DNA from: Chitinophaga deserti
GTDB taxonomy: Bacteria > Bacteroidota > Bacteroidia > Chitinophagales > Chitinophagaceae
DNA length: 64,000 nt
Assembly (NCBI RefSeq): GCF_003149455.1
Contig: NZ_QFFK01000001.1
Coordinates: 186,001 to 250,000, forward strand
Reading direction: 5' to 3'
Of the stretch, positions 1-64,000 are shown in pieces. The first letter of the stretch is position 1; each line of letters begins with the position of its first letter. The notes under the pieces were generated by a model. The model was not told where the DNA came from and ran no database searches. It was given only the letters and a program-made list of their open reading frames with translations. The position numbers were made by a program, and so were the translations under genes.

Positions 1-1828
1 AGGTATGGGCAAATACACCCTTCCATTTTCCATACTTCCATTTCCATTGCTGAAGAGCCATCCAGCTGGAAGCACCGGCAACCTGCTGAGCCTGCACCCT
101 CACCTTCCATGTTACAGCGGCGGATAAAGGAACTTCTCCCCGCAACTGAATCTGATGCTTCGCCTGCTTCAACGTCTGCATCTCGCGATACCCCTCCCGC
201 AGCATATCCTGCGCCTGCTCCGCGTACCGGTAACTACCCTGAATCATGGCATGGCGTTCAGGGTTCCATTGTACAGCCAGCAGTGCATCTGTACCGGCCG
301 ACGGGCTGCCAACACGGTATCTCAACCAGGGAAATCGGTATAAATCCACATATCCTGATACCACGCAGTTATTGCGGACCTTCCATTGCAATGCTCCATA
401 ACATCCTTCTTCGTTCCCTGCAATGCCCGTTACGCCGAACGGTGCACCATATAACCCCGAAAAACCCGGCTGGCCTTTCCTCCAAACCATTCCCGCATCC
501 AGCACCGGTGATAAAGCCACCAGTAATCCCTGCATGGCTGCCCGGTTTCCTGATCCGCTTTGCGCTACTTCTCCGAAAAAGTGAACATTCTTCCAGGTGA
601 ATGCATGATCAAAACTACATTCCAGCAATTGGTTTCCCCGGAAGCGAAACCGCTGGTACAGTTCATCACCTGCGCGAAGGGGCACCGAAAACTTTTGGCC
701 CTGTACATTCAATCCTGCATGCCCAGTTTTCAACCGCAGTTTCAGCATGGCTCCGGCTGTATGTTGTATAATGTTGCCCCGGGCTTCCTGTTCAGAAATT
801 GTGCGATGGTAGCCTCCTGTCATTAAAGAACCTGCTGAATCAAAATCTTCTCCTGCTACCGGGCGCACCCTTCCGTCGAGCGCCCGAACGGAAAGCCAGG
901 AAGTGAGTTCCCATTTCCGAAACGCCAGCGTCCCCGCTGCTCCACGGTAAAAGTAGTACTCACCGGCTCCGGCATAAGGGCGGAGCGACTCCCCTTCCCG
1001 TTTTAAAAAAAGTACGGATGAGCTTCTTCCCGGAGCGAGGCCGTGCCATTGAATTAACCCCTGCCCCATATTGATCGTGTAATCTCCCAACACCAGGGTT
1101 TTGAGTAATCCCGGCCGCCGTATTACCCAATGAAAACCGAGATGATCGGGTATGGGAATCCCTTTTTTACGGAGATAAGATTCACCGGCATCTTTCTCCA
1201 ACACTATTCCCCATCCAGCATACCGCCCCATTTGATAGCGGTAACGCAACAATATCTTCTCCGGACTGCCGGCATATGCAGGCGCCTTTTCCGCAGCAGG
1301 GAAAAGCTTTGCTCCGGGGCCATCCCAGGTTCTTGCAAATCTCAGCTGAAGCATATGGGTTCCATCAGTCCAGGAAGTGCGTAATGGAACCTCCTGACGG
1401 AATGGATTGCCTGCAGTCACATATGGCAGTAACTTCCGGATAGTGTTCAGATCAAAACCTTTTACCGCCTGCAGCTCGAATATAGCCGCTAAGGGCCCCA
1501 GTGATTTCCGGTGCTCCAGTAATTGAAATATCTGAACCGGCAGCAACAATCCCAATTCCTGTAAATCTTCTGCCGATGCTGCATTAAGGTCCAGTGGACG
1601 ATGAAGGTACTTTTGCAACAGGCTCCATTGTTCATCATTTTCCCGGAGGCTCCCGGGATCCAGCTCTGCCAGCTGCTCCTGTGTTTCCGAAGTATGCCTT
1701 TCTTCTTCCTGAATTGCATATACAGGGTTAGCCAAACACATCATCAGGCAGCAGCATACATGCTGAAAAACTAACTTCCACACATTACCTACTGGCAATA
1801 CATGATTTCTACATTTGAACTGCTTCAT
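1..1828 (-). CDS. Helix-hairpin-helix (ComEA-like) protein with long beta-rich C-terminal part, 3' end outside window
   Basis: An open frame of 609 codons begins at the ATG ending at 1828 and runs off the left edge, so the C-terminus is missing. The N-terminus (MKQFKC) leads into a hydrophobic, cysteine-rich stretch at residues 18-38 that ends VYA and looks like a signal peptide. Residues 78-137 read as two ComEA-like helix-hairpin-helix units: PLDLNAASAEDL starts the first and VKGFDLNTIRKL sits in the second. The rest is rich in aromatic and glycine residues with alternating hydrophobic positions, as in outer-membrane barrels. Proteins of this layout are common in Bacteroidota and are usually annotated only by the HHH domain; a role in DNA uptake is inferred from ComEA and unproven. 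Short open frames on the opposite strand here are shadows. The purine-rich TTAAAAGAA just before the ATG supports this start. Confidence is high in the gene, low in function. Confidence 0.85.
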   Translation of the reverse strand, partial: MKQFKCRNHVLPVGNVWKLVFQHVCCCLMMCLANPVYAIQEEERHTSETQEQLAELDPGSLRENDEQWSLLQKYLHRPLDLNAASAEDLQELGLLLPVQIFQLLEHRKSLGPLAAIFELQAVKGFDLNTIRKLLPYVTAGNPFRQEVPLRTSWTDGTHMLQLRFARTWDGPGAKLFPAAEKAPAYAGSPEKILLRYRYQMGRYAGWGIVLEKDAGESYLRKKGIPIPDHLGFHWVIRRPGLLKTLVLGDYTINMGQGLIQWHGLAPGRSSSVLFLKREGESLRPYAGAGEYYFYRGAAGTLAFRKWELTSWLSVRALDGRVRPVAGEDFDSAGSLMTGGYHRTISEQEARGNIIQHTAGAMLKLRLKTGHAGLNVQGQKFSVPLRAGDELYQRFRFRGNQLLECSFDHAFTWKNVHFFGEVAQSGSGNRAAMQGLLVALSPVLDAGMVWRKGQPGFSGLYGAPFGVTGIAGNEEGCYGALQWKVRNNCVVSGYVDLYRFPWLRYRVGSPSAGTDALLAVQWNPERHAMIQGSYRYAEQAQDMLREGYREMQTLKQAKHQIQLRGEVPLSAAVTWKVRVQAQQVAGASSWMALQQWKWKYGKWKGVFAHT

Positions 1829-2039
1829 TTCTTTTAAGTAAAATGAACAGTCAACGTTTTCTTAAAACGCAACAGCCAGCTATGCAACTACATTCTGCCC
1901 AACCACTATCTATACTATACTGATCCGGTCCTGTATAACAGAACGTGATTGATTATCAATCTTCGGTCAGCCTCCCCTTTGCTAATTTTCTGGTAATCAC
2001 TACCTTTTCAAACGCTACTGCAGGTCCGCAATTGATATG

Positions 2040-2771
2040 TTACTCTACCTGCCTATTCTGTTTATCACTCTTCCTGTCTTTCCAACCTACCATTATTGCG
2101 GGGCTGATACCCAGATAGGGATGCCATCTTCCCATCACGCCTATTTCCCATTTCCCCATTCCCCAACCTGCACCGAAGTAGGGAAATAATGGACCAACAG
2201 CATACCCGCCCAATAGCAGGAAGCGGTCTACCGGCCGGTACCGGAGTTGCAACCTGCCTGTAAGCGGCTGCCTTGCTTCCTTTCCGCCAGCCAGTTCCAA
2301 CTCCGCGGGCTGCCCCAGCTGGAAAGTCAATGAAGCGCCGCCATACCCTAACCCGGCTCCGCCCATCCTGAACTGAAGCCCCAACCTGCAATGCTTCCCG
2401 GTTTCCCAGACAGAACCTACCGTGGCTTCCGGCCTCCCTTTTCCATAGCCCAATCCTGCTGCCATCCGGAGGGATTTTCCCAACCGCAACCCATACATCA
2501 GGTTAAAATGTGTTTGCACGTACGGACTTACTCCTTCCTGCAAAACTTGTAATCCTGCAACACCACTCCCCACAGGAATAGCAGCAGACAATGCATGAAT
2601 GTTCCATCCATCGATCATAAATCTTTTTTCCGTGTAAACTCCTGCCACTACGTGCCGCTGTGCAGCTAAACTGCCCGGCTCATTCCAGATGTCAAAAGCG
2701 GCTGTTAACGGAGGAATCGTAAATAATTGAAGAAACACCCAATGCAGGGTGAGCTTGCAAACAATGGTCAT
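2040..2771 (-). CDS. PorV/PorQ-like outer-membrane beta-barrel protein, function unknown
   Basis: A 243-residue protein with a hydrophobic N-terminus (about residues 5-25) that can serve as a signal peptide. Its opening after the signal (IWNEPGSLA, then a VVAGVYTEKRF strand and repeated glycine-rich strands such as MAAGLGYGKG) resembles the N-P-A-x-L-A start and short amphipathic strands of the Bacteroidota PorV/PorQ/UPF0164 outer-membrane family. The alternating pattern and the near absence of charged helices support a small barrel. It lies 211 bp upstream of the helix-hairpin-helix gene on the same strand, and the two may share a transcript. No catalytic motif is visible. A direct role in type IX secretion is not supported, because other Por genes are absent from the window. 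The protein ends in a charged tail, unlike canonical barrels that end in an aromatic residue. Confidence 0.7.
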   Translation of the reverse strand: MTIVCKLTLHWVFLQLFTIPPLTAAFDIWNEPGSLAAQRHVVAGVYTEKRFMIDGWNIHALSAAIPVGSGVAGLQVLQEGVSPYVQTHFNLMYGLRLGKSLRMAAGLGYGKGRPEATVGSVWETGKHCRLGLQFRMGGAGLGYGGASLTFQLGQPAELELAGGKEARQPLTGRLQLRYRPVDRFLLLGGYAVGPLFPYFGAGWGMGKWEIGVMGRWHPYLGISPAIMVGWKDRKSDKQNRQVE

Positions 2772-2829
2772 AGTAAAACGGGTTCAATCAAACAATAATT
2801 CAAAACTAAAGACAGTGCAGATATGCACC

Positions 2830-2857
2830 AAAAAAAATATCTCCGAAAAACGGAGAT
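2830..2857 (-). terminator. Rho-independent terminator of the trpS-dNK unit
   Basis: Read on the minus strand, a 7-bp stem (ATCTCCG/CGGAGAT) with a five-T loop is followed by A and then eight Ts. It lies about 40 bp past the deoxynucleoside kinase stop. A third copy of CGGAGAT lies just before it at 2869-2875. Confidence 0.8.
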
Positions 2858-2895
2858 TAACCGTTATCCGGAGATAAAAAAGGTATTCGAAATTC

Positions 2896-3528
2896 CTAGA
2901 AAAGCCCGTACAGTTGCGAATCTACGCGAGAAATAATTTCTCCGAGATGTTCTTCGTTTTCCGGAAATTTATTCTTGTCTACGTCAATGATTAACAGGGG
3001 GCCATCCTTATACTTATCGATCCAGCTGTTATAATATTCGTTGAGCCGTTTCAGGTAATCGAGGCGGATGTTTTCTTCATATTCCCGCCCGCGTTTCTGA
3101 ATCTGCGCTACCAGTGTAGGCACTGATGCCTGCAGATAAATCAGCAGATCCGGTGGTTTCACCATTGACTTCAGTGTCTCAAAGAAATTGAAATAGTTGT
3201 CGAAGTCGCGCTTCGTCATCAGCCCCATTTCGTAGAGGTTGGGCGCGAAGATGTGCGCATCTTCATAAATGGTGCGGTCCTGAATCACGGTGTCTTTGCC
3301 ATGCTGTATATCCACCAGCTGCTTGAGGCGGCTGTGCAGGAAATACACCTGCAGGTTGAACGACCAGCGGGGCATATCGTCGTAAAAGTCGGTCAGATAT
3401 GGATTATGTTCCACATCCTCGAACTGGGGCACCCATTTGTAGTGCTTCGACAGCATTTCCGTGAGGGTGGTTTTCCCGGCACCGATATTCCCGGCTACCG
3501 CGATATGTTTGACTTTATTCTTTGCCAT
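2896..3528 (-). CDS. Deoxynucleoside kinase
   Basis: A 210-residue cytoplasmic kinase that should phosphorylate a deoxynucleoside (deoxyadenosine or deoxyguanosine in related enzymes) in nucleotide salvage. The P-loop GNIGAGKT is at residues 13-20, the acidic catalytic segment FEDVEHNPY at about 36-44, the DRTIYEDAHIF motif typical of the dNK family at about 83-93, and the lid-like QKRGREYE near 144-151. Length matches the family. It follows trpS by 29 bp on the same strand, and the strong terminator beyond its stop indicates a trpS-dNK unit. Substrate preference cannot be read from the sequence. Confidence 0.93.
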   Translation of the reverse strand: MAKNKVKHIAVAGNIGAGKTTLTEMLSKHYKWVPQFEDVEHNPYLTDFYDDMPRWSFNLQVYFLHSRLKQLVDIQHGKDTVIQDRTIYEDAHIFAPNLYEMGLMTKRDFDNYFNFFETLKSMVKPPDLLIYLQASVPTLVAQIQKRGREYEENIRLDYLKRLNEYYNSWIDKYKDGPLLIIDVDKNKFPENEEHLGEIISRVDSQLYGLF

Positions 3529-3557
3529 GCAGTGGGGTATGATTCAACAGTTAAGTA

Positions 3558-4562
3558 TCAATAGAAGTTGATGCCCATCAGATTGCGTGCTTCTCTGAGA
3601 GTAGCTGCGGCAGATTCGCGGGCTTTTTCGGCTCCCTGGCGCATGATGCGGTGCAGGTAGGCATGATCTTGCTGGATAGCCTCCGCCTTTTCACGGATCG
3701 GCCTGATGAAATTCACCATATCTTCTGCCAGCTGCTTTTTCATATCACCATATCGGATACTGCACCCGTTGTAGGCATCTTCGAATGCCTGAAGGGTATC
3801 GGGGGCAGAAACGAGCTGCATGAGCGTGAAAAGATTAGCGATATAGTCGGGTTTCGCGGAATTGGGTTCCTGCGGGCCACTGTCCGTTTTCGCCTTTTTC
3901 AGCTTGTTACGGATGGCATCGTCACTGTCGTTGAGGTAAAGCGTGGAGTTTTCATTCTCGCTCTTGCTCATTTTACCGTTTCCGTCGAGGCTCATGATGC
4001 GCACGAGATCATCTCCGTAGTTAAAAGGATAAGGTTCCGGGAAAAGCTCACCGTAGCGGTTGTTGAAGCGCTGCGCGAAGTTCCGGCTCATTTCCAGGTG
4101 CTGCTCCTGATCTTTCCCTACGGGTACTTTTACCGCACGGTGAATCAGAATATCGGCTGACATGAGTACCGGATAGGTCAGCAGTCCGGCATTCACGTTA
4201 TCGGGGTTCTGGCGCACTTTATCCTTAAAGGTGGGTACCTTCTCCAGTTCTCCCTTATAAGCCATCATATTCAGCAGCAGGTAAAGCTCCGCGATCTCCG
4301 GGATATCACTCTGCACGTAAAGCGTTACTTTTTCAGGATCGAGGCCGGAAGCGATGTTTTCTGCCAGCACCCGGTACACGTTGCCCCTGAGGCTTTTCGG
4401 ATCGGGATGCGTGGTAAGCGCATGCCAGTCGGCCACGAAAAAATAACAATTGAATTCTTCCTGCATCCGGATGTAATTACGGATGGCACCAAAATAGTTA
4501 CCCAGGTGCAAAATGCCGGTAGAGCGGATACCGCTCACTACGATTTCTTTTTCCTTAGCCAT
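3558..4562 (-). CDS. trpS: Tryptophanyl-tRNA synthetase
   Basis: A class I aminoacyl-tRNA synthetase of 334 residues that charges tRNA-Trp. The HIGH-equivalent HLGN is at residues 19-22 and KMSKS is at 197-201, with the usual linker (GLLTYPVLMSADIL) between them. The frame is open for 22 codons farther upstream, but the ATG at 4562 (MAKEKEIVVSGIRSTG) gives the family N-terminus, so the longer reading is rejected. It is the first gene of a unit with the deoxynucleoside kinase and is divergent from gatC; the 148-bp gap between them must hold both promoters. Confidence 0.97.
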   Translation of the reverse strand: MAKEKEIVVSGIRSTGILHLGNYFGAIRNYIRMQEEFNCYFFVADWHALTTHPDPKSLRGNVYRVLAENIASGLDPEKVTLYVQSDIPEIAELYLLLNMMAYKGELEKVPTFKDKVRQNPDNVNAGLLTYPVLMSADILIHRAVKVPVGKDQEQHLEMSRNFAQRFNNRYGELFPEPYPFNYGDDLVRIMSLDGNGKMSKSENENSTLYLNDSDDAIRNKLKKAKTDSGPQEPNSAKPDYIANLFTLMQLVSAPDTLQAFEDAYNGCSIRYGDMKKQLAEDMVNFIRPIREKAEAIQQDHAYLHRIMRQGAEKARESAAATLREARNLMGINFY

Positions 4563-4635
4563 ATCGGGCCGCAAAATAAGAAATTTTAACAAGGCTTTTG
4601 GGAAAGGATACATCCACATCCCGCCCAATTATCCC

Positions 4636-4643
4636 TATTTTTG
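4636..4643 (+). promoter_or_regulatory. Possible -7 box for gatC
   Basis: TATTTTTG matches the Bacteroidota -7 consensus TAnnTTTG, 67 bp before the gatC ATG. No convincing TTG element is found at the expected distance upstream, so this is tentative. Confidence 0.35.
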
Positions 4644-4710
4644 CCATACCGATCACATTTATCGGTTATATGAATACAATTTATTAGCTTTAAAACGTTA
4701 ATTTAAACTC

Positions 4711-5001
4711 ATGGAAGTGAATGACGCGCTGATACAGCAGCTGGCTACGCTGGCAAGACTGAAGATCGGCCAGGAAGAAGGGGAGGAAATCCGCCTGGAC
4801 CTCCAGCGGATGATCACCTTTGTGGAGAAACTGAATGAACTGGACACGACCGACGTGAAACCATTGCTGCATATGACCCGCGACGCCAATGTTTTCCGTG
4901 AAGACGCAGTAATCCCCGGCATTACCCGGGAAGAAGCCCTTCGCAACGCGCCCGTACATACCGAAGAATATTTCAGCGTTCCCAAAGTAATCAAGAAATA
5001 A
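4711..5001 (+). CDS. gatC: Asp-tRNA(Asn)/Glu-tRNA(Gln) amidotransferase subunit C
   Basis: A 96-residue GatC subunit, the small protein that wraps around GatA and GatB in the complex converting Glu-tRNA(Gln) to Gln-tRNA(Gln). The family features are clear: an N-terminal helix with LATLARLKI, then the [17 protein letters not shown] segment, and a C-terminal VFREDAV / EEALRNAP / YFSVPKVI tail. Length is normal for GatC. gatA and gatB are not in this window, as is common where gatC is unlinked. The stop is separated by a single base from the next gene, an ABC ATPase, so the two are probably cotranscribed. Confidence 0.95.
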
Positions 5002-5002
5002 T

Positions 5003-5713
5003 ATGACCCAATCCGTTATCCACCTGGAAGAAATCAGGAAAAGCTACTTCATCGGTAAAAACGAGTTGCCCGTGCTGAAAGGCGTAAGCATCGACATAAA
5101 CCGAAATGAATATGTAGCACTGATGGGCCCCTCCGGCTCCGGGAAATCGACCCTGATGAACATCCTCGGCGCGCTGGATACGCCTACCAGCGGTAAATAC
5201 ATCCTGAACGGGCATGATGTGAGCAGCATGGAGGATAACGAACTGGCACGCATCCGCAACCAGGAAATCGGGTTTGTATTCCAGCAATTCAATCTCATGC
5301 CCCGGCTTAGTGCCCTCGAAAATGTGGCTGTCCCCCTCATTTACGCCGGCGTAAGCAAAAAGGAAAGAGAAGATAAAGCCAGGGCCATGCTGGAAAAAGT
5401 TGGCCTGGGCGACCGATATAAACATAAACCCAACGAGCTTTCCGGCGGCCAATGCCAACGCGTTGCTATCGCAAGGGCGCTGGTAAACGATCCCTCCCTC
5501 ATCCTCGCCGATGAACCTACCGGTAACCTCGACACGAAAACTTCCATAGAAATTATGGATATTTTCGGGAAGATCCATGCCGGCGGCAATACCGTAGTAC
5601 TGGTTACCCACGAAGAAGATATTGCCGAACATGCCCGCCGGATCATCCGCCTCCGCGATGGCCTGATGGAATCTGATAAACTGAACGCTATTAAGGAAGT
5701 ACTGGCCCACTAG
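5003..5713 (+). CDS. ABC transporter ATP-binding protein, LolD/MacB type
   Basis: A 236-residue ATPase subunit with Walker [10 protein letters not shown] at 42-50, a Q-loop around [10 protein letters not shown], the signature LSGGQ at 146-150, and Walker B LILADEP at 167-172 followed by the D-loop (GNLDTKT). Sequence style is that of the LolD/MacB/FtsE class, which powers lipoprotein release or extrusion through a separate membrane subunit. No permease lies next to it, so it is an orphan ATPase here and its partner must be encoded elsewhere. It starts one base after gatC ends and is followed by a strong terminator, so gatC and this gene form a unit. Confidence 0.92.
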
Positions 5714-5739
5714 CCAGCGAAAGCCTCACGATATGCACA

Positions 5740-5771
5740 GCGGCTCCGGTAAAACCGGGGCCGCTTTTTTT
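5740..5771 (+). terminator. Rho-independent terminator after the ABC ATPase gene
   Basis: A GC-rich 10-bp stem (GCGGCTCCGG with CCGGGGCCGC, one mismatch) and a TAAAA loop are followed by seven Ts, 27 bp past the ABC ATPase stop. Confidence 0.88.
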
Positions 5772-5772
5772 A

Positions 5773-5780
5773 GTACATTC
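5773..5780 (+). promoter_or_regulatory. Possible -7 box for the PduO-type adenosyltransferase
   Basis: TACATTCG differs from TAnnTTTG at one position and lies 16 bp before the ATG, directly after the preceding terminator. A -33 element is not obvious. Confidence 0.35.
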
Positions 5781-5796
5781 GCCAAAACCCTGCTTT

Positions 5797-6357
5797 ATGG
5801 CATTCAGAATATATACCAAAACCGGTGACAAGGGCAAAACATCCCTCATCGGAGGCACTAAAGTCTCCAAAGGGCACCTCCGCATCGAAACTTACGGAAC
5901 AGTAGACGAACTCAATTCATGGATAGGATTGGTGAACGACCATATGACCGATCCCGGCGTGCGGGCAATGCTCCGGGAGTCGCAGGACCGGCTGTTTACC
6001 ATCGGCGCCTCCCTGGCAACCGATCCTGAGAAGGAATCCAAAATGAAAAGGCCGGACCTTCACGAAGAAGATGTAAAAATGCTGGAAGATGCCATGGATA
6101 AGATGGACGAAATTCTTCCTGAAATGAAACACTTTATACTGCCTGGCGGGCATGTAGCTGTTTCTCACTGCCATATTGCCCGTTGTGTTTGCAGGAGAGC
6201 CGAGCGGCTGTGTGTAGCTTTGCAGGACGAAGGCCAGCCCGTGGAACCACTGGTGCTGCAATACCTGAACCGGTTAAGCGATTACCTCTTTGTACTGGCG
6301 CGGTATGTAGGGCACCAGCTCCAGGTAGAAGAACTGCCCTGGCGCCCCCGCATGTGA
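5797..6357 (+). CDS. Cob(I)yrinic acid a,c-diamide adenosyltransferase, PduO type
   Basis: A 186-residue enzyme that transfers the adenosyl group of ATP to cob(I)alamin to make adenosylcobalamin. The PduO-type signature is complete: the N-terminal ATP-binding [14 protein letters not shown] (residues 6-19), then [13 protein letters not shown], the [10 protein letters not shown] helix near 129-138, and the final [14 protein letters not shown] segment. Length matches the family. The gene stands alone after a terminator and probably has its own promoter. Adenosylcobalamin-dependent enzymes are not visible in this window. Confidence 0.95.
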
Positions 6358-6388
6358 CAAAAGGGGCGGTTATTCGTGGATATAAACG

Positions 6389-6396
6389 TAACTTTG
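6389..6396 (+). promoter_or_regulatory. -7 promoter box for tyrS
   Basis: TAACTTTG is a perfect match to the Bacteroidota -7 consensus TAnnTTTG and sits 20 bp before the tyrS ATG at 6417. The -33 region is weak. Confidence 0.6.
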
Positions 6397-6416
6397 CAAA
6401 AATTTTTCACCATTTC

Positions 6417-7700
6417 ATGAATCTAATATCGGAATTGCGCTGGCGTGGTATGATACAGGATATCAAACCAGGCACGGAAGAACAGCTGGAAAAGGAAATG
6501 ACGACTGCTTACGTAGGCTTCGACCCTACGGCAGACTCGCTGCATGTGGGTAACCTCGTTCCTATTATGCTGCTGAAACACCTGCAGCGCGCAGGCCACA
6601 AGCCACTCGCACTGGTAGGCGGCGCCACCGGTATGGTGGGCGACCCTTCTTTTAAAGCAGAAGAGCGCAAAATGCTCGATCTCGATACTTTGGCGCACAA
6701 CCTCCGCTCCATTCAGGCACAACTGGAAAAGTATCTGGACTTCGACCCGTCTAAGCCGAATTATGCGGAAATGGTGAATAACTACGACTGGTTTAAGAAC
6801 ATCACTTTCCTCGACTTCATCCGTGATGTGGGCAAGCATATCACCGTCAATTACATGATGGCGAAAGACTCTGTGAAGAAACGCCTTGATGGTGACAGCG
6901 GCATGTCGTTCACGGAATTCTCTTACCAGATGATCCAGGGCTACGACTTCTATCATTTATATAATCAGAAGAACTGTAAAATGCAGATGGGCGGCTCCGA
7001 CCAATGGGGCAACATCGTAACCGGAACGGAGCTTGTGCGCCGTTTGGGCGGTGGAGAAGCCTATGCTTTTACCTGCCCGCTGATCAAGAAGAAAGACGGT
7101 ACCAAATTCGGCAAGTCCGAAAGCGGGAACATATGGCTGGATGCTAATAAAACCACGCCTTACCAGTTCTATCAGTTCTGGCTGAATGCAGATGATGACG
7201 ATGCAGAAAACTACATCCGCATTTTCACCTTCCTCGAAGAGGCTGTTATCAACAATCTTATTGCTGAACACCGTGAAGACGCCGGGAAGCGCCTGCTGCA
7301 GAAGAAGCTCGCACAGGAAGTAACTACCTTTATTCACGGGGCAGAAGGCTATGAGAAAGCCATTAAAACTTCTGAGATCCTCTTCGGTAAGGCATCTATC
7401 GAAACACTGCGCTCCTTTTCTGAAGAAGAGCTGATCAATGTACTCACCGGTGTGTTGCAATATGAAATGCCCGCGACTTCATTGACAGAAGGAAAAGATG
7501 TGGTTACCTTCCTTGCGGAGGCCGGCATCTTCCCCAGTAAAGGCGAAGCTCGCAAAACTATTCAGGGTGGCGGTGTAAGCCTCAATGGCTCTAAACTTAC
7601 AGGTGTTGACCTGATCATCGATGAATCATCACTCCTCAACGGAAAGAGCATCCTCTTTCAGAAAGGCAAGAAAAATTATTACCTCGTTCGCATGGTGTAG
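6417..7700 (+). CDS. tyrS: Tyrosyl-tRNA synthetase
   Basis: A 427-residue class I synthetase that charges tRNA-Tyr. The HIGH-like HVGN is at residues 43-46, the GGSDQWGNI tyrosine-site motif is central, and the KFGKS signature follows in [13 protein letters not shown]. An S4-type RNA-binding domain fills the C-terminus ([19 protein letters not shown]). The frame remains open far upstream, overlapping the previous gene, but the ATG at 6417 lies just after a perfect -7 box and gives the standard TyrRS N-terminus, so it is the chosen start. A terminator follows the stop. Confidence 0.97.
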
Positions 7701-7725
7701 GAATACCACACTGTCATGAAATAAG

Positions 7726-7761
7726 AAAAAGCCTGGAGATACAATGTACTCCGGGCTTTTT
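7726..7761. terminator. Bidirectional terminator between tyrS and the rhodanese gene
   Basis: A 13-bp stem AAAAAGCCTGGAG / CTCCGGGCTTTTT with one mismatch lies between two convergent genes and carries a T run on either strand, so it can stop transcription from both sides. Confidence 0.85.
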
Positions 7762-7787
7762 CGATTATTGTTCAACCCAAAATACTT

Positions 7788-8144
7788 TTATTCACTTTTT
7801 ATAATTGGATACCCGTTTTTCAACCAGGCAGATATTCCTTTCGTCATTACATATACATGCTCGAATCCCATGTTCTTAGCACGCTTGGCTGCATATGGCG
7901 CCGCTCCGCACAATGCGTCTGAACAATAAAATACAATGGTATCTGCTTTCGTACTTCCCAGATCTCCAGCGCCATAATCCCCCGGATCCAAATGGCGTGC
8001 ACCCGGAATGTGATGCCGCTTAAATGAGGCACAACTGTTATTATCGATCATACGGAAACCCGGTTCCTCTAACCGGCGGAGTACCTCCTCCGGCGAAATC
8101 TCATTCAGCCCAAAGAGGCGGGCCGTTGTTATCGCTTGTCTCAT
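7788..8144 (-). CDS. Rhodanese-like domain protein
   Basis: A 118-residue single-domain rhodanese. The core is intact: ISPEEVLRRLEEPGFRMIDN, the HHIPGARHLDP segment that precedes the active site, the catalytic loop FYCSDALCGAAPYAA, and the GISAWLKNGYPI end. The loop has two cysteines (C-S-D-A-L-C) and lacks the basic position of the classical C-x-x-G-x-R sulfurtransferase loop, so it belongs to a variant group whose substrate is unclear. The frame is open for 46 codons farther upstream, but that extension looks noncoding, and an A-rich stretch (AAAAAAAAAG) directly precedes the ATG at 8144. No signal peptide is seen, so it should be cytoplasmic. Confidence 0.82.
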   Translation of the reverse strand: MRQAITTARLFGLNEISPEEVLRRLEEPGFRMIDNNSCASFKRHHIPGARHLDPGDYGAGDLGSTKADTIVFYCSDALCGAAPYAAKRAKNMGFEHVYVMTKGISAWLKNGYPIIKSE

Positions 8145-8382
8145 CTTTTTTTTTATAAATCTCACACCAGCATGTGACAAGGGTATGTCAGCAGCCTTTA
8201 TGTATTTTCTTTCCCCGATCCTCCCCTGCCCTGAATGCATCTTCACTGTGATACAACTTAGACTTAAATCATTATTTATCAATACTTTATAATACCCCCA
8301 TGATGGCTGGCTGGGCGAAAACAGTCCTACATCCTGTCAAAATATGGGCAGGAAGGTGGTGAAATTGGAAAACTTACTCCAT

Positions 8383-8412
8383 AAAAAAAGCCGCCCGCTA
8401 ATGCGGACGGCT
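8383..8412 (-). terminator. Rho-independent terminator of the amidohydrolase pair
   Basis: On the minus strand a 10-bp stem (AGCCGTCCGC/GCGGGCGGCT, one G-T pair) with an ATTA loop is followed by seven Ts. It lies 26 bp past the end of the shorter amidohydrolase. Confidence 0.88.
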
Positions 8413-8437
8413 TCCATATTATTCATTACAAATCAAT

Positions 8438-9742
8438 CTATTGCAGATTATACTTGTGCTTATAACGCTCGTACAACTGCTTATGCTTGTCCGTAAGATC
8501 TACTTCCCGGCCCTGGATATAAGCTTTTGTAATTACGCTCGACTTCATATCCAGAATATCCCCGGTACTTACCACGATGTTTGCATCTTTCCCTACTTCC
8601 AGTGACCCGGTTTTCTCAGCAATGCCGAGGATCTTTGCTGCGTTAAGGGTTATGGCGCTGAGGGCTTCCTCTTTGGTAAGACCATATGCCCCCGCTGTAC
8701 CGGCATTGAATGGGAGGTTCCTTTGCTGCCAGAAACCCTCGTTCGAAATACTGAACAGTATACCGGCTTTCTGAAGGATGGCCGGTGTTTTATAAGGCTG
8801 GTCCACATCATCGTCCTGCATTACGGGCAGGCTGTGCGGCTGGCTCAGGATAACGGGGATACCGTTCTTCTTCAGCAGGCCGGTAATCATCCAGCTGTCG
8901 GTTCCGCCAACAATTACTACGTCGAAGCCAAACTCCTGACCCATATCTGCAGCAACAATCATTTCCTTCATGAGGTCGCAGTGTACGAACAGCTTCTGAC
9001 TGCGGTCAAACAGCCCTTTCACTGATTCATATTTCAGGTTGGTACCGTTCTTTTTCGAACCACCATCGAGATAGGCTTTGGCCTCCCGGAAGAATCCTTT
9101 CACGGATTCTATTCTTTCCATGGCTTCTTTCACAGCATCATTTCCCGGACCACGGGCTTCTGCACCAAACGGATTGGAACGGGGCATAAGGCGGGGCATA
9201 TAGAAATGGATGCCGTTATCTGTCTTATACGCAGCATCTTCCCAGTTCCAGGCATCGAGCTGCACAACGGAAGAGCTGCCGGTAACCAGCCCGCCTTCCG
9301 GTACTACCTGCGCAATCAGGATACCGTTGGTACGCAGGGTATTGATGATTTTGGAATCTGTATTATAGGAGATGATAGAGCGGACCGATGGGTTGATGTC
9401 TCCTACTTCACTGTAATCATTCGTGGCACGCACACTTTCTACTTCCGTTAGCCCCAGATTACTGTCGGATGCAATGAGGCCGGGGTAAATATGCTGGCCC
9501 TGTACGTCGAACACACGTACATCATCGGCAGGGATGGGTACATTAGCTCCAACGGCAATGATCTTTCCGTTACTGAAGCCTATGGTACCACGTTCAATAA
9601 CCTGTCCGGCCCCGGTATGGATAGTGGCATTCTTAAGAAATACCAGTCCCTGCTGTGCTTTGGCCGGATACACCGTTTCCTGTGCACGCAGCGTGGCGAG
9701 GCAGGCGGTAAGTCCGATTATGGAGAGGAATACTTTTTTCAT
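8438..9742 (-). CDS. Secreted amidohydrolase-family protein lacking the usual HxH metal motif
   Basis: A 434-residue exported protein (signal peptide about residues 1-20, ending LRAQ). It has the amidohydrolase/imidazolonepropionase-like layout: an N-terminal beta-sandwich (NATIHTGAGQVIERGTIGF, GKIIAVG), then IYPGLIASDSNLG, and a closing sandwich strand (GSLEVGKDANIVVSTGDIL). In active relatives the segment after PGLI reads D-x-H-x-H; here both metal-binding histidines are replaced (ASDSNLG). Hydrolysis by the normal binuclear mechanism is therefore doubtful. The gene follows a double-domain paralogue by 21 bp on the same strand, and they probably act together, perhaps as partners in one complex. 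The substrate is unknown; peptide-derived or cyclic amide substrates are typical of the superfamily. Confidence 0.82.
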   Translation of the reverse strand: MKKVFLSIIGLTACLATLRAQETVYPAKAQQGLVFLKNATIHTGAGQVIERGTIGFSNGKIIAVGANVPIPADDVRVFDVQGQHIYPGLIASDSNLGLTEVESVRATNDYSEVGDINPSVRSIISYNTDSKIINTLRTNGILIAQVVPEGGLVTGSSSVVQLDAWNWEDAAYKTDNGIHFYMPRLMPRSNPFGAEARGPGNDAVKEAMERIESVKGFFREAKAYLDGGSKKNGTNLKYESVKGLFDRSQKLFVHCDLMKEMIVAADMGQEFGFDVVIVGGTDSWMITGLLKKNGIPVILSQPHSLPVMQDDDVDQPYKTPAILQKAGILFSISNEGFWQQRNLPFNAGTAGAYGLTKEEALSAITLNAAKILGIAEKTGSLEVGKDANIVVSTGDILDMKSSVITKAYIQGREVDLTDKHKQLYERYKHKYNLQ

Positions 9743-9763
9743 GTTGTTGGATGTTTGCGTGGC

Positions 9764-12700
9764 TTAGTGTGTTTCCACGTCGTTCAAAATATGATGCTGA
9801 TGACCGGCCTGCAGATCTTCGCAGTGATAGATTTCCTCACGGGAGGGCACTGCTTTCTGCATGGGGGCACCTTTCTTCTTCTCGCCCAGCATTTTTGCAA
9901 TGAGGCGGCTGCGCTCTGCTGCAATGCGGGTACGAAGTTCGAGATCGCGGGAACGGTCGAAGTACACGATACCGTCAACAATAGACTGCTCCGCTTTAGC
10001 GTAAATGCTGAGGGGGTGATCGCTCCAGAGTACCACATCGGCATCCTTACCGGTTTTGATACTACCGATACGGTCTGCCACATGCAGCAGCTGAGCGGGA
10101 TGGAGGGTTACCATTTTAAGGGCTTCCTCTTCTCCCATTCCACCATACTTCACACTTTTGGCAGCTTCCTGATTGAGGCGGCGTGCCATTTCAGCATCAT
10201 CGGAATTGATGGCCGTGGTAACACCAACGCGCTGCATGATAGTGGCGTTCTGCGGAATAGCATCGATCACTTCCATTTTATACGCCCACCAATCGGCAAA
10301 TGTAGAACCTCCGGCACCATGCGCTTTCATCTTATCCGCCACTTTATAACCTTCCAGGATGTGGGTGAAGGTATTGATGCGGAAATTGAAGCGCTCGGCT
10401 ACTTTCATGAGCATATTTATCTCACTCTGCACATAAGAGTGGCAGGTTACGAAACGTTTCTTATTGAGGATTTCCACCAGCGCATCGAGTTCCAGATCGC
10501 GGCGCTTGCCGGCCCCTGCTTTCTCGTAATCGCGGGCACGGGTAAATGCATCTGTCAGCACCTGCTCTACTCCCATACGCGTCTGCGGGAAGCGGACACG
10601 GGCAGGCAGGTTCCAGTTCGACTGCTTCACGTTCTCACCCAGCGCGAATTTTATAAAGCCGTCTGTACCGGCGAACTTCAGATCTTCCGCATTGGCTCCC
10701 CAACGCAGTTTGATCAGCTGGCTCTGGCCGCCGATGGTATTGGCGGAGCCATGCAGCAGGTGAGAGGAAGTAACACCCCCAGACAATTGACGGTAAATAT
10801 TCACATCATCGGGGTTCACCACATCGGCAATCCGCACTTCTGCAGTTACAGATTGCGTGCCTTCGTTCACACCACGACTGATGGCGATATGCGAGTGCTC
10901 GTCGAGAATACCGGGTGTGAGGTGCTTACCGGTGCCATCAATCACGCGGGCACTACCCGCAGAAAGGCCTTTCCCGATTTGTGCGATCTTCCCATTACGG
11001 ATCAGTACATCGGCACCTTCTATCTTTCCTTCTTTTTCGTTGGTCCAGATGGTGGCGTTGCGGATGAGCAGATCCTGCTGCTTCGGCATTTCCTCGAAAC
11101 CATAGCCTACGAACGGAAAGTAAATTTTACCGGGAGCTTCCGGGGTCTTCTTCTTAGCAGTATCGGCTTTGGCTACATGAGCAGCAGTCTGAACTGCTTC
11201 CCAGCTTACAGGAACACCTTTCTCGTCGATACCGGCACCGCGCATGGTGGTCGTGGCACCTTCCATAAAGCGGATGGCACCACTGAGGCGGATCTGGCGG
11301 CTGTTATCTTTGGTAGTATTGAGAATGATTGTTACCAGCGGACCGGCTACATCGATCTTACCGGGGATGGTATCTTTATTAACAATAGAAGGTGCTGCAG
11401 GCGTGCCTTTGATTTCCACAGGATATGTACCGGAACCATTGGGATACGTCAGCACGATATTGTATTTCCCCCGGAGATCGGACCAGCCGTCTTCTTTCAG
11501 CACATATTTATTACCCTGTACCCAGTTCTGGTACAGCACGGTGCTTTCATCGAAAATAGGACCGGATGCAATGAGAAAGTTGGCCAGTTTACCAGCATCA
11601 AGGCTACCGATCTTATCGGAAGCTTTCAGAATTGCGGCGGGAGTTTGCGTAAGTGCTTCGAGGGCCTTTTCTTCAGAGAGGCCATTATCGATTGCTTTAC
11701 GCAGGTTAGTGAAGAAAGACTTTGCATCCTTCACATCACCGGGCGTGAGCGCAAAAGGGATACGGGCTTTCTCGAATGCCGCAGGGTTTGTTGGCGCCAG
11801 TTCCCAGTGCTTCATATCTGCAAGGGCTACAAAACGCGCATCAGCAGGATCTTCCACATCCATAGCGGCAGGGAAGCTGACGGGCAGGATGAAGGATGCT
11901 CTGGAAGCGGTCATTTCAGGAATACGCTGGTATTCATTACCACCGCCCCTGATTACATATTGCACACCAAACTCATCCCCGATCTTGTCTGCACGAAGCG
12001 CGTTCCATTTATCGCCGGCTTCAAAGATCTGTATGAGGTTCTGCTGATCGTTCCAGGCCTGCAGGCTGAGGTTAACGCCTTCTGCAGATGGGTTGCCCTT
12101 GTACCACAGTGCATCCAGGTATTGCTGGCGCAGCAGTGCGATGGCCCCCATGAGGGAACCGGGGTAATCCTGCGAGGAAGAACCTTTATCGAAGGAATAG
12201 TGGGAAGAAACCTTTTCGCGTAGGATGGTTTTGTTTTCCCGTGTGGAGGCAAGGCTTACAAGCGCTCCCGTACCGCGGGCAATACCGTCGTGCTGATGGG
12301 TAAGCACTACACCGAAGCCCTGTTCGCGGAGATTCTTTGCTTTGGCGGCGTCTGCGCCGAAGATATCCACAGCGTTCACTTCCGGTTTAACGGCCTGGTT
12401 CCAGTTATAGGCGCCTTTAGTACCGGATATGAACTGTTGTGATCCACGGCCGCCAGGCGAACGCTGAGCGGAAGACATGCCATAGTCGCTGTCGAGGTCA
12501 ATGAACGACGGATAAATGTATTTCCCTTTGCAGTCGACAACTACGGCATCTTTAGGTACTGCAGCCCCGGTACCGGCGGCTACAATTTTGCCATCACGGA
12601 TAATGAGGGTGGCATCCCGTAATGTGGTTTTCGCGTCTTTTACTATGGTGGCATGGGTAAAGGCATAACAGCCTTCGCGCGGTTCGGCCACACCGTTTAC

Positions 12701-12853
12701 AGGGAAAGTTTGCTGGCCCAGTACTGCGCCGGCCGGCAATAAAGCCGACAGTCCGCATACTGCACCAATCGCCCACCGCGTTAAAAGATAGCGGCGATGC
12801 TGCAACCCTGTCTCCGGCATTGGCGCCCCGGCAGGAATTTTAATTGCTTTCAT
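9764..12853 (-). CDS. Large exported tandem amidohydrolase (degenerate plus intact domain)
   Basis: A 1029-residue protein with two amidohydrolase domains in tandem. The first (about 60-440) has the sandwich strands and the cue IYPSFIDLDSDYG, where the HxH histidines are missing. The second (about 590-1010) has the intact cue TPGILDEHSHIA, later histidines (CHSYVQSE, FTHILEGYK) and the metal aspartate region AINSDDAEM, so only this half should be catalytic. The N-terminus has a long leader with a hydrophobic core ending near VLGQQ, so export is likely; an alternative start at codon 12 would shorten the leader. The next gene is a 434-residue paralogue that also lacks HxH. A 910-codon frame on the opposite strand is a shadow of this gene. 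Function beyond amidohydrolase is unassigned. Confidence 0.88.
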   Translation of the reverse strand: MKAIKIPAGAPMPETGLQHRRYLLTRWAIGAVCGLSALLPAGAVLGQQTFPVNGVAEPREGCYAFTHATIVKDAKTTLRDATLIIRDGKIVAAGTGAAVPKDAVVVDCKGKYIYPSFIDLDSDYGMSSAQRSPGGRGSQQFISGTKGAYNWNQAVKPEVNAVDIFGADAAKAKNLREQGFGVVLTHQHDGIARGTGALVSLASTRENKTILREKVSSHYSFDKGSSSQDYPGSLMGAIALLRQQYLDALWYKGNPSAEGVNLSLQAWNDQQNLIQIFEAGDKWNALRADKIGDEFGVQYVIRGGGNEYQRIPEMTASRASFILPVSFPAAMDVEDPADARFVALADMKHWELAPTNPAAFEKARIPFALTPGDVKDAKSFFTNLRKAIDNGLSEEKALEALTQTPAAILKASDKIGSLDAGKLANFLIASGPIFDESTVLYQNWVQGNKYVLKEDGWSDLRGKYNIVLTYPNGSGTYPVEIKGTPAAPSIVNKDTIPGKIDVAGPLVTIILNTTKDNSRQIRLSGAIRFMEGATTTMRGAGIDEKGVPVSWEAVQTAAHVAKADTAKKKTPEAPGKIYFPFVGYGFEEMPKQQDLLIRNATIWTNEKEGKIEGADVLIRNGKIAQIGKGLSAGSARVIDGTGKHLTPGILDEHSHIAISRGVNEGTQSVTAEVRIADVVNPDDVNIYRQLSGGVTSSHLLHGSANTIGGQSQLIKLRWGANAEDLKFAGTDGFIKFALGENVKQSNWNLPARVRFPQTRMGVEQVLTDAFTRARDYEKAGAGKRRDLELDALVEILNKKRFVTCHSYVQSEINMLMKVAERFNFRINTFTHILEGYKVADKMKAHGAGGSTFADWWAYKMEVIDAIPQNATIMQRVGVTTAINSDDAEMARRLNQEAAKSVKYGGMGEEEALKMVTLHPAQLLHVADRIGSIKTGKDADVVLWSDHPLSIYAKAEQSIVDGIVYFDRSRDLELRTRIAAERSRLIAKMLGEKKKGAPMQKAVPSREEIYHCEDLQAGHQHHILNDVETH

Positions 12854-13057
12854 GGCAGGTTGATTAAGATACGTTTAGATAATGGCTGAAAAGGACGACG
12901 ATGCCGGCACAGGTTAGATCCGGAAAAAGCACGGCAATCAGGTTTCAATACAGCAACAAGCTTTAAATTTAATAAATGATTGTCCGCCGAACCTAGTATT
13001 TTAGTATAAATTTTTACAAGCGGTAAACCACCTGGTAATAATACACGGCATCACTAT

Positions 13058-13483
13058 ATGAAAAATAAGATTTGGCTCATTATCATCCTGTTAGCGGCTA
13101 CCGGTCTTTCGGTACAGGCGCAGGATACCACGCGTACCCGTGGCCACCGCTGGGACGCTGCAGGGAAGGCAGACAAGATGAGTGATAAACTCTACCGCGA
13201 ACTGGACCTGTCCAAAGACCAGCGCAAGGCTATTTACGATATCAATGAAGACATTGCGCGTAAGCGGGATGCTGCCAAGAAGGATTCCTCACTTAGCCCG
13301 CGTCAGCGTATGCAGGTATTCCAGCAGCTCGATGCCGACCGCAACCGCCGCTTCCGTGAAGTACTTTCCACTTCCCAATACAAAAAATGGAACGACTGGG
13401 AGCTGATGAAAAAGGGAGACATGGAAAAGAAGATGGACCGCAAGCAGGAGAAGAAGGAAGCGAGAAAACCCGGCCACGGATGA
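13058..13483 (+). CDS. Small secreted charged helical protein (Spy/CpxP-like pattern)
   Basis: A 141-residue protein with a clear signal peptide (residues 1-21, ending VQAQ) and a mature part rich in K, R, D and E. The sequence after it (DKLYRELDLSKDQRKAIYDINEDIARKRDAAKK, read in parts) has the L-x-L-x-x-x-Q helix pattern of Spy/CpxP and DUF4890-type periplasmic proteins, followed by SPRQRMQVFQQLDADRNRRF. A basic tail (KKMDRKQEKKEARK) ends it. A periplasmic chaperone-like or stress role is inferred from the pattern only. Its stop codon overlaps the start of the glycerate kinase gene (ATGA), so the two genes are translationally coupled, which is an unexpected pairing. Confidence 0.75.
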   Translation: MKNKIWLIIILLAATGLSVQAQDTTRTRGHRWDAAGKADKMSDKLYRELDLSKDQRKAIYDINEDIARKRDAAKKDSSLSPRQRMQVFQQLDADRNRRFREVLSTSQYKKWNDWELMKKGDMEKKMDRKQEKKEARKPGHG

Positions 13484-14751
13484 GCTTAAAAGGTCGTCAG
13501 CATGCAGAAGCCATTTACCTCCAAGCCGTAAAGGCTGTTCAGCCACGCTATTTTGTTCCGCTCAGTTTACCAGCCCTGCCTCCCGGCGATGGCCGGATAT
13601 TTCTGCTGGCAGCAGGTAAAGCAGCCGCAGCCATGGCGCACCAGGCAGAGCGTATATTGGGAGACAGGCTTACCCATGGCTTTGCAGTTACCAGCCATCC
13701 CTCCACTTTTCCCTTACAGAAAACCGAAATTATTACGGCGGGCCATCCCGTGCCGGATATCAACAGCATTATAGCCGGCACCACCATGCTGCAACTGGCG
13801 GCAGGCCTCCGTCCGGGAGATCATGTGGTGTTCCTTCTTTCCGGAGGCGCCTCTTCCCTGCTGGCCGATGTGCCGGAAGGTGTTACCATGGAAGAGCTGC
13901 GGCATGCATTTCAGCTGTTACTCAACTCCGGTGCCGATATAACGGAGATGAACACCGTGCGTAAACACCTTTCTGCCATCAAGGGCGGTCAACTCGCACG
14001 TGCTATCCATCCGGCTACGGTGCATTCCATCCTGTTATCTGACGTACCTGGTAACGACCCTGCCGTTATCGGCTCCGGCCCTACCGTTGCAGACAATACC
14101 ACATTCAGCGAATCCCTTGATATCATCGATAAATATCAACTCCGCGATCAGGTGGCTTCCGGCATAATTGCACATCTTGAACAGGGTGTGGCAGGACTTA
14201 TCCCTGAAACCGCCCGTGCCGGAGAGCTCCCGCATGCCACGCACATCGTAGCTGCCAGCAACCGCATAGCCCTGGAAGCTGCGGCAGAAAAAGCTTCTAA
14301 TCTTGGATATTTCCCCCATATACTAACTGATCATGCCACCGGCATGGCGCGTGACCTTGCAGCATCGCTTGTTCAAAGCGCCCTGGCATACAAGGGGCCT
14401 TTTCCGGGATGCCTACTGGCTGGTGGAGAATCCACCGTTCAGGTAACGGGCACGGGCCTTGGGGGGCGTAACCAGGAATTAACACTGGCGGCAGGTATGC
14501 TGCTCCGCGATCATCCGCAGATTACTTTCCTTTCTGCAGGTACAGATGGTATCGATGGCCCTACTGATGCTGCGGGCGCCGTGATAGATGCGGAAGCCCT
14601 GGCACAGGGGCCCGACCCGGTGCCTTACCTGGAGAATAACGACAGCTGGCATTATTTCCTGCAAACCCGCACACACATCTCTCCCGGCCCAACCAACACC
14701 AATGTTATGGATCTCGCCGTTATCCTCATCCACGGCCCGGCAAACGTTTGA
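13480..14751 (+). CDS. Glycerate 2-kinase (MOFRL family)
   Basis: A 423-residue cytoplasmic kinase that converts D-glycerate to 2-phosphoglycerate. It has the N-terminal glycerate-kinase fold (GRIFLLAAGKAAAAMA, FLLSGGASSLLADVPEGV, NTVRKHLSAIKGGQLA) and the C-terminal MOFRL domain (GGRNQELTLAAGM, FLSAGTDGIDGPTDAAGA, TNTNVMDLAVIL). The frame is open farther upstream inside the previous gene, but the ATG at 13480 overlaps that gene's stop (ATGA) and gives the family start, MSLKGRQHAEAIYLQA. It belongs to the GckA/TtuD class, unlike the GlxK class. It precedes uxuA, but the latter has its own promoter, so a joint uronate pathway is only suggested. Confidence 0.93.
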   Translation: MSLKGRQHAEAIYLQAVKAVQPRYFVPLSLPALPPGDGRIFLLAAGKAAAAMAHQAERILGDRLTHGFAVTSHPSTFPLQKTEIITAGHPVPDINSIIAGTTMLQLAAGLRPGDHVVFLLSGGASSLLADVPEGVTMEELRHAFQLLLNSGADITEMNTVRKHLSAIKGGQLARAIHPATVHSILLSDVPGNDPAVIGSGPTVADNTTFSESLDIIDKYQLRDQVASGIIAHLEQGVAGLIPETARAGELPHATHIVAASNRIALEAAAEKASNLGYFPHILTDHATGMARDLAASLVQSALAYKGPFPGCLLAGGESTVQVTGTGLGGRNQELTLAAGMLLRDHPQITFLSAGTDGIDGPTDAAGAVIDAEALAQGPDPVPYLENNDSWHYFLQTRTHISPGPTNTNVMDLAVILIHGPANV

Positions 14752-14770
14752 CAATTTCCCGGCAGATAAT

Positions 14771-14800
14771 TTGCTTATCTGGTCGGTAATGCTAATTTTG
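14771..14800 (+). promoter_or_regulatory. Bacteroidota-type promoter of uxuA
   Basis: TTG at 14771-14773 and TAATTTTG at 14793-14800 are separated by 19 bp, which matches the Bacteroidota housekeeping consensus (TTG-N19-TAnnTTTG). The predicted transcription start is near 14806, about 20 bp before the first uxuA ATG. Confidence 0.75.
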
Positions 14801-14825
14801 GGAAACTAAAAAAATTGTCAAGTTT

Positions 14826-15989
14826 ATGTTGAGAATGGAACAGACCTGGAGGTGGTTCGGACCTAAAGACCCGGTAAGCCTTTCTGATATCCGGCAAGCC
14901 GGCGCCACAGGTATCGTTACTGCCCTCCATCACATTCCTAACGGCACTGTATGGACTAAAGAAGAGATCATGCAGCGCAAACAGGAAATTGAAGCCGCGG
15001 GGCTCGTTTGGTCTGTAGTGGAAAGCGTTCCCGTACATGAAGATATCAAGACGCAGACCGGGCGCTTCAAGGATTACATCAAAAACTACCAGCAATCCAT
15101 CCGTAACCTCGCCGCCTGCGGCATCTATACGGTTACGTATAATTTCATGCCTGTACTCGACTGGACCCGTACCGATCTGGCCTATACCGTGGAAGACGGT
15201 TCCAAAGCCCTCCGGTTTGATAAAGCCCAGTTCATGGCATTCGACCTCTTCCTTCTGCAACGCCCCGGTGCAGAAAACGATTATCCGGAAGAAGAGATCT
15301 CCCGCGCCAAGGAGCAATTCGACAGCATGACCGCCGATGAAATTGCACTCCTGCAGCGCAACATCATTGCCGGCTTACCAGGTTCGGAAGAAAGCTTCAC
15401 CCTCGAACTGTTCCAGAAAGCACTGGATAAATACAAAGACATTGATGCCATTAAGCTCAAGCTGCACCTCTTCTACTTCCTCCAGCAAATTGTGCCGGTA
15501 GCAGAAGAAGTGGGTGTTAAGCTGGCCATTCACCCGGACGATCCTCCGTTCCCTATCCTGGGCCTCCCCCGTGTGGTTAGTACGGAACAGGATGCACGCG
15601 AACTGCTGGCTACTATCGTATCGCCCTCTAACGGCTTATGCTTCTGCACCGGATCATACGGCGTGCGGGAAGATAATGACCTGCCCGGCATGATAGACCG
15701 CCTCGGCGAGCACATCCACTTCATCCACCTCCGCTCCACCAAGCGCGATGCACAAGGCAACTTCTACGAAGCCAATCACCTGGAAGGTGATGTAGATATG
15801 TACAGCGTGGTAAAAAACATCCTTGCTGTAATGAAGCGCAGAGGTGTTTCCATCCCCATGCGTCCAGACCATGGCCACCAGATGCTGGACGACCTCCACA
15901 AGAAAACAAACCCTGGCTACAGCGCCATAGGCCGCCTCCGCGGACTTGCCGAACTGCGTGGCCTCGAAATGGGCATTGCCGGGAAATAA
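14826..15989 (+). CDS. uxuA: Mannonate dehydratase
   Basis: A 387-residue enzyme of the UxuA family that dehydrates D-mannonate to 2-keto-3-deoxygluconate in hexuronate catabolism. From [16 protein letters not shown] onward it follows the E. coli family closely, including [59 protein letters not shown] and [13 protein letters not shown], which supply the metal-binding residues. The true start may be the ATG at 14835 (fourth codon), as in E. coli; I keep 14826, which fits the promoter. It has its own promoter and a strong terminator, so it is a single-gene unit. It could handle uronate released by the lyase and glucanase genes at 20-36 kb. Confidence 0.96.
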
Positions 15990-16017
15990 CCCCAACGCAA
16001 CTGCCTTATAAAAAATT

Positions 16018-16046
16018 GCCCGGTCCTCGAAAGACCGGGCCTTTTT
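16018..16046. terminator. Bidirectional terminator between uxuA and tolC-like gene
   Basis: A perfect 8-bp stem GCCCGGTC/GACCGGGC with a 7-base loop lies between two convergent genes. There are five Ts on the plus side and six on the minus side after two As. Confidence 0.88.
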
Positions 16047-16081
16047 ATTTAAACACACACTACGAAAACATAACCAGATGG

Positions 16082-17356
16082 TTATTGTTTCCAAAATTGT
16101 TGTCCTCCGAGATGCATAAGCTCCAGGCCTGCAAGCGATAACTGGTACTGGTATTGTATTTTCGAGAGCTGCGCTTCCAGCAGGGAGGTTTGTGCATTCT
16201 GCAGATCGAGATAAGTAATTACCCCGTTACGGTAGCGGCTCTGCGCCAGCGTAAGCGCTTTGTTCGCCTGTTCGAGCAACACTTCTGCCGTGAGCAGCCT
16301 TTCTTTTCCGGCAGCAATATCAGCGTTATGCTGCATGGCTTCTTTCCGGAGGTTTTCCTTCACATCCTGGGTATGCAGTTTTGCTATTTCTGCTTCGGTG
16401 GCAGCCATATGCTCCTGGGTGCGGAGTTTCTTTCCGTTATAAATGGGTACAGACAAACTTACGCCCGCATAGTAATTAAACTTAGGCGTAGTGATCTCCG
16501 GCAGGTAACCGTTTTTGAAACCAGTACCTGCATTGAGGAACAGTGAAGGTTTGAATTGCGCCTTCGCCAGTTCAATGTCCGTATCAGCAACTTTCTCTTT
16601 CTCGAGGGAGGTGCGGATGGCAGAGTTACGTGTAAAATCATCCGCCGCCGGGGGCACAGCCCATGCAAAGTCAGTATTCACGGTATCACTCAAAGGCTCG
16701 CCGGTGAGGTATTCCAGGGCGGCCAGTTGCTTTTGAAGCGAATTGCGGAAATCTACTTTTTTATTACGGTATGTTTCCAGTTTCACGCGGGTGTTGATGA
16801 GATCCAGATCAATGGCATCGCCATGCTTCAGTTTGTTTTCCACCATTGTTTCGGTGTCTTCCAGCAGGCGGATGTTGGCATCCTGCACGGAAATATTGTC
16901 TTGCAGGAAAGCGATGTTCAGATAAACATTGGCCACCTGGTATGCGAGTTCTTCACGCGCCTCATCTGTCTGCACCCCCAGCAGGCCAGCCTGAGCAGTG
17001 CTCTTTTTAATCTGGCTGCCCGACTTACCGAAATCCAGCAGCAGCTGGCGTGCTTCAATTGTAGTGCTCAGGTTTTCTGAAGGCACCGGCTGGAAAGTGA
17101 ATGAACTGCCGGGTAACTGTACCTTGGGAACGGGATACACGTGGCTGTAGCTGGCACTACCATTTACTTCGGGTAAACGGCCGGCCCTTGCCAGGGTGGT
17201 TTGGTCAGCAGCAATGCGCTGCTGTGTTTCCATCGCTTTGATCTGCGTGAAATGGGAGAAGGATTGCTGCACGAGGGATTTCAGAGCTGCGGGAGCCTCC
17301 TGTGCAGCGGCCCCTCCTGCCGCCAATGTCAATATGATGATAAATGCTTTTTTCAT
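16082..17356 (-). CDS. TolC-family outer-membrane efflux protein
   Basis: A 424-residue outer-membrane channel with a signal peptide (MKKAFIIILTLAAGGAAAQ). Two internally repeated TolC-type helical halves are visible: one starts around IAADQTTLARAGRLPEVNGSASYS, the second around IELAKAQFKPSLFLNAGTGF, each followed by membrane strands and long helices. The frame is open for 10 codons farther upstream, but the ATG at 17356 gives the signal peptide. It is the third gene of the emrA-emrB-tolC-like unit, 19 bp after emrB, and should form the outer-membrane exit duct for the drug efflux complex. Confidence 0.93.
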   Translation of the reverse strand: MKKAFIIILTLAAGGAAAQEAPAALKSLVQQSFSHFTQIKAMETQQRIAADQTTLARAGRLPEVNGSASYSHVYPVPKVQLPGSSFTFQPVPSENLSTTIEARQLLLDFGKSGSQIKKSTAQAGLLGVQTDEAREELAYQVANVYLNIAFLQDNISVQDANIRLLEDTETMVENKLKHGDAIDLDLINTRVKLETYRNKKVDFRNSLQKQLAALEYLTGEPLSDTVNTDFAWAVPPAADDFTRNSAIRTSLEKEKVADTDIELAKAQFKPSLFLNAGTGFKNGYLPEITTPKFNYYAGVSLSVPIYNGKKLRTQEHMAATEAEIAKLHTQDVKENLRKEAMQHNADIAAGKERLLTAEVLLEQANKALTLAQSRYRNGVITYLDLQNAQTSLLEAQLSKIQYQYQLSLAGLELMHLGGQQFWKQ

Positions 17357-17375
17357 TTGTTGTGTGTTTATACGA

Positions 17376-18956
17376 TCAATGCGCATGTTCCGACGCTTCT
17401 TTCATGGCGGATGCGCTGAGGTTTCTTTTCTTCACAAGCAGCATTACCGGCAGCACGCATATGAAGAAGATGCCTACGATGCGGAATGCGTCGAGATAAG
17501 TGAGTATGTATGCCTGTTTGGTTACAAGTCCGTCGAGCATGGAAAGGCTGGCCCGGTGAGCATCAGCCGCCGTCATTCCCTTAGCTATCATGGCGTTCCC
17601 CATTTGCTGGAGGCGCTCGGTGGCAATGGGACTATCAGGCCCTACATACGGCAGCAATTGGGTACGGTGCTCCAGGTATTGCCGCGCCACGTAGGTATTC
17701 ATGAACGCAATACCGAAGGAGCCTCCCAGCTGGCGGAGCATGTTATTGATGGCGATGCCCTGTGGCATTTCGTGCGGTGCAAGCCCCGATACTGCCTGAT
17801 TTGTAAGTGGTACACTCAGCATGGCAGAGCCTACACCACGCAGCAACAGGGGAATGAAGAAGAACATCTCCCCCGCATCCGGACTGGCGGCCGACATCCA
17901 GAAACAGAATATCGCGAATATGATAAAGCCCCCTGTGATGAGGTACTTTGGCGGTACACCCCGCTGAATGGCTTTACCCACCATGGGCATCATTACCGCC
18001 GCCATAATAGCCCCCGGAAACAGGCTTTCCCCGGTTAATGTTGGGGTATAACCCATCACCCGCTGCATCCATACCGGGTACACGAACATGGAACAGTAAA
18101 TACCCATACCCATGATAAAGGTGAGCAGGGTGGTTATGGCCAGCGTCCGGTTTTTGAGTACGTGCAGGTTCACCGCAGGTGCATCCGTTCGCAGTTCCCA
18201 CCAGATAAAGGCGATGAAGGAAACTGCTGCCGCAATGGTAAGCACTACAATGTGCGTAGCCGCAAACCAGTCTTCCGACTGCCCTTTCTCCAGAATATAC
18301 TGCAGGCTGCCTACCCATATGATGAGGAGCAGGATGCCGAGGTAATCGATCTTGATAGCCTTCCGGTTGATGTTGTATTCGTTCGGCAGTTTGTCGATGA
18401 AAGTAAATACGAGGAAAGCAGCTATGATACCGATGGGTACGTTCAGGTCGAAGATGAGCGACCAGTGGAAGTTATCCACGATAATGCCGCCCAGTGTGGG
18501 CCCTACGGTTGGACCGATAATAACCCCCATCCCAAAGATCGCTGATGCCGTGGGGCGTTCATATATCTCGAAAGTATCGAACAGGATGGATTGTGAAGTA
18601 CTCAGCAGTGCCCCTCCGCCTACGCCCTGCAAAAAGCGCCAGGCCACCAGTTCCCACAGGCTGCCCGATTGCCCGCACATATACGAAGCAAAAGTGAAGA
18701 TGAGGATGGAGGTGAGGTAATAGTTTTTCCGGCCGAAATAGGAAGCAAGAAACCCGGTCATGGGGATCACGATCACGTTAGCGATGGCATATGCGGTGAT
18801 GACCCATGAGGCGTCTTCGATCGTGGCGCCCAGGTTGCCGCTGATCTGCGACAGCGCCACGTTCACAATCGTGGTATCTATCAGCTCCAGCATGGTAGCG
18901 GAGATGACGGTGGCCACGATGATCCATTTGGCGAGCCCTTTTGGTTTCGCTGTCAT
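17376..18956 (-). CDS. DHA2-family MFS multidrug efflux permease (EmrB-like)
   Basis: A 526-residue inner-membrane transporter with about 14 hydrophobic segments, as in the DHA2 drug:H+ antiporter family. The family's TM1 motif ATMLELIDTTIVNVAL is at about 20-35, motif A-like GFLASYFGRKNYY near 68-80, and antiporter motif C-like GMGVIIGPTVGPTLGG near 142-157. It starts 4 bp after the HlyD-type adaptor stop and is followed 19 bp later by a TolC-like gene, so the three proteins should form a tripartite pump. A divergent MarR gene probably controls the unit. Substrates cannot be deduced. Confidence 0.94.
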   Translation of the reverse strand: MTAKPKGLAKWIIVATVISATMLELIDTTIVNVALSQISGNLGATIEDASWVITAYAIANVIVIPMTGFLASYFGRKNYYLTSILIFTFASYMCGQSGSLWELVAWRFLQGVGGGALLSTSQSILFDTFEIYERPTASAIFGMGVIIGPTVGPTLGGIIVDNFHWSLIFDLNVPIGIIAAFLVFTFIDKLPNEYNINRKAIKIDYLGILLLIIWVGSLQYILEKGQSEDWFAATHIVVLTIAAAVSFIAFIWWELRTDAPAVNLHVLKNRTLAITTLLTFIMGMGIYCSMFVYPVWMQRVMGYTPTLTGESLFPGAIMAAVMMPMVGKAIQRGVPPKYLITGGFIIFAIFCFWMSAASPDAGEMFFFIPLLLRGVGSAMLSVPLTNQAVSGLAPHEMPQGIAINNMLRQLGGSFGIAFMNTYVARQYLEHRTQLLPYVGPDSPIATERLQQMGNAMIAKGMTAADAHRASLSMLDGLVTKQAYILTYLDAFRIVGIFFICVLPVMLLVKKRNLSASAMKEASEHAH

Positions 18957-18960
18957 GCGT

Positions 18961-20004
18961 CTAGTATTTTAAAGCCACTTCCACGCTCAGGCCGGCGCGC
19001 AGGCGGTCGAGGTATTGGTCAGCATTGTCAATGGATATTTTAACAGGTACACGCTGCACAATCTTCACGAAGTTACCGGTAGCATTATCGGGCGGCAGCA
19101 GGGAGAATTTGGCACCCGTAGCGCGGGAAATAGCAACCACATGCCCTTTCAGATGCAATCCGCTGATACCATCCACCTCAATATCGGCCTCCTGGCCTAC
19201 GGTGATATGCGCGAGCTGTGTTTCCTTGAAGTTGGCTACTATGTAAAAGCCATTCTCGTCCACAATCGTGAAGAGGCTTTGGCCGGCCTGTACAAATTGC
19301 CCTGCTTCCACATTCTTTTTGCCGATGCGGCCCGTAATGTTAGCAGTTACGTTGGTATAGCTCAGCTTCAGCTTCGCCTGGCCTACAGCGGCCTGTTTAC
19401 TTGCCAGCAGGGCTTCTGCCTGCTGTACTTTGGCTGCGGCTACCTGAACAGCAGAGCGGGCCAGGGTAATGTTGTCCTGTGCTGCCTGGTATTGCTTGTC
19501 GTTAGTGAGGCTCGCAGCCTTGGTATCGTCGAGCTGGCGGTTGGTTATGGCATGATCGTCGAAAAGGTTCTGATCGCGCCGGAGGTCGGCAGTAGATTTA
19601 TCCTTCCGCACCAATGCTACCTGCGCGTTGGATTGTGCCACGGTAATGCCTGCCTGGGCATTTACCAGGTTAGCGCGTGCAGTTGCCACATCTGCGGCAG
19701 CCTGCAGCTGGTCGGCTTCCGCCTGCTGAAGTGCAATCCGGTATTCCTCATCGTCGATGGTTACCAGGGTATCATGCCGGTGCACATTACCGTAATCCTG
19801 AACGCTAAGCCCATTCACGTAGCCAGCCACACGGGCTATTACGGGAGCGGAATGCCCTTCTACCTGTGCGTTGTCTGTAGTTTCGTGATGACGGGCATAA
19901 AGCCATTGTTTTACGCCGAATATGGCGCCGAGAATCAGTATGGCGACAAAGATCAGTCGCGCCACGAGTTTGCCCTTACGCGGGCTTGCGGGTGCAGTTT
20001 CCAT
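18961..20004 (-). CDS. HlyD/EmrA-family efflux periplasmic adaptor
   Basis: A 347-residue membrane-fusion protein with one N-terminal transmembrane helix (about 13-32), a lipoyl-like domain (APVIARVAGYVNGLSVQDYG... VTIDDEEYRIAL), a long alpha-helical hairpin rich in A and Q (about 85-205), and a beta-barrel end (NVTANITGRIGKKNVEAGQFVQAGQ, FKETQLAHITVGQEADIEVDG). The VTANITGRI motif is typical of EmrA. It is the first gene of the tripartite pump unit and is read divergently from the MarR gene 20148-20633 from a promoter at 20031-20061. Confidence 0.94.
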   Translation of the reverse strand: METAPASPRKGKLVARLIFVAILILGAIFGVKQWLYARHHETTDNAQVEGHSAPVIARVAGYVNGLSVQDYGNVHRHDTLVTIDDEEYRIALQQAEADQLQAAADVATARANLVNAQAGITVAQSNAQVALVRKDKSTADLRRDQNLFDDHAITNRQLDDTKAASLTNDKQYQAAQDNITLARSAVQVAAAKVQQAEALLASKQAAVGQAKLKLSYTNVTANITGRIGKKNVEAGQFVQAGQSLFTIVDENGFYIVANFKETQLAHITVGQEADIEVDGISGLHLKGHVVAISRATGAKFSLLPPDNATGNFVKIVQRVPVKISIDNADQYLDRLRAGLSVEVALKY

Positions 20005-20030
20005 TGTGTGTGTTTATCAAGAAATGGGGC

Positions 20031-20061
20031 CAAAGGTAAACCAAGCTTACCAATTAGACAA
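20031..20061 (-). promoter_or_regulatory. Promoter of the emrA-emrB-tolC-like unit
   Basis: On the minus strand TTG (20061-20059) is followed 20 bp later by TACCTTTG (20038-20031), a full match to TAnnTTTG. It lies 27 bp before the adaptor ATG. Confidence 0.7.
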
Positions 20062-20071
20062 ATAAGTTGAC
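20057..20071. promoter_or_regulatory. Possible MarR operator overlapping both -33 elements
   Basis: GACAA-ATAAG-TTGAC is an imperfect inverted repeat (4 of 5 arm bases) that overlaps the -33 TTG of both divergent promoters, the right place for mutual repression. Assignment to the MarR protein is inference. Confidence 0.4.
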
Positions 20072-20096
20072 CTTCTTCAAAATATTATTATCTTTG
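20067..20096 (+). promoter_or_regulatory. Promoter of the MarR-family gene
   Basis: TTG at 20067-20069 and TATCTTTG at 20089-20096 have a 19-bp spacer, a complete Bacteroidota promoter. It explains why the open frame starting at the TTG is not the true protein start. Confidence 0.7.
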
Positions 20097-20105
20097 TATG
20101 ACAAA
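20093..20105. promoter_or_regulatory. Second possible MarR operator at the transcription start
   Basis: TTTGT-ATG-ACAAA is a perfect 5-bp inverted repeat that overlaps the end of the MarR -7 box, a likely autoregulation site. Short arms mean it could be chance. Confidence 0.35.
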
Positions 20106-20147
20106 AGGAATATTTTAGCCCTTCATCCAAACACTGTCCGCACCACC

Positions 20148-20633
20148 ATGACAATTTCTGATAAGGACCAACAACTGACTGATATTATTGCACAACGGCA
20201 TAAGCTGCTGATAAGATTGCTGAGCATTGTAAAAAAAGATTACGATGCCCGCCTCACCGAGCATTTGCAAAAGAATGGTTATGCCGATTTTAAGATTGGC
20301 GACATGGTGCTTATGGCGAACATCTCTACGGAAGGCACCATTAATAATGAGCTGGCTAAAAAGGCACGCATCACCAAGCAGGCGATGAGTAAGGTGGTTA
20401 AGAACCTGGAGGCAAGCGATTACATTGTAACCCGCAAGCATGAAACCGACAAGCGCGCTACAGTTATCTTTTTAAGTGAGAAAGGGAAGCAGCTCATGAT
20501 CGATATGTTCGGAGCCGTTACAGGTATTCAGGAGTATTACACCAGCATTATCGGGGAGCAGGATGCCGACCTGCTGCGCGACATACTTTTCCGCCTTGTT
20601 TCGGAAGTTTGCCCAAGCGCGGTAAATACATAA
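20148..20633 (+). CDS. MarR-family transcriptional regulator
   Basis: A 161-residue winged-helix regulator. The HTH region ELAKKARITKQAMSKVVKNLEASDYI is followed by the wing TRKHETDKRATVIFLSEKGKQL, as in MarR/SlyA proteins, with flanking helices for dimer formation. An upstream start at 20067 would be a TTG that is part of the promoter, so ATG 20148 is chosen. It is divergent from the emrA-emrB-tolC-like unit, and its sites overlap both promoters, so it likely represses the pump and itself and responds to a small exported compound. Confidence 0.92.
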   Translation: MTISDKDQQLTDIIAQRHKLLIRLLSIVKKDYDARLTEHLQKNGYADFKIGDMVLMANISTEGTINNELAKKARITKQAMSKVVKNLEASDYIVTRKHETDKRATVIFLSEKGKQLMIDMFGAVTGIQEYYTSIIGEQDADLLRDILFRLVSEVCPSAVNT

Positions 20634-20775
20634 ATAATGCAGGCAGCAGCCGGCATTTACTTTACCATTTAACAGCCGTTGCGTCGCACACTGCAGCTGA
20701 TTGAACTACTATCATCTTCTTTTTAAAACAAAATTGCTACTGTAAATTCAGCGGGCATTACTGTGCGCCGGAAGT

Positions 20776-20806
20776 AAAAAAAGATGCCGGCTCAGACGAG
20801 ACCGGC
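20776..20806 (-). terminator. Probable terminator after the lyase gene
   Basis: On the minus strand GCCGG and CCGGC arms (11-base loop) are followed by ATC and a run of Ts (20776-20782). It lies about 57 bp past the lyase stop, so it would end the GH95-GH29-lyase unit. The stem is short. Confidence 0.55.
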
Positions 20807-20862
20807 GTTATCATATTCCACGTCTACAGTAAAAATCTTTATGCGTTCATGTATATAATATC

Positions 20863-22071
20863 TTAAAGTTTAACCAACCAGATTTCAGGATTGCGAACCG
20901 GCAGGTTGCGCAATACCTCTTCTACAGCCGAGTTATGAGGCAATCGCTCCCACAACCGGAAATACTCTTCTTTTTTATAAGCCACGGCTGCAAATAACAG
21001 GAAAGGATGCGCCATGGGCCACTCTTCCCAATACATTACGTCTTTGCCGCAAGGCCATAAATCTTTTTGCTGAACATAGGGGTACATAAAGGATATGCCT
21101 TTACTTATTGACCTCCCTCCGGAAGTCTCATACTGCCAGAGATCCGCGCCGGGTTTGCTGAGGATCTGGCATATGGTAGTCATGGCATCCAGATTGAATA
21201 ACGCATATCCATATGGTTTTGTTCTGCGCAGTTCCAACGGGAAGCTGCCGTCTTCGGCCATCTGCCCGGGCAGCAATACTTCTTTGTAACGGCGTTCGCA
21301 AAAACTCGTCCAGGCGGTATCTTTCAGGAAGGCGGAAAACGCCGCCACCTGCATTACCCAGCAGGTACCGTGGTTGTTTTTCGCCTGCATTTCATCTTTC
21401 CCATAAGGGTGTTCCGTCATCCATTGCAGGTACTCCCGAAACCACCTGCGCACTGCTTCCAGCTCCTGCCCTTTCAACACGCCGGCCTTCTCCATAATCC
21501 GCAGCGCCTGCGCCACTTCGAGGAAGTGAATGGTATCAATTATACCTATACCACGGCCCGTTGCCCTGCCTTTAATAGCCTGTGCATATAACAGGTGCGG
21601 ACTCATGCTGGTAGCACTGTCAGCAAACCATGCCAGCACATGCTTCTTTGCATGCTCCAGCGATGCACGCTTACCGTCTGCCACATAGGCCGCAGCTAAA
21701 GCCCCTACAACACGGCTGAAGCGTACCATTGCCTGGCGGTGCGCCACAAAATTTCCGGGATTGGTTTGCCCGTCGCGCTGTATATACGGACTATCAGCAT
21801 GTACAGGATTGGGCCACCAATAATCACCTTCGGAGTAAAAATCGTGCTTGCCACCGGCACTGCGATCGCAGGACGATGCGGTTACCGTTACCGGCTGTTG
21901 TTGCATAGCCCATGCAGCCTCCGTACGTATCTGCGTACGCCTCACTTCCAGCGCCCGTTTCAGCCAGTCGCCGCCCCCTGCGGTTGCGGTTTGCAGCCAC
22001 ATCAGGCAAACATATACGAGTGCAAGCTTTAAAATGTTGTATCGTTCCATTTCAGGCATTCTGATAATCAT
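20863..22071 (-). CDS. Alginate-lyase-fold polysaccharide lyase family protein
   Basis: A 402-residue exported protein with a signal-like hydrophobic stretch (residues 12-31). Motifs of the Pfam alginate_lyase fold (PL5/PL38-like alpha-toroid) are EGDYWWPNP near 82-90, ARGIGII-like GRGIGIIDT, the catalytic-type KNNHGTCWVMQ segment (N-N-H-G), and the later PYGYALFNLDAM. The fold covers lyases for alginate and glucuronan; which polymer is cut cannot be told. The start overlaps the GH29 stop by four bases (ATGA), so translation is coupled; shorter starts at codons 5 or 8 are possible. It belongs to the GH95-GH29-lyase unit and would release unsaturated uronates. Confidence 0.83.
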   Translation of the reverse strand: MIIRMPEMERYNILKLALVYVCLMWLQTATAGGGDWLKRALEVRRTQIRTEAAWAMQQQPVTVTASSCDRSAGGKHDFYSEGDYWWPNPVHADSPYIQRDGQTNPGNFVAHRQAMVRFSRVVGALAAAYVADGKRASLEHAKKHVLAWFADSATSMSPHLLYAQAIKGRATGRGIGIIDTIHFLEVAQALRIMEKAGVLKGQELEAVRRWFREYLQWMTEHPYGKDEMQAKNNHGTCWVMQVAAFSAFLKDTAWTSFCERRYKEVLLPGQMAEDGSFPLELRRTKPYGYALFNLDAMTTICQILSKPGADLWQYETSGGRSISKGISFMYPYVQQKDLWPCGKDVMYWEEWPMAHPFLLFAAVAYKKEEYFRLWERLPHNSAVEEVLRNLPVRNPEIWLVKL

Positions 22072-23912
22072 GGTAATAACAATTCCATTTGCCGGAACTT
22101 CAATCCTTCTGCGTCAGCACCACCTTCCAGCGCCAGCTTTAGTTCCGTAATACCGGCATTCAGCTGAATCATATCCCATTCCCCATCCGCCCCGGGCGTT
22201 CCTTCCAGCAACTTCCTTCCGGCACTAAGGATAAACCTGCAGTTCTTTGGCCCTCCACCTTCCGCAAATCGCAGCGCTACTTTAAATTTAGTTGGCCTCG
22301 TCAGCCGTATTTTCCAGGTAAGGTATTGCGTTGTGTCTTTCCAGTTTTGTGCAACATCCTTCCCTGCCTTTCCATCGCCATAGCTCCAGCCTTTGCCATG
22401 CAGTGCTGCGTCGAAAGCATGAAATATATGTTGCGCCCTGCCTTCTACCAGCCGGTGTTCTTCTTTTGTTATATCGCCTTTTACATCCAGCACTATCACC
22501 GTTGCCGCAGGGTCTACCCAGGTTTGGGGCATTTCTATCTGTACATCTTTCGGGCTTATGCGCTTCACTTTCAATGGCGCTCCTGTAGCGAGGAGATAAG
22601 CCTTTTCAGGTTCAGCCGTAAGTCCGCCTATGGTCAGTATACCTTCAACAGGCAACTCATACAAGTGGAGGTACAGTCTGTTTCCTTTGCGTGTTACATC
22701 CCCCCACTGTTGTACGGGTAATGGTGATGGCTGAGATCCGTAGATGCTTTCTCCGTTCACTTTCAGCCATTCGCCAATGTTGTGCAGAATGGCAGTATCC
22801 CGCGGATCTATGCGCCCGTTACCCATTGGACCAATATTCATAAGCAGGTTGCCATTGCGTGCCGCTGCCTTTGTGAGGAGGCGGATGAAGAACGCGGGCG
22901 ATTTATGACTATCGTCGTACCTGGAATAACCGTAAGACTCGTTGGTGGTAGGGATGGCTTCCCAATCACCTTCTACCGGGTAAAATGCAGCAGGCCTGTC
23001 GGCAGTATTTTTATAATCTCCGAAAGAAACTGCCGAACTACGTGCCAAGCGCCCGTTCACAACCACATTGACATCCACTTCGCGGATCGCTTTAAGGATG
23101 CGAATATTCTCTGATAAGGGTAATTTATGCGGGGTATCAAACCAAAGAATATCCGGATGATACTTTTGCAGCAACTCCTTTATCTGCGGGATGGCTTTTT
23201 CATCCACATACTTCACTGCTTTGGGCAGTAATTCAGGATGATGATCATACCAGTTGGTGCCGCCATACAGCTGCTTGTCGCCACCGGGGTTCTTATAATC
23301 CCAGTCGTTGCCCGGAGCATCGGGGTGCTCCCAGTCGAAGGCGTGGGAATAATAGAACCCGAAGCGTATACCGTACTTCTTACAGGCTTCTGCCAGTTCC
23401 TGCATAGGATCGCGGCGGAAGGCAGATGCTTTGATAGTATAGTCTCCGATTGCGGATGGGTACATCGCTACGCCGTCGTGATGTTTGGCGGTGATCACCA
23501 GGTACTTCATTCCGGCATCACGGATCGTGCGCACCCATTTATCGGCATTGAATGCTTCCGGGTTAAAAGGTTTCAGCAGTTCGCGGGCATAATCTGCGCG
23601 GGAGATTTTCTCTTTCCGCATGAGATGTTCCGCATATCCACCCACTTTCTTGTTTTTCCACAATCCACCCGGTACGGAGTATACGCCCCAGTGAATAAAA
23701 CACCCAAACCGGGCCTCTCTCCACCAGGCAATGCGTTGCTCGTGACCGTTCATGGAGGCCGTCCACCAGCCATTTACTGCCGAAGCAATAGCCACACTGT
23801 CTCTGCTGGCGGCGCGTTGCATAAGGATGCCTTCGTCATCGCCCTGGAACTGTGCAGTAGCAGGAAGCCCCAAAGCGAGCCCACATCCCAATATCCAACC
23901 TGCCTTTCTCAT
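22068..23912 (-). CDS. GH29-family alpha-L-fucosidase (long form)
   Basis: A 614-residue exported glycosidase (signal peptide about 1-20, ending ATAQ). The GH29 core includes [18 protein letters not shown] (66-83), [12 protein letters not shown] (140-151), [13 protein letters not shown], and the nucleophile region ILWFDT with Asp259. [13 protein letters not shown] lies farther along, and a C-terminal beta-rich module follows. It should remove terminal alpha-L-fucose from a glycan, with retention. The start overlaps the upstream GH95 stop by four bases (ATGA), and the stop overlaps the lyase start, so three genes are translationally coupled. The length exceeds the shorter GH29 at 34.6-36.0 kb because of the extra C-terminal module. 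Confidence 0.92.
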
Positions 23913-26467
23913 TTTACTATTATCGTGGTTGTACCTTTTTTAATCTGTACCGCCTGATCCTGTACCGTTGGCAAGTCCAGTGCTGGTAATTTATCCGCAG
24001 CGGAAATGCGCTTGTTCACAGCGAAATCAAAATCCTTCAATCCGCCTGCAGTTTCTTTTGATGCAGGGGCCGCTGCGATATTCACAGGCACTCCGGTTCT
24101 GATAATCCTGCTGCCGGCATCTTTCTGTGAACGGATGTTTGCGGATTGCAGTTTTCCGTTTTTCCATACGATGTCGATTTCCATTCCGCCTTTCACTTTC
24201 AATCCCTTCACGCTGCCGTTGGGCCATGCGGATGGCAATGCCGGTAAAATATGAATCACCCCGTCATGACTTTGCACCAGCATCTCTGTAATCCCGGAGG
24301 TTACCCCAAAGTTGCCGTCTATCTGGAAAGGAGGATGTGCATCAAACAGGTTGGCATAAGAACCGCCGCTGTTGTCTGCCACGCTGATAGAGTCTGCCGT
24401 GGCCAGGAATAATTGCTTATTGAGCATGGTATAGGCATGGTCACCATCTTCGAGGCGAGCCCACCAGTTAATCTTCCAGGCCTTCGACCATCCTGTTCCA
24501 CCATCGCCACGGAGCAGCAGACTGCGCTTTGCGGCGGCAGCCAGTTCGGGCTGACGGCGGGGCGTTATCGCATTACCGGGGAACAGGCCGTAGAGATGTG
24601 AAAGGTGACGGTGACTGTCTTTCGGATCATCCCAGTCGAGGTACCATTCCTGCAGCTGGCCGTATTGACCTGCCTGGAAGGGGTATAGTTTTGCCAGCTT
24701 CTGCCTGATCTGCGATACCAGTTCTTTATCCCGCTTCAGCAATGTGGCTGCGAGCGCAGTACGGTTCAGCAGGTCGTGGATAATAGAAATATCCATGGTG
24801 GAGGCGATGCTTACCGAGCCTTTGCGCACTCCGTTGATACGGAAATTATTCTCCGGGGAAGTAGAGGGGTTGGTAACCCAATGCCCGGATGTATCTTTTA
24901 TGAGCCAGTCCAGCATAAACTCCGTAGCCCCTTTCATGAGTGGGTAAGCAGTTTTTTCGAGGAACACACTGTCTCCCGTATAAGCATAATGCTCCCAGAG
25001 GTGGCGGCACAACCAGGCGCCTGCCATGGGCCAGATGCCCCAGCGGGGATCGCCTCTGGGGTCGCGCCAGTCAAAACCGCCGGAAGGGGCAGTTATAGCC
25101 CATATATCGGCATTGTGGTGTACGGTCCAGCCGGAGAGCCCGTAATTGACTTTGGCGGTCTCTTTGCCGTTCTCTGCAAGCTGGGCGATGAATTCAAACA
25201 GAGGCGCGGCACACTCACTGAGGTTGGCGGTTTCTGCCGGCCAGTAATTCATCTGGGTGTTGATGTTCGTGGTATAGTTAGAGCCCCATGGTGGTTGTAC
25301 TTTATCGTTCCAGATACCCTGGAGGTTCATAGCCGGCCCGCCCTTTCTCGATCCTGCGATCATGAGGTAGCGGCCAAACTGGTAAAGCAGTGTGGTAAGC
25401 TGAGGATCGCGGTTGCCTTTGGCGCGGGTGTATTCCAGCAGCCTTACGTCTGTAGGTTTGCCGGCGGAAGTATCCTTCCCGAGGTCCAGCGCTACCCGGC
25501 TGAAAAGGGGCCGGTAGTCAGCGAGATGGCGTTGCAGCAGGGCACCGTACGCAGTTCCGGCCACCTTTTTCAGGGGTGCCAGTGCAGCGGAGTCCGCCTT
25601 GCGGCCATTGCGCACCGGATCATTATTTGGACCATTATATCCCGTTCCGATAGAAACGAGCAACGTCACTTCCGTGGCGCCTTTGATATGCAGGCCATCT
25701 ACTCCGGCAGTGGAACTACCATCTTTAAGCGTGGCTTTCACATGCACTTCGTAAGGGATGCCTTTGGCGGGATCATATTCTATGGAGCGCTTTTCATACG
25801 GCCGGTGGGGCACGTAAGACGGGCACTGCCCTTTCATCACCAGGTGATCTTTCGCCTTTGCAGCGGTAACAGACTGCATAGGGTTCCGGAAGCTGGCTGT
25901 AAAGTTGATGGCACCTTTGCTGCTGCTTTTCCAGAGGATCACCATCACCTGATCGGGATAGGATACAAAAACCTCCCGCGTAAAACGTACTCCATTCGCA
26001 GTATAAGAAACCGTGGCAGTAGCGGTGTTGAGATCCAACGTGCGCTCATACCCTGTGGTATTTGTAGTATTATCCGTTTTAAGCAACAGGCTGCCTAATG
26101 TAAGGTACCGTGCTGAGTAAGGCCCGAGCATCAACCGGCTGATGGAATCCGCTTTGAGGTACTCCCCGCTCCACAGCGCCTGCCGTACTACAGGCAGCTG
26201 ATTATAAGCATCCGGATTATTACCCACACCCGGCCCGCCGCTCCATAAAAAAGCTTCGTTCAGCTGCAGCTGCTCCTCTTCCACCGACCCAAATACCATA
26301 GCCCCGATACGCCCATTCCCCACTGGCAATGCCTCATTCCAGTTAGCAGCAGGCTGGCGGTACCAGAGCTTCAGCAACGGATCGGCCGGCATCACTTTCT
26401 GTGCCGTCACCGGTGTAGCTGCCAGGCACAACAACCCGGCTACCCAGCCTTTCATCCTTACATTCAT
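23909..26467 (-). CDS. GH95-family alpha-L-fucosidase, first copy
   Basis: An 852-residue exported enzyme. The signal peptide is [23 protein letters not shown] (read in two parts); the frame is open for 10 more codons upstream but this start gives the leader. GH95 landmarks are present: [14 protein letters not shown] near the start, [32 protein letters not shown] (read in parts), the acid-containing [43 protein letters not shown] and [13 protein letters not shown]95 enzymes are inverting and mostly alpha-1,2-L-fucosidases, with some alpha-L-galactosidases. It is the first gene of the unit with GH29 and the lyase, downstream of a cluster of LacI-type operators. Confidence 0.92.
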
Positions 26468-26678
26468 ATTGATGTTACCTGTTTTAATTTGCCGCACCGG
26501 CGCTCCATGGTCCCGGCATTCACAGGGGTACGGAACACAACCATACCACCCGTGAACTTCCCGGAAAACTGGATTTGATTGGAAAAGTACATGATACTAC
26601 TTTTCATAACGCGGTGCCTCGCAGGGCATATATAAAAAAAATTATTCAGTTGATCGTTGGCGACGTGTAATTATTTAA

Positions 26679-26690
26679 GCAAACGTTTGC
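26679..26690. promoter_or_regulatory. LacI-type operator palindrome O1
   Basis: GCAAACGTTTGC is a perfect 12-bp palindrome with a central CG, identical to the core of many LacI/PurR-family sites. It lies 212 bp upstream of the GH95 ATG. Confidence 0.6.
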
Positions 26691-26725
26691 AGGTATCAGG
26701 GCAACCATATCTTTAAAACCATCCT

Positions 26726-26737
26726 GTAAACGTGTAC
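26726..26737. promoter_or_regulatory. LacI-like operator O3, imperfect
   Basis: GTAAACGTGTAC has the central CG of LacI-type sites with one mismatch pair. Its center is 21 bp from that of the perfect site at 26745-26760, two helical turns. Confidence 0.4.
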
Positions 26738-26744
26738 CGAAATT

Positions 26745-26760
26745 ATGCAATCGGTTGCAT
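26745..26760. promoter_or_regulatory. LacI-type operator palindrome O2
   Basis: ATGCAA-TCGG-TTGCAT has perfect 6-bp arms and a central CG, close to the LacI/PurR consensus. No LacI-family gene occurs in this window. Confidence 0.6.
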
Positions 26761-26805
26761 GTAACAAAGCATTATTTTAACGGATACTGGTAGTGGATTC
26801 GCATT

Positions 26806-28122
26806 CTACAGAACAGGACTACTGAAGCCCAGTCTTTTTAAACCCGTTTTCACTTCCGGGCAACTCATGAAAAGCCGCCACAGCAGCCCGCTGCGGTAAT
26901 TCTCGATCATCACCACTATAGGTCCCTGGTCTATAGCAAGATATTGATAATCAAACCAGTTTTCCGTTTCATTGAAGGCATCGTAAAAACCGTATGGTCC
27001 CCATAGCCGGTCGCCCAGCTTATCATAAAAATGACGCATGGCCTGCATGGAATACTCCGGCGTGTATGGGAAAGAAGAGAGTGCAGCCGTTGGTGTAATC
27101 ACTCCGAGATCATTGGTTGGACTGTGGGCATTGTAAAACTCATGGTTATCACTCGCGGTAAGCCCCCAGCATTCCGGACCATAACCTTTGAACTTCTTAG
27201 GATTGTCGATACAATACTGCCGGTTAATAAGCGTATGGTTCCGGTTCTGTTCCCAGTAATCAGCGTACCTGTCTTTCAGTCCTCTCGGATCAAGACCGAG
27301 GAAGGAGTAATGCGCAAAGAAAAGCGGTCCTCCATAAGGGAACCCCAGCGGCAGAGTGATCCCGTAATATTCCCTTCCGTTCAGAAAATGGTTATTCACC
27401 GCCCAGCCTTGATGATACACTTTAGGCGTAATGGGATATGTGGGAGATGAGGCAGCCAGCACATAAGCGATCAGGCATTCATTATACCCCCGCACGGGAT
27501 GATTCATAGCCCAGCCCTGGTTAGGCGACCAGTGCCAGTACAACACATCCTGCCCGCCTTGTGTATACCAGCTCCATTCCGTTTCATTCCACATCCATCC
27601 TATCTTATCGCGCAGCTGCCTTTCTTTGGGAACATCCCTGTCGAAGTACTGCCGCACGCACAATAGCCCCTGCCACATGAAGGCCGATTCTACAAGGTCG
27701 CCCCCATCGTCGCGCCGCCCGAAGGGTACGGTTTTACCCGTGGCACCATGCATCCAGTGCGGCCATATGCCGTGGTAATGATCGGCAGTAAGCAGGAAGT
27801 TCACGATCTTCAGCAATCTGTCCAGCCCTTCTTCCCGGGTAATGAATTTCCTTTCGATTCCCACCAGGATGGCCATCACTCCAAACCCGGAACCACCGAT
27901 GGTTACGGTATCCGGTGTTATGGTACGTTCCGGCGCCAGGCCAGATACGGGATGAGCAAACTTCCAGAAGTAATCGAAGGTGCGCTGCTGCACGAGCGTC
28001 ACCAAAGCAGTATCCCCCAGCTGTTGCCGGGGGATCTTTTTCTTTTGCTGTGCCATTAGCACCATAGGCAAAAGGAATATTGTAAAACATGTTATGGCAA
28101 ATTGCCGGAGCATATCAATCAT
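26806..28122 (-). CDS. GH144-like glucoamylase-family glucanase
   Basis: A 438-residue exported protein (signal peptide about 1-24) that belongs to the glucoamylase-like family PF10091/GH144. The conserved alpha-toroid features are FDYFWKFAHPVSGLAPER, VTIGGSGFGVMAILVG, GGDLVESAFMWQGLL, RGYNECLIAYVLAASS, the FFAHYSFLGLDPRG stretch, YGPECWGLTASDN and the acidic AFNETENWFDYQYLAIDQGP end. Characterized GH144 enzymes cut beta-1,2-glucan, including enzymes from Chitinophaga, but the wider family has other activities. It is read immediately after SusD, with an eight-base overlap at the start codon, so it belongs to the SusC-SusD unit and probably acts on an imported or surface glycan. Confidence 0.88.
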   Translation of the reverse strand: MIDMLRQFAITCFTIFLLPMVLMAQQKKKIPRQQLGDTALVTLVQQRTFDYFWKFAHPVSGLAPERTITPDTVTIGGSGFGVMAILVGIERKFITREEGLDRLLKIVNFLLTADHYHGIWPHWMHGATGKTVPFGRRDDGGDLVESAFMWQGLLCVRQYFDRDVPKERQLRDKIGWMWNETEWSWYTQGGQDVLYWHWSPNQGWAMNHPVRGYNECLIAYVLAASSPTYPITPKVYHQGWAVNNHFLNGREYYGITLPLGFPYGGPLFFAHYSFLGLDPRGLKDRYADYWEQNRNHTLINRQYCIDNPKKFKGYGPECWGLTASDNHEFYNAHSPTNDLGVITPTAALSSFPYTPEYSMQAMRHFYDKLGDRLWGPYGFYDAFNETENWFDYQYLAIDQGPIVVMIENYRSGLLWRLFMSCPEVKTGLKRLGFSSPVL

Positions 28123-29617
28123 AACCCGGGTTTTGTTTCAGACGGTTGTTGGAAAGCACGATCTGCTCCTGCGGAATAGGGAACAACTCGTTCTTGTTAT
28201 CCATGAATGCTTTTCCATGTGCCCGCATTACGGCGCCTGCACGGCCGGTACGCACCAGATCCCAGAAGCGGTCGTGCTCCATGGCCAGCTCTACCCTTCT
28301 TTCTTTCCAGATCTTCTGCCGGAGATCTGCCTGTCCACCGCTAACGGCAGGCGGCAGGCCTGCTCTTTTACGAACGATGTTCAGTTTGGCCAGTGCTTCC
28401 CCGCCGTTCCCTGCTTCATTGGCAGCTTCAGCATATTGCAGGAGCAATTCACCATAACGCAGTACCCGGAGGTTTTTCGGCGTACGGTCCGGACTGCCGC
28501 AATAAGGCTCCTGCGTACGGCTGTGATAAGCTTTATAACTGTAGCGGTCGTTTTCCACAGAGTCGCGGCTGGGTACCCGGAAGCCGTCCCACAGTACGGT
28601 ACCATTGGGAAGAATCGTGATGATGGTGGCATCTTTCCGTTTATCGCCAGGCTCATAGGCGGCAGCGAGGTCGGCAGTGGGATTATTAAATCCGAATCCG
28701 AAATCGGACCACCCCTTCCTGGCTCTTATCCCCTGCGAATTCGCATATAGTTCAATTGCCGCATTGCAGGCTGCATTTGTACCGGTTTGCACTTCGAAGA
28801 TCGATTCGATGGAGTTGGCTCCCTTTGCCCGCCAGATATCGGCATAGGCAGAAAGGGTATCGTACAGGCCTGAGTTCACCACCGCCTGCGAGAGCTCAAA
28901 AGCTTTCTGCCAGTTTTTACGGTACATATAAACTTTCCCCAGCAACATCTGTGCTGCGCCTTTTGTAACGCGCCCTACCTGTGTGGCGCCTTTCAGCGGC
29001 ACATTATCCACCGCAAACTGCAGATCACTGATAATGAGTTCATAGATCACATCGGCCGTGGCACGTGTCTGAAACTCGTCTGAATTGGCTTCGTCTGGTG
29101 TAGGCACACGGTCCAGCTTTGGTACGCCTCCATATGTTCTCACGAGGTTGAAATAAAAGTATCCGCGCAGGAAACGTACTTCACCTATCAGCCTGTTTTT
29201 CTCTGCAGCCTCCAACGGACTTAGCGGCAATTTATCCAGCGCCTGGTTACACCGCGCAATGGCCTGGTACAAACCCGTCCAGTAATTCTGAACAATCGGG
29301 TTGGTGGCCGTGAAGATGAAATTGTCTATCTGCAGTGCGGGTTCATAGTCCTGTGGAGTACTGCCTTTATCGGCATCATCGCTGGAGATGCTGGTGAGGG
29401 TAATGAATTGCAGCCCGTGTACATCGGGGCCAAACCCGCCCAGCCACATCACGTTATATACACCGTTCACCAGATCGATGGAAGCGGTGGGATTGGTCCT
29501 GATCTCGTCTTCCGTTACCCTTCCCTGCGGCGGAATGTCGAGGAAACTCTTTCCGCAGGCGGCATATATTACGAGGGAGCCAATCAGCACAAATGGTATA
29601 TAATTCAGTTTTTTCAT
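28115..29617 (-). CDS. SusD/RagB-family surface glycan-binding lipoprotein, locus 1
   Basis: A 500-residue lipoprotein with signal peptide and lipobox (YAAC, Cys21) for attachment to the outer membrane. SusD features are the N-terminal SFLDIPPQGRVTEDEI, the TPR-like helices (CNQALDKLPLSPLEAAEKN, VRFLRGYFYFNLVRTYGGVP), and the C-terminal RYGELLLQYAEAAN, WKERRVELAMEHDRFWDLVR and NPGYD. It caps the SusC barrel and captures an oligosaccharide. It starts 10 bp after SusC and overlaps the GH144-like gene by eight bases. Its aromatic binding site cannot be read for specificity. Confidence 0.95.
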   Translation of the reverse strand: MKKLNYIPFVLIGSLVIYAACGKSFLDIPPQGRVTEDEIRTNPTASIDLVNGVYNVMWLGGFGPDVHGLQFITLTSISSDDADKGSTPQDYEPALQIDNFIFTATNPIVQNYWTGLYQAIARCNQALDKLPLSPLEAAEKNRLIGEVRFLRGYFYFNLVRTYGGVPKLDRVPTPDEANSDEFQTRATADVIYELIISDLQFAVDNVPLKGATQVGRVTKGAAQMLLGKVYMYRKNWQKAFELSQAVVNSGLYDTLSAYADIWRAKGANSIESIFEVQTGTNAACNAAIELYANSQGIRARKGWSDFGFGFNNPTADLAAAYEPGDKRKDATIITILPNGTVLWDGFRVPSRDSVENDRYSYKAYHSRTQEPYCGSPDRTPKNLRVLRYGELLLQYAEAANEAGNGGEALAKLNIVRKRAGLPPAVSGGQADLRQKIWKERRVELAMEHDRFWDLVRTGRAGAVMRAHGKAFMDNKNELFPIPQEQIVLSNNRLKQNPGYD

Positions 29618-29627
29618 GTCGCCGTTT

Positions 29628-32600
29628 TTAGAAGGTGATGTTCAGACCCAGCGCATATGTACGCGTTGTGGGATATGGACTTAGTTCGATACCGGCTTCG
29701 AGCGGGCTACTACTGTTTTGCAGACTAAGGAAGCCATCCTGCTTGGGATTACTGGAAATCATTTCCGGGCTGAAACCGCTGAAGCGCTTGCTGGTAAACA
29801 GATTTTGCGATGTCAGGTAAATACGGATCTTTTCCATTTTGATATTATCCAATATTCTTTTAGGCAGGCTATACCCCAATGTGATATTGTTAAGCCGGAA
29901 GAAATTTCCTGATTCGACGAAATAGGTGGATGCTGGTGTATTACCATACAGTACACGCGGATCGGTAGTGGATGGCCGGGTGCTGGTCCACCGCCGGTCG
30001 GCATACTTTGCTTCCACATTATCCGTCACCTCATAGCGGAATGCCTTCTTCCCGTTATAGATCTTATTGCCGGCGTTACCGTAAAAATCCATACTGAAAT
30101 CGATCCCTTTGCAGGCGAGGCCCGCGTTGATACCGTAGTAGAATTTAGGCTGATACGAGCCTGCGTAGATGCGGTCCAGATCATTAATGGAGCCGTCATC
30201 ATTTACATCGCGGTATTGCAGATCGCCGGGCTGGGCGTTAGGCTGAATCTTCTGCCCGTTCTTATTTACATAAGCATCAATGGCACCCTGCGTAGGAAAT
30301 ACGCCCATGGCATCCAGCACAAAGAAGCTGCCGATGGGCTGCCCGTTATCAGTCTTGGTTATATTACCCTGCTGCCCTACTCCGCCACGGAATAACGGCT
30401 GGCCCTGGTTGAGGCCGGTTACTTCATTATCGTTCAACGTAAGGTTACCTCCGATGTTGTAACTGAAATCTTCCGAGATATTATCCTTCCAGCCTACTGT
30501 AAACTCCCATCCCTTGTTCACAAAAGAGCCCGCGTTGGTAGTGTATTCATTATCGGGATCACCCAGCAAACCGGGTATCTTCACAGTCACCAGTGCGTCT
30601 TTGGTTTTCTTATTGTAATAGTTTACTTCACCGGTGAGGCGACTGTCGAGGAAAGCGAATTCAAGGCCGAAGTCGTATTCCTCTGTTGTTTCCCATTTCA
30701 GATTCCTGTCTTTGATATCGGCAAGATTGGTACCCAGCGTGGGTGTACCGCCGAAGAAGTACAGTAGTCCAGAATTAGCCGTGAGTATGTAGAGGTTGGA
30801 AGATATGTTATCGTTACCGATACGCCCCCAGCTGCCGCGTAGTTTCAGGAAGCTCAGCGCGCCGCCTTTCGGCATCCAGGGTTCTTCTGAAATTACCCAA
30901 CCGGCACCTACCGCGGGGAAATAACCATTCCGGTTATCGGACGGGAACCGGGATGAAGCATCATTACGGAAAGATGCCGTCAGCAGATATTTGTCTGCAT
31001 AACTGTAATTGATACGGCCCAGCCAGGAGCGGCGGGCGTATTTATCACCATCCGCTGTATTGGTGGATGTATTGGGATCACCTGCAATGAGGTACCATAA
31101 ATCAGGACTGTTAGGCACATTTCGCCGCAGGCCTTCAAGATAATTACCCTGGTACTCCTGCGAGGTGAAGCCTGCCAGTACTGTGAGATCGTGCCGGTCG
31201 AACTTCTTTTGGAACGTTACCGTGTTATCCCATATCCATTCCGTGCCTTCTTCCTTCACCATCGTGAGCTGGCTTTCAGGCCGCTGCTGGTTACCACCGG
31301 CTACCAGGAAAGTGGATTCGTTGTTGAGGAATGCTACGTTATAACGCCGCCGGTTCTGGAAACCCTGGTTAGCGCTCATGCTGCTGCGCAGTTTAATAAA
31401 CTCCCACGGACTGTATTCCAGGTACCCCGTTCCCTGCAACCGGTTTTCCTTATACCGGTCGTTAACCTTATCAATCGAAAGGATGGGATTACCTACGTTC
31501 TGAAAGGCGGAAGTATTACCATACTTACCATCGCGGGTGATAGGGATAACAGGCGCTGCACGGTAGGTGTTGTTATACACTTCCGCGAGGTTTACATTCT
31601 GCGTGGTGTTGTGCATATAGGAAACCTGCGCAACAAATTTGAGGTTGCTGGCGATGTTCCATTCGTTGTTAGACCGTATGGTGAAGCGGTCGTATTTATT
31701 GCTGCGCACAATACCTTCATCGGTGAGGTAACCAACGTTGAAATAGTACAGGAACTTTTCGGTACCGCCGGAAAGGGAAACGTTGTGCGTTTGCTGCATT
31801 CCTTTGCGGAGCAGCGCATCATACCAATCGCTATCTGCATTGTAGGAAGGAATGGTAACGTTGGGTCCGGCATCTTTCAGATAATCGGTATACTGGGCAC
31901 TGTTAGCCATTTTCACCAGACTGGCCACTTCCCGCCAGCCTACAGACATGTTGTAACTTACCTCCATCTTACCCACACGCCCGCGTTTGGTGGTAATAAT
32001 GATTACGCCATTAGCGGCCCGCACACCGTAGATGGCGGATGCAGATGCATCTTTCAGTACATCCATGGTAAGAATGTCTGTCGTATTAATATTCCGGATA
32101 TCATTCGTCAGCACACCATCCACCACATACAATGGTTCCGCGCCGGCGAGCATACTACCCGTACCGCGCACACGCACCTGCGGCTGCGATCCGGGAGCGC
32201 CGGAACTGATGATCTGTACCCCGGCCAGCTTACCCTGTACGCCCTGCGTGGCAGTATTCACAGGTTGGGCGGCAATAGCATCGCCACTCACACTACCTAC
32301 AGACCCTGTGAGGTCGCGCTTGCGGCGGGTACCATACCCCACTACTACAACCTGGTTCAGTTCACTGGCGGAAGATTCCAGTACCAGATCCACCACTGCG
32401 CGGCCGCCAAGCGGTACTTCCTGCGGAGTGTAGCCGATATAAGAAAATACCAGTATGGCATTGGGATCTGTAACATTGAGGGAATACGTACCATCGGGCT
32501 GGGTTACTGTGCCCTGGTTCGTGCCTTTGATCTGAATGGTTACGCCCGGCAGGGGATTTCCTTCTTTATCCCGCACTGTACCCTTCACGGGGTCTGCTGG

Positions 32601-32675
32601 CGGACCGGCCTGTGCCAGCCCTGTGCAAAGGAACAGCATCAGTACCGCGACATACTTGAGTAAGCCTGGTTTCAT
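29628..32675 (-). CDS. SusC/RagA-family TonB-linked outer-membrane transporter, locus 1
   Basis: A 1015-residue outer-membrane transporter. After a signal peptide (about 1-23) there is a carboxypeptidase-regulatory-like domain (VKGTVRDKEGNPLPGVTI), the TonB box region (ELNQVVVVGYGTRRK), a plug domain (LYVVDGVLTNDIRNIN, DASASAIYGVRAANGVIIITTK) and a long 22-strand barrel ending in TYALGLNITF. It imports oligosaccharides with its SusD partner, using TonB energy. It lies downstream of the sulfatase terminator and so has its own promoter, which I could not locate clearly in 32676-32842. No ECF sigma or anti-sigma gene is next to it. Confidence 0.95.
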   Translation of the reverse strand: MKPGLLKYVAVLMLFLCTGLAQAGPPADPVKGTVRDKEGNPLPGVTIQIKGTNQGTVTQPDGTYSLNVTDPNAILVFSYIGYTPQEVPLGGRAVVDLVLESSASELNQVVVVGYGTRRKRDLTGSVGSVSGDAIAAQPVNTATQGVQGKLAGVQIISSGAPGSQPQVRVRGTGSMLAGAEPLYVVDGVLTNDIRNINTTDILTMDVLKDASASAIYGVRAANGVIIITTKRGRVGKMEVSYNMSVGWREVASLVKMANSAQYTDYLKDAGPNVTIPSYNADSDWYDALLRKGMQQTHNVSLSGGTEKFLYYFNVGYLTDEGIVRSNKYDRFTIRSNNEWNIASNLKFVAQVSYMHNTTQNVNLAEVYNNTYRAAPVIPITRDGKYGNTSAFQNVGNPILSIDKVNDRYKENRLQGTGYLEYSPWEFIKLRSSMSANQGFQNRRRYNVAFLNNESTFLVAGGNQQRPESQLTMVKEEGTEWIWDNTVTFQKKFDRHDLTVLAGFTSQEYQGNYLEGLRRNVPNSPDLWYLIAGDPNTSTNTADGDKYARRSWLGRINYSYADKYLLTASFRNDASSRFPSDNRNGYFPAVGAGWVISEEPWMPKGGALSFLKLRGSWGRIGNDNISSNLYILTANSGLLYFFGGTPTLGTNLADIKDRNLKWETTEEYDFGLEFAFLDSRLTGEVNYYNKKTKDALVTVKIPGLLGDPDNEYTTNAGSFVNKGWEFTVGWKDNISEDFSYNIGGNLTLNDNEVTGLNQGQPLFRGGVGQQGNITKTDNGQPIGSFFVLDAMGVFPTQGAIDAYVNKNGQKIQPNAQPGDLQYRDVNDDGSINDLDRIYAGSYQPKFYYGINAGLACKGIDFSMDFYGNAGNKIYNGKKAFRYEVTDNVEAKYADRRWTSTRPSTTDPRVLYGNTPASTYFVESGNFFRLNNITLGYSLPKRILDNIKMEKIRIYLTSQNLFTSKRFSGFSPEMISSNPKQDGFLSLQNSSSPLEAGIELSPYPTTRTYALGLNITF

Positions 32676-32842
32676 ACATCAACGTGTTTAGAATGTCAGC
32701 AATCGGATTGAAAGGAAGAGGGCTAAACAGGCGGGGGCAGAGGGAGAAAACGGACAGATGCAACTACATATATTAACATCGGCCACAGTTGAAAGTTCAA
32801 TACAGGCGGGCCTTATCTGCGATTCAGGTGCTAACAGCCATG

Positions 32843-32875
32843 AAAAAGCCCTCCCGGTAATGAAACCGGGAGGGC
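32843..32875 (-). terminator. Rho-independent terminator of the sulfatase gene
   Basis: On the minus strand a perfect 11-bp stem (GCCCTCCCGGT/ACCGGGAGGGC) with a 6-base loop is followed by five Ts, 23 bp past the sulfatase stop. Confidence 0.92.
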
Positions 32876-32897
32876 AATGCAAATTAGTTTGATATTA

Positions 32898-34364
32898 TTA
32901 CTGCTGTACTTTACCCGCAGGGCGGCGTTCCGTTCCGGGCATTTTACGCAGCTCATCACCAAGCGTCTGGCGGTAATTATCTGCAATGGCTTCAATATCT
33001 TTCACCACTTCAGGGAATACTTTGCTGACATCCGTTGTTTCTCCCGGATCAATACTGAGGTCGTACAGTGCAGCCGGTACATCTACATCCGGCGCGGAAC
33101 CAGGGAAACCATCGTAGCCGGGTACATGTAAACGGTATGTACGGCCTTTATGCGGGAATACCAGCTTGTACTGTCCTTTGCGTACCGCCTCCAGGTTATT
33201 TACGTTGTAGTAATACACGAAATGCTCGCGCGGATTAGCTGTGGGATCGCCTTTGAGCAGGGGTAAAATACTTAGTCCGTCAATCTTCTTTGCAGGCAGC
33301 TTTGCTCCGCAGATGGCAGCTACGGTAGGCAGTACATCAATGGCAGCAGCTACTTTATTGCATACGGTGCCGGCAGGTATTTGTCCGGGCCATTGCATGA
33401 TACAGGGCACGCGCTGGCCGCCTTCCCAGCTGGAGCCTTTGCCTTCCCGTAAGCCTGCGGTATTACCGGCATGGTTACCATAATTCAGCCAAGGGCCATT
33501 ATCACTAGTGAAGATCACGAGGGTATTTTTATCGAGTCCGTTTTCTTTGAGTGTTTGGAGGACTTTACCCACAGAAGCATCCAGCTCCGTCATCAGATCC
33601 CCGAACAGTCCTGCACCGCTTTTGCCGCGGTAAGCTTTGGATACTGCAATGGGTACATGAGGCATACTATGCGCCATATAGAGGAAGAAGGGAGCTTTCT
33701 TGTTTTTGCGGATGAACTCGCATGCACGGTCGGTATAAATCCCGGTAAGTTCCGCCTGATCATCGAGGTTACGGATGATGCGGCGGGTTTCGTTGCCTTC
33801 AATAAGCGGCAGCGGCGGGTATTGTGCCCGCCATACTTTCGATGTATCCGGATAAGGCTTGCCGTCGTAATGTACCGGCCACATATCATTGGAATATGGC
33901 AGGCCCAGATATTCATCGAAGCCATTTTGTAATGGCAGAAACGGCACTTTGGCCCCGAGGTGCCATTTGCCTACCATACCTGTTTTGTAGCCCTGATCTT
34001 TCAAAATCTCCGCAATCGTTTCCTCCTCACCGTTCAGCGCAATTTTAGCATTTGGGTTAAGGGCATTGTGAATCCCGATCCTGTTAGGATAACAGCCCGT
34101 AAGCAGGCCAGCCCGTGAAGCGGAACATACTGCCTGAGCAGCATAGAAGTGGGTGAAACGCATTCCCCGTGCAGCCATCCTGTCGAGGTGAGGCGTGGTA
34201 TAAGGCCCTCCACCATAACACGAGGGGTCTCCATACCCCATATCATCCATGAAAATGATAATAACATTCGGTTTAGCCGGCGGAGGCGGCTCTGCGGGAA
34301 GGAAACTGGCTGATCCGGCTGCAGTGGCTGCCAAAAGGAGGAAGGAAGCGATTTTTCTAATCAT
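32898..34364 (-). CDS. S1-family sulfatase (arylsulfatase-like)
   Basis: A 488-residue exported sulfatase (signal peptide about 1-20). The formylglycine motif is CSASR at residues 80-84, with Cys80 expected to be converted by a maturase encoded elsewhere. Metal ligands Asp40 and Asp41 (FMDDMGYGD), GMVGKWHLG, and FTSDNGPWLNYGNH are in place, so catalysis is likely. It would remove a sulfate ester from a sugar, in keeping with the fucosidases around it. The S1 subfamily cannot be set by eye. It lies in an independent unit, with a strong terminator after it and a repeat array and hairpin upstream at 34483-34561. Confidence 0.94.
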   Translation of the reverse strand: MIRKIASFLLLAATAAGSASFLPAEPPPPAKPNVIIIFMDDMGYGDPSCYGGGPYTTPHLDRMAARGMRFTHFYAAQAVCSASRAGLLTGCYPNRIGIHNALNPNAKIALNGEEETIAEILKDQGYKTGMVGKWHLGAKVPFLPLQNGFDEYLGLPYSNDMWPVHYDGKPYPDTSKVWRAQYPPLPLIEGNETRRIIRNLDDQAELTGIYTDRACEFIRKNKKAPFFLYMAHSMPHVPIAVSKAYRGKSGAGLFGDLMTELDASVGKVLQTLKENGLDKNTLVIFTSDNGPWLNYGNHAGNTAGLREGKGSSWEGGQRVPCIMQWPGQIPAGTVCNKVAAAIDVLPTVAAICGAKLPAKKIDGLSILPLLKGDPTANPREHFVYYYNVNNLEAVRKGQYKLVFPHKGRTYRLHVPGYDGFPGSAPDVDVPAALYDLSIDPGETTDVSKVFPEVVKDIEAIADNYRQTLGDELRKMPGTERRPAGKVQQ

Positions 34365-34482
34365 TTGAGTTGGATTTAACCCTTAATCAGGGAATAAAGA
34401 TAGCAGAAGCAGCGAAACACCGTCATCAACGATAAGAAGTGATTAATAACAAACTCGTTTGTATGATGATTGTCCCAAAGTT

Positions 34483-34529
34483 GAGACACCTTTGTCTTAC
34501 CCCTTTTAAGGGTATGACAAAGGTGACTC
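34483..34529. repeat. Long imperfect inverted repeat (47 bp) upstream of the sulfatase
   Basis: Arms at 34483-34496 (GAGACACCTTTGTC) and 34516-34529 (GACAAAGGTGACTC) pair with one mismatch. Between them TACCCCTT and AAGGGTA give a second inner stem with one bulged C. The right arm is also the first unit of the 11-bp array. The hairpin may be a regulator site or a terminator remnant for the GH29 gene. Confidence 0.65.
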
Positions 34530-34561
34530 AAAGGTATCTCAAAGGTAACTCAAAGGTATCT
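34518..34561. repeat. Four tandem 11-bp repeats with embedded -7-like boxes
   Basis: Four copies of CAAAGGTxxCT follow without spacers (34518-34528, 34529-34539, 34540-34550, 34551-34561). On the minus strand, three of the units read TACCTTTG, the -7 promoter consensus, in the direction of the sulfatase gene, and the fourth differs by one base. The 11-bp period is close to one helical turn. Confidence 0.8.
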
Positions 34562-34625
34562 CACATGACATTTACATGACCATCTGAGTGGCTATTGCAT
34601 GGCTTCTGATTGCCATCAAATACGG

Positions 34626-35996
34626 TTAATCTGCCAGGATGAGTTCAATCACGGGGATTTCCACGCCGGGTTTGATGACGGGGAGGCTCAGGTTGAGATC
34701 GTTGGCGCCTACTTCGTTCTTGATCCAGTGGCCTGCGGGGGCGCTGAATTTAATCTCGGAACCATCGTGCAGGAACTGGGCATATTTCACTTTGCCTTTA
34801 TAGCCGGGCAGGGTGAAGTTTTGCAGTGGGTAGTCGAGCAGGTGGATGTAGAGGCGTTTGGTGGTTGGGTTGTAAGTGATCAGGCTATGATCAGGACGGG
34901 CGAATTCGTCTGGCGCCTGAGTGCAACCGTAAATGCTGCGGCCGTGCAGCTCCATCCATTCCCCCATACCGGCAAGTGCCTTTTGTGCGCGGGGATCGAA
35001 TTTGCCACGGGCAGTAGGACCTACGTTCAGTAGTACGTTACCTCCTTTACTTACCGATTCAATGAGGAGTACGAGGAGTTGTTTATTGTCTTTCCAGGTG
35101 TTTTCATCCCGGTAGTAGCCCCAGGATCCGGAGAAGGTCTGGCAGGTTTCCCAGGGTACGCGCTGGCCGTTTTGGGTGGGCCATGCCGATACCTTGAATT
35201 GCTCGGGCGTTACGAAATCACCGCCATCAGCATACTCCTTCAGGTCCAGCCGGTCGTTAACTATGATAGCGGGCTGCAGTTTGCGCACCATTTTGATGAG
35301 ATCGAGTGAGTTCCAGTCTTCATGCCCTTTACCGTTTTTGCCAGGGTAAGAGAAATCGAGCCAGAGCATATCCACTTTACCATAATTAGTGAGCAGCTCC
35401 CGCACCTGGTTGTGCATAAAGGTGCGGTACTTATTCATATCGCGGCCTTTGTTGAGCTTATCATAATCTTCCGGGTTACGCGGGCGCTGGGCGTGTGTGT
35501 TATCGATGGTAAAATCGGGATGGTGCCAGTCGATGAGTGAATAGTAGAATCCGATTTTAAGTCCTTCGGCGCGGAAAGCATCCACCCATTCGCGGATGAG
35601 ATCTCTTTTGGCGGGGGTGTTGGTGGATTTATAATCGGTGTATTTGGAATCGAACAGGCAGAAGCCATCGTGGTGTTTGGTGGTGATTACGGCATACTTC
35701 ATACCTGCGGCTTTGGCCTGCCGGGCCCATTCGCGCGGGTTGTAGAGATCCGGATTGAAGAGTTCGAAGTATTTCCTGTAAGCGGAGTCGGAAATCTGTT
35801 CGCGGTTCTGTACCCATTCGTGGCGGGCCGGGAGGGCATAGATACCCCAGTGGATGAACATGCCAAACCGGTCGTTGGTCCACCAGGCGAGGCGTTTTTC
35901 TTTTTGGGCAGGAGTTTCGTTGAAGATGCGTTTTTCCTGAGCTGCTGTGGAAAGGCAGAGGGCGCAGAAGGCGGCCAGGATCAATGATCGTTTCAT
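34626..35996 (-). CDS. GH29-family alpha-L-fucosidase (short form)
   Basis: A 456-residue exported glycosidase (signal peptide 1-19, ending STAAQ). The core has NDRFGMFIHWGIYALPAR (41-58), ITTKHHDGFCLFDSKY (104-119), GFYYSLIDWHHP, and nucleophile Asp214 in DMLWLDFSYPG, then GGNVLLNVGPTARG. Retaining removal of terminal alpha-L-fucose is expected. It differs from the other GH29 in the window (614 residues) and probably prefers another linkage. It stands upstream of the sulfatase on the same strand, with a repeat array between them, and its own 5' region from 35997 does not show a canonical promoter. Confidence 0.93.
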   Translation of the reverse strand: MKRSLILAAFCALCLSTAAQEKRIFNETPAQKEKRLAWWTNDRFGMFIHWGIYALPARHEWVQNREQISDSAYRKYFELFNPDLYNPREWARQAKAAGMKYAVITTKHHDGFCLFDSKYTDYKSTNTPAKRDLIREWVDAFRAEGLKIGFYYSLIDWHHPDFTIDNTHAQRPRNPEDYDKLNKGRDMNKYRTFMHNQVRELLTNYGKVDMLWLDFSYPGKNGKGHEDWNSLDLIKMVRKLQPAIIVNDRLDLKEYADGGDFVTPEQFKVSAWPTQNGQRVPWETCQTFSGSWGYYRDENTWKDNKQLLVLLIESVSKGGNVLLNVGPTARGKFDPRAQKALAGMGEWMELHGRSIYGCTQAPDEFARPDHSLITYNPTTKRLYIHLLDYPLQNFTLPGYKGKVKYAQFLHDGSEIKFSAPAGHWIKNEVGANDLNLSLPVIKPGVEIPVIELILAD

Positions 35997-36248
35997 GCTT
36001 AGCGTTTGATTTTGAATGAAGCCGGCAAGTTAGTTTGCCTGCGGGGTGAAAAATGGTAGTTTATTGGCCGGGAATGTGTAAATCTGAAATGGGTGTGAAA
36101 TTTTCAGGGGCAGGGGCATAAAGTGACAAGATGCGTGGAATGATGCATGCTGAGATAAATATTTCCCGAAATGACTCCCGGTTTAGTGGCAAAATACGTG
36201 TTGGGTTTAAACCCAGCAGACTGTTAAATCATATTTCATTAACATCTT

Positions 36249-36393
36249 GTTAACAAAAGTATTTTTCAAACGCCATTAACATTGGGTACGAAATTTACCA
36301 CCTGATCCATAAAACCGCTCGTTTTACGCCTTCGGGCCTCTGGTTTAATTTAAGCAAAATGACCGTTGGCATCCTCCCTGCCGGCGGTTTTTT
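36249..36393 (+). ncRNA. Candidate small RNA module A (promoter-like, terminator)
   Basis: GTTAACAA at 36249-36256 and TAACATTGGGTAC starting at 36277 are 22 bp apart, followed by a stem-loop and T run at 36362-36393. Module B downstream has the same layout and spacing. If transcription starts near 36291, a transcript of about 100 bases would be made. There is no protein gene inside. Confidence 0.35.
36362..36393 (+). terminator. Terminator-like hairpin of module A
   Basis: A nine-base stem (ACCGTTGGC with GCCGGCGGT, two G-T pairs) and a nine-base loop precede six Ts. No plus-strand protein gene lies upstream. Confidence 0.7.
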
Positions 36394-36604
36394 ATTGCAA
36401 TAATTCGCTACTGTAAAGGGTTTGCAAATTCAAGGACACTACCAGTTGTGCCGCAGGGAGGTGCGGCAGGTTGGCATGAGCGTGGAAAAGCAGGGGTGTT
36501 GGGATGCAGGCAGGTGGCAGTAGATCAGGTACCCAATGGCTACCCAGAGGCTACCCATTCTATTTGTTAATAAAAATCAAAATATGACATATTTATAACA
36601 TGCC

Positions 36605-36703
36605 GTTAACAAGGTAAGAAACGGCTGTAATGTAATATTGGTACATGATTCAAGCTCCAGGTTAACCGTTAATAAGGCAACCTCTTTTATGAGGTTGCCT
36701 TTT
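36605..36703 (+). ncRNA. Candidate small RNA module B (promoter-like, terminator)
   Basis: GTTAACAA at 36605-36612 and TAATATTGGTAC from 36633 are 22 bp apart (GTTAAC end to TAA start), matching module A, and a terminator hairpin lies at 36676-36703. The implied transcript would be short, about 57 bases. Confidence 0.35.
36676..36703 (+). terminator. Terminator-like hairpin of module B
   Basis: A perfect 9-bp stem (GGCAACCTC/GAGGTTGCC) with loop TTTTAT is followed by four Ts. Confidence 0.75.
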
Positions 36704-36928
36704 CAAATAGTTCGCCTGCTGCCATAATATTGCAGGACTGCGGCGTAATTTAGAGGCGAATCCTATTTAAGCAAAACAGTACTGTTTATTCGTTAACCTT
36801 TAAACCAATACCCGCGAATGATGTGATTTTTCAACTTTTTTAGACACAGACACAGTGAAGTCTCAATTCCATACCAGGACACATTCGTTAACAACATTTA
36901 CAATTTAGCTTAAACCCCCTGTTGATCC

Positions 36929-37207
36929 ATGCCAAAGCGTTATTTTGAAAGACTACAGACCATCGATTACCTGATCCGTATTAAAGGGACCGGCAAGCCA
37001 GCCCAGCTCGCCAAGCGCCTCCGGATCTCGGAACGTACCTTGTACGAGTTCCTCAAACTCATGAAAGATCTGGGAGCTCCCATTGAATATGACAGATACA
37101 AGGAAAGCTATTATTATGGGGAAAAAGGTGGATTTAATATCAAATTCACCAAGCTGCTGGCCGGGCTTACCTCGGCAGTACCCATGCTGCTGATCATTTT
37201 CTCATAA
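36929..37207 (+). CDS. Small HTH-domain protein
   Basis: A 92-residue protein with a helix-turn-helix of the HTH_11 type (GKPAQLAKRLRISERTLYEFLKLMKD, about 22-47), then a wing-like IEYDRYKESYYYGEKGGFNI segment. The last 20 residues are hydrophobic (LLAGLTSAVPMLLIIFS) and may be a tail helix or a membrane contact. It is read alone between the module B terminator and the strong hairpin at 37277-37326. Similar small HTH proteins occur widely in Bacteroidota without known function, so I name no target. A role in the nearby modules is only positional. Confidence 0.78.
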   Translation: MPKRYFERLQTIDYLIRIKGTGKPAQLAKRLRISERTLYEFLKLMKDLGAPIEYDRYKESYYYGEKGGFNIKFTKLLAGLTSAVPMLLIIFS

Positions 37208-37563
37208 AGGAGTCAGCATTATTTTATCGTCACCAATGCGCCGGTTAACAATCAATTAACTCCCGTGTGCATCCCTAAAAGCTATTTTGTTGCCGTATTC
37301 ATACCACGGCAACAAAGTAGCTTTTTGCCGTTTTGACTACTCCGTCTGACATCCGAATTCACACATCCGGCAGTTGCTTTTCCCCATTATTAATTGCATG
37401 AGCGGGTTTCTTTTCAGTTACCGGCCTGCAATTTTTTCTGAGAGGAGGCGCCTGTCCAGCGATATATCGATTTATTTATAACGCGGTTAAGATCAAACGA
37501 TCTACTTAGATGCTTAGACAATGCGGGTTTCTTTTCAGTCACCTGCCCCTTCCCAAACCGCTG
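37208..37563. other. 356-bp intergenic stretch with hairpin and short direct repeat
   Basis: No gene is supported. It contains the long hairpin at 37277-37326 and a 17-bp direct repeat, GCGGGTTTCTTTTCAGT, at 37402-37418 and 37523-37539. The rest is unremarkable A+T-rich DNA. Confidence 0.6.
37277..37326 (+). terminator. Strong terminator after the small HTH gene
   Basis: A 19-bp stem (AAAAGCTATTTTGTTGCCG with the complement ending GTAGCTTTT, one T-G pair) and an 11-base loop end with five Ts. The minus strand also has a T run, so it may act both ways. Confidence 0.85.
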
Positions 37564-38109
37564 TCACTTTCCCTGTGCCCAATCCTCTTCCTGCCAAACC
37601 TGCCCCGGTTGCCAGGCCGGCCCTTTCGCATAGGCAAATCGCCTGTTGGCGCCCAACAGCTTCACCACCCGTTTATCATCGGCTGCAAAGTGCCAGATGT
37701 ACTGCGCCTTCTCTTTCCCACTCTTCTGCCGCACCGGTATTAACATCAGCTCCAGTATCCCGCCCTCACTTCTTGTCACCTTTACATCCATCCCCCAGTC
37801 CGGCGCATCATTCATCTCTACCGCCAGTAAAAAATCTTTTCCGTAACGCATAGGAAACGCCTGCTTCTGTAAAATGGGATAAGCAGATGCGATGCAATTG
37901 TTCACATCCGAACTGTCTTTCAATACATATACGTTGAAGTCACCACGCCCTTTACCTGCGGCCAGTGTATCGCTGTATGCAGGGTTACCGCATGGTGCCA
38001 GATAGCGGTAATCGCCAACAGCAACGTATGAAATATCGGGTATCCCTGACCTGGGAGCGTTGCTATGGCAGGAAACAAGTACCCACAACAAAGGGAGATA
38101 AACACGCAT
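37564..38109 (-). CDS. Hypothetical lipoprotein
   Basis: A 181-residue protein that begins MRVYLPLLWVLVSC with a short signal peptide and a lipobox (Cys14), so it should be anchored to a membrane. The mature part (DISYVAVGDYRYLAPC..., FNVYVLKDSSDVNNCIASAYP, MRYGKDFLLAVEMNDAPDW) has no motif that I recognise. The frame is open for 41 more codons upstream, but that stretch overlaps the divergent GH95 gene's start and codes for a basic, leaderless peptide, so ATG 38109 is chosen. It is divergent from GH95 with a 114-bp gap. Function unknown. Confidence 0.72.
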   Translation of the reverse strand: MRVYLPLLWVLVSCHSNAPRSGIPDISYVAVGDYRYLAPCGNPAYSDTLAAGKGRGDFNVYVLKDSSDVNNCIASAYPILQKQAFPMRYGKDFLLAVEMNDAPDWGMDVKVTRSEGGILELMLIPVRQKSGKEKAQYIWHFAADDKRVVKLLGANRRFAYAKGPAWQPGQVWQEEDWAQGK

Positions 38110-38223
38110 CCGGTAATTTACGAAGAAGCCGCCATTCGTAAGTGTTGATGCCATTTTATCTTTTCCCGTTGCTGCTTTACCACACGCTTTCTTTTTAGCT
38201 GTAATCCGGTTATATTTAAACAT

Positions 38224-40647
38224 ATGAACCACGTGCTACTCCCGGCCCTGATGGCCGTATCCATTGCAGCAACCGCCCAGCAGCGGACTGATCAGACACT
38301 TTACTTCGATAAGCCCGCCAATTATTACCAGGAGGCCCTCCCATTGGGGAACGGCACCCTCGGTGCCCTGATTTATGGCGGCCCGGTGCGCGACCGCATT
38401 TCTCTGAACGAAATCAGTTTATGGTCCGGCGGTCCGCAGGAAGCTGACAACGATACTGCTTACCGCATCCTCCCCCGCATCCGTGAATCACTCCTTGCAG
38501 GTCGTAACAAGGAAGCACAAACACTCCTGCAGCAGTACTTCATCTGTAAAGGCAAAGGCTCGGGTCATGGCAATGGCGCCAATGTTCCCTTTGGCTGTTA
38601 TCAGACCTTTGGTGACCTCACCCTCAACTGGAAGGATACCACCGCACCTTTCAGCGCATACCGCCGTACACTCGACCTCTCCACCGCCGCAACACGTACC
38701 ACCTGGCAGCGTAACGGCATCACATACACGCAGGAAGCCTGGATAAGCGCCCCTGCCAATGTACTGGCCGTGCGCATCACTTCCTCCAGGAAAGGCGCAG
38801 TTTCCTTCACCGCCGCCCTTTCCCGCCGCGAGAAAGCTGCCACCCGTTCCGAAAACGGATTCCTCATCATGGAAGGGCAACTTAATAACGAGAAAGAACC
38901 GGGAATGCGCTTTGCCGGAGCACTCTCCGCGCAGCTCACCGGTGGCCGTAGCACTGCTTCTGCGGATGGACTCACCATTGAAAATGCAGATGCCGTTACT
39001 CTTTATTTTTCCGCAGCAACAGATTATAATAATACCGACTTCCGCCAGCGTGGTCCGGCTCCGTTACCCGTTGTGCTTACACGCCTCAATGGTGTGAAAG
39101 GCAAATCGTATGATGCACTCCGCAAAGCACAGCAGCAGGCGCACCAGGCATATTATAACCGCAGCTCTTTTACACTGGCGGCTAACGCTGCCGGTGCCAA
39201 TGCACTCACTACTCCGGAAAGGCTCCGCCGTTATTTCGATGGCACACCCGATCCGCAGTTGCCTGTTCTGTATTACAACTATGGCCGGTACCTGCTCATC
39301 GGCTCATCGCGCCCCGGCTTCCTCCCTGCCAACCTGCAGGGCCTCTGGGCACCAGAGTATCAGACACCCTGGAACGGAGATTATCATATCGACATCAACC
39401 TCCAGATGAACTATTGGCTGGCACCCATCACCGGCCTCGACGAACTCTCCGAACCGCTTCACCGCTATATCCGCCTGCTGTCTAACGAAGGTACCCGTAC
39501 AGCGAAAGCGTATTACAATGCCCCCGGTTGGGTGGCGCATGTGATCGCTAACCCCTGGGGCTTTACATCGCCCGGCGAAGGGGCCGACTGGGGCTCTACC
39601 CTCACCGGCGGTGCATGGCTATGCGAACACATTTGGGAGCATTTCCGCTTTACACGCGATACTGCTTTCCTCCGCGAATATTATCCGGTATTAAAAGGCT
39701 CGTCTGACTTCCTGCGTGCCATCCTTATCCGCGAGCCGGAGCATGGCTGGCTGGTAACAGCGCCTTCCAACTCGCCTGAGCACAGCTTCATTATGCCCGA
39801 TGGTACCCGTGCCAGCACGGCAATGGGCCCTACCATCGACATGCAGATCTGCCGCGAACTCTTCGGCGCATCCATTGAAGCATCGCGCATCCTGAATACC
39901 GATGCCTCCTGGCGTAAGGAAATGGACAGTGTGCGTGCACAACTGGCGCCGAACCAGATCGGTAAAAAAGGAGACATCAACGAGTGGCTGCACGACTGGG
40001 AAGATAACGAGCCCCACCACCGCCACGTTTCCCATGCATACGCCTTGCATCCTTATGATGAAATCACTCCCTGGAAAACGCCTGAGCTGGCGGCAGCCAT
40101 GCGCGAAACTCTCCGCCAGCGTGGTGATGATGGTACCGGATGGTCGCTCGCGTGGAAGATTAACTTCTGGGCACGCCTGCAGGATGGAGATCATGCCCTT
40201 GGCCTGATTCACAAGCTGCTGCGCCCGGTAGATCCCGCCAATGCACGCGGAGGCGGATCTTATCCCAACCTCTTCTGTGCCCACCCTCCCTTCCAGATTG
40301 ATGGTAACTTCGGTTTCACCTCCGGTGTGGCGGAAATGCTGCTGCAAAGTCATGGCGACTCCACCGTTATCCGCTTCCTCCCCGCTCTCCCTACCGAAGC
40401 CGGATGGCAGCAGGGCAGTGTGAAAGGGCTCAGGGCACGCGGGGGCTTTGCTGTGGATATGGACTGGAAAAATGGCGCTATCGCTACCGCGAAGATCCGT
40501 TCCCTCAAAGGCGGTCCCTGTGCTGTGGTAGTACCTGCCGGCAAATCAGTTTACAATGCCAAAGGCGTAGCCGTTTACAAGGCTCAAAACGCAGCCCGGC
40601 AAACCTCGTTCCCCACGGTGAAAGGGGCAGTATATTCCATCCGCTGA
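38224..40647 (+). CDS. GH95-family alpha-L-fucosidase, second copy
   Basis: An 807-residue exported enzyme (signal peptide [19 protein letters not shown]). GH95 features include [58 protein letters not shown] (read in parts), the acid-containing [49 protein letters not shown] and [11 protein letters not shown]. It is similar in plan to the copy at 23.9-26.5 kb, though not an exact duplicate, and is read the opposite way, alone, with a perfect terminator after it. It may recognise another fucose linkage or an alpha-L-galactosyl unit. A TATATTTA box at 38211-38218 may serve as -7. Confidence 0.92.
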
Positions 40648-40668
40648 TAAAAACTGACCATACCTGAG

Positions 40669-40696
40669 AGCGCCCCGGAACCGGGGCGCTTTTTTT
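40669..40696 (+). terminator. Rho-independent terminator after GH95 second copy
   Basis: AGCGCCCCGG and CCGGGGCGCT form a perfect 10-bp palindrome around AA, followed by seven Ts, 22 bp past the stop. Confidence 0.9.
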
Positions 40697-40774
40697 ATTG
40701 CAGGTACTTCCCGCCATTCACCGGCTATTTCCACCATCCGGCTGATTGAATTTCTTACCTTACTCTATAACGAC

Positions 40775-40782
40775 TAGTTTTG
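40775..40782 (+). promoter_or_regulatory. Possible -7 box for the LytS-type kinase gene
   Basis: TAGTTTTG matches TAnnTTTG and lies 5 bases before the ATG, which would put the transcription start at or near the start codon (leaderless mRNA). A -33 TTG at 40746 is 26 bp away, longer than usual, so this is tentative. Confidence 0.4.
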
Positions 40783-40787
40783 ATTCC

Positions 40788-41855
40788 ATGAAACTGCAAT
40801 ACCGATACTGGATAAGCCAGCTCCTTGGCTGGGCCATCTTCACTTACCTGTGGAGCAATCTCCGGATAGATGGCTTCGGGTTGCGGAGTGATGTGTTTGT
40901 CGATTACGATTACTACTTCCATATCGCTAACGGAATATTCTGTACTCACCTGCTGCATCTCTTCATCCGGAAGCAGGGCCTGGAGCGTATGCGGTTCGGT
41001 GGGGTGTTCCCTAAACTCTGGCTGGCCGTGATCGGCACCTCCATCCTCCTGGTAGTGAATATGGGTATCCTGTCTGTATGGGAAGCAGGCGGATGGAAAT
41101 CCTTTTCCTCAAACGGACTTAAAGAAAGAGACGGCCTATCCGCCAATGCGCAATTAATCATCGTCTTTATCCTGATCATCTTCGTATGGCACCTGCTCGT
41201 GTGGTTATGGGTGGCCATCTATTTTGCACTGGCGCAGGGCCGCATAAAAAGACAGGAACTGGAAAGTGAGAACCGTTTGAAGCAGGCGGAGCTGGATAAT
41301 CTGAAAACCCGCCTCAATCCGCATTTCCTGTTCAACTCACTTAGCAGCATTCGCAGTCTTATCGCAGAAAATCCCGAACGGGCACAACGGGCGGTGGGCG
41401 AACTGGCGGAAGTACTACGCAGCGCTATGCTTTCTGAAAGGCAGCAGCTCATTGCTTTCGACAAAGAACTGGAAGTGGTGAAGCATTACCTCGCAATTGA
41501 AAAGATCCGCTTCGAAGAAAGGCTGCTGATAGAATACACCATAGGCCCGATTCCTGAAAAACAAACCATGCCGCCCATGCTGTTGCAGACACTCGTGGAA
41601 AATGCCATCAAGCACGGGGTATCCAAACGCTCTTCCGGTGGCACTATACATATATCAGCAGCAACCAAAGGCAATCATTTCATTATACAGGTCGATAATA
41701 CGGGGCAGCTTACGGAGCCCGGTTCAGGCGATGGTTTCGGCATCAGCGGTACACTTAAACGCCTTGCGTTGCTATATGGAGAAAAAGCAACTTTCCGCAT
41801 CGCCAATATTTCCGACACTACCGTGCGTGCCACGGTTAAACTACCCGCAGCATGA
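40788..41855 (+). CDS. LytS-type sensor histidine kinase
   Basis: A 355-residue sensor with about four transmembrane helices in residues 8-148, then a linker helix and the His_kinase domain. Phosphorylated histidine 179 lies in LNPHFLFNSLSSIRSL, the mark of the LytS/YpdA class, and the ATP site has LQTLVENAIKHGV and the G-box DGFGISGTLKRL. The membrane part lacks an identifiable sensor domain. The open frame starts at a TTG at 40746, but ATG 40788 gives a membrane-anchor start. The stop overlaps the next gene (ATGA), so it is coupled to its response regulator, and an erythromycin-esterase-like gene and an MscS-like gene follow. Confidence 0.92.
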   Translation: MKLQYRYWISQLLGWAIFTYLWSNLRIDGFGLRSDVFVDYDYYFHIANGIFCTHLLHLFIRKQGLERMRFGGVFPKLWLAVIGTSILLVVNMGILSVWEAGGWKSFSSNGLKERDGLSANAQLIIVFILIIFVWHLLVWLWVAIYFALAQGRIKRQELESENRLKQAELDNLKTRLNPHFLFNSLSSIRSLIAENPERAQRAVGELAEVLRSAMLSERQQLIAFDKELEVVKHYLAIEKIRFEERLLIEYTIGPIPEKQTMPPMLLQTLVENAIKHGVSKRSSGGTIHISAATKGNHFIIQVDNTGQLTEPGSGDGFGISGTLKRLALLYGEKATFRIANISDTTVRATVKLPAA

Positions 41856-42562
41856 TTCAGGCACTGATCATAGATGATGAAAGGCTGGCCCGGAGCGACC
41901 TCCGGGGTGTACTCAAAGCCTTCCCTCAAATAACCATCACAGGGGAAGCTGCCAATATCCGGGAGGCGGAAGAGATGATCATGCGCCTGCGTCCGCAGCT
42001 CCTTTTCCTCGATATAGAAATGCCCGAAGGCAATGGCTTCGATCTGCTGGAACGGTTAACAACCACACCCCATGTTATTTTCACCACCGCCTATGATGCC
42101 TATGCCATCCAGGCGTTTGAGATCAATGCGCTCGATTATCTGCTGAAACCCGTAACTGAAAAACGGCTGGAAGAAGCGCTGGCCCGTATACCGGCCACAG
42201 TTCCTGCAGCCTCTGCCGCATCCTACTTTCCCATCCATGAAAAGATCTTCGTGAAAGACGGAGACCGTTGCTGGTTTGTGCCGCTGGCAGATATCCGGCT
42301 GCTGGAAGCCGCTGATGATTATGTGCGCCTCCGCTTCGGGAAGCATGCGCCTTTGCTGCCCCGCAGCCTGCAATCGCTGGAGCAGAAGCTGGATCCGCAA
42401 TTCTTTTTCCGTGCCAGCCGCCGCCATATCGTGAACCTGCAGCACGTACAATCCGTTTCCCTGCTGCCTTCACAATTGTTGCAGCTGGAGATGACAGACG
42501 GTTCCACCGTGCCTGTTAGCCGCCGCCAGACGGCACTCTTCCGTGAGCTGCGCGGCATCTGA
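41852..42562 (+). CDS. LytTR-family response regulator
   Basis: A 236-residue regulator with a receiver domain (phosphorylated Asp54 in LLFLDIEMPEG, Lys99 in LDYLLKPV) and a C-terminal LytTR DNA-binding domain (about 130-235: IFVKDGDRCWFVPLADIRLLEAADDYVRL, FFRASRRHIVNLQHVQS). LytTR proteins bind imperfect direct repeats near the promoters they control. It overlaps the LytS-type kinase by four bases. Likely targets include the two genes that follow in the unit. No site is identified here. Confidence 0.95.
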   Translation: MIQALIIDDERLARSDLRGVLKAFPQITITGEAANIREAEEMIMRLRPQLLFLDIEMPEGNGFDLLERLTTTPHVIFTTAYDAYAIQAFEINALDYLLKPVTEKRLEEALARIPATVPAASAASYFPIHEKIFVKDGDRCWFVPLADIRLLEAADDYVRLRFGKHAPLLPRSLQSLEQKLDPQFFFRASRRHIVNLQHVQSVSLLPSQLLQLEMTDGSTVPVSRRQTALFRELRGI

Positions 42563-42591
42563 TCCGATCCTCCATCAATAATCCATATAAC

Positions 42592-43791
42592 ATGAAACGC
42601 ATCTGCATGCCGTTACTGGCACTCCTTTGTATGTACACAGGCGCGATAGCCCAGCAACCTTACCGCCTTCAAAGCACCGATCCTGTTACCTCCTATGCTG
42701 ACCTCCTTCCGCTAAAAGCATCCCTCTCCTCCGCCACAGTGATCGGTGCCGGCGAAGGCACACACGGTTCCCGGGAGTTCTTCAGGATGAAGCACCGCTT
42801 ATTCCGTTTCCTCGCTGAAGAAATGGGATATACTGTTTTCGCGATGGAAGACAGTCCGTATGGCGCCGCTCTTATCCAGCAATACCTCGAAACGGGCGTA
42901 GGCAACCCCATCGCCATTATCCGTGAGCATTTCCATAAAGTATACCAGGTACAGGAACTCGCTGATCTCGTTTACTGGATGCGCAAGTACAATCTTGCCC
43001 ACGATAAAAAACTCCGGTTCACAGGGTTCGACTGCCAGCAGATGCATTATTTCCATCAGGGGCTTACTGAAATCTCATCCCGTTACAATTTGCATTGTTT
43101 CAACCCGCTGCTGGAATATAGTGCAGATACTGCCGTCCCCTTCACACAGGCTATGATACCCCTGATCAGGATTGCAGACAGTTTAGCCCTTATTCTTCCT
43201 CAAAAAAACGATAGTGTTCCGGCAGAACAATGGCAGCTGGCAAGGTTCTATCTCGATAATATCAGGGCTGCATCTGTTGAGTTCCTGGCGCAGGAAGGAG
43301 ACTGGGCTAAATCCATGAATACCCGCGATTCCATGATGGCCAGTAATGTGCAGTGGATAAGGGAAAAATACAAAGGGGAAAAGATGATGCTGTGGGCACA
43401 TAATTCACACCTCGGCAACTACTATATTGACTCCATGGTGGTATTCAAGCCCATGGGTGCACACCTTCGGGAAGCATATGGCAATCATTATGTAAACATT
43501 GCGATGCTCACCGGTTCCGGCACTTATCGCGCGCAGGCTGAACTCAGGAGCGATCCAGATAGCGGTCATCTTATTATCCCTCCCCTTCCTGGCTCTGTAG
43601 ATGCACAGTTGCAGCAATTCAAAGTCCCACTGTTCCTGCTGCCTTTAAAGAAAGCTAACCTCGTTGGCAGAATGCGTACGGTAGGCGTATATGCTTCTGA
43701 GCATCAGTTTACGCTGCTACCGGTAAAACTGCAGGAGCGTTTCGATTGGGTGCTGTATGCAGAAAATACCACTTCCGCCATAACGCTCTGA
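42592..43791 (+). CDS. Erythromycin-esterase-family protein
   Basis: A 399-residue exported protein (signal peptide about 1-20, ending AIAQ). The Ere-family core is intact: GEGTHGSREFFRMKHRL with His58, AMEDSPYGA with Glu86, and WAHNSHLGNYY with the second histidine, matching residues needed by macrolide esterases such as EreA/EreB. Most family members in Bacteroidota have unknown substrates, and this one is secreted or periplasmic. It lies 29 bp downstream of the LytTR regulator and 42 bp before the MscS gene, so a single unit is likely. A role in macrolide resistance is only possible, not shown. Confidence 0.88.
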   Translation: MKRICMPLLALLCMYTGAIAQQPYRLQSTDPVTSYADLLPLKASLSSATVIGAGEGTHGSREFFRMKHRLFRFLAEEMGYTVFAMEDSPYGAALIQQYLETGVGNPIAIIREHFHKVYQVQELADLVYWMRKYNLAHDKKLRFTGFDCQQMHYFHQGLTEISSRYNLHCFNPLLEYSADTAVPFTQAMIPLIRIADSLALILPQKNDSVPAEQWQLARFYLDNIRAASVEFLAQEGDWAKSMNTRDSMMASNVQWIREKYKGEKMMLWAHNSHLGNYYIDSMVVFKPMGAHLREAYGNHYVNIAMLTGSGTYRAQAELRSDPDSGHLIIPPLPGSVDAQLQQFKVPLFLLPLKKANLVGRMRTVGVYASEHQFTLLPVKLQERFDWVLYAENTTSAITL

Positions 43792-43833
43792 TTTAGCGGC
43801 AATTTGTTAAATTACATACAAACCCATGTTTGT

Positions 43834-45390
43834 ATGCACCACTGGAAAATAGTATGGCTCGTTCTGTGCCTGCTTACCGGACTACGGTCTGTAGCACAGG
43901 ACAGCCTTCCCTCCGCCCCTGTAATATTCCAGGGAGATACCTTGTTTGTGCTGCAAACAGCTCCCCACAATCTCCACCTGCACGAAAGGGCGGCCCTTAT
44001 CAGCAACAGGCTTACCGCTATTTACAACCAGCACGACTTCCGTCCGGATTCAATGATACTGACAGAAGACACGGTGGCCTCCCGGATTATGTATAAAGGG
44101 CAGGTGATTATGACCATCACCTCCCGTGATGCCGGCTTCACCGATCTCGACAGGACCATGCTTGCCAGTAATTACCTGTCAGTCATCAAAGAGAAGACCG
44201 GTGAACTGCAATCCTTTTCCAGCTTCCGGCAGGTGATGCTCTTTGCCCTAGAAGCGCTGGCAGTACTGGCAGGATTGCTCGTGATCATCTGGCTGCTCAA
44301 CAAATTGTACCGCCGCATCAAATACCGGTATGCGCGCCGTACTTACAAACCCTTTGTGGTCAACAACTATACCCTCCTCTCGGGCGACCGCGTGCGCGGG
44401 CTCTGGCTTAAAACAGTAGCCATCATCCGGCTGGCGGCACTTCTTATCATCGTTTACTTTACACTACCCATATTATTCGGCATATTCCCCTGGACGGAGA
44501 AGCTGGCAGAAAGGCTGCTCACTTATGTGCTCGATCCGCTGAAAGATATCCTCCGCAATATATTGGCCTACATACCCAACCTGCTTACCATCCTCGTCAT
44601 TTACCTCTTCACCCGTTATATTATCAGGCTGGTACGATTCATGGCGGGGGAGATAGAAAGGGGCGTATTGCAGATCAGGGGCTTTTATCCGGATTGGGCG
44701 AAGCCTACCTATAACATCGTAAAGGTGCTGTTGTATATCTTCATGTTTGTGGCTATTTATCCGTATTTGCCGGGATCTGGGTCAAGGGTATTCCAGGGTG
44801 TGTCGGTATTTCTGGGATTGCTGATCTCCATCGGCTCATCGTCGGCCATCGCCAATATGGTGGCGGGCGTAGTGATCACCTATATGCGGCCATTTAAGAT
44901 CGGGGAAAGGATACAGGTGGGTGATGTAACGGGTGATGTGATTGAGAAAACCCTGCTGGTAACGCGCATCCGCACTATCAAAAACGAAGATGTAACCATC
45001 CCCAATGCCGTAATTCTCGGCGGCAGAACCATCAATTACTCCTCCTGTGCCCAGGAACCCGGGCTGATCCTTCATGTGGAAGTAACGATTGGTTATGATA
45101 CTCCCTGGCCTAAAGTGCATGCTCTATTGCTGGAAGCGGCGTCCAAAACGGAAGGCCTGCTGCAGGAGCCTAAGCCTTTTGTGCTGCAAACGGCCCTGAG
45201 CGATTACTATGTCAATTACGAAATCAACGTGTATACGAAGACGCCGGAGCGGATGGCAGTGCTGTATTCCGAGCTGTATAAGAACATATTGGACACATTC
45301 CATAATGCAGGGCAGGAGATTATGTCGCCCGCGTATCAGGCCTACCGGGATGGCAATACGCCTGCAATTCCGAAATCGGACGAAAAATAG
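43834..45390 (+). CDS. MscS-family mechanosensitive channel with N-terminal extracytoplasmic domain
   Basis: A 518-residue channel protein. A signal peptide (MHHWKIVWLVLCLLTGLRSVAQ) is followed by a periplasmic domain of about 120 residues, several transmembrane helices between about 138 and 330, and the MscS core (LGLLISIGSSSAIANMVAGVVITYMRPFKIGERIQVGD, read in parts) with the cytoplasmic beta domain after it (RTIKNEDVTIPNAVILG). Such channels release solutes when membrane tension rises. The frame's earlier start is a TTG at 43804; the ATG at 43834 gives the signal peptide. It is the last gene of a LytSR-Ere-MscS unit, which implies envelope-stress control. Confidence 0.92.
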   Translation: MHHWKIVWLVLCLLTGLRSVAQDSLPSAPVIFQGDTLFVLQTAPHNLHLHERAALISNRLTAIYNQHDFRPDSMILTEDTVASRIMYKGQVIMTITSRDAGFTDLDRTMLASNYLSVIKEKTGELQSFSSFRQVMLFALEALAVLAGLLVIIWLLNKLYRRIKYRYARRTYKPFVVNNYTLLSGDRVRGLWLKTVAIIRLAALLIIVYFTLPILFGIFPWTEKLAERLLTYVLDPLKDILRNILAYIPNLLTILVIYLFTRYIIRLVRFMAGEIERGVLQIRGFYPDWAKPTYNIVKVLLYIFMFVAIYPYLPGSGSRVFQGVSVFLGLLISIGSSSAIANMVAGVVITYMRPFKIGERIQVGDVTGDVIEKTLLVTRIRTIKNEDVTIPNAVILGGRTINYSSCAQEPGLILHVEVTIGYDTPWPKVHALLLEAASKTEGLLQEPKPFVLQTALSDYYVNYEINVYTKTPERMAVLYSELYKNILDTFHNAGQEIMSPAYQAYRDGNTPAIPKSDEK

Positions 45391-45431
45391 TGACTTTCGT
45401 CATGCCGGTCAGACAATAGGCCCTTAAATGT

Positions 45432-45439
45432 TATCTTTG
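45432..45439 (+). promoter_or_regulatory. -7 box for the second histidine kinase gene
   Basis: TATCTTTG matches TAnnTTTG exactly, 21 bp before the ATG. No clear TTG is seen at the expected -33 distance. Confidence 0.5.
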
Positions 45440-45460
45440 CAGTTAACGTAAGTAATCCAC

Positions 45461-46594
45461 ATGTTTCACTTCGGCCAACGGCAGACGCTCATCATCTCGA
45501 TCTTCATCATGCTGGTGACCGCATGCCTGCTGGTTTGGCGGCCCGATTACAACTTCTTCGACGGAGGGCTTATCACCGCCATCCTGCTCACCATCTTCAT
45601 CAAAAAAGACGCACCTACCCGGTTTATGGGCATCGCCTGTACCGTACTGGTAGTAGTGATCGCGTGCCTCCCGCATAAGAACCCCAACCTTGCGGAAGTG
45701 TTTATCGAGCACTTCTTCTCCCTCATCCTCGTTATCAGCTCCACCATGCTGGTGCTGTTCCTGAAACGGCTGTACCGCACCATGCAGGAACTGAACCAGG
45801 CGCTGGAAAAGGAAGTAGAGAAAAGAACCGCCAATCTGGAACTGGCCCTTTCACACCTGGCCTCTTCACAGGCTGAACTGAAAGACGCACTGGAAAAGGA
45901 AAAAGAACTAAACGAGATCAAATCCCGCTTTGTATCCATGGCCTCTCATGAGTTCCGCACTCCTTTGAGCGCCATCCTTTCTTCCGCAGCCCTCATTGCC
46001 AAATATCCCAATACAGATGAACAGCCCCGCCGTGAAAAGCATGTGGGTAAGATCAGGGAATCCGTGATACACCTCAACGAGCTGCTGGAAGACACCCTTT
46101 CACTGGGCCGTATTGAAGAAGGCAAAGTGCATGTTCATCCTGAAGTGATTTCCCTCTCAGCCTTCGCGCAGGAAACTGCTGAAGAAGTTCAGGGCCTACT
46201 AAAACCTGGACAGATACTGCAACCCGATGTGCAGGCCAACCTACAGGTGATATCCGACAAGCGATTGCTCAAACATATTTTCGTAAACCTCCTCACCAAC
46301 GCCATTAAGTTCTCCCCCGCCGGCACCTCCATCGGCTGGAAACTGTGGGAACAGAACGGACAGATATGGGCTGAAGTAGCAGATCAGGGAATGGGTATCC
46401 CGGAAGAAGATAAAGCGTATCTGTTCAGCAGTTTCTTCCGCGCCCGTAACGTGACCAACATCCAGGGAACCGGTCTGGGCCTGCATATCGTAAAAAGGTA
46501 TGTAGACATGCTGCATGGCGAAATAGGCGTAGCGAGCGAACTTAACAAAGGCACCACCATTTCCATCAATTTTCCAAACCTTCCTTCCACATGA
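45461..46594 (+). CDS. Membrane-bound sensor histidine kinase
   Basis: A 377-residue histidine kinase with about four short transmembrane segments in residues 8-101, and no identified external sensor domain. A coiled-coil linker (about 104-152) leads to HisKA with His163 (ASHEFRTPLSAIL), then the ATPase domain with N-box FVNLLTNAIKFSP, G1 ADQGMGIP and G2 GTGLGLHIVKRYVDML. The stop overlaps the next gene (ATGA), coupling it to the REC-CRP regulator at 46591. The signal is unknown; a membrane-embedded sensor could read the membrane or the redox state. Confidence 0.94.
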   Translation: MFHFGQRQTLIISIFIMLVTACLLVWRPDYNFFDGGLITAILLTIFIKKDAPTRFMGIACTVLVVVIACLPHKNPNLAEVFIEHFFSLILVISSTMLVLFLKRLYRTMQELNQALEKEVEKRTANLELALSHLASSQAELKDALEKEKELNEIKSRFVSMASHEFRTPLSAILSSAALIAKYPNTDEQPRREKHVGKIRESVIHLNELLEDTLSLGRIEEGKVHVHPEVISLSAFAQETAEEVQGLLKPGQILQPDVQANLQVISDKRLLKHIFVNLLTNAIKFSPAGTSIGWKLWEQNGQIWAEVADQGMGIPEEDKAYLFSSFFRARNVTNIQGTGLGLHIVKRYVDMLHGEIGVASELNKGTTISINFPNLPST

Positions 46595-47655
46595 TAGCGA
46601 CGATACTGGTAGTAGACGATCACCCCGGCATCCGGGAAAACGTAGCGGAAATTCTCACGCTTGCAGGATACAGGGCACTCGAAGCCGAAAACGGCAAACA
46701 GGCTGTTGAAATGGCACGCGAACATCGCCCCGACCTCATTATCTGCGACATCATGATGCCTGAGCTGGACGGCTACGGTGTACTGCATATGCTCCGTAAA
46801 TATCCCGAAACAGAACATATCCCTTTCATCTTCGTAACTGCCAAAACAGACAGGAGCGACTGGCGTAAAGGCATGGAAATGGGAGCCGACGACTATATCA
46901 CCAAACCGTTCGAAGATGTGGAGCTGCTCACGGCCATTGAAACACGGCTGAAAAAGCAACAGTTCCTCCAGGAGAAGTTTGCTGCTGCCAGAACACAATC
47001 TATCGGCACTATGCTCCAGGACTGGCAGGCCTCCGGCCTCCTGCAGCTCGATCTTGACAGTTACGACGTAGCGCCTTATGCAAAGAAGCAATCCGTATAC
47101 CGCGAAGGCAAGCACCCGCAATTCTTATACTACGTGAAAAGCGGTAAGGTGAAAGCCTTCCGCCTGAATGATGATGGCAAGGAATACATCACCAACCTCT
47201 TCGGAACCGGGGATTACTTCGGCTATGTGCCCCTGCTGGAAGATCATGTGTATGAAGAAAACGCCGAAGCCCTCGACCAGACGGAGCTGGTACAGATTCC
47301 CAAAGAAGTGTTCCTCGAACAACTGATGAACGATATCAGCGTGGCGCGCACTTTCATCAAGCGTATCGCCATGGAAGTGAAGGAAAAAGAAGACCGTTTA
47401 CTCCAGCTCGCGTATGACTCTTTAAGGAAGCGCGTGGCAAACGGCCTCCTTGCCATCCACGACAAGCTGCATCTGGAACAGCAGCCCGATGCCCTCATAG
47501 AATTGTCCCGTGATGACATTGCACGCTTTGTAGGTACGGCAACCGAATCTCTCATCCGCACGCTCAGTGATTTCAAATCGGAAAAGCTGATAGAGATGCA
47601 GGGCACCCGAATCCGTATCGTACAGCCCGACCTGCTGCGTAAGCTCCTGTATTAA
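46591..47655 (+). CDS. Response regulator with CRP/FNR-type output domain
   Basis: A 354-residue fusion. A receiver domain (residues 1-120; Asp53 in IICDIMMPELDG, Lys105 in DYITKPF) is followed by a linker helix and a cyclic-nucleotide-binding-type domain (about 155-255; PQFLYYVKSGKVKAFRL, FGTGDYFGYVPLL) and a CRP-type HTH (about 300-340; LSRDDIARFVGTATESLIRTLSDF). Most response regulators carry OmpR, NarL or LytTR outputs, so this combination is unusual, though it recurs in Bacteroidota. The cNMP pocket lacks a clear R-x-S/T pair of cAMP-binding CRP, so it may not bind a nucleotide. No [4Fe-4S] cysteine set is present. Confidence 0.92.
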   Translation: MIATILVVDDHPGIRENVAEILTLAGYRALEAENGKQAVEMAREHRPDLIICDIMMPELDGYGVLHMLRKYPETEHIPFIFVTAKTDRSDWRKGMEMGADDYITKPFEDVELLTAIETRLKKQQFLQEKFAAARTQSIGTMLQDWQASGLLQLDLDSYDVAPYAKKQSVYREGKHPQFLYYVKSGKVKAFRLNDDGKEYITNLFGTGDYFGYVPLLEDHVYEENAEALDQTELVQIPKEVFLEQLMNDISVARTFIKRIAMEVKEKEDRLLQLAYDSLRKRVANGLLAIHDKLHLEQQPDALIELSRDDIARFVGTATESLIRTLSDFKSEKLIEMQGTRIRIVQPDLLRKLLY

Positions 47656-49881
47656 TCAGGGTTTCAGCTCAAATTTTACTTCCTGCACATCGCGGCTGTT
47701 GGGGCCTGCCTGTAAGCGAAATTCACCAGGTTCCGCTACATAACGCATGTTACGGTCATAGAATTTGAGGTCTGCAGCAGTAATCTCGAAGCGTACCTCC
47801 TGCTTTTCTCCCTTTTTGAGGAATATCTTTTTGAAGCCGCGCAACTCCTGCAGTGGCCGGTTTACGCTGGCCGTAACATCGCGCAGGTACAGTTGCACCG
47901 TTTCATACCCATCGTACCCGCCGGTATTGGTAACAGTTATTGAAGCGCGGAGGCTACCGTTCATGGCCATAGTATTTGCACTTAGCTGCAGTGGTCCATA
48001 TTCGAATGTAGTATAGCTGAGACCAAAGCCAAAGGGGAACAATGGATCGTTGGCAACATCGAGGTATTTGGAGGTGTATTTATTATTGGCATCCAAGGGG
48101 CGGCCGGTATTTTTCCGGTTGTAGTAGATGGGTATCTGCCCTACATTCCTGGGAAAGGTCATCGTCAGTTTACCGGATGGATTGAACTTTCCTAAAAGCA
48201 CATCCGCAATGGCATGCCCAGCCTGCGTACCACCAAACCAGGTAACGAGAATAGCTGGTACATGTGCGTTTTCCCATTCCAGTGTAAGCGGCCTTCCGTT
48301 GAAGAGGGTTAGCACCACAGGTTTACCGGTTTGCAGCACCGCTTCCAGTAATCGCTTCTGCGAAGCCGGGATTCCTATATCCGACCTGCTGGCAGCTTCT
48401 CCACTCATACCCTGCGACTCTCCCAGTGCCATTACCACCACATCTGCACCCCGACCCCGTACCACATCCAGTGCTTCCTTCAGCATGGCATCTTCATCTC
48501 CTACCTGTAAACCCAGCTTACCCATCAACTGCGCATCGCTGGTTACCTGCGCACCCTGTGCATATGTTACTGTTATACCAGCTTCTTTCAGTCCCTGCAG
48601 TAAAGTGACAGACTTCTTGTAATCCCCCGCGGCAGACCAGTTGCCGATCATATCCCGCTGCGAATCTCCCAGTGGTCCTATCAGCGCCACTTTAACACTT
48701 TGCTTCAGGGGCAATACCTGTCCTTCGTTCTTTAATAAAACGACAGACCGTTGCGCAGTTTCGCGGGCAACCTGCAAATGTTCCGGCCGCATGTTAACAC
48801 TTGCAGCGCGCTGGGTATCACAATACCGGTACGGGTCCTGAAACAGGCCCAGTTTGTATTTGGCTTCCAGCACTCGGTATACGGCATCATCGATCAGCTT
48901 AACCGGTATTTTCTTATCCGTTACGAGCTTCTTCAGCTGGGTGGCATATACGCTGCCCTGCATATCCATATCTACCCCGGCCTTCAATGCCAGTTCTGCT
49001 GCCTCGTATTCATTCTTCACGATTCCATGAGGGATCATTTCGTTGATAGACGTGTAGTCTGTTACCACAAACCCTTTAAAGCCCCATTCTTTGCGCAGCA
49101 ACTCTGTGAGCAGCCAGCGGTTACCGGTTGCAGGAATACCGTCGACTTCGTTGAAAGATGTCATGGCCGTGGCAGCGCCGGCTTCTACTGCAGCCTTGTA
49201 AGGCGGGAGGTAGTACTGGTACATCTGACGGCGGCTCATGTCTACAGTATTGTAATCCCTGCCCGCTTCTATGGCGCCATACAGGGCAAAGTGCTTTACA
49301 CAGGCGAGAATGGTATTGGTGGCAGCAAGATCGTTGCCCTGGTAGCCGCGTACCTTTACCCTGGCAATTTGTTCTCCCAGCCAGGTATCTTCCCCTACAC
49401 CTTCCGCTACACGCCCCCAGCGGGGATCACGGGCAATATCCACCATGGGGGAATAAGTCCAGTGGAGCCCATCGGCACTCGCTTCTTCTGCTGCAATGCG
49501 TGCGGTTTTCTCCATCAGCGGGAGGTCCCAGGTACAGGCTTCACCTAAAGGGATGGGGAAAATGGTTTTATGTCCGTGGATAACATCGTACCCGAATAAC
49601 AGGGGGATCTTCAGCCGGGTTTTCATGGCCATGTCCTGCAGCATACGGGTATATTGGGGAGTATATGCGTTGAAAATGGCACCGCAGGCACCACTGAGGA
49701 TATCCTGTTTGTAATTCTCCTTCATAAACGGACCAGTAACGTCCATATCGCTGGTCAGGAGGTTCAGCTGACCGATCTTCTCATCGAGGGTCATCCGCTG
49801 GATCAGAGAGGTCAGTAAGCGCTGTTGCTGCGCGTTAGCCGCGCTGCCTGCCAGCAGCAATAGGGCGAGGATGCATTTCAT
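47656..49881 (-). CDS. GH3-family beta-glucosidase
   Basis: A 741-residue exported glycosidase (signal peptide about 1-17, ending ANAQ). The GH3 N-terminal barrel includes GYDVIHGHKTIFPIPLG, SPMVDIARDPRWGRVAEGVGED and the nucleophile Asp275 in GFVVTDYTSIN; the sandwich domain follows with DVVVMALGESQGMSGEA, and a fibronectin-III-like domain ends the protein (LFPFGFGLSYTTFEY... GYDGYETVQLYLRD). It is similar in plan to BglX-type enzymes that cut terminal beta-glucose from oligosaccharides. The stop abuts that of the REC-CRP regulator (convergent). A terminator-like hairpin ends exactly at its start codon, so expression may be attenuated. It is the last gene of locus 2. Confidence 0.95.
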   Translation of the reverse strand: MKCILALLLLAGSAANAQQQRLLTSLIQRMTLDEKIGQLNLLTSDMDVTGPFMKENYKQDILSGACGAIFNAYTPQYTRMLQDMAMKTRLKIPLLFGYDVIHGHKTIFPIPLGEACTWDLPLMEKTARIAAEEASADGLHWTYSPMVDIARDPRWGRVAEGVGEDTWLGEQIARVKVRGYQGNDLAATNTILACVKHFALYGAIEAGRDYNTVDMSRRQMYQYYLPPYKAAVEAGAATAMTSFNEVDGIPATGNRWLLTELLRKEWGFKGFVVTDYTSINEMIPHGIVKNEYEAAELALKAGVDMDMQGSVYATQLKKLVTDKKIPVKLIDDAVYRVLEAKYKLGLFQDPYRYCDTQRAASVNMRPEHLQVARETAQRSVVLLKNEGQVLPLKQSVKVALIGPLGDSQRDMIGNWSAAGDYKKSVTLLQGLKEAGITVTYAQGAQVTSDAQLMGKLGLQVGDEDAMLKEALDVVRGRGADVVVMALGESQGMSGEAASRSDIGIPASQKRLLEAVLQTGKPVVLTLFNGRPLTLEWENAHVPAILVTWFGGTQAGHAIADVLLGKFNPSGKLTMTFPRNVGQIPIYYNRKNTGRPLDANNKYTSKYLDVANDPLFPFGFGLSYTTFEYGPLQLSANTMAMNGSLRASITVTNTGGYDGYETVQLYLRDVTASVNRPLQELRGFKKIFLKKGEKQEVRFEITAADLKFYDRNMRYVAEPGEFRLQAGPNSRDVQEVKFELKP

Positions 49882-49917
49882 AAAAAAGCGGCGTTGATAT
49901 GCATAATCAACGCCGCT
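49882..49917 (-). terminator. Terminator-like hairpin abutting the GH3 start codon
   Basis: On the minus strand a perfect 12-bp stem (AGCGGCGTTGAT/ATCAACGCCGCT) with a seven-base loop is followed by six Ts, and the very next base is the A of the GH3 ATG at 49881. It stands 48 bp past the acetylesterase stop. Confidence 0.85.
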
Positions 49918-49964
49918 ACTTCTGCATTGTTCATTGCGGTGCAGTCCCGCCGCCTTACGGCTGA

Positions 49965-51356
49965 TTATTGTTCCGGCCAGTTGTCTGTCCGGAACGGACT
50001 AACCGGCAGGCCTTCTTTACTGAAGATGTTACCGATTCCAGCGTTGCTGAAAGCGAAACGCACTGCCTCCGGCTGGGTTATTCCTTTACCGGACACCGTT
50101 ACTGTATTGCCTTTTACCTTCACATCTGCAGGTACAAATTTCTTATCGGCTCCTGCGATGTACCATTCTTTAGCCGCCCCTTTCAGCATCAGGCCATTGT
50201 CTGCATGCCTGAAATGGATGATGATCTGGTTGTTCTTCTTCTCCATCCTGTCGAATTGCGGGCTTTTGAAGGCAATACCCTGCTTTCCGTAATGATCACC
50301 CAGTGCCAGGTTAGCCAGTCGCAGGCCTACATCATGTTTATTGATGGGGTGGATGTTTGTGGTATCATCTACCAGATCGGAGATTACAACCATACCCGTT
50401 TTAGGATACGACAGCGTTTGCTCCTGGGATTCTCTCAACAGGGCACCTTTTACCGTGCCGGCACCGTATGTGAACGGAGCTATTTGCACATAATAGAAAG
50501 GGAAATCTATTCCCCATGCCTTCCGCCAGGAGCCAATCATAGTCTCCATCAGCGGCTTGTAGGTGGCGGCAGTACCCGTATTACTTTCACCCTGGTACCA
50601 GATAGCTCCCGCAATGCGGTAGTTGGTGAGCGGGGCAATCATAGCGTTGTAGGTTTTACCGGCCACATGCGGGCGGTATCCGTTTACGCCCTGCTTAGCA
50701 GCAGCTGCTGCAAGTTGAGGGGCGCCGGTCACCAGCTCAGCAGGCGTCCACACCTCTGCAGGAGTACCTCCCCAGCTGGAATTGATGAGCGCTACAGGCA
50801 CGCCCAGCTTCTTACGCAGCTCTTTGCCAAAGAAGTAGCCTATGGCACTGAAAGGTTTAAGCGTAGTGGAATCGCAGGATGTCCATTTACCAGGCACATC
50901 GTCCTGCGGACTATTGGAGGTGATTTTAGGGACCTGGAAGAAGCGCAGCTGATCGTCTGCACAGGTAGCCAGTTCGGCTTTAATATCGGGCAGGCCGTGG
51001 TTACCGCTCCATTCCATGTTCGACTGGCCGCTGCATACCCAAACTTCCCCGATGAGGATGTTCTTCAGCTCTATCGTATTCCAGCCACGCAGTTTTATGG
51101 TATAAGGCCCGCCAGCGTCGGGAGTTTTGATCTTTACGCTCCAAACGGAGTTGCCGGAAGAAACGGCTGAGTCAGGAGTGGATTTCCAGGATGCCTGAAT
51201 ACGGATCTTTTCTCCCGGCGAAGCCCAGCCCCAAAGCAGGGCAGAATCGTTCCGCTGGAGAACCATATTATCGGAAAGCACATCCGGCAGGCGGATCTGT
51301 GCGCTGGCAACGACGTGGAAACCGGCCAGAACGGTCATCATAAAATAGCGAAGCAT
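49965..51356 (-). CDS. SASA-family (sialate O-acetylesterase-like) carbohydrate esterase
   Basis: A 463-residue exported esterase (signal peptide about 1-20, ending VASAQ). The catalytic block VWVCSGQSNMEW holds Ser112 (GQSNM), followed by the ALINSSWGGTPAEVW and AIWYQGESNTG motifs and a C-terminal GDxH-like stretch; the SASA family removes acetyl groups from sugars. Despite the name, sialic acid is not implied; in utilisation loci it often deacetylates xylans or other glycans. It lies between the metallophosphoesterase (70 bp downstream of that gene's end) and GH3. A weak palindrome AAATAG...CTATTT precedes it. Confidence 0.92.
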   Translation of the reverse strand: MLRYFMMTVLAGFHVVASAQIRLPDVLSDNMVLQRNDSALLWGWASPGEKIRIQASWKSTPDSAVSSGNSVWSVKIKTPDAGGPYTIKLRGWNTIELKNILIGEVWVCSGQSNMEWSGNHGLPDIKAELATCADDQLRFFQVPKITSNSPQDDVPGKWTSCDSTTLKPFSAIGYFFGKELRKKLGVPVALINSSWGGTPAEVWTPAELVTGAPQLAAAAAKQGVNGYRPHVAGKTYNAMIAPLTNYRIAGAIWYQGESNTGTAATYKPLMETMIGSWRKAWGIDFPFYYVQIAPFTYGAGTVKGALLRESQEQTLSYPKTGMVVISDLVDDTTNIHPINKHDVGLRLANLALGDHYGKQGIAFKSPQFDRMEKKNNQIIIHFRHADNGLMLKGAAKEWYIAGADKKFVPADVKVKGNTVTVSGKGITQPEAVRFAFSNAGIGNIFSKEGLPVSPFRTDNWPEQ

Positions 51357-51426
51357 AAATAGAAAAGGTTTCTTTCCGTTAAAATAGTAAAACCCTGCTA
51401 TTTATGCTCCCCTATTCCGTGATTGG

Positions 51427-52332
51427 TTACAATCCGTGCGGGAAATACCTGTTTTCCAGGGTTCCGTCTTTATAGAGTTTCAGGATGGCGTAGCCGGGAG
51501 GCGTCTCCTGATAAAAGTATGGTCCTGCGGAGTCTTTATCTCCCTTACCCCACCAAAAGCCGCTCATGGCCCCGTTACAGGCGTAGGTAATACCGTTGTA
51601 CACCGTATTGTCTGACAGGTGGTTATGACCACTGAGGCATAGGCGCACCCGGTTGGTTTTGTAGAACAGGTTCTTCAAAGCCTTACAATCGGAATGTCCG
51701 CCGCCTTCCAGCACCTGTGTGGTACCTAAAATGGGGTAATGGGAAGTCATTACTGCAAAATCCCCTTCCGGCAGCGCTTCCAGTTTCCCTTTCAGCCAGG
51801 TAAACTGCTCTTCGTCCAGCGAAATGTTTTTGTTATTGCCATCCAGCATAAAGAAGTGCCAGTTCCCCTTCTGCACGGTATAATAGCGGTTAGGAGTGCC
51901 GAGGCGCTTTACCACATAGGATTTGCCATACATATCATCCTCTTTGGAGGGTGCTTTCCACCACATGTCGTGGTTACCGAGGCAGGAATGGATCTCGTAC
52001 TTCCCGATGGTTTTGATACAATCATCCCATATTGCCCACTGGGCAGTTACCTGATCGCGCACCACGTTGTCGTAAGATGCATCGTGGATGGAATCGCCGG
52101 TATTGAGGAAGAAGTCGGGCTTATGCTCCCTGATGATATTGCCGAGAACTTTTTTGAAACGTGCGGGCGCATCATCACCTTCACGGATATGCACATCGGT
52201 AATATGGGCCACGGTAAGCACGGGCTTGCCCTTTGCCGGTGCTTTCTCCCTTTCGCCGCCTCCGGTTAGGCCATCGGTCACGGAAGCGCCTGCAAGCAGC
52301 CCTATACTGGATAAAAAGTCTAATCTGTTCAT
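51427..52332 (-). CDS. Secreted calcineurin-like metallophosphoesterase
   Basis: A 301-residue exported enzyme with an N-terminal hydrophobic leader (residues 6-24). The five metallophosphoesterase blocks are all present: DVHIRE (Asp46, His48), NTGDSIHD, LGNHDMWW, MTSHYPIL and SGHNHLS. A binuclear metal site and hydrolysis of a phosphoester are therefore expected. It is part of locus 2 but has a separate promoter and a nearby inverted repeat, so it can be expressed apart from SusC/SusD. In a glycan-degrading locus it may remove phosphate groups from a modified polysaccharide, but the substrate is unproven. Confidence 0.9.
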   Translation of the reverse strand: MNRLDFLSSIGLLAGASVTDGLTGGGEREKAPAKGKPVLTVAHITDVHIREGDDAPARFKKVLGNIIREHKPDFFLNTGDSIHDASYDNVVRDQVTAQWAIWDDCIKTIGKYEIHSCLGNHDMWWKAPSKEDDMYGKSYVVKRLGTPNRYYTVQKGNWHFFMLDGNNKNISLDEEQFTWLKGKLEALPEGDFAVMTSHYPILGTTQVLEGGGHSDCKALKNLFYKTNRVRLCLSGHNHLSDNTVYNGITYACNGAMSGFWWGKGDKDSAGPYFYQETPPGYAILKLYKDGTLENRYFPHGL

Positions 52333-52351
52333 GATGCTGGGTTTGAATTAT

Positions 52352-52383
52352 CAAATATACATTTGTTTAGTATGAATAAACAA
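52352..52383 (-). promoter_or_regulatory. Promoter of the metallophosphoesterase gene
   Basis: On the minus strand TTG (52383-52381) is followed 21 bp later by TATATTTG (52359-52352), a full Bacteroidota promoter, 20 bp before the ATG at 52332. Confidence 0.72.
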
Positions 52384-52385
52384 AT
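52361..52385. promoter_or_regulatory. 9-bp inverted repeat inside the metallophosphoesterase promoter
   Basis: ATTTGTTTA-GTATGAA-TAAACAAAT has perfect 9-bp arms and lies between and over the -33 element and spacer, the right place for a regulator site. It differs from the TetR operators of locus 2. Confidence 0.6.
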
Positions 52386-52414
52386 AGCAAACGTTATCAT
52401 TTTATAAATAAATA

Positions 52415-52442
52415 GCGCCGGCGGATATTATCCCGCCGGCGC
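52415..52442 (-). terminator. Terminator-like hairpin after the small secreted protein
   Basis: A perfect 10-bp GC-rich stem (GCGCCGGCGG/CCGCCGGCGC) with an eight-base loop is followed on the minus strand by the T-rich TATTTATTTATAAA. It probably separates the SusC-SusD-small protein unit from the metallophosphoesterase. Confidence 0.7.
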
Positions 52443-52459
52443 CAGGGAAATACGGTAGC

Positions 52460-52846
52460 TTAGAGCGTTACCTGGAAACGCTGGTAATCCACCCAGTTAC
52501 CATTGTCATTGTAATACACGTCGATGTAACGGGTAGTACCACAATCCGCCTTGAACATTACACCGCCTACGTTTTCGTGAACCAGGCCGGAAGTTCCTGC
52601 ATAAGTGTAAATGGCACATCCGTCTGCGCTTTCCACTTTAAACTTCGCACCTACGAAAGCTCCGTTGTACTTAAACTGTACAGATTTTACGTAAGGGGAA
52701 GGAGGAGCAGGAGCAGCCACCATAGTGATAGTACCTCCGCCGAGCGCGATTTCTTTCGCGGCGGGTGTTTCTGCTGAAGGGGCCGGGGCATTCGTCATTC
52801 CGAAAAAGCCCATCATTACGGCGATTGCTGTGATTTTGAGGATCAT
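52460..52846 (-). CDS. Small secreted protein of unknown function, locus 2
   Basis: A 128-residue exported protein (signal peptide about 1-20, MMGFFGMTNAPA). The mature part after a proline- and alanine-rich stretch (VAAPAPPSPYV) looks like an all-beta domain: VKSVQFKYNGAFVGAKFKVES, YTYAGTSGLVHENVGG, CGTTRYIDVYYNDNGNWVDYQRFQV (read in parts), with two cysteines (CAIY, DCGT) that may form a disulfide. I do not recognise the family. It starts 32 bp after SusD and is followed by a terminator, so it is cotranscribed with SusC/SusD. A glycan-binding role is an inference from that position alone. Confidence 0.8.
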   Translation of the reverse strand: MILKITAIAVMMGFFGMTNAPAPSAETPAAKEIALGGGTITMVAAPAPPSPYVKSVQFKYNGAFVGAKFKVESADGCAIYTYAGTSGLVHENVGGVMFKADCGTTRYIDVYYNDNGNWVDYQRFQVTL

Positions 52847-52877
52847 GATTCGAGGGTTTTATGATAGTGAATAGTGA

Positions 52878-54671
52878 TCAATCCCAACCGAACAACTGTT
52901 TCAGGTTCGGGTTCATACTGGTTTCTGAGAAAGGAACCGGGTAGTAGTAAAACTTAGGCTCCGCGAAAGTCCGGGCAGTAGTACCCGTTACGATCCTGCC
53001 GCCAGCTTCCCCGTTTTCCAGATAAATAGCAACACCCGGTTCGGCATAGTTGCCGGTTTTGTAATAAATAAGGGTTACACCGAGAGAGTTTTTAATTTTC
53101 TCGCTATCGGGGGGGATAGCCGTGTTTTTCGAAATCAGGATAACATCTGCAACACCATCCCCCGTGAGGTCGTACTGACCAAGGCCTGGGAAATACATAC
53201 CGAGGGGAATTATCTGCAGGCGTTTTCCGGCATACCAGCGCATGATATCATCATACCGGTATCCTTCCATAGCCAGCTCCACCCTTCTTTCCCTGCGCAC
53301 TTCCAGTATCAGGCCTTTATTAGCCCCCTGTACTGCAGGGTATTGTGCTGCCAGCACTGGATCAGGATCTCCATTAGCGGCAGCCATATTCAGGCCGGGC
53401 ATATTCACACGGCCACGAAGCAGCCCTATGCTATTATCTATATCCGTTTGTGTTGCAGTTCCCATTTCCGCGACCGCTTCAGCATAGGTGAGCAATACCT
53501 CTGCGTATCGGATAGAAGGCACATCGGTGCTGCCGATCACCTGACCGTCTGTACTGAAGTTGAAGTAACCTTTCAGCTGATGGTAGCCGGTGAAGTTATT
53601 GGAGAACGTTTGTACATAAGGACGCGTGGCTGGCAGCCTAACGAAACCGGGAGGTACGATGGTAAATCCAAGGCGCGGATCACGGTCCGTAAATTCCTCC
53701 ACGAAGCCAAACTGGTTGTAATTCGGCTTATCAGTGAAACGGGTACCGTCTTTCATCAGGAAGGTCTGCACCAGATCGCGTGAGGGCGATTGTTCATAAT
53801 CCCCGAACACTGTGCTGTTATTATTGGCACTGGAGCCTCCTTTCTTCGTTACGTCATAAGGACAATTCAGGATTACTTCCTTGCTGCCGCTGAGGTCGAG
53901 ACTGTTGAAGTTATCGCTGAATTTAGCGGCCAGTGTGAATTTACCGGAGTTCATTACATCCAGCGCCTGCTTCCTTGCTGAATCGAGGAAACGGTTAGCG
54001 GTGGCAGCAAGGTTCAGCTCAGGGTGATACTTTCTGAACGTACCTTCATACAATGCGATCCTTGCATATGTTGCTTTTACCGCCCAGAGGCCCGGTGTAC
54101 CTGAGGGAACGCTTTCCTTTACGTTCTGCGATGCAAACACCAGATCTGCGATCACACTGTCCATCACCTGGGCACGTGGTGTGCGGGGGGCATAGAGCAA
54201 TGCGGTATCGGAAGGATTAAGGGTTCTCCCATACCAGGGCACATCGGAGTACGTTTTGATTTTATCCATGTAGAACATGGCACGATAATACCTGGCGAGG
54301 CCTGCATAATGGTTCTTTACATCGTCAGTAACCTTTGCCTGCTGGTAGTTCTCGAGGAAGTAATTAATGTTGCGCAAACGGCCCCAGCTCCATGCACTCG
54401 GCATATTCCTGGAATTGGGAGTACTCGTCATCATGTTGATGATCGTCTGGTTGCCGGTGGTAGCACAGTTGTCGGTACCCTGCTCACTGAGGTAAATGCC
54501 CGAGCCGGAATGATTCAGCAGCCCGAAGATGTACATGCTCAGATCACTTTCCGATTTAAAGAACAGCTGTGGCGATACCGATGTGGTGGGGTACCTGTTG
54601 AGGAAGTCCTTTTTACATGCGCTCCCTGCAAAAGCACCCGCGGCGAGTATAGCGATGATAATTTTTCTCAT
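52878..54671 (-). CDS. SusD/RagB-family lipoprotein, locus 2
   Basis: A 597-residue lipoprotein (lipobox GSAC, Cys19) with the SusD helices: KKDFLNRYPTTSVSP at the start, RNINYFLENYQQAKVTDD, LARYYRAMFYMDKIKTYSDVPWYGR, then RYAEVLLTYAEAVAEMGT and EVRRERRVELAMEGYRYDDIMRWYAG. It is about 100 residues longer than the SusD of locus 1, because of extra loops that may bind a larger or different glycan. It starts 27 bp after SusC. A terminal tail with FGWD is typical of the family. Confidence 0.95.
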   Translation of the reverse strand: MRKIIIAILAAGAFAGSACKKDFLNRYPTTSVSPQLFFKSESDLSMYIFGLLNHSGSGIYLSEQGTDNCATTGNQTIINMMTSTPNSRNMPSAWSWGRLRNINYFLENYQQAKVTDDVKNHYAGLARYYRAMFYMDKIKTYSDVPWYGRTLNPSDTALLYAPRTPRAQVMDSVIADLVFASQNVKESVPSGTPGLWAVKATYARIALYEGTFRKYHPELNLAATANRFLDSARKQALDVMNSGKFTLAAKFSDNFNSLDLSGSKEVILNCPYDVTKKGGSSANNNSTVFGDYEQSPSRDLVQTFLMKDGTRFTDKPNYNQFGFVEEFTDRDPRLGFTIVPPGFVRLPATRPYVQTFSNNFTGYHQLKGYFNFSTDGQVIGSTDVPSIRYAEVLLTYAEAVAEMGTATQTDIDNSIGLLRGRVNMPGLNMAAANGDPDPVLAAQYPAVQGANKGLILEVRRERRVELAMEGYRYDDIMRWYAGKRLQIIPLGMYFPGLGQYDLTGDGVADVILISKNTAIPPDSEKIKNSLGVTLIYYKTGNYAEPGVAIYLENGEAGGRIVTGTTARTFAEPKFYYYPVPFSETSMNPNLKQLFGWD

Positions 54672-54698
54672 GGGAAGATTTTTTCGGATTGGAATGGA

Positions 54699-57600
54699 TT
54701 AAAGCGTCACGTTAACGCCCATGGAATATTTGCGCTGGAATGGATAGTTCCAGCCGTTTCCTGAAGTGATCGCTTCCGGATCGATATATTGCTTGATGGA
54801 TGAAAATTCGTACAGGTTCTCTCCCGTAAAGAAGATTCGGGCACGGGTAAGTCCAGCCCTTCCGATCCAGCGCTGTGGCAGGCTGTAACCGATGGTTAAG
54901 TTCTTAAGGCGGAGGTATGCTGCGCTTTGGAGATAGTTGGTCTGAGGAATGGCAAGCCCCTGCCCTGTACGCTGGTCTGCCAGCCAGGCTTGTAATGCAG
55001 GATAGCGTGGGTTCAGATTAGCTTCTGCCAGTCCGGCATCGATGTAAGCTTTGGGGTAAGTAGCACGCTCTGCTTCGGTAGCTGCACTGCCACGGTAGAA
55101 GTCCAGGTTCCAGGGATAGATGTTGGCATATGGCTGCTGATAAGGACCCCAGAAAAGATAGTTCTGCGGATAGTAATCCATTTTACCGATACCCTGGAAG
55201 AACAAGGCAAAGTCGATGTTATTCCAGCCGAGGTCGATATTGAAACCATACTGATAACGCGGACTGGTATTACCAATAATACTGAGGTCTTTAGCATCTT
55301 TAGTGCTGTTACCCGTTTCGATTTTACCGTTACCATCTTTGTCAAGATACTTAGGCCATCCCGGTACCACTTTCAGCGCGCTCCAGGGAATTATTGCAGA
55401 CTGATCCAGCTTATCGATCTCTCCCTGATTTTGGAAAAGCCCGTCGCTGGTGAGGCCCCATATTTCGCCTATCTCCTGTCCTACACGGTATCCGCTAAAG
55501 AAGCCCTGCGGATTATCGTAGCGGGTAATGGTGCTTCGGCTGTCCCACACACGGCCACGCACGGCGAGGCTCAGCGGTTTACCGCCTACGTTGAAATTAT
55601 TGTTGTACTCCACACCCAGCTCCCAGCCTTTGGTACGCATATCGGCAGCATTTTGCTGCGGAGCTCCGGTACCCAGTACTCCTGGCAATACGGATGCAGG
55701 CGCCAGCATACCGGTGGTATTACGGATGTAATAATCGGCACTGATGGTGATGCGGTTATTAAGGAAACCGAGGTCTGCCCCGAAGTTGGGGCCCGACACG
55801 TTCTCCCAGGTGTAGTTGTTAGGATCAACACGCAGCGGAGGCGCCTGTCCTGCCACCATGGGGAAGTTGCCATTTACCAGATAGCCGCTGGTACGTACAG
55901 GCAGTGTCTGGATGTAGCCGTAATAATCCACAGACTGGTTGCCGAGCGTGCCTAAGCCGGCCCTTAACTTGAAAGTGGAAACAAGTGGAGCAATGCCTTT
56001 CCAGAAATTCTCGCGGCTCACGATCCACGCACCGGAGAAAGACGGGTAGGATGCCCAGCGGTCTGCCGGCGGGAATCGCGACGAGCCATCTGCACGTTGT
56101 GTATACTTCAGCATATATTTCCCTTTGAAGGTATAATCTACACGGCCGAAGTAGCTGCGGATGGCGAAGTCATAATACCCGTTATTGCTTACACTCATGT
56201 CTCCGGTAGCAAGACTGAGGTGGGGCAACTGGGCCGATACCAGATTGTTTCTGCTGGCTGTTACCGGTGCCCACTGGTAATATTCCTGGTTATAGCCAAT
56301 TGTTACATTGAAATCGTGTTCACCGAGTTTCTTGCTATAGTTAGCGAAGATGTCATACACGTTCTGATTCACGGTGCCATTGGTTTCTGTTACGGAACTC
56401 GGTCCATTGATCTCGCGTACATCGCCCGGGCCATAGCCAATTTGCACAGGCAGGCTTTCCACATGATACTTCCAGAGCTCACGTTTTATGCTTGCAGAAC
56501 CGGTGATGGTAAGGTCGCCGTTAAGCATGGATGCTGTGCCACGCAGGAGGTTCTGGAACCCGAAACGTGTCTGGTTATTACGGCCACCGTCTTTCAGCTG
56601 AGCAGCTAAGATACCTGCGGTATTATTAGCCCAGGTACCATCAGGATTCTTATCCACGTTGATGGGCTGGGTGTAATACACATCCAGGAGGTTAAAGGTG
56701 GGCTGATCCTGCACCAGTTGGTAGATGTTGAAGTTATTTTCGACAGACAGCCATTTGAGGGGCTTCAGGCCTATGTTGGCACGCATGCCATAACGGTTCC
56801 AGTCGTCTTTCGCCAGCTTGTTCAAGCCATTCTCTTTGGTATAATCGGCAGACAGCAGGTAGTTCACCGGGTTCTTTCCTGAAGTGGCACCTGTCAACGA
56901 GACGTTATGATATTGCGAGAAGTTGGATTTCGCGAAGAAGTAATCGTTCCAGTCCTTGTTACCCATATAGGCCCATTTGGTGGGATCGTCTGGGTTGGTT
57001 TTAACATCGGGTACGGAAGGGTTCTCGGAACGTTGTTTTCCCCATTCATACTGCCAGGAAGTGAAGGTGGCATAATGCCACGGCGTATTATCGGCCGAAG
57101 TCTGCATCACTTTCATAAAAATGAACGGATCGGTGATCGGATCAGGGGTAAGTGTACGCTTGGATACTGCGAAATAGTTGTTGTAGGAGATGGATTGCTT
57201 TCCTTCTCCTTTTCCTTTGCGTGTATTGATGAGCAGTACACCAAAAGCAGCACGGGCGCCGTAGATAGCTGCAGAACTACCATCGCGGAGGGTGGTGATA
57301 GATTCAATATCGGTAGGATTGAGCCTCAGCAGATCGTCGTTAGTGGAAGCAATCCCGTCGATGAGGATGAGAGGTGAACCACCACCGCTGTTGATAGAGC
57401 CCATACCGCGGATGTTGAGGTTGGGCAGGCTGCCGGGCCGGCCGCCTGAATAAGTGATATTCAGGCCGGGAGAAGCTCCCTGCAGACCCTGGAATACGTT
57501 GGCGATAGGGCGCTCTGCGAGTTTGGCACCACTAATCTGATCCACCGCACCAGTTACATCAATTTTCTTTTGTGTACCATATCCTACTACTACCACTTCG

Positions 57601-57983
57601 TTCATGCTGGAACTGGAGGGCTGGAGCTGGAGAACAGACAGTGTATTATCGCCTGCTTTAAGCGAAAGCGCCTGTGTTACGGGATCGTAACCGATATAAG
57701 TGACGCGCAGCGTGTAACGGTCGCCCGGTTCAATGCCGGAGAAGGAGAAAGATCCGTCTGAAGCGGTAGCCGTTCCGGTTTTGAATGCCGGTTTATCGGC
57801 TGAAATGACGATGGTGGCTCCGGGAATTGGAGATCCCTGGCCGTCCTGCACTACGCCTTTCAGCGATGCTTTCCTGTTTTGAGCCTGTGCCGTGGCAGCC
57901 CAGGCGATGGCAAGGCACCACAGCAGCAGTCGGCTGCCAAAGCGTTTGGCCGGGACGCGCATACGGCGTACAATTTGTTTCAT
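54699..57983 (-). CDS. SusC/RagA-family TonB-linked outer-membrane transporter, locus 2
   Basis: A 1094-residue outer-membrane transporter. The start is ATG 57983 (MKQIVRRMRVPAKRFG), with a signal peptide ending ATAQAQ; a frame extension of 26 codons is not supported. The carboxypeptidase-like domain (ASLKGVVQDGQGSPIPGATI), TonB-box region (MNEVVVVGYGTQKK), plug (GSPLILIDGIASTNDD, DGSSAAIYGARAAFGVLLINTRKG) and barrel ending in SMGVNVTL are present. With the SusD beside it, it should take up oligosaccharides. A leader of about 380 bp separates the -7 box at 58364 from the start. A TetR operator overlaps the promoter. Confidence 0.95.
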   Translation of the reverse strand: MKQIVRRMRVPAKRFGSRLLLWCLAIAWAATAQAQNRKASLKGVVQDGQGSPIPGATIVISADKPAFKTGTATASDGSFSFSGIEPGDRYTLRVTYIGYDPVTQALSLKAGDNTLSVLQLQPSSSSMNEVVVVGYGTQKKIDVTGAVDQISGAKLAERPIANVFQGLQGASPGLNITYSGGRPGSLPNLNIRGMGSINSGGGSPLILIDGIASTNDDLLRLNPTDIESITTLRDGSSAAIYGARAAFGVLLINTRKGKGEGKQSISYNNYFAVSKRTLTPDPITDPFIFMKVMQTSADNTPWHYATFTSWQYEWGKQRSENPSVPDVKTNPDDPTKWAYMGNKDWNDYFFAKSNFSQYHNVSLTGATSGKNPVNYLLSADYTKENGLNKLAKDDWNRYGMRANIGLKPLKWLSVENNFNIYQLVQDQPTFNLLDVYYTQPINVDKNPDGTWANNTAGILAAQLKDGGRNNQTRFGFQNLLRGTASMLNGDLTITGSASIKRELWKYHVESLPVQIGYGPGDVREINGPSSVTETNGTVNQNVYDIFANYSKKLGEHDFNVTIGYNQEYYQWAPVTASRNNLVSAQLPHLSLATGDMSVSNNGYYDFAIRSYFGRVDYTFKGKYMLKYTQRADGSSRFPPADRWASYPSFSGAWIVSRENFWKGIAPLVSTFKLRAGLGTLGNQSVDYYGYIQTLPVRTSGYLVNGNFPMVAGQAPPLRVDPNNYTWENVSGPNFGADLGFLNNRITISADYYIRNTTGMLAPASVLPGVLGTGAPQQNAADMRTKGWELGVEYNNNFNVGGKPLSLAVRGRVWDSRSTITRYDNPQGFFSGYRVGQEIGEIWGLTSDGLFQNQGEIDKLDQSAIIPWSALKVVPGWPKYLDKDGNGKIETGNSTKDAKDLSIIGNTSPRYQYGFNIDLGWNNIDFALFFQGIGKMDYYPQNYLFWGPYQQPYANIYPWNLDFYRGSAATEAERATYPKAYIDAGLAEANLNPRYPALQAWLADQRTGQGLAIPQTNYLQSAAYLRLKNLTIGYSLPQRWIGRAGLTRARIFFTGENLYEFSSIKQYIDPEAITSGNGWNYPFQRKYSMGVNVTL

Positions 57984-58363
57984 AGTTTGTGTTTTACAGT
58001 AAAGAAGATTACGTGGTGGCCGGACCAGGCCTTTTGGAACGTGCAGGCATACGCACGCCACTCCATCCGTAGACGGAAGCCCTTCCCGTATTGTGTTTCA
58101 TGTGATTACTATAGATCGTGTATTAAGTGGCACCTGCTTTCTTCCGGACATACCAATCCCTTTCCGGCAACTGGTGTACCGGCAGACCGGATATTCCGGC
58201 AAACAATTTCCCCGGCCGCATACTGCAGCTAAACGCGGCGAAAAAACTGTTGTGTTTTCCTTAATTAATTCGTTGTTCTTATTCTTTCGGCTTGCTTATT
58301 CACACAGCCCCGGCTGTTTGCCTGCGGACCCTTCGCTCTTCGTTCATCTAATTACCCGGGGGA

Positions 58364-58371
58364 CAAATATA
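58364..58371 (-). promoter_or_regulatory. -7 box of locus 2 susC
   Basis: On the minus strand TATATTTG, a full TAnnTTTG match, lies about 380 bp upstream of the susC start. The nearest TTG (58389-58387) is 15 bp away, short of the usual 17-23, so the -33 may be weak and dependent on the operator state. Confidence 0.55.
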
Positions 58372-58372
58372 G

Positions 58373-58390
58373 ATTGAATGATTATTCAAT
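58373..58390. promoter_or_regulatory. TetR-type operator O1 at the susC promoter
   Basis: ATTGAAT-GATT-ATTCAAT is a perfect 7-bp inverted repeat. Its core TTGAATGATTATTCAA shares 13 of 16 bases with O2, including both arms. It abuts the -7 box of susC, so binding would block that promoter. Confidence 0.7.
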
Positions 58391-58471
58391 TAAATAGTCA
58401 TTTTGATTGATAACGGTTAAGTAACATTAGCGACTTCTCTACAAATATAAAATTGAAAATGAAAAAACAAA

Positions 58472-58499
58472 AATATATTGAATGAACGTTCAATATATT
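58472..58499. promoter_or_regulatory. TetR-type operator O2 upstream of the regulator gene
   Basis: AATATATTGAA and TTCAATATATT are perfect 11-bp arms around TGAACG, with TGAACGTTCA as an inner palindrome. The core TTGAATGAACGTTCAA has the same length and arms as O1. It lies 128 bp before the TetR ATG, a likely autoregulation site. Confidence 0.75.
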
Positions 58500-58626
58500 T
58501 ATAATCCCACAGCAGCTTAGAGAGGATGGTTCGTTAATTTAACACAGAATATTATCAGCTTTTGTCGGTAATTTCCCGGTTAACTGCTAGTTTTACATTA
58601 ACCTAATCACCAGTTTTTGCGAACAA

Positions 58627-59211
58627 ATGGGAAGAAAGAGTTTAAAAGAGCCTCGGCAGAAAGAGATTATCAAAGCGTTCTATAAGATCGTTAAAAAGGA
58701 AGGACTGGAAAATGCCTCCATCCAGAAGATCGCGGAAAGCATCCAGATAAATCCCAGCCTCATAATGCACTATTTCCGATCCCGGGAACACCTGGTTTAC
58801 GGGCTGGTAGAATTTATCCTCGACCGGTGGCTCCATATCTTCGATGTTAAAGATGCAGAAGATCCTATGGATGAACTCAGAGCTGTACTAGATAATGTAT
58901 TTTCTAAAAAGTGGAACTCCCTGTTCGATGATGGCACTTCCTATTCCCTTTACTCCCTCGCCTTCAGGAATAAAACCATACGCCAGCGCTACAAGCACTT
59001 GCTTGATACACTACGGCAGCGTCTTGCGGAAATGATCGCGGCTTGTAATAAAACAAAGCAGCTGACCGTGAAAGATCCAGCAGCTGCGGCCGATATTATT
59101 TTCGTACTGGTAGATGGAGCTTACTATTACCTTTCGTTAGTAGACGATAAGGCGGAGTACGACCTGAGGCTGGCCGTATACAAACAACATGCGCTGAAGG
59201 TGCTTAATTAA
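58627..59211 (+). CDS. TetR/AcrR-family transcriptional regulator
   Basis: A 194-residue regulator with an N-terminal TetR HTH (about 10-58: RQKEIIKAFYKIVKKEGLENASI, QKIAESIQINPSLIMHYFRSREHL, read in parts) and an all-helical ligand-binding half (about 60-194) with WLHIFDV and YYYLSLVDDKAEYDL. It is divergent from susC. Two matching operators in the gap suggest it represses locus 2 and itself, and that a sugar-derived or small molecule relieves it. Locus regulators of this type are usually AraC, HTCS or ECF systems, so TetR is unusual. It overlaps the next gene's end by eight bases. Confidence 0.9.
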   Translation: MGRKSLKEPRQKEIIKAFYKIVKKEGLENASIQKIAESIQINPSLIMHYFRSREHLVYGLVEFILDRWLHIFDVKDAEDPMDELRAVLDNVFSKKWNSLFDDGTSYSLYSLAFRNKTIRQRYKHLLDTLRQRLAEMIAACNKTKQLTVKDPAAAADIIFVLVDGAYYYLSLVDDKAEYDLRLAVYKQHALKVLN

Positions 59212-59611
59212 CTCCCCGCCGCCTGCGTACCAGCAGCCATATTATGGCTCCCACGGCAATTACAAGCCATATGAAATTGACAACAAAACTGGGGTAATCA
59301 CTCAGGTATAAGGCATTAGCAATGAGGCCTACTGCACCCAGTGCATTCAGCCAGTGATATATTCTCTGGTCAGACTTTATTTTACCCATTGTCAGCAGTA
59401 CATAACCCAGCACATAAAAGAAAGTGCCTGCCCAGCCGGGAATATCCATCCATGATATACTGCTTTCCTGTACTGTTTCAACCCGCTTCAATACAGCTTG
59501 CTCCTGGCCGCCAGCAACTGACGCCATTACCTGCTGACGGCCCCTGCCGCCAATCTGAAAGGCTCCGCACATAATCAGCAGGCCCAGGCTCAACACTATG
59601 AATTTTCCCAT
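59204..59611 (-). CDS. Small integral membrane protein of CBU_0592-like type
   Basis: A 135-residue protein with an N-terminal hydrophobic segment (4-18) and three more membrane helices in the C-terminal half, with the features of the CBU_0592-like membrane domain: DIPGWAGTFFYVLGYVLL, DQRIYHWLNALGAVGLIANAL, FVVNFIWLVIAVGAI, followed by a basic RRRRG tail. Function is not known. It is convergent with the TetR gene (eight-base overlap at the ends), and a 103-bp gap separates it from the outer-membrane protein on its 5' side. Confidence 0.8.
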   Translation of the reverse strand: MGKFIVLSLGLLIMCGAFQIGGRGRQQVMASVAGGQEQAVLKRVETVQESSISWMDIPGWAGTFFYVLGYVLLTMGKIKSDQRIYHWLNALGAVGLIANALYLSDYPSFVVNFIWLVIAVGAIIWLLVRRRRGVN

Positions 59612-59714
59612 GGATGGTCTCTGTAATGATGTATGATTTTAGATTCCCGCACAGTGCGGTTGTTGTAATTCGTTGCGATAAACATACAAAAAAATTCAAC
59701 CGGCAAATATTAAC

Positions 59715-61622
59715 CTATTGGAACCTTAGGAAGGCGGGCGCCTTCAGGCCATAAATATCAAACCGGAAATCGACTACAGTCGTTATTTCGAAGAAAAGAT
59801 TACCGATCCCCTCCGTTTTGCGGGGATAATAGGAGGCGCTCATTTGCAATGTATTCAAAGACAGGTTCTCGTTCTTTACCCGAACGGCCAGGCCAAATCC
59901 CGTATACAGAGGATTCTTCAACAGGTAATTGTTGCTATGCGACAATTGCCCCGCTTCAATGGTACCAATAAAGTTGAATTTAAAACCATATACTTTCCAG
60001 GGACTGTACACTACACTCTCCGAGCGTATCAGGAGGCGGTGGTAACCATTGATCTTCGTTCTCCGCCATCCCCAGAATCCAATCCCGAAATCACGGTTGA
60101 GGCTGAGCGGGCGATAAAAATAGTTATTAGGGCTCCCCAGATAATCGAGAAAGATAAAATCCCGCCAGTTCCATTTCTTACCGATCGGCATCAATCTGCT
60201 GAAATAACTGACATTCGAATGCACCACCAGATCTTCCGAAGTACTACCCTGCCAGAAGCCTCCCACACCAACGTTCACACATAGCAGGCCATTATGCAGT
60301 GTAGGCCAGTACTTCTGCCCTTCAATGGCCGTATAAAGCCTTCTCCGGTCGTTCCAGTTCTCACGCCCAACAGTGAGCGCTGCGGAATAACCATAGGGAA
60401 TATCCTCCGTTCGCCCGAACCCGAAGAAACGCTCGCTTTTGAAGAAGTCCTGTTTGAATACAGCAATCTGCCCCAGATAATAATGCCGGTCGTTATAAAG
60501 CGGGTCGTCAATGTATTTTTCAAGTTGCGGCCGTTTGTCGAATGCGATATTGGAATATCGGAAGAGCAGCGCCACGTTGGGCTTGTTATCAAAATGCCCG
60601 TCTGACCCAAAGCGGTTCCGGAAGTTGTAGCCCGTCCAGACATCGACCAGTTTGTAGGAATAATCACGCCACAGGGAGTCTGGCTCGCCCCACACCTTGA
60701 TACTGAAGTTCTTAGCGAGGGAGATACCACCGGCCAGCTTTGCACCCGTTCGGAACAGGGGCCGCTCCACCCGTATGTAATATGAGCCTTCATACACCCC
60801 TGTATCCAGCTGGGAATTGGTGTTGAGATGGGTATACCCCACGGTGGCGTCTATAAAACTACCGAAGATGTTGTATTTGGTATACCGTGCTTCTGTACCC
60901 CAGGGCCTGGAGTAACTTGACTTCCACCTGAAACCAAACTGTACACCCTGGGCGGCGCCAAATAAATTGTCATTGGAAATCTTCGCTCCTATACCACTGG
61001 GAGCCAGCTCGCGCAGGTCGAAGCCATACTCGAATACATCTTTAGTGATTACGAGTACATCTACCGTATCCTGACTGGCAGTTTCGAGGGTAATAAGGCG
61101 GGCATCCTGTAAAAAGGGGCGGTTACGGAGGTAACGTTCATTATCAGCAAAAGCATAAGCATTTACCGTATCATTCTCCCTGAAAAACAACATCTGCCGG
61201 ATGGCCCATTCCTGCGAATCGAAATGGAGTCTGTTCACCAGGTGGATCAGCTTCATACTGGTGGAGAAAGCAGTATCGTTGATGTTTCTCGGACCGAATA
61301 CTTTTACTTTTCGGAAATGGATACGGCGAACCGTTTTGCCGGAATGCGGCAAAAATCCCTGTTCAGACCTGATCATCCGGCCATCATCCTCCACAGGCGG
61401 AGGATCGTTATGCCGGGAAATTTCCTTAAGTACAGAATCCCGGAAACGCCTGCTTTTCAATGAGTCCACATAGTTGTTGAACTTCGAAAACCAGCGTTTC
61501 TTATGGGCGGCCGGGATTGTATCCGACTGCGCAAGGGCGCACTCCGGAATGCTACACAATAACAGGCAACAGGTAAGTACAGCTAATAGGTTTATTTTTC
61601 CCAACCGCTTCAATGATTGCAA
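59715..61622 (-). CDS. Omp85-like outer-membrane protein with POTRA-type domain
   Basis: A protein of about 635 residues with a signal peptide that ends ALAQS. The mature part has a POTRA-like unit (KTVRRIHFRKVKVFGP, then LFFRENDTVNAYAFADNERYLRNRPFLQDARLITL, read in parts, followed by VDVLVITKDV) and a long beta-barrel ending in LRFQ; the pattern is that of BamA/TamA-like proteins and their two-domain relatives. The frame is open as far as 61739, but that region includes the strong terminator of the GH20 gene, so translation must start later. No ATG is present between the terminator and the signal peptide; TTG codons at 61622, 61613 and 61604 fit, and 61622 is chosen with low certainty. Confidence 0.75.
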   Translation of the reverse strand: MQSLKRLGKINLLAVLTCCLLLCSIPECALAQSDTIPAAHKKRWFSKFNNYVDSLKSRRFRDSVLKEISRHNDPPPVEDDGRMIRSEQGFLPHSGKTVRRIHFRKVKVFGPRNINDTAFSTSMKLIHLVNRLHFDSQEWAIRQMLFFRENDTVNAYAFADNERYLRNRPFLQDARLITLETASQDTVDVLVITKDVFEYGFDLRELAPSGIGAKISNDNLFGAAQGVQFGFRWKSSYSRPWGTEARYTKYNIFGSFIDATVGYTHLNTNSQLDTGVYEGSYYIRVERPLFRTGAKLAGGISLAKNFSIKVWGEPDSLWRDYSYKLVDVWTGYNFRNRFGSDGHFDNKPNVALLFRYSNIAFDKRPQLEKYIDDPLYNDRHYYLGQIAVFKQDFFKSERFFGFGRTEDIPYGYSAALTVGRENWNDRRRLYTAIEGQKYWPTLHNGLLCVNVGVGGFWQGSTSEDLVVHSNVSYFSRLMPIGKKWNWRDFIFLDYLGSPNNYFYRPLSLNRDFGIGFWGWRRTKINGYHRLLIRSESVVYSPWKVYGFKFNFIGTIEAGQLSHSNNYLLKNPLYTGFGLAVRVKNENLSLNTLQMSASYYPRKTEGIGNLFFEITTVVDFRFDIYGLKAPAFLRFQ

Positions 61623-61673
61623 TTGATCCGGAACAACAATACAAATTTTTAACCAATATGTAGGGACGGATAC

Positions 61674-61711
61674 AAAAAAAGGAAGGGCACTGTTCCGTCC
61701 AGTACCCTTCC
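61674..61711 (-). terminator. Rho-independent terminator of the GH20 gene
   Basis: On the minus strand GGAAGGGTACTG and CAGTGCCCTTCC form a 12-base stem with one mismatch and a seven-base loop, followed by seven Ts. It lies 25 bp past the GH20 stop and upstream of the Omp85-like start. Confidence 0.88.
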
Positions 61712-61735
61712 TTATACAAAGCATATGCTTGATTA

Positions 61736-64000
61736 TCAATATTGTACCGTCACGGTTCTCCCGCCTCTGCCAGATTGGTCGAAAACTCTCAAACGGAAGG
61801 TACCTTTCGCATCAAGCGGGCCGCTCCAGGCGGGACTTTTAGCATTGGGCTCCTTCCCATCGGTTGTATAACGAATGATCAGTCCGGGAAGTTGTACGTT
61901 GGCCAAAACTTTTCCGTTCTCCTGTTTCACTCCAGCGGTAGGAATCCGGTAATTATAACCGCCGTTGAGACTGGCGAGGCGGGGCAGCTCACGCTGGCCC
62001 ACCACATTGGCGAATTTATTCCACGCTTCGTTGTACAGATTGAGGTCGCCCGTCCAGGAGGGGTCGGGCGCCCAGGCACGTTCCGCCATGCCCAATAGCT
62101 TGGGAAGCACCATATACTCCAGACGCTCAGGTGATTTTACCGTTTCACTCCAGAGCGCAGACTGAATACCCGCAATATTGGAAGCACCGTATTCAGTCAG
62201 CCTGTCTTTTCCAACAAAAATTGATGCAGGTAAAGGATTGCCTGCATCGTCTTCTTTGGCGTTTTTATACAGATCGAGGGGAATGAAATAGTACGGCTTA
62301 TCGATATCCACATACCCGCCCCAGTAAAACCCTGGTTCATCGTAATCGCGGAGGTATGCCATATCGAAATAGTAGTTGGCTACGCCGGACAGTACCACTT
62401 TGTATCCCCCGTTGGCCAACCGGTAGCTGAGATCTTCCATTCCGCCGCCCATTACGTTGTTCCAGACATCTACCTGGAAATTACGGTTGCCGAACACCGG
62501 ATTTACAATCATAAGGCCCTGACCATCGCGACGGGTACGGCGCATACCAGCTTCCTCCCATCCATACAGCTGCATTCCCTGTTTATTAACGATCTGAGCT
62601 ACTTTATCATAAAAATAGATCCAAAGGTCGTCTACATGGTTAAGCTCTTCGCTTGAGGCGAGCAGCTGCTGGCAGGCGGGAGATTTTTCCCATACCCCAC
62701 CGGGCGTTTCATCCCCACCCATATGAATAATATCGAGCGGAGTACCTGCTTCACGGTGCATGGCCGCCAGTTCGGCCGTCACTTTTTCAATGAACTTGTA
62801 AGTGGAAGGCAGTGCAGGATTCATCACATTATCTTTCCATTCCTGCACAGATCGGTAAGTGCTTTTATCTTCCGGATCGCTGAGGCGGTATTCTCCTGCA
62901 TTGGGGTCACCCGCTTTTGCGAGTTTTGCCGCCCGGGCGTCCATTGCTTTAATAGCAGCACGGCCATGACCGGGCATTTCCACTTCGGGAATCACTTTAA
63001 TATGCCTCGCCTTCGCGTAACGGAGGATTTCAATATAGTCAGCACGGGTATACCAACCGGTACCCGTAGCGTTATTTACATCAGGGCCCGAGCCATAGGA
63101 AGGACGGAGGAAATCCATCTCGTCAACAGTATGGCCACGGCGGCCACCTACCTGCGTTAGTTCCGGCAAACCGGCAATCTCTACACGCCATCCTTCATCG
63201 TCGCTCATGTGCAGATGCAGTGTATTTACTTTGTAAACTGACATTACATCCAGCATACGCAGCACTTCCGCTTTGGAATGGAAGTTTCTGGCCACGTCGA
63301 GACTGAAGGAGCGGAAAGCAAAACGAGGCTCATCTGATACCAGTATTACCGGCAGTGTGGCTGTACCCTTAGCAGTTAAGGGCAACAGCTGGCGAAGTGA
63401 CTGTATGCCGTAAAAGATCCCGGTAGCTGTACCCGCGGAAATTACCACACCGTTCTGGTCGATCTGCAGCCGGTAAGCTTCCTTACCCTTAATGCTAGCA
63501 TCCTTTAAAAGACGTACTCCGGCTACACCGGTAGTACCCTGTGCAGTAAGCACCTCCTTTCCGAACACTTTTCCCATCATCTTTGCCAGGTAATCAGCTT
63601 CTGCTCGGAACTCAGCCTCATATACGATACCGCTTTTCGGATCCAGTACAAATGTGCCTTCTGCTTCACGGACACTCAATGGCGTCGGTATTATTTTAGG
63701 CACTTCGGACAATGGCAACAGACGGATAGATTCGTTACGGCGGTAAACATCTTCCGGAGTGGATTGTACCTTGGTATCGTTCGCAGTACGGCGGAGTTGC
63801 TTCACTTCTTTGGAGGGCACCACGGTAAAATCTGTAATAGAATGCCCTTTGGATGGTTCAGTATCCCAAACTATGTAAGGCCCGGTAGGTGCATCTGTGA
63901 AATGGGTTACCCAGGCCGATGAAATGATGTTCAGCTTCAGGGAATCGCCGGATTTCAGCCCATTAAAGCCACCCGTAGGTTTAAACCAGAACAGATCTCC
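61736..64000 (-). CDS. Chitobiase-like GH20 beta-N-acetylhexosaminidase, 5' end outside window
   Basis: An open frame of 755 codons reaches the right edge with no start seen, so the N-terminus is missing. In visible residue numbers, the chitobiase N-terminal carbohydrate-binding domain covers about 1-75 (GDLFWFKPTGGF, SGDSLKLNIISSAW, APTGPYIVWDTEP), the GH20b domain about 95-225, and the catalytic barrel about 225-690. The catalytic pair Asp430-Glu431 lies in HMGGDETPGG, with the LHLHMSDDEGWRVEI motif before it. A CHB_HEX_C-type domain ends it (IIRYTTDGKEPNAKSPAW). It should remove terminal beta-GlcNAc/GalNAc from chitooligosaccharides or glycans. A GTG at 63823 is internal and is not the start. 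Confidence 0.92.
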   Translation of the reverse strand, partial: GDLFWFKPTGGFNGLKSGDSLKLNIISSAWVTHFTDAPTGPYIVWDTEPSKGHSITDFTVVPSKEVKQLRRTANDTKVQSTPEDVYRRNESIRLLPLSEVPKIIPTPLSVREAEGTFVLDPKSGIVYEAEFRAEADYLAKMMGKVFGKEVLTAQGTTGVAGVRLLKDASIKGKEAYRLQIDQNGVVISAGTATGIFYGIQSLRQLLPLTAKGTATLPVILVSDEPRFAFRSFSLDVARNFHSKAEVLRMLDVMSVYKVNTLHLHMSDDEGWRVEIAGLPELTQVGGRRGHTVDEMDFLRPSYGSGPDVNNATGTGWYTRADYIEILRYAKARHIKVIPEVEMPGHGRAAIKAMDARAAKLAKAGDPNAGEYRLSDPEDKSTYRSVQEWKDNVMNPALPSTYKFIEKVTAELAAMHREAGTPLDIIHMGGDETPGGVWEKSPACQQLLASSEELNHVDDLWIYFYDKVAQIVNKQGMQLYGWEEAGMRRTRRDGQGLMIVNPVFGNRNFQVDVWNNVMGGGMEDLSYRLANGGYKVVLSGVANYYFDMAYLRDYDEPGFYWGGYVDIDKPYYFIPLDLYKNAKEDDAGNPLPASIFVGKDRLTEYGASNIAGIQSALWSETVKSPERLEYMVLPKLLGMAERAWAPDPSWTGDLNLYNEAWNKFANVVGQRELPRLASLNGGYNYRIPTAGVKQENGKVLANVQLPGLIIRYTTDGKEPNAKSPAWSGPLDAKGTFRLRVFDQSGRGGRTVTVQY

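Follow-up and report, generated by a model that had tools for sequence, protein, structure and literature searches.

A predicted TetR regulon at a SusC/SusD-phosphoesterase locus of Chitinophaga

The common interpretation of SusCD systems is that they import sugars under the control of ECF sigma/anti-sigma factors or hybrid two-component regulators. The window analysed here, a stretch of 64,000 nucleotides, comes from a 6.33-Mb genome of the genus of Chitinophaga pinensis and contains a tetR gene divergent from a susC gene, with two palindromes between them. The question raised by this arrangement is whether the palindromes connect the regulator to the transporter genes and, if so, in which direction they act and in response to which kind of molecule. 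The connection of TetR, operators and SusC/SusD proposed by an earlier sequence-only reading is strongly supported by comparative evidence, namely site conservation, presence and absence of the site, and co-occurrence at the locus. The preferred explanation, at a probability of roughly 0.65, is that the local TetR, through the two operators, represses a divergent phosphoester-scavenging susC-susD-phosphoesterase operon until the regulator binds a product formed from the phosphoester that is taken up.

The locus and its two palindromes

The regulator gene is divergent from six genes, susC, susD, a gene for a 128-aa protein and those for a metallophosphoesterase, a SASA esterase and a GH3 enzyme. 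The features of the locus are as follows.

47656-49881, minus strand: GH3 beta-glucosidase (BglX equivalog)
49965-51356, minus strand: SASA-type carbohydrate esterase (PF03629), a gene kept by the two closest relatives
51427-52332, minus strand: calcineurin-like metallophosphoesterase (PF00149), the phosphoesterase of the locus
52460-52846, minus strand: protein of 128 aa whose N-terminus looks signal-like by eye
52878-54671, minus strand: susD (PF07980 and PF14322)
54699-57983, minus strand: susC, SusC/RagA TonB-linked outer-membrane protein, 1094 aa (TIGR04056, 725 bits, cut-off 368)
58364-58371, minus strand: TATATTTG, predicted to be the -7 box of P1, a susC promoter, in the 3-nt geometry, identical in both close relatives
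58373-58390, no strand: operator 1 (predicted from site identity and conservation), 7-bp arms
58442-58449, minus strand: TATATTTG, beginning 29 nt from operator 2 and predicted to be the -7 box of P2, a further promoter of susC
58471-58500, no strand: operator 2 (predicted from site identity and conservation), an inverted repeat of 30 bp whose arms measure 11 bp or more
58627-59211, plus strand: TetR-family regulator, 194 aa (TetR_N and TetR_C_37)
59204-59611, minus strand: small membrane protein of the CBU_0592 family, convergent with tetR

The 128-aa protein belongs to no family found in the profile scans and has matches in the two closest relatives only. The SASA esterase and the GH3 beta-glucosidase possibly share a transcript with the susC operon. 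Two further regions of the window were recorded in passing. Beyond the tetR side of the locus lies a GH20 beta-hexosaminidase with a chitobiase-type C-terminal domain (61736-63823). A second SusCD cluster (20863-40647; susD-like gene at 28115-29617, susC at 29628-32675, both assigned by eye) contains two alpha-L-fucosidases, two GH95 enzymes, a sulfatase, an alginate-lyase-family protein and a putative glucoamylase, and looks like a locus for a fucose-rich, sulfated glycan.

The two matched palindromes of the sequence-only reading lie where it placed them, and both are longer than it reported. Their cores, TTGAATGATTATTCAA (58374-58389) in operator 1 and TTGAATGAACGTTCAA (58478-58493) in operator 2, each occur once in the window, and they are unique in the genome by two patterns: TTGAATGANNNTTCAA matches operators 1 and 2 only, and TNNATTGAANNNNNNTTCAATNNA the same two places only. 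Operator 2 lies 133 bp from the tetR ATG. The inner palindrome TGAACGTTCA, previously singled out as typical of TetR sites, is real at 58483-58492 in operator 2 but is missing from operator 1. Conservation does not extend to it: of the 27 strict sites upstream of tetR in set 1 (defined below), 8 contain it. It was rejected as the recognition core, the constant part being the sequence that flanks the outer arms.

In the preferred explanation, a TetR dedicated to this one locus would bind both operators between tetR and susC and repress the susC-susD-phosphoesterase operon, and probably tetR as well, until it is released by a small molecule derived from the imported phosphoester. Operator 1 lies directly upstream of the susC -7 box, so that bound TetR would block RNA polymerase, and operator 2 precedes both the second susC-facing -7 box and tetR. 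The SusCD pair would import a phosphodiester-bearing substrate, to be cleaved by the linked phosphoesterase.

The regulator, the linked phosphoesterases and the likely substrate

The regulator is a member of the TetR family, with a TetR_N helix-turn-helix (PF00440, 28.6 bits, Pfam cut-off 24) and a TetR C-terminal domain (PF18665, 141 bits, cut-off 27). Its predicted model (pLDDT 90.3) has the all-helical TetR fold, and its best fold matches are TetR proteins, with 3crj at the top (Z 19.1, rmsd 2.6, 182 aligned residues). The protein is 98% identical to a TetR of C. pinensis isolate 3 and 90% identical to one of C. rhizosphaerae.

Putative orthologues, each taken as the best TetR match with similar neighbours, were collected in two sets. 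Set 1 comprises 28 loci of the family of the window, including its own and those of the two named relatives, and stems from a search with matches in 24 of 294 genomes (15 of 101 genera). Set 2 comprises 25 loci, 23 of them from one family in another order of the same class and two being distant TetR matches; the underlying search gave matches in 23 of 151 genomes (10 of 25 genera). Genes in the relatives were called by a simple ORF script, and loci within a set are related, so that the counts below do not represent independent events. Two set-2 loci, L075 and L076, were rejected as orthologues for their identity of 33-36% and their lack of both SusCD and a strict site; they are nevertheless kept in every set-2 denominator of 25. 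A CBU_0592-type gene is convergent with tetR in 15 of the 28 set-1 and 7 of the 25 set-2 loci and often overlaps the 3' end of tetR.

A phosphoesterase class is encoded near SusCD in 23 of the 28 set-1 and 23 of the 25 set-2 loci, as judged by blastp (E up to 1e-10) against reference proteins of the analysis itself, with only representatives checked by Pfam and NCBIfam. These representatives span four unrelated superfamilies: PF00149 (calcineurin-like), PF01663 (NPP-type), PF03372 (endonuclease/exonuclease/phosphatase-type, EEP) and PF04185. Members of the last include equivalogs of the phosphocholine-specific phospholipase C, PC-PLC, in four loci (751-785 bits, cut-off 580). The set-2 loci lacking a phosphoesterase are the two non-orthologues. 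Five set-1 loci show none, which counts against the preferred explanation: contig ends truncate L047 and L059, no phosphoesterase was recognised in L048 or L053, and for L044 the genes behind susD were judged by size and first residues only. The count for L093 is doubtful, given that its EEP gene lies only behind a non-adjacent SusCD. As a control, 20 of the at least 56 SusC loci of the host genome were examined, of which 13 were testable beyond susD, two had a susC-sized next gene and five had no gene after susD; blastp of up to five same-strand downstream genes gave a matching phosphoesterase in 0 of 20, and no phosphoesterase domain turned up when 20 genes of the 13 testable loci were scanned with Pfam. 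The SusC and SusD proteins of the loci fall into different subtypes, the SusD of the window having PF07980 and that of L013 PF12771, for example, so that the regulator and operator are constant and the transporter and enzyme vary. Next to the PC-PLC-type loci L039 and L056, downstream of tetR, lies a conserved protein that looks like a peptide- or oligomer-binding transporter component (SBP_bac_5-like, by eye; 84% mutual identity).

The strongest competing explanation accepts the regulator and differs in the substrate: TetR would control a true polysaccharide utilisation locus, in which the phosphoesterase plays a secondary part on a phosphate-bearing glycan (teichoic-acid-like or GPI-like). 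In the window, the SASA esterase and GH3 enzyme behind the metallophosphoesterase would suit a decorated glycan, which counts against the preferred explanation, and two EEP-type proteins bear a Laminin_G_3 domain. However, SASA and GH3, the CAZyme families covered in the relatives, appear to lie outside the conserved part of the locus, the former being matched only in the two closest relatives and the latter missing from the corresponding place in L010. Relatives usually have a phosphoesterase as the neighbour, in some cases PC-PLC, an enzyme that acts on a phospholipid. A glycan as the main substrate is judged unlikely, at about one chance in four.

The same enzymes bear on the ligand. A sugar is unlikely, as the enzyme kept beside TetR is a phosphoesterase and not a glycosidase. 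A phospholipid head-group such as choline is a speculative candidate, suggested by some likeness to BetI, the choline-sensing TetR protein: the best NCBIfam matches of the regulator are BetI models, PF13977 is above its cut-off (28.3 against 27), and the closest folds include 4kwa, co-crystallised with choline (Z 18.2, rmsd 2.9, 186 aligned residues, 13% identity), 7acm, a structure with TMAO, being a further fold match. However, the regulator falls short of both BetI equivalog cut-offs (NF001978, 54.3 bits against 118; TIGR03384, 53.1 against 201.3), and, in a further difference from BetI, none of the eight window proteins scanned is a choline oxidation gene product. Fold similarity does not establish function, and scores almost as high are common among TetR proteins; choline is therefore a candidate only. 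A relation to Bacillus FadR was also considered, since the operator half-site TGAATGA resembles FadR sites. The regulator scores 26.6 bits against a cut-off of 200 for the FadR equivalog NF053878, a weak similarity, and the genes scanned beside it encode SusCD and phosphoesterases rather than beta-oxidation enzymes. More tentatively, the loci in Chitinophagaceae and in the family of the other order may all be phospholipid or phosphodiester loci in which one TetR responds to a shared head-group product (perhaps choline, phosphocholine or a glycerophospho compound) while the subtype of SusCD has been exchanged, as has the class of phosphoesterase (metallophosphoesterase, NPP-type, EEP, phospholipase C); this generalisation is put at somewhat above one in three.

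Conservation of the operator and geometry of the promoters

A strict site was defined as TTGAA-N6-TTCAA, and an upstream site as one no more than 700 bp upstream of a putative tetR orthologue. Strict upstream sites are present in 22 of the 28 set-1 and 12 of the 25 set-2 loci; strict sites number 27 in the 19.6 kb upstream of tetR and one in the remaining 478 kb of set 1, and 13 in 17.5 kb and three in the remaining 418 kb of set 2. The motif thus occurs just four times in the remaining 896 kb of both sets, each time before a relocated susC (L044 at +986, L108 at +741, L109 at +802 and L110 at +2216). There it lies at most 280 bp before a susC that has lost its divergent orientation to tetR, and the site therefore follows susC. 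In L108-L110, the gene now divergent from tetR encodes a phosphodiesterase, and the site on the tetR side separates the two. The 13 set-2 loci without a strict upstream site count against the preferred explanation. When one mismatch is allowed, a site is found in 27 of 28 set-1 and 23 of 25 set-2 loci, a test that carries little weight because it is also positive for the non-orthologue L075. Locus L093, which keeps TetR and a one-mismatch site with no adjacent SusCD, likewise counts against that explanation. A divergent susC is present in 27 of 28 set-1 and 19 of 25 set-2 loci, that of L053 being a 97-aa fragment. L053 (genome G105) has the TetR gene and a strict operator beside this remnant and is apparently a decaying locus.

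Among 60 genomes of the genus, the site is present at the locus in all six with the TetR (E up to 1e-20, counting that of the window); the 54 without the TetR yield a loose match in four and the YRnnYR core in none. In 28 genomes with the TetR, the loose pattern occurs at 31 places, 28 of them at the TetR locus, in 23 genomes. Together with the presence and absence in the genus, this suggests that the regulon is apparently one locus per genome. A wider regulon was rejected: the off-locus sites in G152 and G305 have operator-unlike cores, and an extra site in G216 lies between convergent gene ends.

The consensus of 24 de-duplicated set-1 sites (near-duplicates L009, L014 and L015 excluded) is T(W)(W)ATTGAA-YR-nn-YR-TTCAAT(W)(W)A, the centre being mostly YG and CR; operator 1 deviates from this centre in one half. 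Besides the arms used in the search, no variation is seen at the T at -3, the A at 0 or the positions paired with them, and the A+T flanks outside the TTGAA/TTCAA arms are conserved. The operators of C. rhizosphaerae keep the arms and have different centres.

The -7 box of Bacteroidota has the consensus TAnnTTTG, unlike that of sigma-70. Operator 1 does abut the predicted susC -7 box, as had been read from the sequence, with TATATTTG at 58364-58371 on the minus strand and 2 nt between. Operator 2 faces susC too: TATTTTTG starts 3 nt and TATATTTG 29 nt beyond it. Across the 24 set-1 sites, the relaxed box [CT]AnnTTTG lies within 60 nt on the susC side of 20 (8% in shuffles), at 3 or 28-30 nt for 18, and on the tetR side of two. 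The relaxed form was picked after inspecting the site contexts, which counts against the preferred explanation; with the strict TAnnTTTG, the susC side has 8/24 and the tetR side 2/24 (about 5% in shuffles). An earlier proposal gave one operator to susC and the other to tetR. This division of roles is doubtful: most set-1 sites stand at fixed distances from a susC-facing box and few from a tetR-facing one, and four relatives have a site before the relocated susC. Sigma-70 consensus promoters were not a useful guide, with three in 57800-58800 against 1.7 expected in shuffles, as the Bacteroidota consensus differs. The susC leader from P1 (57984-58363) would have a length of about 370 nt, and part of it is conserved in C. 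rhizosphaerae; no RNA element of an Rfam family reached the gathering threshold in 57900-58700.

The 3-nt geometry argues for repression by promoter blocking, while the more distant geometries would leave room for activation. TetR could then use the same operators to activate susC from upstream of the promoter. In favour of this, a susC-facing -7-like box starts 28-30 nt beyond 14 of the 24 de-duplicated set-1 sites. In set 2 the geometry is looser, which counts against the preferred explanation: a box lies within 60 nt of only five of the 16 strict sites, once at 31 nt and four times at 42-46 nt, the latter at three relocated susC genes and L102. The site therefore frequently precedes the promoter core, a position that would also suit an activator, and boxes at 28-30 or 42-46 nt would place the operator centre near -47 or -61, by estimate. 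However, activation is the rarer mode among TetR proteins, and at operator 1 and the sites of L010, L044, L047 and L056, all 3 nt from the box, bound protein would block the promoter. Activation is accordingly rated at about one in five, slightly below the glycan alternative.

A further explanation is that the palindromes serve only the autoregulation of tetR, their proximity to susC being incidental. An operator ahead of the own gene is common for TetR genes, and operator 2 has this position; however, the moved susC genes of L044, L108, L109 and L110 carry a site in front, and the -7 boxes align on the susC side and hardly on the tetR side, which makes this explanation very improbable. Chance palindromes can be dismissed, for even though the intergenic region is A+T-rich and a one-mismatch match occurs in the non-orthologue L075, strict sites are more than 100-fold enriched upstream of tetR in both sets and thus in two orders.

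Comparison with known systems

The regulon proposed here predicts, from sequence alone, a substrate-induced uptake route for organic phosphorus, possibly phospholipid, and includes an exact operator, testable promoters and an apparently single-locus regulon. TetR and its operator would mark phosphoester SusCD loci among the at least 56 SusC genes of one genome. In its layout, with a divergent regulator, SusC, SusD and enzymes behind them, the locus resembles polysaccharide utilisation loci, with which it shares the SusC/SusD pair. However, among the families covered in the relatives, the recurring enzyme is a phosphoesterase rather than a CAZyme. TetR control of SusC/SusD had been called uncommon, which fits the literature found, as TetR proteins are 3 of the 29 regulators of alginate gene clusters in a passage of PMC7874173. 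The search of the open-licence literature, with subscription journals and preprints outside its scope, returned no description of the TetR-operator-SusCD arrangement.

The closest parallel is provided by the Pus systems of Flavobacterium (PusCD; PUSI and PUSII), described in sections of PMC8115612 as a SusC/SusD pair with phosphodiesterases. The window and its relatives share this feature, with SusC/SusD co-located with a phosphomono- or diesterase, and PusD1 is listed there with pf07980 and pf14322, the same families as the SusD of the window (PMC8115612). For PUSI, the same sections give a pair of predicted phosphodiesterases (CpdA by name, and another assigned to pf00149), as well as an ECF sigma factor and induction by phosphate depletion (PMC8115612). 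The term 'TetR' has no use in the main text of PMC8115612. The regulators therefore differ, an ECF sigma factor in PUSI as described in those sections and, as the constant neighbour here, a TetR with its own operators, which suggests induction by the substrate.
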